Source of the DNA: Chrysochromulina tobinii
Taxonomy: Eukaryota > Haptophyta > Prymnesiales > Chrysochromulinaceae
DNA length: 20,810 bases
Assembly (NCBI GenBank): GCA_001275005.1
Contig: JWZX01002149.1
Coordinates: 1-20,810, forward strand
Direction of reading: 5' to 3'
Position 1 is the first letter of the stretch; each line of letters opens with the position of its first letter. Shown here piece by piece: positions 1 to 20,810 of the stretch. The translations under genes were made by a program, and so were the position numbers. The notes below the pieces were generated by a model. It was not told the DNA's origin and made no database searches. It saw only the letters and a list, made by a program, of their open reading frames with translations.

Positions 1-1
1 C

Positions 2-3000
2 CTGCCGCGAGCGGGCTTCAGCCCGCCACATCCCTCTCCGCCGCCACCTGCGCCACCACCAAGCCCACCGCCAGACCCGCCGCCGCCCAACCCGCCGCCC
101 AACCCGCCGCCTCCACGCCCCCCTCCGTCAACACCTCCTTCTCCGCCTCCCCCAGAACCGCCACCGTCGCCCGCGCCACCGCCGCCTTCTCCCGCACCAC
201 CTGGAGCCGCGCAGGTCTTCATCGCCACGATCATGCAAGAGTTTGCAGCACCCGAAGGTGTGACCTTCGACAGCGCTGCGCTGGCACAAGCACAGGAGCG
301 CATTCGCGCCGCCGTGGGCCTTCTCGCCCAGGAGCTCGACGAGGGAACGTTCCAAGTGATGCCCTCGCCCCCTTCGCCGCCGCCGCCTTCGCCAAGCGCG
401 CCGCCCCCCTGGTCGCCGCCCCCTTTCCCTCCCACCCCGCCTGCCCCCACGTCCCCTCCGCCGGCTGCCCGGGCCGACTCGCCTGCCACCACGACCACAA
501 ACGCCACAACGGCAGGCCGCCGTCTGGGCCTCGACCAACTCCCGAGCATGGCATTTGGCAGCCGCATCGAGCTCCCGAGCCTCGACAGCCTCTCGAGAAG
601 CCTGCTTCATCTGGTGCTTGCTGTCAACCGGCGCATCCCCTCGTACCATGCGAACCGCCACCCGAATCTCGTGCCTTCGTTTTTCGAGCCCGTGACGACG
701 GTGGAGGTCGGCACCGCGCCAAACGGCGGCACCACGGTGGAGGCTACGGTGCTCGAAGGGCAGCACAGCCTCCGTGATCTGCCGCGGTCGACGGAGAGCG
801 CAGGCAGCCGTGATCTGCCGTGGTCTGCGCCGAGGCGGCGGCTGAGTTGGTACTGCATCGCCGCTGTGAATGGCGAGGTTGGGTCGGGCCAATCCGCAGC
901 GAGTGTCACGTTCTTCCAAGTCACCTCAGTGGTCACCACCACAGACCAGGGTCGGTTCGCAGCGCTGCTCGCGATGCTGGCCATGTCCGCGGCCAATGGC
1001 ACCGGCACCCACCAGAACGCCATCACCAACGCCGCCGGCCAGTCGCTCACGCAATGTGACAATGCATGGCTCAAAGGTACTCAGCGGCAGGTCATCCCGG
1101 CACCCGCTCCTCCCCCACCACGACCCAATGCGGCCCTCGGCGGCTTGCGCCTCGAGGACTTTGTCAATGTCACAAACCCAGGCATGGCAGCCCTCGGTGC
1201 GCTCATGGCCGCGTCCGCCGGCACCATCCAGTCCGCAGTGGGGGCGTCCGTTGGCGCGTCCGCCGCCGCGTCCGCCGCCGGAGGCGGCGGCCCGTCAGGA
1301 GCGGGCAATGCAATGCGAGGGGCACAGCGACTCGCATACTACACGAAGCTTGGGCCGCCTAATCCCGATGGTGACGATGGCGGCGGCGGCGGCTTCACGA
1401 CGGGTCGGTTGGGCTTCAGCAGGCGTCGACGTGCGCCACCGCCGCCACCGCCGACGTACCATGTAGTGATCGGGTTCGGCGCTTCGGAGCCGATCGTGGC
1501 CTTCACGAATGCCCGGCTGGCCGACATCTCGATCTTGGTCGCCGCCGAGTCGGGCGTGGACCCCAGCGCGGTCACTACGGTTGCATATGCCTATGCCGCG
1601 TCCACACGGGAACAGCTCGTGAGCAGGGCGCTTTCTGAAGCGCTCGCCAGCGACGCCGACTCCTCCGAGGGCGCCATCGGGGCCGCTTGGGTCGAAATCA
1701 CCATCGTCACCACGGGTTCGTCCATGAGTGCCGCCGTCGAGGAGTCCTTGAGCGCCTCCGTCTTCGCGGACGCGAACGCGACGAGCGAGTTCCTCAATCT
1801 CCTGGTGACGAGCGCGCCTGACATCGCCTCGGAGACGGTCACTTATGAGGATGAAGAAGGGGAAGAGCAAGAGAACGTCAGCCTGATGCTCGGAGCCGCA
1901 TTGGTTGATACTGTCATCTCTGTGGGAGCTATCTTTTGTTTCATCACGGCCATCCATTACGCGATCCTCCTCTGGTGGTACATGTATGCCAACCGCAAGT
2001 ACTATGCCTACCACGCAGCTCAGCGGGTGCAGGATGCGGCGGAGGAGGCGGCGGCAACGCCGCAGGAGAGGAAGGCGCTGCTCATGGCCAAGTCGCGCAG
2101 AATCTTCGACCAGTTTGATCAGGACGGAAGCGGGTTCGTTTCGACGAAGGAAGTCACCCGAATGGTCAAGATGCTCAAGCTGGGCCTTACGAGATCACAG
2201 GTCAATGAGATGGTGAGCGCCGCAGACTTGGATTTGAGCGGTCAGATGAAGTTCGAGGAGTTTGTAGACTTCCTCAAAAGCTACCAGGGCAGCAGCACCC
2301 TCTTCCAGCGCCTTATGCTTTTCCGCCATCTCGGCCGTGCGGGCCGCACCGTCACCCTACCCAGACGCTCTCGCGTTGCCCCCAGCGCCGAGCCGCTGCC
2401 CGATCAAACGAGGATGGAGCAAGCCGAGATTGGTATCTCCACAGCTGTCATCGCCTTCTCGTCGTCGCCTATGCCCACACCGGGACTCCTCCCGTGGACG
2501 ACGGCGAGCGCAGAGGATCCAGAGCACACAGAGGTTCTTCACGCCAACGCCAAAGCTCCTCCCACGACGACACGAACGCCGCCGGCATTGCCGCCCGCAT
2601 CGCCGCCGATGACGACGACGACATTCATCTCGTCTCGTATCCCCTTCCAGCGCCTCTCGCTCTTCGGCCACCTCGGCCGTGCTGACCGCGCCGTCATCAT
2701 ATTCAGACCAGCTCGCGTCGCTCCCAATGCCAAGCCGCTGTCCGATCTAACGAGGGTGGAGTCATATGCGGTCTCGCCACCTCCCTCGCCTCCGTTGCGC
2801 CCTGAGCCCGTGCCGTCTCCGTTGCCAACGGGCATGCCAGAAGGTGACAAGGTGTGGAGTCTTTCGTCTACTCCAATTTCTTTGCCTCCACAGGAGGCCA
2901 TTTCGACGACCACCACCGTCCGAACCATCACCGAAGTAACGACGACGTATTTTATCTCGTCGCGTATGCCTGCCCCGAAGCGGCATGTATGGGAAGCAGC

Positions 3001-4492
3001 AGCGGTGGTGGAGGCTCCTCCCAACGTGCCCATACCATCGCTGTCGACGATGGGGAAGGCTGCTCCCATCGTGTTCATGCCACCACCGACAAAGGCTCCT
3101 CTCGGAAGACAATCACTCCTACGAGAGCGCGCAGCTGCTCGCGCGGCTGCAAAGTCGGCGCCGACGGCATTACCGCCGGCCGCATCGTCGAAGCCCAAGC
3201 CGCCGCCCAAGCCCCCTAAATTCCGAAGGTTGCCGGCGATGCTCCGAGTGCCCAACGTGCAAAACATTCTCGGCGTCACCTTCGCGGCGGCCCTCATCAA
3301 CGTCTCGACCGCTGTCATTGGCGCACAGATTGGTGTCGAGTATGCCTTCAGTGAAGAGGAACAATGGCACTACATCCTCGCTTGGGTTGTCTTCATCTTC
3401 ACCATGCTCTGGTTCGTACATCAGGTCTGGCGGCTCGAGAAGTTGCGGCGGCTGCACATGTCCATGATCTGGACTGACGCAGATCCGCCCGAGACGCCCA
3501 AGGACTGCGACGATCCCCTGTTTGGCTTGATGATGAAGGTCGGTTTCAAGGCGCGCCATCGCGTCAAGGGCGAGTTCGGCGTGCCCGATGAGGACAAGCA
3601 GGAGCCCGCGCGCACCGAGCGGGCCCTCGAATTCGCCTTCTTTTGGCCAACACGCATCATGTACCTGTTCGGCTACGGTTCGGGTGACAGAGAACACATC
3701 ATTGATGCTGAGTACTCGAAGAAGAAGATCTCGATCATGGGGCTCAACTGCTGTGAGACTCACGAACGGCCGGGCGATGCCTTGGAGCGCGGGCCCATGT
3801 GGGTGGACGAAGCCAAGGGCGGTCGAGGCGTCCACTACCTGTCGGTGCAGCTGGGGCTGCAGCTCCTCGCGGGCGGACTCTCGGGCTTCCTCGAGGCCCA
3901 TCCGTGGAAGATGACCTCGGATGGTGGCATGGGGCTCGTGATTGCTCTCCTCTGCACGCAGTTTTTGAGCCTCCTATGGTGCGCTGCCAACACGGCCTCG
4001 GATTATCTGAAAGCCGGACAAGCGATCACCGTCTATGGGTGCGAGTTTCTGGCGAGTCTCCTCGTCTTCGTAGCTGGTTTGGTGGCCGATTCTGACCTCG
4101 AGGGCTCTCTGATGCTCGCCGTGCGCGCGGCGGACATCATGGTATATTGCGCGTTCATTCCCATGATCTTAATGGGGTGGGACAATCTAGTCTGCCCACC
4201 GATGAAAATGTTCCTCAAAGGCGAAGAGGGAACGTTGGAGACACTCTACCTCATGTTCATCGCGCTCCTTTTGATCCCGGTATCAATCGCGCAGACCATG
4301 TTTGGCTTTGGCGGGGACAGCACGGACTTGGCCATGGCGGTTGTGGGCGCCATGGACATGGTTGCGGGCGACGTTGCGGCCACCGCCGACGAGACGGCAG
4401 AAGAAGAACAAGGGGGCGGAGAAGGCGCGGGAGCAGTTGACCCAGTCAAAGAGGTTCAGCCTCTTGAGGGTGATGCCGCGCAGGTAGCGTGA
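2..4492 (+). CDS. Large proline-rich, EF-hand, multi-pass membrane protein (5' partial)
   Basis: The frame is open from the left window edge to the TGA at 4490-4492. The first in-window ATG is at 233, but proline-rich coding continues upstream, so the true start lies outside. Numbering from that ATG, the product has a Pro/Ser-rich N-terminal stretch (about 44-80), an acidic predicted extracellular region (about 410-550), a strong membrane segment (about 556-582) and a pair of EF-hands. The EF loops are at 629-640 (DQDGSGFVSTKE) and 665-676 (DLDLSGQMKFEE). A Pro/Thr-rich linker with internal repeats follows (about 688-990). The C-terminal half has further hydrophobic segments near 1012-1034, 1047-1066, 1202-1222, 1231-1253, 1267-1286, 1293-1314 and 1336-1357, then an acidic tail. 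I do not recognise the C-terminal membrane family; it has no evident channel selectivity motif or retinal lysine. A Ca2+-responsive surface or plasma-membrane protein is inference. Smaller introns cannot be excluded. Confidence 0.8.
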   Translation: MPRAGFSPPHPSPPPPAPPPSPPPDPPPPNPPPNPPPPRPPPSTPPSPPPPEPPPSPAPPPPSPAPPGAAQVFIATIMQEFAAPEGVTFDSAALAQAQERIRAAVGLLAQELDEGTFQVMPSPPSPPPPSPSAPPPWSPPPFPPTPPAPTSPPPAARADSPATTTTNATTAGRRLGLDQLPSMAFGSRIELPSLDSLSRSLLHLVLAVNRRIPSYHANRHPNLVPSFFEPVTTVEVGTAPNGGTTVEATVLEGQHSLRDLPRSTESAGSRDLPWSAPRRRLSWYCIAAVNGEVGSGQSAASVTFFQVTSVVTTTDQGRFAALLAMLAMSAANGTGTHQNAITNAAGQSLTQCDNAWLKGTQRQVIPAPAPPPPRPNAALGGLRLEDFVNVTNPGMAALGALMAASAGTIQSAVGASVGASAAASAAGGGGPSGAGNAMRGAQRLAYYTKLGPPNPDGDDGGGGGFTTGRLGFSRRRRAPPPPPPTYHVVIGFGASEPIVAFTNARLADISILVAAESGVDPSAVTTVAYAYAASTREQLVSRALSEALASDADSSEGAIGAAWVEITIVTTGSSMSAAVEESLSASVFADANATSEFLNLLVTSAPDIASETVTYEDEEGEEQENVSLMLGAALVDTVISVGAIFCFITAIHYAILLWWYMYANRKYYAYHAAQRVQDAAEEAAATPQERKALLMAKSRRIFDQFDQDGSGFVSTKEVTRMVKMLKLGLTRSQVNEMVSAADLDLSGQMKFEEFVDFLKSYQGSSTLFQRLMLFRHLGRAGRTVTLPRRSRVAPSAEPLPDQTRMEQAEIGISTAVIAFSSSPMPTPGLLPWTTASAEDPEHTEVLHANAKAPPTTTRTPPALPPASPPMTTTTFISSRIPFQRLSLFGHLGRADRAVIIFRPARVAPNAKPLSDLTRVESYAVSPPPSPPLRPEPVPSPLPTGMPEGDKVWSLSSTPISLPPQEAISTTTTVRTITEVTTTYFISSRMPAPKRHVWEAAAVVEAPPNVPIPSLSTMGKAAPIVFMPPPTKAPLGRQSLLRERAAARAAAKSAPTALPPAASSKPKPPPKPPKFRRLPAMLRVPNVQNILGVTFAAALINVSTAVIGAQIGVEYAFSEEEQWHYILAWVVFIFTMLWFVHQVWRLEKLRRLHMSMIWTDADPPETPKDCDDPLFGLMMKVGFKARHRVKGEFGVPDEDKQEPARTERALEFAFFWPTRIMYLFGYGSGDREHIIDAEYSKKKISIMGLNCCETHERPGDALERGPMWVDEAKGGRGVHYLSVQLGLQLLAGGLSGFLEAHPWKMTSDGGMGLVIALLCTQFLSLLWCAANTASDYLKAGQAITVYGCEFLASLLVFVAGLVADSDLEGSLMLAVRAADIMVYCAFIPMILMGWDNLVCPPMKMFLKGEEGTLETLYLMFIALLLIPVSIAQTMFGFGGDSTDLAMAVVGAMDMVAGDVAATADETAEEEQGGGEGAGAVDPVKEVQPLEGDAAQVA
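2293..2970 (+). repeat. Degenerate internal repeat in the cytosolic linker of the EF-hand membrane protein
   Basis: Residues about 688-730 and 801-843 of the large membrane protein are diverged copies, sharing FQRL-L-F-HLGRA-R-V, RVAP-A-PL-D-TR-E in the same order. A second pair, TTTTFISSRIP (about 794-804) and TTTYFISSRMP (about 903-913), continues the same roughly 110-residue period. The linker therefore grew by in-frame duplication of a block of about 340 bp. Confidence 0.7.
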
Positions 4493-4670
4493 GGGCGCAT
4501 TCGGGTATCGAACAGGAAGGCGCGGTTGAAAGCCCCTGTGGTGCAGACGAGGGTGTGTGAATGTGAACGTGTGGGCGCATTCGGGAGTCGAGTGGGAAGG
4601 CGCGGGTGAAAGCCCCTGTGATGTAGACGTGGGTGTGTTCGGGAGTCGAACGGGAAGGCGCGCCGCAGAC
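4493..4670 (+). repeat. 80-bp tandem repeat just after the membrane-protein stop codon
   Basis: Two near-identical copies start at 4493 and 4573 (each beginning GGGCGCATTCGGG), with an exact 80-bp offset. A third shortened copy begins near 4636 (TTCGGGAGTCGAACGGGAAG). Each full unit also holds GGTTGAAAGCCCCTGTG or a close variant. The array begins at the first base after the stop, so it may be 3' UTR or intergenic. No function is apparent. Confidence 0.8.
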
Positions 4671-5384
4671 GCGTAGCGCCCGACGACGGTGAGTTGCAAG
4701 CGGTGAAGCCGGCCCCGATGAGACCCCGGCGGGGGCGGCGAGAAGGATCGTGCGCGAAGAGGTTTGGGGGGAGGAGTGTGTTATAGGAAGAGTGCGACAG
4801 GTGAGGCCGTAGCTGGTGAAGTCGTGGGTCGTCGGTGCGTGTCGCGTTTATCAAGTGTTTCCTGGGGCTAACCGCCTGCAGCGACCCCTCTCCCCCTGCC
4901 TGCACCCTACTCCCTGGACCCTGCCTGCAGTCGAGCTGGGGGCTGTACTTTTCTCTTCGTAATGCGGTCTGCGTGGCTCCAAAAGGCTTTTAAAGGGTTT
5001 TCTCAAGAATCCAGAACGACTTCTCTGGACGCACGTATTTTGCGCGCGCAACCTCCACAGTTGACACTTAGGATCTTAGGATCTTAGGTGACACTCGAAT
5101 TACAATACACCTTGTCGTGATCAGACACCGACAGCCGAGCGAGGAGCCACGAGCATGAACCATGATGTGACGTGACGTCTAGACGTGTGGGTGATGCGCG
5201 CCCAGAACCATCGGCGCCGCCTGCCCGCACTCTAGCGGGCAACTAGCTCAGCCACTCACTCGCTCTTCTTTTCACTCAACATTCGATTACTTACAACACG
5301 TCCGCAGATCTCAAATAGCACTCAAACGAAACCAACACCGATTGAAGCTGGTGGATGCTCACGAAGCCAAGATGGCTTACTTAC
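4671..5384. other. Intergenic region without a supported gene
   Basis: This is the convergent 3' space between the membrane-protein gene (+) and the first U-box gene (-). Short open frames are present but none shows conserved protein character. A small tandem of TTAGGATC lies near 5068-5090. No RNA gene or clear polyadenylation signal was recognised. Confidence 0.5.
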
Positions 5385-6089
5385 TTACTCACGCAGCCAT
5401 GTGGCTGCTGCCTCTTTGTTGATTGCGGCGCAATCGTCAATCGTGGCTCTCACCACCATCGAATAGTAGCGGCGCGCCATCTTCTCGTCCTTCGGGAAGC
5501 CATAGCGGCCCTCGGCGTATGCGAATCCCAGATTGAAGCACGCACGTTTGCTGCCGCGCCCGGCGGCCTCGCTCAGCAGCGTAGCACCACGCGATTGCCA
5601 TACCTGATCAAGTGCCTGGCACGTCGGCACGCCGTACCCCAGCAAGTAGCACCTTCCTAGGTATCCACTCCCACATACATTCCCAGCCTCGTGGCTCTTC
5701 TCGAACCACTCGAAAGCCTTGGCCTCATCCTTTGCGAGGCCCTTCTCACCATACTTGTACCAAAGCCCCAGGTTGGACATCGCCCCGCCATTACCAGCCT
5801 CGGCCAAGCACCGCATCTCCTCCAACTCCTCCTTCTCCTTCATCTTCTGCCTCCACGCGTCCACCTTGTCACCCGTGAGAGCGCCTTTGGAGACCATCGC
5901 GCGGATCATGTTCTTGACCTGCAGCGCCGGCAGCAGCTTCGTGCCCATCTCCAAGTTCGTCACCGGGCTCTTGCGCTGCTTCTTGAGCCACTCCTCGATG
6001 GCCGAGCGCTCGTACACCTTGCCGTCCTCCGCGATGACGGGGTCGACAGGCAGCGAGAAGGTAATGGGGCAGAAGAGCTTGTTCGGCAT
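5385..6089 (-). CDS. U-box and Sel1-like repeat protein, copy 1
   Basis: This 234-residue protein starts at the ATG on 6089-6087; a stop lies in frame a little upstream, near 6137. The N-terminus is a U-box (about residues 5-70): FCPITFSLPVDPV, then AEDGKVYERSAIEEWL and SPVTNLEMGTKLLPA, as in E3 ubiquitin ligases that use a RING-like fold without zinc. A short charged helix (about 80-95) leads into about three Sel1-like repeats, with GNGGAMSNLGLWY, AFEWFEKSHEAGN and GSKRACFNLGFAYAEG as landmarks. A role as substrate-binding E3 ligase is inferred from the domains. It is closely related to the gene at 11115-11894 but lacks that copy's N-terminal basic/acidic extension. It stops at WLRE where the other copy has WLREHPA, because of a local insertion in the last codons. 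Confidence 0.85.
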   Translation of the reverse strand: MPNKLFCPITFSLPVDPVIAEDGKVYERSAIEEWLKKQRKSPVTNLEMGTKLLPALQVKNMIRAMVSKGALTGDKVDAWRQKMKEKEELEEMRCLAEAGNGGAMSNLGLWYKYGEKGLAKDEAKAFEWFEKSHEAGNVCGSGYLGRCYLLGYGVPTCQALDQVWQSRGATLLSEAAGRGSKRACFNLGFAYAEGRYGFPKDEKMARRYYSMVVRATIDDCAAINKEAAATWLRE

Positions 6090-6624
6090 GCGGGAAATCT
6101 CGGCCAGGGTTGATCGCGTAGCACACAGGGCTCTGCTTTATTGCGCTTCTGGACGTGCGAAGTTTAATTTGCATGCAAATGCGTCGACGCGGGCACAGCC
6201 GGCCACTGTGTTTTTCACTGGCTATGCTCGGTCGTACTCGCTCGGTATTCATCCGTATAGATCCATATTCACATGTATTTATCTGCCCAAGGGATTTTTT
6301 CGCAGAAAGACTGTCCCTGAGTTGATTGAGCAGCCGACGAACTCCCAAACACGTCTCCTTTCCCCCAGCTGCTCTGAGGCGCTCGTACGGCGCTGGGGCC
6401 ATGTCGCTCTTTTGCCCTTCCACTTGTGAATGAGGAGAGGTGTGCTCAGATAGGCGTTTGCACAACAACCTTCAATACGGACTTACGGAGACGGTTGCGT
6501 GTGTGGTCCGTGAGTCGGACCTGTGCCGGTCTTGATCGTCTGTGACTGTGTGTGTTCTGTTTATACTTTTTCTTCACACCATCGTGTTAACGTTCACACC
6601 GACGCCCTGCACGTTTTACCTAAG
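6090..6624. promoter_or_regulatory. Divergent intergenic region between U-box copy 1 and the SET gene
   Basis: About 535 bp separate the two divergently transcribed starts, so both promoters must lie here or overlap it. The stretch is less GC-rich than the flanking coding DNA, with AT-rich patches around 6160-6180 and 6240-6300. A perfect 14-bp palindrome lies at 6167-6180. No TATA box can be assigned with confidence. Confidence 0.5.
6167..6180. promoter_or_regulatory. Perfect 14-bp palindrome in the divergent promoter
   Basis: The sequence ATTTGCATGCAAAT is its own reverse complement and lies about 78 bp upstream of the U-box start. It contains the octamer ATTTGCAT on both strands. A dimeric regulator site is plausible but inferred only from symmetry and position. 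Confidence 0.35.
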
Positions 6625-9600
6625 ATGCGATGGTGCTGCGGGCCGACGGCCACCGTGGCGGTCGAACCGTGCACCACGTTCAGCTCCTCTGGTGCACCAC
6701 TGCGAGCACCCTCGGGCTGCGACGGCACGCCCCATTCCTCCACCTTCCGCGTCGTCACAGTGCCGTACCTCGGCCGATGCCTCGTCGCCGCTCGGCCCAT
6801 GGCGCCGGGTGAGGTCATCATCTCAGAGGAGCCCATACTGGCGGCCGAGTACAGAGCTGGAACGGCCGATCGAGAGCCAACGCCGTCCGAAAAGAATAGC
6901 GTGGCGCAGGCCTCACGCAATGAGTCCATCTTGCGCACGTACTGTGACTCGCCGGCGTTGGTGCGCGAGGCCGTGCTCGACGCGATGTCGACGATCGAGT
7001 ACGATGTGTCGGATGCCGGGACGCAGGTGGTCCTCGAGCAGGTGGACGCGATCCGAAAGGCGCACAAGTGGGCGGCGGCGCACTCAGCCCACGATCTGGC
7101 CACAGTCTTGATGGCCTTCAAACTGAACGCCTACGGCTTCGGAGGCGGCAACGCCCTCTTTCCGACCCTTCGACTGATGGAACACTCGTGCGAGTCGAAC
7201 GTCATCTACGCGCCGCGCCCGAGCGACATGCATGCTGGGCGCGGCGTCGCCGTCGCGCTGCGCGCCATCAAGGAAGGCGAGCGTCTCTCGACGAGCTATC
7301 ATGACTACTGATGACCTCTGATGACCTCTGATTGCCTCCCTCATCAGGCGAGCGCCTCTCGACGAGCTATCATGACTGTGTCGTCGGCCGACGGATGCGC
7401 CGCAGGTGCGCTGAGTGCATGCTGATTGCGTCTCTTTGCATGCTGAGTGCATGCTGAGTGCATGCTGAGTGCATGCTGAGCTGATTGGGTCGTGAATTGC
7501 CTCTAATTGCCTCTAATTGCCTCTAATTGCCTCTAATTGCCTCTAATTGACGGGCTGCATGCTGAGTGGCTCGACATCCTGCAGCATAAGAAGCCTGATT
7601 GCATGCTGATCACAACCTATCTGATTGCCCCCCTCATCAGGATCCTGCAGCATAAGAAGCAGTTTGTATGCCGATGCGCTCGCTGCGAGGCGCCGGATTG
7701 GAACACGCAGGTGTGCTGAGTGCCATGCTGAGTGCCGTGCTTGGTGCCTGCTGAGTGCCTCGAGGATGGTGATTGATTGCATGCTGAGTGCATGCTGAGT
7801 GCGTGCTGAGTGCAGGCTGATTGCATGCTGAGTGCATGCTGGGTGCCTCGAGGATGGTGATTGATTGCCTATTGAGTGCCTCGATTGGGAGTTGTACCTG
7901 CGGATTGCATGCTGATTGCATGCTGATTGCATGCTGATTGGCACTCGATTGGGAGTTGTAGGTACCTTGCCCCGGCTGCCACGCGCGCTCATCGGACGGT
8001 TTGCTGCGCGAGGAGTGTAGCGGATCGGAAGTCTTCTCCCTCGAGGCCCACCGCCACGGCGCGAAGCGGGTGCACTATGCACGTCGCGACGCCGAGTTGG
8101 GCACTTGCGACGAGGGCGCAGCCGTGGCAGCAGTGGTGCCGGCTGCAGCGGCATTGGCGGCGGCGGCAGCTGCAGCCGAAGGGGGGGAAGGAGATCACGG
8201 CACTTGGGCGGCGGCGGCGGCGGCAGCAGGGCCCGTGGAGGGCACATGGAGATGCGCGCACTGCAAGCGCGTGTGGTCCACGGCAGGTGCGCTGATTTCA
8301 TGCTGAGTGCATACTGATTGCATGCTAATTGCAAGCGCGTGTGGTCCACGGCAGATGTCTTCCCTTCGAGCGAGGGAGTCTGATTGCATGCTGAGTGCAT
8401 GCTGAGTGCATGCTGAGTGCATGCTGAGTGCATGCTGATTGCATGCTAATTGCAGATGTCTTCCCTTCGAGCGAGGGGGTCGAGGAGGACGTTGAGAATC
8501 TCGTCATGTATCTCGAGCTGCGGCTCGGCTGCTCTCTCGAGAACAACGCCTCGGTGATTGCCTCTGATTGCCTCTGATTGCCACCCTCATCGGCTGCTCA
8601 CTCGAGAACAACGCCTCGGTGATTGCCTCTGATTGCCTCTGATTGCCACCCTCATCGGCTGCTCACTCGAGAACAACGCCTCGGTGATTGCCTCTGATTG
8701 CCTCTGATTGCCTCGGTGATTGCATCGGTTTCATTTGGAGCTCCGTGCTTTTGTTTTGAAATGGGCTCTGAGCGCCACTGATGAGCCCCTGATGAGCCCC
8801 TGATGAGGGCTCTGATGACTCTGATGAAGGCTCTGAGTGCCCCCTGATTGCCTCCCTCATCAGGGGCTGCCGACGGGCTCGGACGCGGCCATCTTCACGA
8901 CGCTCGAGACGGCGCTCGAGACGGCGCGGGCGACCCTCGGTATGCGCCACTGGGCAACAGTCAAGCTCATGGCCCTGCAGACCCTCTGGCTTTGCTCGCA
9001 GGTGGGTGCGATGGAGTGCGACTGAGTGCGGCTGATGGCCACCAATTCACGCACCTAATTGACTCACTGCCCCTAATTGCCCCTCATTAACCCTCATTGC
9101 CACGCGGTGCAGCTCGCGATGGACGAGTCCGAGCGCGCGCCCGGCCTGCCCAGCCTGCCCCTGTGCCTGCTCACGCTCATCGAGAACGAGGAGTGGATTT
9201 GGAACTACTGCGCCGAGAGCGGCACGCAGCCGCACTTCTTCGTGCACGTGGGCCGGATTACGTACGCGCCTGTTGACCTCTGATGGCCTCTAATTGCCTC
9301 TGATGGCCTCTAATTGCCTCTGATGACCTCTAATTGCCTCTGATGGCCTCTGATGGCCTCTAATTGCCTCTGATGGCCTCTAATTGCCTCTGATGGCCAC
9401 TGAGGGCCTGTCTGATTGCGTCCCTCATCAGGTACCCAATCTTCGTCCATTACGAGAACAAGGGGGTCGAGATCGCCGTCGCGCGCCCCTGGGTCGCGCG
9501 CTGTGCCGCCGTCGTCATCGCGGGCGACGTGCACGGGCTGCCAGCGCAGCAAGAGATTGGCAAGGTGCACTGATGACTCCTGATGACCACCTGATTGCCC

Positions 9601-10511
9601 CCTGAGTGATTCATCGCAGCAAGAGATTGGCAAGGTGTATGAGCCTCGAGCCACATACGGGCCCTAATTGCCCCTAATTGTACTCATTGCCCCTAATTGC
9701 CCTTAATTGCCCCTAATTGTACTCATTGCCCCTGATTGCCCCTAATTGCCCCTAATTGTACTCATTGCCCTAATTGCCCCTCATTGGCAAGGTGTATGAG
9801 CCTCGAGCCACGTACGGCCCCCCAGCGCCGGGCGAGGCCTGGCAGGGGGGGGCGGGGCCGGGGGGGGCGCTTCGTCTTTCGGAGGGGCCGACGATCCAAT
9901 TGCTGCGGACTATGGGCATGCCGCCGACCTGCGCGGGTGATTGCGACTGAGTGCGACTGAGTGCAACTGAGTGCGACTGAGTGCGACTGAGTGCGACTGA
10001 TGGACGCTGATTGGAGCTGATGAACGTTGACGGCCGCTGATGATCGCTGATTGCTGATGAATGGCGCCCACGTGCGCAGGGATCTCGTCGGTGCTATGCA
10101 TCGCGCATTGCCGCTGATTGCTGTTGATTGCTGATGGCATGCTGATGGCATGCTGATGGCATGCACGTGCCCACGTGCGCAGGAATCTCGGAGGTGCTCA
10201 GGATCGCGGGAGATCGCGAGCTCAAGGGAGGGTCGGCGGGCAGCGCGCTGCTCTTCTTTCGGAGAGCCCACCTGTACGTCCTGATGGCATGATGATGTCA
10301 TGCTGATTGCGTAATGATTGCGTGCTGTTGGCTCTTCTTTCGGAGAGCCCACCTGTACGTGCTACACCTCTGTTGGCGTCTGATGGCCTCTTGATGGCCA
10401 CTGATGGCCTGCCTGATTGCCTCCCTCATCAGGTACGACCCGTGGAACAATGAGCTCTCGGAGCGCATTGAAGCCGCAACGGCCGCGTTAGAGGCCATCC
10501 GGGCCATGTAG
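6625..10511 (+). CDS. SMYD-like SET-domain protein (11 exons)
   Basis: Exons by frame and splice sites: 6625-7276, 7348-7405, 7641-7710, 7962-8286, 8456-8553, 8864-9001, 9113-9261, 9432-9564, 9792-9936, 10183-10273, 10433-10511; they sum to 1938 nt, or 645 residues. The SET domain starts with GRCLVAARPMAPGEVI (about 50-65), has MEHSCESN (about 185-192, the NHSCxPN motif) and ends GERLSTSYHD (about 218-227). A post-SET-like cluster CRCARC...CPGC (about 247-266) spans exons 3-4, and a CAHC pair lies at about 358-361. Exon 4 carries polyalanine runs. The C-terminal part (LGMRHWATVKLMAL; AGDRELKGGSAGSALLFFRRAHLY) resembles the helical-repeat tail of SMYD lysine methyltransferases. The zinc-binding MYND insert usual inside SMYD SET domains is not visible. 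Protein-lysine methyltransferase activity is inferred. The ATG at 6625 is the first in frame after non-coding sequence. Confidence 0.85.
7277..7347 (+). other. SET gene intron 1 (GC-AG, 71 nt)
   Basis: The donor is AAG|GCGAGC and the acceptor CATCAG|GCGAGC. The first 30 nt of the intron copy the first 30 nt of exon 2 with one difference, so the insert proper is about 41 nt of CTGATGACC and CTGATTGCC units plus CTCATCAG. No GT donor keeps the SET frame. Reading on without splicing meets a stop at once after YHDY. Confidence 0.8.
7406..7640 (+). other. SET gene intron 2 (GT-AG, 235 nt)
   Basis: The donor is CGCAG|GTGCGC and the acceptor CCTCATCAG|GATCC. The body holds an 11-nt array (TGCTGAGTGCA, about 7437-7480) and a 10-nt array (CTCTAATTGC, 7501-7550). 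An 18-nt copy of the exon 3 start lies at 7576-7593. Splicing joins RRMRRR to ILQHKKQFVC, matching the end of a SET domain. Confidence 0.8.
7711..7961 (+). other. SET gene intron 3 (GT-AG, 251 nt)
   Basis: The donor is ACGCAG|GTGTGC and the acceptor GTTGTAG|GTACC. The body is mostly 11-nt TGCTGAGTGCA and TGCTGATTGCA units, with GATTGGGAGTTGTA at 7874-7888 and again at the acceptor. That motif resembles a degraded copy of the exon 3 end (GATTGGAACACGCAG). Splicing restores the CxCxxC...CxxC cluster. Confidence 0.75.
8287..8455 (+). other. SET gene intron 4 with an internal intronless exon-junction copy (169 nt)
   Basis: The donor is GGCAG|GTGCGC and the acceptor AATTGCAG|ATGTC. Bases 8331-8354 repeat the last 24 nt of exon 4 exactly. 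They run without interruption into 8355-8376, which repeats the first 22 nt of exon 5. On both sides are 11-nt TGCTGAGTGCA-type units. Confidence 0.8.
8554..8863 (+). other. SET gene intron 5 with 65-bp minisatellite (310 nt)
   Basis: The donor is GCCTCG|GTGATT and the acceptor CCTCATCAG|GGGC. A 65-bp unit containing the exon end (CTCGAGAACAACGCCTCG), the donor and three TGATTGCC units is present in the exon (CTCGA at 8536) and repeated with CTCGA at 8601 and 8666. The donor is therefore present three times. The 3' part holds CTGATGAG-type repeats before CTCATCAG. Confidence 0.75.
9002..9112 (+). other. SET gene intron 6 (GT-AG, 111 nt)
   Basis: The donor is TCGCAG|GTGGGT and the acceptor GGTGCAG|CTCGC. 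The intron start contains GCGATGGAGTGCGAC, resembling the exon 7 start (GCGATGGACGAGTCCGAG). The body has CTAATTGCCC and CTCATTAACC units. The phase-0 splice joins LWLCSQ to LAMDESE. Confidence 0.75.
9262..9431 (+). other. SET gene intron 7 (GT-AG, 170 nt)
   Basis: The donor is ATTAC|GTACGC and the acceptor CCTCATCAG|GTACCC, so GTAC is repeated at both boundaries. The body is a nearly pure 10-nt array alternating CTCTGATGGC and CTCTAATTGC. Splicing gives RITYPIFVHYENKG. Confidence 0.8.
9565..9791 (+). other. SET gene intron 8 with an internal intronless exon-junction copy (227 nt)
   Basis: The donor is GGCAAG|GTGCAC and the acceptor TTGGCAAG|GTGTATGAG. Bases 9615-9634 copy the exon 8 end, and 9635-9664 continue directly into a copy of the exon 9 start with few changes. 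The rest is CCCTAATTGC and GTACTCATTG units. Splicing into the internal copy instead would soon reach a stop. Confidence 0.75.
9937..10182 (+). other. SET gene intron 9 (GT-AG, 246 nt)
   Basis: The donor is GCGCGG|GTGATT and the acceptor GTGCGCAG|GAATC. The body starts with a 10-nt GACTGAGTGC array and ends with 11-nt GCTGATGGCAT units. A diverged copy of the exon 10 start with its acceptor (CCCACGTGCGCAG) lies at about 10067-10107. Splicing gives PPTCAGISEVLRIAGD. Confidence 0.7.
10274..10432 (+). other. SET gene intron 10 (GT-AG, 159 nt)
   Basis: The donor is CCACCT|GTACGT and the acceptor CCTCATCAG|GTACGA. Bases 10331-10360 are a 30-nt copy of 10250-10279, the exon 10 end with its donor. 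The remainder is CTGATGGC-type units. Splicing yields RRAHLYDPWNNE. Confidence 0.8.
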
Positions 10512-11114
10512 AGCAATTTTGGTAAGGATGCTGGGTTAGAGTCGAGTACGACCTCGACGACGACGCGCCAAGTTTAAGCCAAGTTTGGTACGCTTCTTGG
10601 ACGTTGGAGACAAATGTGGGGCTGCAGGTTTTGGAACAGACGAGGTGTCACGTACGACTAGAGCCAGAGATTTGTGCCGCGCGGGCGCGCGGATGCGCGT
10701 GCGGCGTGGGTTTACCTGGCATCCTGGCTATAGCGGCGCGAACCGCGTACGTCACCCTCGACCCTGGGCCTGGCCCGAGGCCGTAGGGCGTGTAGAGCGC
10801 GTAGGAGGGGGTTTCCAAGCAACTGGGTGGGGCTCGGCGAGGAATGGGGAGTTAAATAAGTCTGGCGAGTGGCCCAGTCGCCCGTGGCGATGCGTCTAAG
10901 CAGATTAATCTGCGGAACTGCGGTTTGCAAAAGCCGTGCTGGATCATTCTTTTGTCGAGAGAGATGGTCGCAGTGGATACGACTGTAGGTCCCTAGCACG
11001 CGTCGAGAGTGTGGATAATCGTGCTAGAGTGTCCTGTGGACGTCCTGGGAAGCCGACGGTGGGGCGCAGTGGGGCGCTGTGAATTCGCGCCACGACGGCG
11101 CGCACAGCTTCGCG
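10512..11114. other. Intergenic region between SET gene and U-box copy 2
   Basis: This is presumed 3' UTR of the SET gene and promoter of the next. Short frames look like chance reading of GC-rich DNA. A dispersed repeat at 10911-10974 is described separately. No RNA gene was recognised. Confidence 0.5.
10911..10974 (+). repeat. Dispersed repeat, copy A (downstream of SET gene)
   Basis: The block GCGGAACTGCGGTT followed by ATCATTCTTTTGTC and GAGAGATGGTCGCAGT recurs at 17350-17430. Its 3' roughly 48 nt match with only a few substitutions and small gaps. Both copies lie in the non-coding DNA after a repeat-intron gene on the same strand. Confidence 0.8.
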
Positions 11115-11894
11115 ATGCCGCCCAAGCGCGGCCGCGCGGCTTCTGAGGCCGAGGATGAGACGGTGCAGGAGTTTCGCCGACACAAGAGCGCGGTCAACGA
11201 GGCCATGAACGAGTTCCTCTGCCCCATCACCTTCTCGCTCCCGGTCGACCCCGTTACTGCCGAGGACGGCAAGGTGTACGAGCGCTCGGCCATCGAGGAG
11301 TGGCTCAAGCAGCAGCACAAGAGCCCGGTGACGAACTTGGAGATGGGCACGAAGCTGCTGCCGGCGCTGCAGGTCAAGAACATGATCCGCGCGATGGTCA
11401 CCTCGGGCGCTCTCACGGGCGACAAGGTGGACGCGTGGAAGCTGAAGCTGGAGGAGGAGGAGAAGGTGGCGGAGATGCTGCGGAAGGCCGGGGCTGGTGA
11501 TGGCGGGGCGATGTGCATACTGGGAGCATGGTACAAGCTTGGTCAGAAGGGCCTCGCAAAGGACGATGCCAAGGCTTTCGAGTGGTTCGAGAAGAGCCAC
11601 GAGGCTGGGATTGCAGGTGGGACTGGCTGCCTTGGCCTTTTCTACTTGGTTGGTCATGGTGTGCCAAAGTGCCTTGTGCGTGCCAATACGCTGATGAGCC
11701 AGGCCGCTGAGCACGGCAGCAAAAGTGCGTGCTACCATATGGGACGCGCATACGCTGATGGCCTCTGTGGCTTCCCGAAGGACGAGAAGATGGCGCGCCG
11801 CTACTACTCGATGGTGGCGAGCGCCTCGATCGAGGATTGCGACGACGCTGCCAAAGAGAAAGCAGCCACATGGCTGCGTGAGCATCCAGCGTGA
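11115..11894 (+). CDS. U-box and Sel1-like repeat protein, copy 2
   Basis: The ATG at 11115 begins a 259-residue protein, MPPKRGRAASEAEDE..., ending WLREHPA. A basic then acidic N-terminal extension of about 35 residues precedes the U-box (about 36-100; FLCPITFSLPVDPV, EDGKVYERSAIEEWLKQQ, SPVTNLEMGTKLLPA). A charged helix (about 112-130) and about three Sel1-like repeats follow (GDGGAMCILGAWYKLG, AFEWFEKSHEAGIAG, GSKSACYHMGRAYADG). It is a clear paralog of the minus-strand gene at 5385-6089, with the U-box almost unchanged and the repeats more diverged. An in-frame GTG further upstream is a less likely start. An E3 ubiquitin-ligase role is inferred. Confidence 0.87.
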   Translation: MPPKRGRAASEAEDETVQEFRRHKSAVNEAMNEFLCPITFSLPVDPVTAEDGKVYERSAIEEWLKQQHKSPVTNLEMGTKLLPALQVKNMIRAMVTSGALTGDKVDAWKLKLEEEEKVAEMLRKAGAGDGGAMCILGAWYKLGQKGLAKDDAKAFEWFEKSHEAGIAGGTGCLGLFYLVGHGVPKCLVRANTLMSQAAEHGSKSACYHMGRAYADGLCGFPKDEKMARRYYSMVASASIEDCDDAAKEKAATWLREHPA

Positions 11895-11988
11895 GCTAGC
11901 ACCCGATGCGAGAGGAACAGGTAATGCTACCGAAAGCTCCATGTCTTCTGTGCGTGCGATCGACGATGTTAAATATGCCGTTGAGCGT

Positions 11989-12099
11989 GTTCACTCGTCC
12001 TCTGCCGGGGCTGTGTTTGTGGCTGATGGCATGCTGATGGCATGTTGATTGCATGTTGATTGCATGTTCACTCGTCCTCTGCCGGGGCTGTGTTTGTGG
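11989..12099 (+). repeat. CTGAT-type repeat insertion with a 34-bp flanking duplication, outside a coding region
   Basis: The 34 bp at 11989-12022 are repeated exactly at 12066-12099. The 43 bp between (12023-12065) are four CTGATGGCATG/TTGATTGCATG units, the same family as the intron bodies nearby. The structure matches the introns except that it lacks the CTCATCAG end and has no coding sequence on either side. Confidence 0.85.
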
Positions 12100-12315
12100 C
12101 CGCGCTGTCTGGCTGCGCTGCCTCTCGGCTTTGTGTCCTCTGCGGTGCCAGGCTGCCGTCGCGCAGCCACTGTGCTGACGCAGCACGCACAGACTGCATT
12201 GACAGACTGAGCAGAGGTCCAGAGAAGCTGGGGCAAGGTGTGGCCTAGGTAGCTACGTCCGCGTCATCGCGTCTGCTCGGTCTGCTCCTCGTGACGGTTG
12301 TTGTGTTAAAGGAGA

Positions 12316-12400
12316 GAACGCACACTGACCATGAAAGATACGTATCCCATATGTTCACACTCGAAAGGTGTGCGTTCACAGAGGACTCGGCTTCGCCGAG
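12316..12400. promoter_or_regulatory. Inverted repeat and hairpin upstream of carboxylesterase
   Basis: GAACGCACAC at 12316-12325 pairs with GTGTGCGTTC at 12368-12377 (10 bp perfect, 42-nt spacer). CTCGGCTTCGCCGAG at 12386-12400 is a short perfect hairpin. Both lie within about 110 bp of the esterase ATG. A promoter or 5' UTR role is inferred from position only. Confidence 0.3.
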
Positions 12401-12426
12401 CCGTCGGTCGCCCCCCCCCCGACTAA

Positions 12427-14968
12427 ATGCCAGCCAATCTCCTCTCTTGCCTCCTCCTCTCCTCAACGTTGGCATCCGTACCTAAAACGGCCCTCGCCAC
12501 TACCAGTCTTGGCACCCTGAGAGGCGCCCTAAAGCCGCTCGCACGCGAGTGGCTGCGCGTGCCCTTTGCGGAGCCGCCGCTCGGCTCTCATCGCTGGAGC
12601 CCGCCGGTGCCCAAGCTTCCGTGGCAGGGCGTGCTCGACGCGACCGCCTTCGGCCCTGGCTGCCCGCAGCCCGACAATGGCTTCTGGCCGCCCGTATCCA
12701 ACACCTCGGAGGACTGTCTCTCGATGGCCATCTACGCGCCGCCGGAGCAGGACCGCGTCGCGCTAGACCCCGTCCTCGTCTACTTCCACGGCGGCAGCTT
12801 CTCCAACGGCGGCGCCGAGGACCCGCGCACGAACGCGTCGCGCCTAGTCGCCTCGTACGGCGGGCGGGTGGTCGTGGCGGTCGTGCAATACCGGCTGGGC
12901 GTCCTCGGCTTCCTCGGCGGGGACGCCCTCCGTGGCCGGGGCGGCGACGCGTCGACGGGCAACTACGGCCTGCAGGACCAGCGCGAAGGGCTGCGCTTCC
13001 TGCGCCAGCACGCCGCCGCCTTTGGCGGCGATCCCGCCACCATCACGATCGCCGGCCAGTCCGCGGGCGCCGGGCTCGTCTCTGTGCACGTGGTTTCGTC
13101 AAGGTAGGATTGGAATCCGCTCTGACTGCATGCTGATGGCGTCCTTCATCACGCCCGCGTGCTCGATTTCGTCAAGGTATGATTGGAATCCGCCCTGACT
13201 GCATGCTGATGGCGTCCTTCATCACGCCCGCGTGCTCGATTTCGTCCCTCATCAGGTCATCCCTCCTCTTCGACCGGGCGGTGATGTGGTCGGGCGCCTT
13301 CTCCGATTGGATCGCCGCACGAATGACGAAACAGGAGGCGCTCTTCTCCGAGATCGTGCGCAGATTGTGCGCCAAGAATGACGAAACACTGCCGGCGGCC
13401 TCCTCGCCGATCGCCTGCCTGGAGGGCGCCGCCGTGGGCGCGTTGCTCGGCGCGGCGACGCAGGCGGTAGAGGCCGTCTGCTCCAGCCACGCATGCCTCC
13501 AGCCTACCATCGACGGCGTCGAGCTGACCGACGATCCCCGCGCCCTCTTCGCCGTCCCGGGCGCCGTGCCGAGCGCCGTCCCGATGATGCTCGGCTCCAC
13601 CTTGGACGAAGGCGACGGGTTCGACGCGGGCGGCGGGCTGCCGCACCAATCGAGCGCCCAGCAGGCGCGCTGATTGCCTCCGATGGCCTCTGATCACCAA
13701 TCGATTGCGCCCCTCATCAACCAATCGAGCGCGTGCGTAGCATCTGAGTGCCTCTGAGTGCCTCTGAGTGCCTCTGAGTGCCTCTGAGTGCCTCTGAGTG
13801 CCTCTGGTGCCTCTGAGTGCCTCTGAGTGCCTCTGAGTGCCTCTGAGTGCCTCTGAGTGCCTCTGAGCGCCTCTGATTGCCCCCCTCATCAGGCGCGCAC
13901 GTGGCTCGCGCTCGAGTACAACTTAACGGCCGCCGACGCCGCCACGGTCTACGACAGCTACGCCGCGATCGCGCAGCCGCGCCTGGCGGCGGGCGCCGAG
14001 TCGGGCGCCTCGGCCCCCTACGTGGCCGCCGAGTGGGTGCGTCTGATTGCGTCTGATTACGTCTGATTGCGTCTGATTGCCTCAGATTGCCTCAGATTGC
14101 CTCAGATTGCCTCAGATTGCCTCTGATTACCTCTGATTGCCTCTGATAGCCCCCTACGTAGCCGCCGAGTGGGTGCGTCTCTGCTGATGACTGCTGATGA
14201 CTGCTGATGACTGCTGATGGCTGCTGCTGTTGAATGACTGCTGCTGATGACCCATGATTGCCTCCCTCATCAGGCCGAGACGGACCAGAGCATGTTCTGC
14301 GGCGCGCGGCGAGCGGCGCGGCGAATCGCCGCCGCCCGAGACGGCGTGGCAGGCGCCGTGCCGAGCGCCGAACCGAGCGCCGAACCAAGCGCCGTGTCGG
14401 GCACCATGCCGAGCGCCGTGTCGGGCATGCCCCAGGCGTACGTTTACCGGTTTGCTCGCGGGGTGGGGGGGTCTGCTTGGAGCCATCACAGCAACGACAT
14501 CCCTTTTTGGTTTGGCGCGCTTGAGGCCGTCGCGGCAGGTGGTCCTCCCGTCCCAAAAGGCAAGACGCGCATGCTGATTACGGCCCTCATCAGGTCATGC
14601 GGATGACGAAGCACTAACGGTCGCCATGTGGCCACCTCTGATTGCACCCCTCATCAGGTAATGCGGATGACGAGGCACTCACGGTCGCTATGGCCACCCT
14701 CCTGGTGAACTTTGTACGCACGGGAGCGCCCGGCGCCGTCCCGGGCGCCGCCGCCTGGCGTGCCTATACGATCGACGCACCGATCTCGCTGCGCCTCGAC
14801 ACGGCAGCGCCGGCGGCGGGTAGCGTCATGGGTGCAAGCGTCGTGTCGGGCGGCGGGCTCAACCTCACGCTCGAGGTGGATGCGCATGCAACCCAGTGTG
14901 CCTTCTGGGACGAGCACCCCATGTTTGATCAGGAATCGGTAAGCCGGTGGAAGACGAAGTCGGTGTGA
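12427..14968 (+). CDS. Secreted type-B carboxylesterase (5 exons)
   Basis: Exons: 12427-13103, 13256-13664, 13893-14036, 14274-14559, 14658-14968; 1827 nt, 608 residues, a normal length for the family. MPANLLSCLLLSSTLAS looks like a signal peptide. Family landmarks are VPFAEPPLGSHRW (about 45-57), EDCL (95-98), the oxyanion-hole HGG (121-123), NYGLQDQREGLRFL, the nucleophile in GQSAGAG (Ser212), and LFDRAVMWSGAF straight after intron 1. Glu344 in GSTLDEGDGF and His482 in SHHSNDIPFWFG complete the triad. The common GESAGA has Gln for Glu here. A low-complexity PSAEPSAEPSAV insert (about 438-462) precedes the His segment. Hydrolysis of carboxylic esters in a secretory or extracellular compartment is inferred; the substrate is unknown. 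An alternative GT donor at 14539 for intron 4 would drop seven residues in frame. Confidence 0.87.
13104..13255 (+). other. Carboxylesterase intron 1 with duplicated donor (152 nt)
   Basis: The donor is TCAAG|GTAGGA and the acceptor CCTCATCAG|GTCATC. A 73-bp block (TTTCGTC at 13094, 13167 and 13240) is tandemly repeated, so a second donor (AAG|GTATGA) lies 73 nt further on. The last copy ends TTTCGTCCCTCATCAG. Splicing gives VSSRSSLLFDRAV. Confidence 0.85.
13665..13892 (+). other. Carboxylesterase intron 2 (GC-AG, decamer array, 228 nt)
   Basis: The donor is CCAGCAG|GCGCGC and the acceptor CCTCATCAG|GCGCGC, so GCGCGC is repeated at both boundaries. Bases about 13743-13870 hold about 13 copies of the decamer CTGAGTGCCT, one of them 9 nt. 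No GT donor nearby keeps the frame as well. Confidence 0.8.
14037..14273 (+). other. Carboxylesterase intron 3 (237 nt)
   Basis: The donor is GAGTGG|GTGCGT and the acceptor CCTCATCAG|GCCGAG. The body has TCTGATTGCG and CTCAGATTGC decamers, then a 32-nt copy of the exon 3 end plus donor at 14149-14180 (one mismatch to 14013-14044), then CTGCTGATGA units. Splicing gives AAEWAETDQSMFCG, typical of the family. Confidence 0.8.
14560..14657 (+). other. Carboxylesterase intron 4 (98 nt, GC-AG or alternative GT-AG)
   Basis: The acceptor is CCTCATCAG|GTAATG. Donor options in the same phase are CAAAAG|GCAAGA at 14560 or GGCAG|GTGGTC at 14539. A 35-nt diverged copy of the exon 5 start, with its own CATCAG, lies at 14594-14628. 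Using that earlier acceptor leads to a stop. Confidence 0.7.
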
Positions 14969-15083
14969 ACGTCGTGAAAAATCCCTCTTCAGTCTGTCTC
15001 TTCACGCCGGGGCTCAAAAAAACTTGCGGTGGCCACCGCCTTGCCGCTTTTTGCCGCGGCCATTTCTCTCCGCAGGGGGGAAA

Positions 15084-17280
15084 ATGGGCTCGCGGCCGCG
15101 CACACCAACCACCGACAGTCACGGAGGAGAGTCCCCCGTGTTGAGCAGGCGCATGGCGTATGAGCCAGAGGGGAGCAGACGTACCGAGACGTACCGAGTG
15201 TCAAGCAGAGATGCTCTCAAGCAGTACGAGGAGACGGCCATGAAGAAGCAGGAGCAGCAGAAGAAGAGCAGCGAAGAGCAGCAGCAGCCGCTGCCGCAGC
15301 AGCTGCCGAAGCTGCTGGACGCCGCTGTGGAGCTCTTTGGTGGAGGCGAGAGGAGTCTCACGCCAGCACTGGCCGTCTCGTCGCCCCAGCTCTCCGACGA
15401 AGCATGGACCGAGGCGGAGGATGAGGAGCACAAGGCGGCGACGATGCTGCAGGCGATCGTGCGCGGCCGGAGCGAGCGGGCGCAGATCCGGCAAAAGGTC
15501 AGCGAGACTCACGCCGCCAAGCGCCCTCCCTTGTCACCCGTCGTCAAGGCGGCCGCCATGCCTTCGGACCTGACGGCGCCCAAGACGGCGCGCCCGATGA
15601 AAGCTTGGTGGTCCTTCCGCTCGTACGTGTCGGCTCGCCTCTTCGCCACCTATGCGAGTCGCTCCCGCTCGTCGGAGCCGCCGAGCCGCCTGACGAAACC
15701 CGAGCCGCCGGTTGACGAAACCCGAGCCGCCGTCAAACGAAACCCGAGCGTGCGTCTGTTTGACGAAACCCGAGACGCCGCCGCGCCCGCGGCCGCGGCC
15801 GCGCTCGACTGGCGACCCGACGGCGCTCATCACGGCGCGCACACGAGGTCGAGCCGGCAGCCCACGTCCATATTAGGCCACTCGTCCTTCGCCAGCCGCC
15901 GCGCCGCCGCGCGCTGCTTCACAGTGGTCTTCACGGGTGGTCCGTGTGGGGGCAAGTCCTCAACGCTGGGGCCGCTCGCGTCCGCACTTCGCGCCGAGGG
16001 CTGGCAAGTGCGTGATGGGCGCTGATGACCACTGATGACCACTGATGACCACTGATTGCGTCCGCACTTCGCGCCGAGGGCTGGCAAGTGCGCGAAAGGA
16101 GCTTCGGCGAATTGCGACTGATGGTGACTGATTGCCTCCCTCATCAGGTGCTCCTCGTGCCGGAGGTACCGACCATCCTGAAGACGGGCGGCTGCATCTA
16201 CCCGGGCGTCGCCGGAGGCTCCAAGCTGCTCGAGTACGTTCATTACCCTTTGATGAGCTTGATTGCCGCTGATTGCCCTTTAACGAATTTCCCCTTCGAG
16301 GTTCGGAATTGACCCTGTGATGTTTCCCGTAGGTGAGCCTCGATTCAGATGGATGGCCTCTGATGATCACTGATTGCCTCGCTCATCAGGTACGAGAAGG
16401 GCGTGCTCGAGCTGCAGCTGCAGATGGAGGAATCTTTCCTTCGGATCGCGGCGAGCACGGGGCAGCCGACCGTCCTGATCATGGAGCGCGGCCTGCTCGA
16501 CCTGCCTGCCTACCTTCCGACAAAGCAATGGCGCCAAGTACTTGCCTTGCCTTGCCTTGCCTTGCCTTGCCTTGCCTATCCTACCAAGCAATGGCGCCAA
16601 GTACTTGACTTGACTTGACTTGACTGCCTTCCTCCAAAGCAATGGCGCCAAGTACTTGTCGATGGCCTCTGAGTGCCTCATGATGGCCGCTGATGAGGTC
16701 TGAGTGCCTCCCTCATCAGGTACTTCGCGACAACGCGCTCACGGAGACGGAGATCGCGGCGAGGTACGATCTCGTGCTTCGTCTGATGATCACTGATTGC
16801 CCCCCTGGCGAGGTACGATCTCGTGCTTCGTCTGATGATCACTGATTGCCCCCCTGGCGAGGTACGATCTCGTGCTTCAGATACCGTGCTTCATCTGATG
16901 ACGGCCGCAGAGGGTGCATCTGATGATCACTGATTGCCCCCCCCATCAGGTACGATCTCGTGCTTCATCTGAAGACGGCCGCAGAGGGCGCAGAGCCCTT
17001 CTACTCGACGCTCAACACGACGCCGACTGACGGGGTGCGAACGGAGACGGCGGAGGAGGCCCGGGAGCTCGATGCGAGATCAGGGGGTAATCAAGGAGTA
17101 ATCAAGGAGGCCCGGGAGCTCGATGCGAGGATCTTCCTAATTTGGAAGCGTGTGCATCGCTCGGTGGTCGTCATCGACAACTCAACCGACTTTGGCCAAA
17201 AGGTCACCCGTGCGAGCGGCGCCGTGTTGGGCGCGCTCAGGTCGGTGTCGACGATGGCGCCCGCCGTGACGAGCGTGTGA
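15084..17280 (+). CDS. P-loop AAA_28/TTD14-like protein with N-terminal IQ motif (5 exons)
   Basis: Exons: 15084-16007, 16148-16233, 16390-16537, 16720-16763, 16950-17280; 1533 nt, 510 residues. The N-terminal 280 residues are low-complexity, with a Gln/Glu/Lys-rich predicted coiled coil (about 43-80) and an IQ calmodulin-binding motif (LQAIVRGRSERAQIR, about 122-136). The nucleotide-binding domain starts VVFTGGPCGGKSSTL (P-loop 285-292), continues WQVLLVPEVPTILKTGG across intron 1, has LIMERGLLDLPAYL (a Walker-B/DRG-like position), YDLVLHLKTAAEGAEPFY and VVVIDNSTDF. This order fits the AAA_28 ATP/GTP-binding family that includes TTD14, a GTP-binding trafficking factor in flies. It ends soon after the NTPase domain, with none of the C-terminal domain I would expect in TTD14. 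A trafficking role is only by analogy. The start could also be the ATG at 15153. Confidence 0.8.
16008..16147 (+). other. TTD14-like gene intron 1 (140 nt)
   Basis: The donor is TGGCAA|GTGCGT and the acceptor CCTCATCAG|GTGCTC. The 35 nt at 15978-16012, spanning the exon end and donor, are repeated exactly at 16058-16092 after a short CTGATGACCA array. The phase-0 join gives EGWQVLLVPE. Confidence 0.85.
16234..16389 (+). other. TTD14-like gene intron 2 (156 nt)
   Basis: The donor is CTCGA|GTACGT and the acceptor GCTCATCAG|GTACGAG, so GTACG is repeated at both ends. The body has fewer and looser TGATTGCC-type units than its neighbours. Splicing gives KLLEYEKGVLEL. Confidence 0.8.
16538..16719 (+). 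other. TTD14-like gene intron 3 with CCTTG and ACTTG microsatellites (182 nt)
   Basis: The donor is CGCCAA|GTACTT and the acceptor CCTCATCAG|GTACTT. The exon 3 tail, CAATGGCGCCAAGTACTTG, recurs at about 16589-16607 and 16640-16658. The first is preceded by a CCTTG array and followed by an ACTTG array. CTGAGTGCCT-type units fill the 3' part. Confidence 0.8.
16764..16949 (+). other. TTD14-like gene intron 4 with 49-bp tandem repeat and exon 5 copy (186 nt)
   Basis: The donor is GCGAG|GTACGA and the acceptor CCCATCAG|GTACGA. A 49-bp unit containing the exon end, donor and CTGATGATCACTGATTGC is repeated, giving donors at 16764, 16813 and 16862. A 34-nt copy of exon 5 sequence lies at 16885-16918 (matching 16959-16992 with two changes). 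Confidence 0.8.
17059..17130 (+). repeat. 51-bp in-frame tandem duplication in exon 5 of the TTD14-like gene
   Basis: GCCCGGGAGCTCGATGCGAG occurs at 17059 and 17110, so EARELDAR is encoded twice, separated by SGGNQGVIK. Family members I know have this segment once. The reading frame stays open and no usable GT-AG pair would remove it, so it is annotated as coding. Confidence 0.7.
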
Positions 17281-18182
17281 ACCTTAGAAGACGTGGATGT
17301 GGCTCTTGGAGAGCCTCGGAGTCGAGTTAAAGTCTGGCGTCGTCAGAGAGCGGAACTGCGGTTGAGGGTTGTAACTTGTATGCAAGCCGGTGCTGAATCA
17401 TTCTTTTGTCAGAGAGAGATGGTCGCAGTTGGGAACGGGAGCCCCTGGCTCCAGGACCCCTTGCATGCCGCTGAGAGGGTCCGGCGTGTAGACCTGACCT
17501 CTCTAGAGCGGGTCGAAGTCCGTAAGAGGTTCTTAGATGTCACCACTGGACAAACACTCTTCGACTCGCGCGCGGAAACCCCGCGCGCCCTTTCACCGGG
17601 ACGGCGCTTGACGTAACTCTACGTGCATGCGACCGGAACGTCCCGGACCCGGTTTACCGACTCGCAGTGCAGAATGTATACTCTTCGGTAACCCTATACA
17701 GACTCTATGTCACCTCAACAGTGCCGATTGCGATTAACGTTGCGCGGTCACACACCGCACTGCGCCCGGGGCGTTCCGGTCCGGACCTCTCGAACCACCG
17801 ACGAGGCTGCGTGCTGGCTCCCTGCACCCTGGCGCGGTGCGGCCGCGGCAAAAAGAAGCCAGGCGGGACGCGGGAACTCACTCCACACCGACGTCGACGC
17901 GGCGGGACGCCCCCGCGCGGCCCCGTGCAAGAGCGAATGGCGTGCATCAAATCTGCCGAACTGCGCGGCCGCGTGCCCTCTGCTGAGTCTCGGCCGCACG
18001 GCTTCTGCCTTTTCGACGCGGACAGTGCTCTCAGCGCAGTACCAGAGCCCTCACTCGGCACCGCCTTCGGAGCCGGGGCGGGTGCTGGAGCCTTGGGTGG
18101 TAGTGCGGCAGTCGGTGCCACTCCGGCGCCCGTGCAGGCGCCGTCCAGACCCTAGGATGCACATCGGGCTCGGTCCCGGCCT
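17281..18182. other. Convergent intergenic region without a supported gene
   Basis: This is the 3' space shared by the TTD14-like gene (+) and the GTPase gene (-). Open frames exist here because of high GC, but none shows recognisable domains or plausible composition. The dispersed repeat at 17350-17430 is listed separately. Confidence 0.5.
17350..17430 (+). repeat. Dispersed repeat, copy B (downstream of TTD14-like gene)
   Basis: This matches 10911-10974: GCGGAACTGCGGTT at 17350-17363, then GCAAGCCGGTGCTGAATC at 17382-17399 and TTCTTTTGTC with GAGAGATGGTCGCAGT up to 17430. The two parts are separated by 18 nt here, against 1 nt in copy A. Confidence 0.8.
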
Positions 18183-19208
18183 CTACCGGCCTCCTCCTGA
18201 TTGTATCTCTGCCTGCGACGGCCACTCGATGCACATCGGCCCGAGCAGGCCCAAACGAAAGTCCTTGAGCAGGGTCGTGGCCGCACGCTCAACGTCGCCG
18301 GCGAAGCGAGTGTCTGCGAGCCGTTGCAGATAGTCCTCGCCACACGTCCCCTCGAGTGGAACGCCCCAGCGATCACGCAGCGTGTCGAGGCGTACAAAGG
18401 TGGGCTGATAAGCAGACACGAGCACGAGACGCTCGACAAGCGCCGCGGCGACACCGCGCGCGTCGTACGCGGCGCTGCCAATGTCGTCGCACATGGCCAG
18501 GTGATACGCGGCAGACTGCTCCACAGCTTTCGCCGGGATGATACCAGGAGAGTCGAGCAGCTCGACCTGCGGGTCGATCCGTATCCATGTGAAGCCCCGC
18601 GTGACGCCGGGCCGGTTCTCGGATTTCGCTTTATAGCGCCCCACCAGCCGATTGATCAGCGCCGACTTCCCAACATTTGGGTACCCGAGGATGGCGCAAC
18701 GCACCGGCCGTGGATTGATGCCGCGGCGCTTGCGCCGCTCGTTCACCTTCGCGCCAGCTTCAAGGATCGCACGCTTGAGCTCGTCGATGCCACGCCCTAG
18801 TTTCGCATCCACAAACTGAGGAACTGGACCTTCTGCCTCGCGCAGCGCCGTCGCCCATGTCTTCAGTGCGCGGTCAGGCACTGCGTCGATCCGGTTGATG
18901 GCCAGGACGTGACCACGAGAGCCGACCCAGCTCGGTAGAGAGGGATGAGTCGTCGAGAGTGGCACGCGCGCATCACGCAGCTCGACGACTACATCCACCC
19001 GTTGCAGCACATCCGACATCATTCGCTCCGCCTTGGCAATATGGCCAGGGTACCACTGGATGACAGGCCGCTGGAACGAAACATCTTGCGAGATGCGCAA
19101 TTTGTCGAAGAGCAGGCCTTGAGGTGGCGCGTTCGAGCAGCACCGGATGTCGGGCACACGTGGCAGCGAGGCAGCGGCCAAAAGCAACGCACCACCGCCG
19201 GCCTTCAT
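18183..19208 (-). CDS. RbgA/YlqF/MTG1-type circularly permuted ribosome-assembly GTPase
   Basis: 341 residues from the ATG at 19208. The order of GTPase motifs is permuted, as in this family: VIQWYPGHIAKAERMM (about 49-64), ELRDARVPLSTTHP (about 76-89), the G4 motif NRID (105-108), then G1 GYPNVGKS (175-182), PGVTRGFTW (about 200-208, G2 region) and G3 DSPG (219-222). A C-terminal helical domain follows. The N-terminus (MKAGGGALLLAAASLPRVPDIRCC) is Ala/Leu/Arg-rich and could be an organelle targeting peptide. Family members act in large ribosomal-subunit assembly in bacteria, mitochondria and plastids, so a mitochondrial or plastid role is likely. An in-frame GTG immediately precedes the ATG. 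No intron is visible. Confidence 0.92.
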   Translation of the reverse strand: MKAGGGALLLAAASLPRVPDIRCCSNAPPQGLLFDKLRISQDVSFQRPVIQWYPGHIAKAERMMSDVLQRVDVVVELRDARVPLSTTHPSLPSWVGSRGHVLAINRIDAVPDRALKTWATALREAEGPVPQFVDAKLGRGIDELKRAILEAGAKVNERRKRRGINPRPVRCAILGYPNVGKSALINRLVGRYKAKSENRPGVTRGFTWIRIDPQVELLDSPGIIPAKAVEQSAAYHLAMCDDIGSAAYDARGVAAALVERLVLVSAYQPTFVRLDTLRDRWGVPLEGTCGEDYLQRLADTRFAGDVERAATTLLKDFRLGLLGPMCIEWPSQAEIQSGGGR

Positions 19209-19437
19209 CACCGCGTTGTGATGACGAGGTCGTCGATTTTGAGAATGGGCTGTGAATACTTGCCGTGAATACTCTACGTCGTCAGTGAGCGAGCCTCATA
19301 TGTACACTAGTCGGCTCTGAAACGTCTGACCGTTTCTCTAGGCGCGTATTTTGTCCGTTAGGGTTTTTTGGGATTCAGCAGGGAGTTCTCACGGTCTGTC
19401 CGTCTCTCTCAAGGGTAGTTGACGGGGGTGTAACGGC
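19209..19437. promoter_or_regulatory. Upstream region of the GTPase gene
   Basis: About 230 bp lie between the GTPase start (-) and the possible inverted-repeat element. GTGAATACT occurs twice within 25 bp (about 19251-19272). No core promoter element can be assigned. Confidence 0.3.
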
Positions 19438-20343
19438 GACGGGGGTGCTCTCGAGTCAGCGGGGCAACTTGATTACCATCGTTAGTACGCGTTAGTAGCG
19501 AGATGATGCACCGTGATGCAGGGTGCCAATCGACAGATCTTGGAACGTAGACCCCCGAACCGCGGAAATTCGGCTTGCATCGGTTAAGCGAAGCCCACAA
19601 ACAGCATTTCCGACTTTGTTCACGAAACATCCCGCGCACACCTTCGCTTCCGGTGCGACCCAGCATCTTGGCTGCCGCCCCTCTCTACGTCTCAATGGTG
19701 AGGACATACATCCGCAAGGGTGGCCATGGCGGTGACCGCAGCAAGGCTGGCCTGCCTGCCTGCTACTGGCAGGAGAAGGGTGGTCGCGCCGCAGCAGCCG
19801 CCGCAAAGGCTGCAGCAAAAGCGAAAGAATTGCTAGAGGAACAGGCAGCAAAGGCGGCGGCCACCAACCGCTGGAAGCAGTGGGCCAAGCACAGTGATGA
19901 GCAGCAGTCGACCAGCAATCAGCTGCAAACAGTGTAATGCCCGCCTTGTGAGCCTCGACTGACTCCACACGCAGATGACGACTCAGCTTGTGCTCGTTGC
20001 TGACTCTCGTGTGCTCCGCAGGGCGGTGTGAGGCTACAATCCAGCTTTCGGTCAAGGATATCTTGACTTCAGGCTCAAGCTCGTCATGGATCCCGGCCAT
20101 GCAGTCGAGAGAGCGGGCGGATAAGGGAGCGAGACAGTTGCTTTTGTCATTGTGGGCTAGTGTGTCATCGTAGTAGTCGGTACATACATGTGCGTCGCAG
20201 TCAATAGTGTGTGAGTGGCATCAATTTCAGGGCCTAAATGTAGTGATTTACAGTCAATATCGCCAAAAATTTCGCGCCTGCGGCGGGCTGAAAATAGCGC
20301 GCGGGGCAACTTGATTACCCCCCCTCTATAGAGCACCCCCGTC
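19438..20343. mobile_element. Possible small inverted-repeat element
   Basis: GACGGGGGTGCTCT at 19438-19451 is the exact reverse complement of 20330-20343. Just inside, an 18-bp direct repeat (CGGGGCAACTTGATTACC) occurs at 19460-19477 and 20302-20319. The roughly 906-bp interval holds one 80-codon ORF. No target-site duplication is evident, so this may be a degraded transposon, a non-autonomous relative or another repeat structure. Confidence 0.4.
19695..19937 (+). CDS. Small basic/alanine-rich ORF inside the inverted-repeat element
   Basis: 80 residues beginning MVRTYIRKGGHGGDRSKAG, then an Ala/Lys/Glu-rich helical stretch and a Gln/Ser tail. The basic Gly-rich N-terminus recalls the leader of some transposon-encoded DNA-binding proteins, but no catalytic domain follows and I cannot assign a family. 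It may be a truncated element protein or a chance ORF. Confidence 0.35.
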   Translation: MVRTYIRKGGHGGDRSKAGLPACYWQEKGGRAAAAAAKAAAKAKELLEEQAAKAAATNRWKQWAKHSDEQQSTSNQLQTV

Positions 20344-20810
20344 ACTTCCCAAGAGGCCGTCGACTACCCGGGCATATTTACTGGCACGGGACACGAGATC
20401 ATGTACCGGTACTGTCCAGAGCACGGAATTCTGTACGTGTCAGCGCAGGGCGATCTCCGAACACCTCAATCTCGCGCTACATGTATCTCCGAACCATTAT
20501 ATGATGATATATAATGATATCTTGTATAGAAAATTCCCTTTTCTTGAATAGAAAATTCCCCCAATCCCCCGAACCATGGGACCATATCTTGGACGCGGAG
20601 AAGCTCATTCCGGTAGATAGCCTACCAGCCGCCTTCTGGTGATGGTATTACCTATCTCTCGAATTGGATGTGAATTTACACTTATTTTTTCTGACCCAAG
20701 TGTGAATTCATCCGGGAGGCGTACCGTAATATGTGGGACTGACTCACGGTGCCGAGGTCGACAGTGACTGCCGACAGTGTCCCCCGACAGCCGATCTGTC
20801 GTTTTACATT
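20344..20810. other. Right-end non-coding region, AT-richer
   Basis: No gene is supported. The stretch contains a repeated TAGAAAATTCCC near 20526-20561, an AT-rich run around 20495-20525, and an imperfect 13-bp inverted repeat (TGAATTTACACTT at 20671-20683 with AAGTGTGAATTCA at 20698-20710) around a T-rich loop. Confidence 0.5.

What the first reader, a model, noticed from the sequence alone, without database searches (positions are those of the whole stretch)
6625..17280. Introns built from a duplicated next-exon start, a short tandem-repeat body and a CATCAG end
Across three neighbouring genes, 18 introns can be placed by frame and family. In most, the intron begins with a copy of the first 3 to about 30 nt of the following exon (GTAC, GCGCGC, GTACGATCTCGTGCTTC and so on). 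The body is a tandem array of 10-11 nt units, and 13 of 18 end CATCAG. The donor thus belongs to the duplicated target, while branch sites and acceptor belong to the insert. Introner elements of other algae (Micromonas, Aureococcus) can also take one splice site from the duplicated target, but those are dispersed homologous sequences. Here each body is a local expansion of simple units. This could be an undescribed or poorly described route of intron gain.
Basis: partly seen in the sequence, partly recalled or inferred. Interest (0 to 1): 0.92.

Follow-up and report, generated by a model that had tools for sequence, protein, structure and literature searches.

The report
Introns made by duplicating their target
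In this genome, probably that of a marine alga, many introns look as if a short piece of a gene was duplicated around a scrap copied from another intron, often one close by, which may show how introns are born.

Summary
The best test is a Lon gene elsewhere in the genome: removing 14 introns restores the protein, and a 482-aa protein from a 2,054-base contig, probably cDNA, agrees across 10 junctions, one donor moved 6 nt. Copies of the exon start are far above chance: 76 of 139 sampled F1 ends and 10 of 19 F2 ends, against 17 of 834 and 0 of 114 swapped pairs. Sixty-six clean copies measure 13-49 nt.

The interpretation needs correcting. Bodies are not only local expansions: two dispersed families exist (3,349 and 1,434 pattern matches). 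Yet bodies are often copied locally, sometimes with a tag from a nearby exon. Of 60 duplication-flanked arrays, 38 show no family acceptor near their 3' end, and 27 could splice out without a scar, in three arrangements. I favour splicing-blind, target-duplicating repair that copies intron pieces, filtered by selection. RNA-primed insertion remains possible. New variant of a known kind.

The parts
6625..10511 (+). Gene 1, SET-domain protein, 645 aa after removal of 10 introns
7277..7347 (+). Gene 1 intron 1, GC-AG, starts with an imperfect 30-nt copy of the next exon (first 7 exact), ends CATCAG
7406..7640 (+). Gene 1 intron 2, array body, 19-nt copy of the next exon inside, ends CATCAG
7711..7961 (+). 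Gene 1 intron 3, array body, ends TTGTAG
8287..8455 (+). Gene 1 intron 4, two stacked events; donor from an insert, acceptor from a duplicated exon piece (25-nt copies at 8262 and 8330; 26-nt copies at 8351 and 8452)
8554..8863 (+). Gene 1 intron 5, begins in 65-nt tandem copies, ends CATCAG; junction in a variable protein region
9002..9112 (+). Gene 1 intron 6, ends GTGCAG
9262..9431 (+). Gene 1 intron 7, GTAC shared with next exon, 10-nt array, ends CATCAG
9565..9791 (+). Gene 1 intron 8, two stacked duplications (23-nt copies from 9545, 35-nt copies from 9626), array body; acceptor from a duplicated exon piece
   Evidence: relatives gapped here
9937..10182 (+). Gene 1 intron 9, array body, ends GCGCAG
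10274..10432 (+). Gene 1 intron 10, GTACG shared with next exon, ends CATCAG
11988..12100 (+). Duplication-array-duplication outside the reading frames of the genes modelled, downstream of the U-box gene: two 36-nt copies around a 41-nt array without a family acceptor
13104..13255 (+). Gene 2 (carboxylesterase) intron 1, 73-nt tandem copies spanning the exon end, ends CATCAG
13665..13892 (+). Gene 2 intron 2, GC-AG, GCGCGC shared with next exon, ends CATCAG
14037..14273 (+). Gene 2 intron 3, arrays, 32-nt duplication of the exon end, ends CATCAG
14560..14657 (+). Gene 2 intron 4, GC-AG, two CATCAG ends with a copy of the exon start between
16008..16147 (+). Gene 3 intron 1, GTGC shared with next exon; a 35-nt duplication spans the exon-donor boundary
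16234..16389 (+). Gene 3 intron 2, GTACG shared with next exon, ends CATCAG
16538..16719 (+). Gene 3 intron 3, GTACTT shared with next exon; (CCTTG)n and (ACTTG)n arrays between copies of the exon end
16764..16949 (+). Gene 3 intron 4, first 17 nt equal to the next exon start, 49-nt nested copies, ends CATCAG
17054..17129 (+). In-frame coding insertion of 51 nt in gene 3: 25-nt copies around a 26-nt array of family-like units in antisense

Best explanation
Many of these are spliceosomal introns gained by a splicing-blind repair process. Inferred steps: a break or pair of nicks leaves a stagger of roughly 13-49 nt. Filling in both ends duplicates that stretch of the gene. The gap is bridged by filler copied from elsewhere, often a nearby intron, and joined at short matches; tandem units may grow by slippage. 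Shown here: the duplicated target, filler copied in the tagged cases, and the restored protein. Selection then keeps inserts that can be spliced out exactly. Intron ends that bring an acceptor make good filler, so two such segments have become dispersed families.
For: Duplications: 76/139 and 10/19 family ends against 17/834 and 0/114 swapped pairs; 66 clean ones of 13-49 nt, median 30.5, and 20 more at the 50-nt cap. Products: removing 14 introns restores the Lon frame, which aligns with solved Lon proteins over its conserved parts; a short contig agrees at 10 junctions, one donor shifted. Genome-wide 590 of 879 exact F1 ends are followed by GT, against 5.7% after any CAG in 9 unbiased stretches. 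Splicing-blind origin: of 60 duplication-array events 44 do not end at CATCAG/CACAG, and 38 have neither word in the last 25 nt of the insert or in the second copy; 27 of 60 could be removed scarlessly as GT-AG against 6.06 expected, in three arrangements of 8, 9 and 10; one antisense array lies in a coding frame and one array outside the genes modelled. Local copying: own contig strictly best for 16 of 44 inserts against 4.4 expected; two bodies found only locally genome-wide; an 11-letter exon tag in an F2 intron about 1.06 kb away (sampled sequence only). Joins: 3' junction match 0.97 against 0.38 nt, 0 of 5,000 permutations, 37 events.
Against: 63 of 139 F1 and 9 of 19 F2 ends show no long duplication. 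F2 nearly always starts at GCATGCAAG, like an element with a defined 5' end, and has no CTRAY word, so the idea that branch sites make good filler is untested for it. The F1 consensus is longer than splicing should need. A simpler test of junction matches gave little (3' side 12 of 53 against 16%, 5' side 9 of 53 against 14%). The 5' junction signal is weaker than the 3' (0.70 against 0.37), which would also suit priming at one end on RNA. 28 of 44 inserts have no uniquely local source, and beyond 600 bp the local excess is 10 of 44 (p = 0.01). Nine events were also scarless in antisense, so some of the 27 are chance. Longer duplications go with shorter inserts (Spearman -0.68), but partly by how the boundary is drawn. 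No break, polymerase or intron-free allele was observed.
Confidence: 0.55

Rival explanations
1. Target-primed reverse transcription: a retroelement enzyme nicks the gene and copies excised intron RNA (or other RNA) into it, giving variable target duplications, a fixed 3' end and variable 5' ends.
For: Variable duplications, conserved 3' ends, extra 5' bases in several F2 copies and one 5'-truncated copy; stronger junction matches at the 3' side; 26 reverse-transcriptase matches in the genome, 22 over the family cut-off.
Against: 38 of 60 duplication-array events show no family acceptor near the 3' end, and in 9 of the 27 scarless events the donor lies at or within 4 nt of the insert start and the acceptor in the duplication; copying from the 3' end of intron RNA would not give these directly. 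Presence of reverse transcriptases shows little by itself.
Confidence: 0.2
2. Repeats invaded or expanded in introns that were already there; duplications arose later by slippage.
For: Nested tandem copies and several short-unit arrays inside introns; 63 of 139 F1 ends lack a long duplication.
Against: In cases with a long copy at the intron start the upstream exon runs directly into the next exon's first letters, which asks for an intron-free ancestor at that point; e.g. Lon introns 3 and 6.
Confidence: 0.12
3. Ordinary introners: short DNA transposons moved by a transposase.
For: Two dispersed families with many copies; introners taking one splice site from the target are described (PMC9860276).
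Against: Clean duplications are 13-49 nt and variable rather than 3-9 bp; no terminal inverted repeats (identity 0.48 against 0.43 shuffled in 50 F1 inserts, 0.41 against 0.44 in 9 F2); F1 inserts have variable 5' ends.
Confidence: 0.06

Closest known systems
Staggered double-strand-break introns of Daphnia pulex (PMC4202315; abstract and passages read)
   Same: New introns with direct repeats of an exon end at the opposite end, and signs of repeated internal events.
   Different: There 90 introns, with 33 exon repeats of 4-12 bp; here clean repeats of 13-49 nt, two recurrent filler families and locally copied bodies.
Introners (Gozashti et al. 2022, PMC9860276; abstract, methods sections 15 and 17 and passages read)
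   Same: Families of similar introns at unrelated sites; a splice site may come from the target duplication.
   Different: Target duplications of 3-9 bp and often inverted repeats there. That survey required similarity near both intron ends and removed low-complexity families by hand, so it would probably have dropped F1; whether this genome was in it I do not know. Its Chrysochromulina example has 4-bp duplications and carries its own 5' splice site.
Introners of Amoebophrya (PMC7789003; passages read)
   Same: Repeated introns with direct repeats at the exon boundaries.
   Different: There repeats of 3-5 nt with inverted repeats of 8-20 nt and non-canonical splice sites.
Small tandem duplications at breaks with 3' overhangs (Schimmel et al. 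2021, PMC8355091; abstract and passages read)
   Same: Breaks with 43-bp overhangs made by paired nicks give tandem duplications by fill-in and end joining.
   Different: Mammalian cells; nothing on introns or copied intron filler in what I read.
Intron gain by tandem genomic duplication (potato RdRp, PMC4974935; search listing and start of abstract only)
   Same: A duplication makes an intron, like the 10 events here with both sites in the duplication.
   Different: The events here carry filler between the two copies.
Direct repeats near intron borders (Rogers and Bendich 2025, PMC11782384; abstract read)
   Same: Argues that introns carry insertion-type direct repeats, 4-30 bp.
   Different: A survey of 213 introns across life, mean 11.4 bp; families or templates are not mentioned in the abstract.

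Membership tests
Introner elements | Many introns of shared sequence at unrelated positions | tested here: met
   3,349 and 1,434 pattern matches genome-wide, reversed controls 0 and 1; not each match is shown to be an intron
Introner elements | Similarity reaching close to both intron ends (criterion of PMC9860276) | tested here: not met
   In 66 clean cases the 5' 13-49 nt is a copy of the local exon, different at each site
Introner elements (DNA-transposon type) | Target duplication of 3-9 bp | tested here: not met
   13-49 nt, median 30.5, in 66 clean cases; short ones cannot be separated from chance singly, so a short class is not excluded
Introner elements (DNA-transposon type) | Terminal inverted repeats | tested here: not met
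   50 F1 and 9 F2 inserts, no excess over shuffled
Staggered-break repair introns | Direct repeat of one exon end at the far end of the intron | tested here: met
Staggered-break repair introns | Recent gain shown by alleles with and without the intron | not testable with these tools
   No relatives of this genome are held
Intron gain by tandem duplication | Both splice sites inside the duplicated segment | tested here: inconclusive
   10 of the 27 scarless events, where 6 of 60 are expected by chance
Non-LTR (target-primed) insertions | Fixed 3' end of the insert irrespective of selection | tested here: not met
   38 of 60 duplication-array events show no family acceptor near the 3' end; gene context known only in the window and Lon gene
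Non-LTR (target-primed) insertions | Dependence on reverse transcriptase | not testable with these tools
   Only the presence of 26 RVT_1 matches was seen
Spliceosomal introns | Removal restores the message | tested here: met

The most novel reading that the evidence does not exclude
In this alga's lineage introns multiply without any transposase: ordinary break repair duplicates 13-49 nt of a gene and patches the gap with the acceptor-bearing segment of a nearby intron, so each intron is a template for more introns in the same gene, and repair itself becomes the engine of intron spread.
Probability: 0.42. Interest if true: 0.92.

Novelty: new variant of a known kind. Interest (0 to 1): 0.8.

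Why it matters
How introns arise is a long-standing question, and natural cases with the scar intact are few. Here one genome holds thousands of family copies, and over half of the 158 sampled ends still show a long target duplication (86 of 158), 16 of 66 clean ones without a mismatch. The older site, the inserted patch and sometimes its source can all be read, which makes the repair model testable in culture or in population samples. The published survey of introners would probably have filtered F1 out, since it asked for similarity at both intron ends and dropped low-complexity families.

Tried and rejected
Assembly artefact: thought unlikely, because removing the inserts gives intact proteins and a contig from elsewhere agrees. 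Viral carriage: neither family core tested occurs in IMG/VR (exact matches only; records near this genome may be left out). A periodicity-based test of junction matches gave no clear excess; a test using continuations seen in other contigs did, so the join signal depends on the method. My first count of events not ending at the acceptor, 44 of 60, includes six with an acceptor word slightly further off; the stricter count is 38. Inverted repeats: no excess. DNA polymerase A matches lie at two loci; whether either is polymerase theta was not tested. A repeat downstream of genes 1 and 3 was searched genome-wide with one pattern and found once, in the window; that pattern misses the copy near 10,945, so the count is a lower bound. 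One search was a script that failed and was rerun.

Literature: searches. No title or abstract start listed there, nor any passage I read, describes introns of this build in a haptophyte; supplements were not open to me, and the library holds open-licence PubMed Central papers only.

The organism is inferred: the first hit of the window's GTPase whose listing names an organism is Emiliania huxleyi at 64%, while unnamed proteins reach 96%. Reading CTRAY as a branch site is recalled, helped by one passage on Micromonas.

Full report
What is in the window. The stretch 6625-17280 holds three genes. Splicing models built from the sequence give a 645-aa SET-domain protein with 10 introns, a carboxylesterase with 4 and a third protein with 4: 18 introns, of which 13 end CATCAG. 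For gene 1, two contiguous proteins of relatives (50% and 48% identical) align without gaps at 8 of 10 junctions; introns 5 and 8 fall in variable regions. In 9 of 18 introns the first 3 nt or more equal the start of the next exon exactly: one by 17 nt, five by 5-7, three by 3-4.

The genome. The window is contig C1054 of a 53.2-Mb assembly in 2,253 contigs. Its GTPase is 64% identical to that of Emiliania huxleyi, the first hit with a named organism, and 96% identical to an unnamed protein. I take it to be a haptophyte assembled from environmental DNA; this is inference.

Not chance. From 283 kb in 50 sequences, some overlapping, I took 139 sites ending like the window's introns (family F1) and 19 of a second family (F2). 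Most have no gene model of their own. I aligned the 50 nt after each end with the stretch 18 to 260 nt upstream. A score of 12 or more was reached by 76 of 139 F1 and 10 of 19 F2 sites, against 17 of 834 and 0 of 114 pairs with the exon start taken from another fetched sequence. Sixty-six clean duplications measure 13-49 nt (median 30.5, quartiles 23 and 38); 20 more reach the 50-nt cap and were left out of the later counts. Ten of the 19 long stretches were chosen for richness in F1. The nine taken without regard to content (90 kb) hold 10 F1 ends, 3 F2 ends and 7 duplication-array events, 5 of them in one stretch.

Genome-wide support. The exact 19-nt F1 end occurs 879 times, and 590 of these are followed by GT. 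After any CAG in the nine unbiased stretches, GT follows in 5.7%. An exon start that looks like a donor is what a duplicated target predicts. In the sample GT follows 45 of the 76 F1 sites with a long duplication and 44 of the 63 without, so this sign does not depend on a long copy being visible.

They splice. Stretch L038 carries, on its minus strand, a Lon protease ending in SKL, a recalled peroxisomal signal. Removing 14 GT-AG introns leaves one open frame, which aligns with solved Lon proteins over its conserved parts. A protein search found P0121, 482 aa on a contig of only 2,054 bases, equal to the spliced model apart from two added residues. It spans 10 of the 14 junctions: 9 as modelled, while at intron 12 the added residues point to a donor 6 nt further on. 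The same part of the genome takes about 3.3 kb, so that contig is most simply cDNA; its kind was not stated. A protein cannot tell where inside a duplication the cut falls, only that one period is removed.

The first correction: dispersed families. The 20-nt F1 end has 3,349 matches with up to 2 mismatches and the F2 core 1,434 with 1; reversed patterns give 0 and 1. F2 bodies run about 45 nt from GCATGCAAG to CCCCACAG and are not tandem arrays. So the bodies are not merely local expansions of simple units.

The second correction: copying is often local. One distinctive body occurs only twice in the genome (up to 3 mismatches), 1.2 kb apart at different targets. Another occurs three times, all within about 450 bp of the Lon gene. 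It carries seven letters, CGATTAC, that belong to the exon at one of these sites only, so the other two were most simply copied from there. In the sample, an F2 intron carries an 11-letter tag that is exon sequence at a site about 1.06 kb away. Among ten family-rich contigs, the insert's own contig is the strictly best source for 16 of 44 inserts against 4.4 expected (p = 2.7e-6); with 600 bp excluded on each side it is 10 of 44 (p = 0.01), so much of the signal is close by. The other 28 have no uniquely local source.

The third correction: the process does not seem to know about splicing. I collected 60 duplication-array-duplication events without asking for an acceptor (copies of 16-50 nt, inserts of 15-170 nt, copies not themselves arrays, no nested copy). 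Forty-four do not end at CATCAG or CACAG. Six of these have such a word a little further off, within the last 25 nt or in the second copy; 38 have none, 10 of them in the window. Twenty-seven of the 60 could be removed without a scar by GT-AG splicing in the sense direction and 5 more only as GC-AG, against 6.06 expected for GT-AG from shifted spacings and 9 found in antisense. The usable sites lie in three arrangements: donor at the duplication start with acceptor at the insert end (8), donor at the insert start with acceptor at the end of the second copy (9; both within 4 nt), and both inside the duplication (10). Gene 1 intron 4 begins with an event of the second kind, and its product agrees with the relatives. 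One array lies outside the genes modelled (11988-12100), and one sits in antisense inside the coding frame of gene 3, adding 17 codons (17054-17129). Duplications around other short units, such as (CCTTG)n and (CGATCT)n, also occur.

Joins. For events not ending at an acceptor, the letters after the insert match what follows the same 8-letter word in other contigs by 0.97 nt on average against 0.38 (37 events, 0 of 5,000 permutations), and before the insert by 0.70 against 0.37 (35 events, 1 of 5,000). A cruder test by array period showed no clear excess. I treat short-match joining as likely, not shown.

Mechanism. The most economical reading is repair of staggered breaks: fill-in duplicates the overhang, and filler copied from a nearby or distant intron bridges the gap. 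Breaks with 43-bp overhangs do give tandem duplications in mammalian cells (PMC8355091, abstract and passages). Selection then keeps inserts that splice out exactly, so segments bringing an acceptor become common filler. F1 also brings branch-site-like CTRAY words (3.9 per 100 nt against 0.32 shuffled); F2 brings none, so its branch site is open. The duplication is shown, copying is shown for the tagged cases, and breaks, polymerase and order of steps are inferred. The main rival is RNA-primed insertion: reverse-transcriptase matches are present (26), F2 has a nearly constant 5' end, and the 3' junction signal is the stronger. The 38 events without an acceptor argue against it, though for most of them I do not know the gene context.

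Known relatives. Daphnia introns show exon repeats of 4-12 bp ascribed to staggered breaks (PMC4202315, abstract and passages). Introners have target duplications of 3-9 bp and often inverted repeats; that survey included a Chrysochromulina genome, but it required similarity near both intron ends and removed low-complexity families by hand (PMC9860276). These filters would probably have discarded F1. The build here joins features of both and differs in duplication length, filler families and local copying: a new variant of a known kind.

Noticed in passing
5385-6089 (-) and 11079-11894 (+): Two similar reading frames without introns, each with a U-box and Sel1 repeats, lie on either side of gene 1.
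   Followed up: partly
17054-17129: An antisense array inserted in frame in gene 3 adds 17 codons, a coding counterpart of the intron-making events.
   Followed up: partly
16523-16640: Arrays of 5-nt units whose unit matches the end of the duplicated exon piece (ACTTG), so here the unit does look locally seeded.
   Followed up: no
10910-10975 and 17350-17430: Similar stretches lie downstream of genes 1 and 3, with GAGAGATGGTCGCAGT in both.
   Followed up: partly
4488-4638: An 80-nt unit repeated 1.9 times at the end of and beyond the large EF-hand reading frame.
   Followed up: no
L039 minus strand, about 3740-5442: Four F2 copies lie within 1.7 kb, a good place to study local copying.
   Followed up: partly
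G000:C1472 and C2143: Two loci match DNA polymerase family A; whether one is polymerase theta is open.
   Followed up: no
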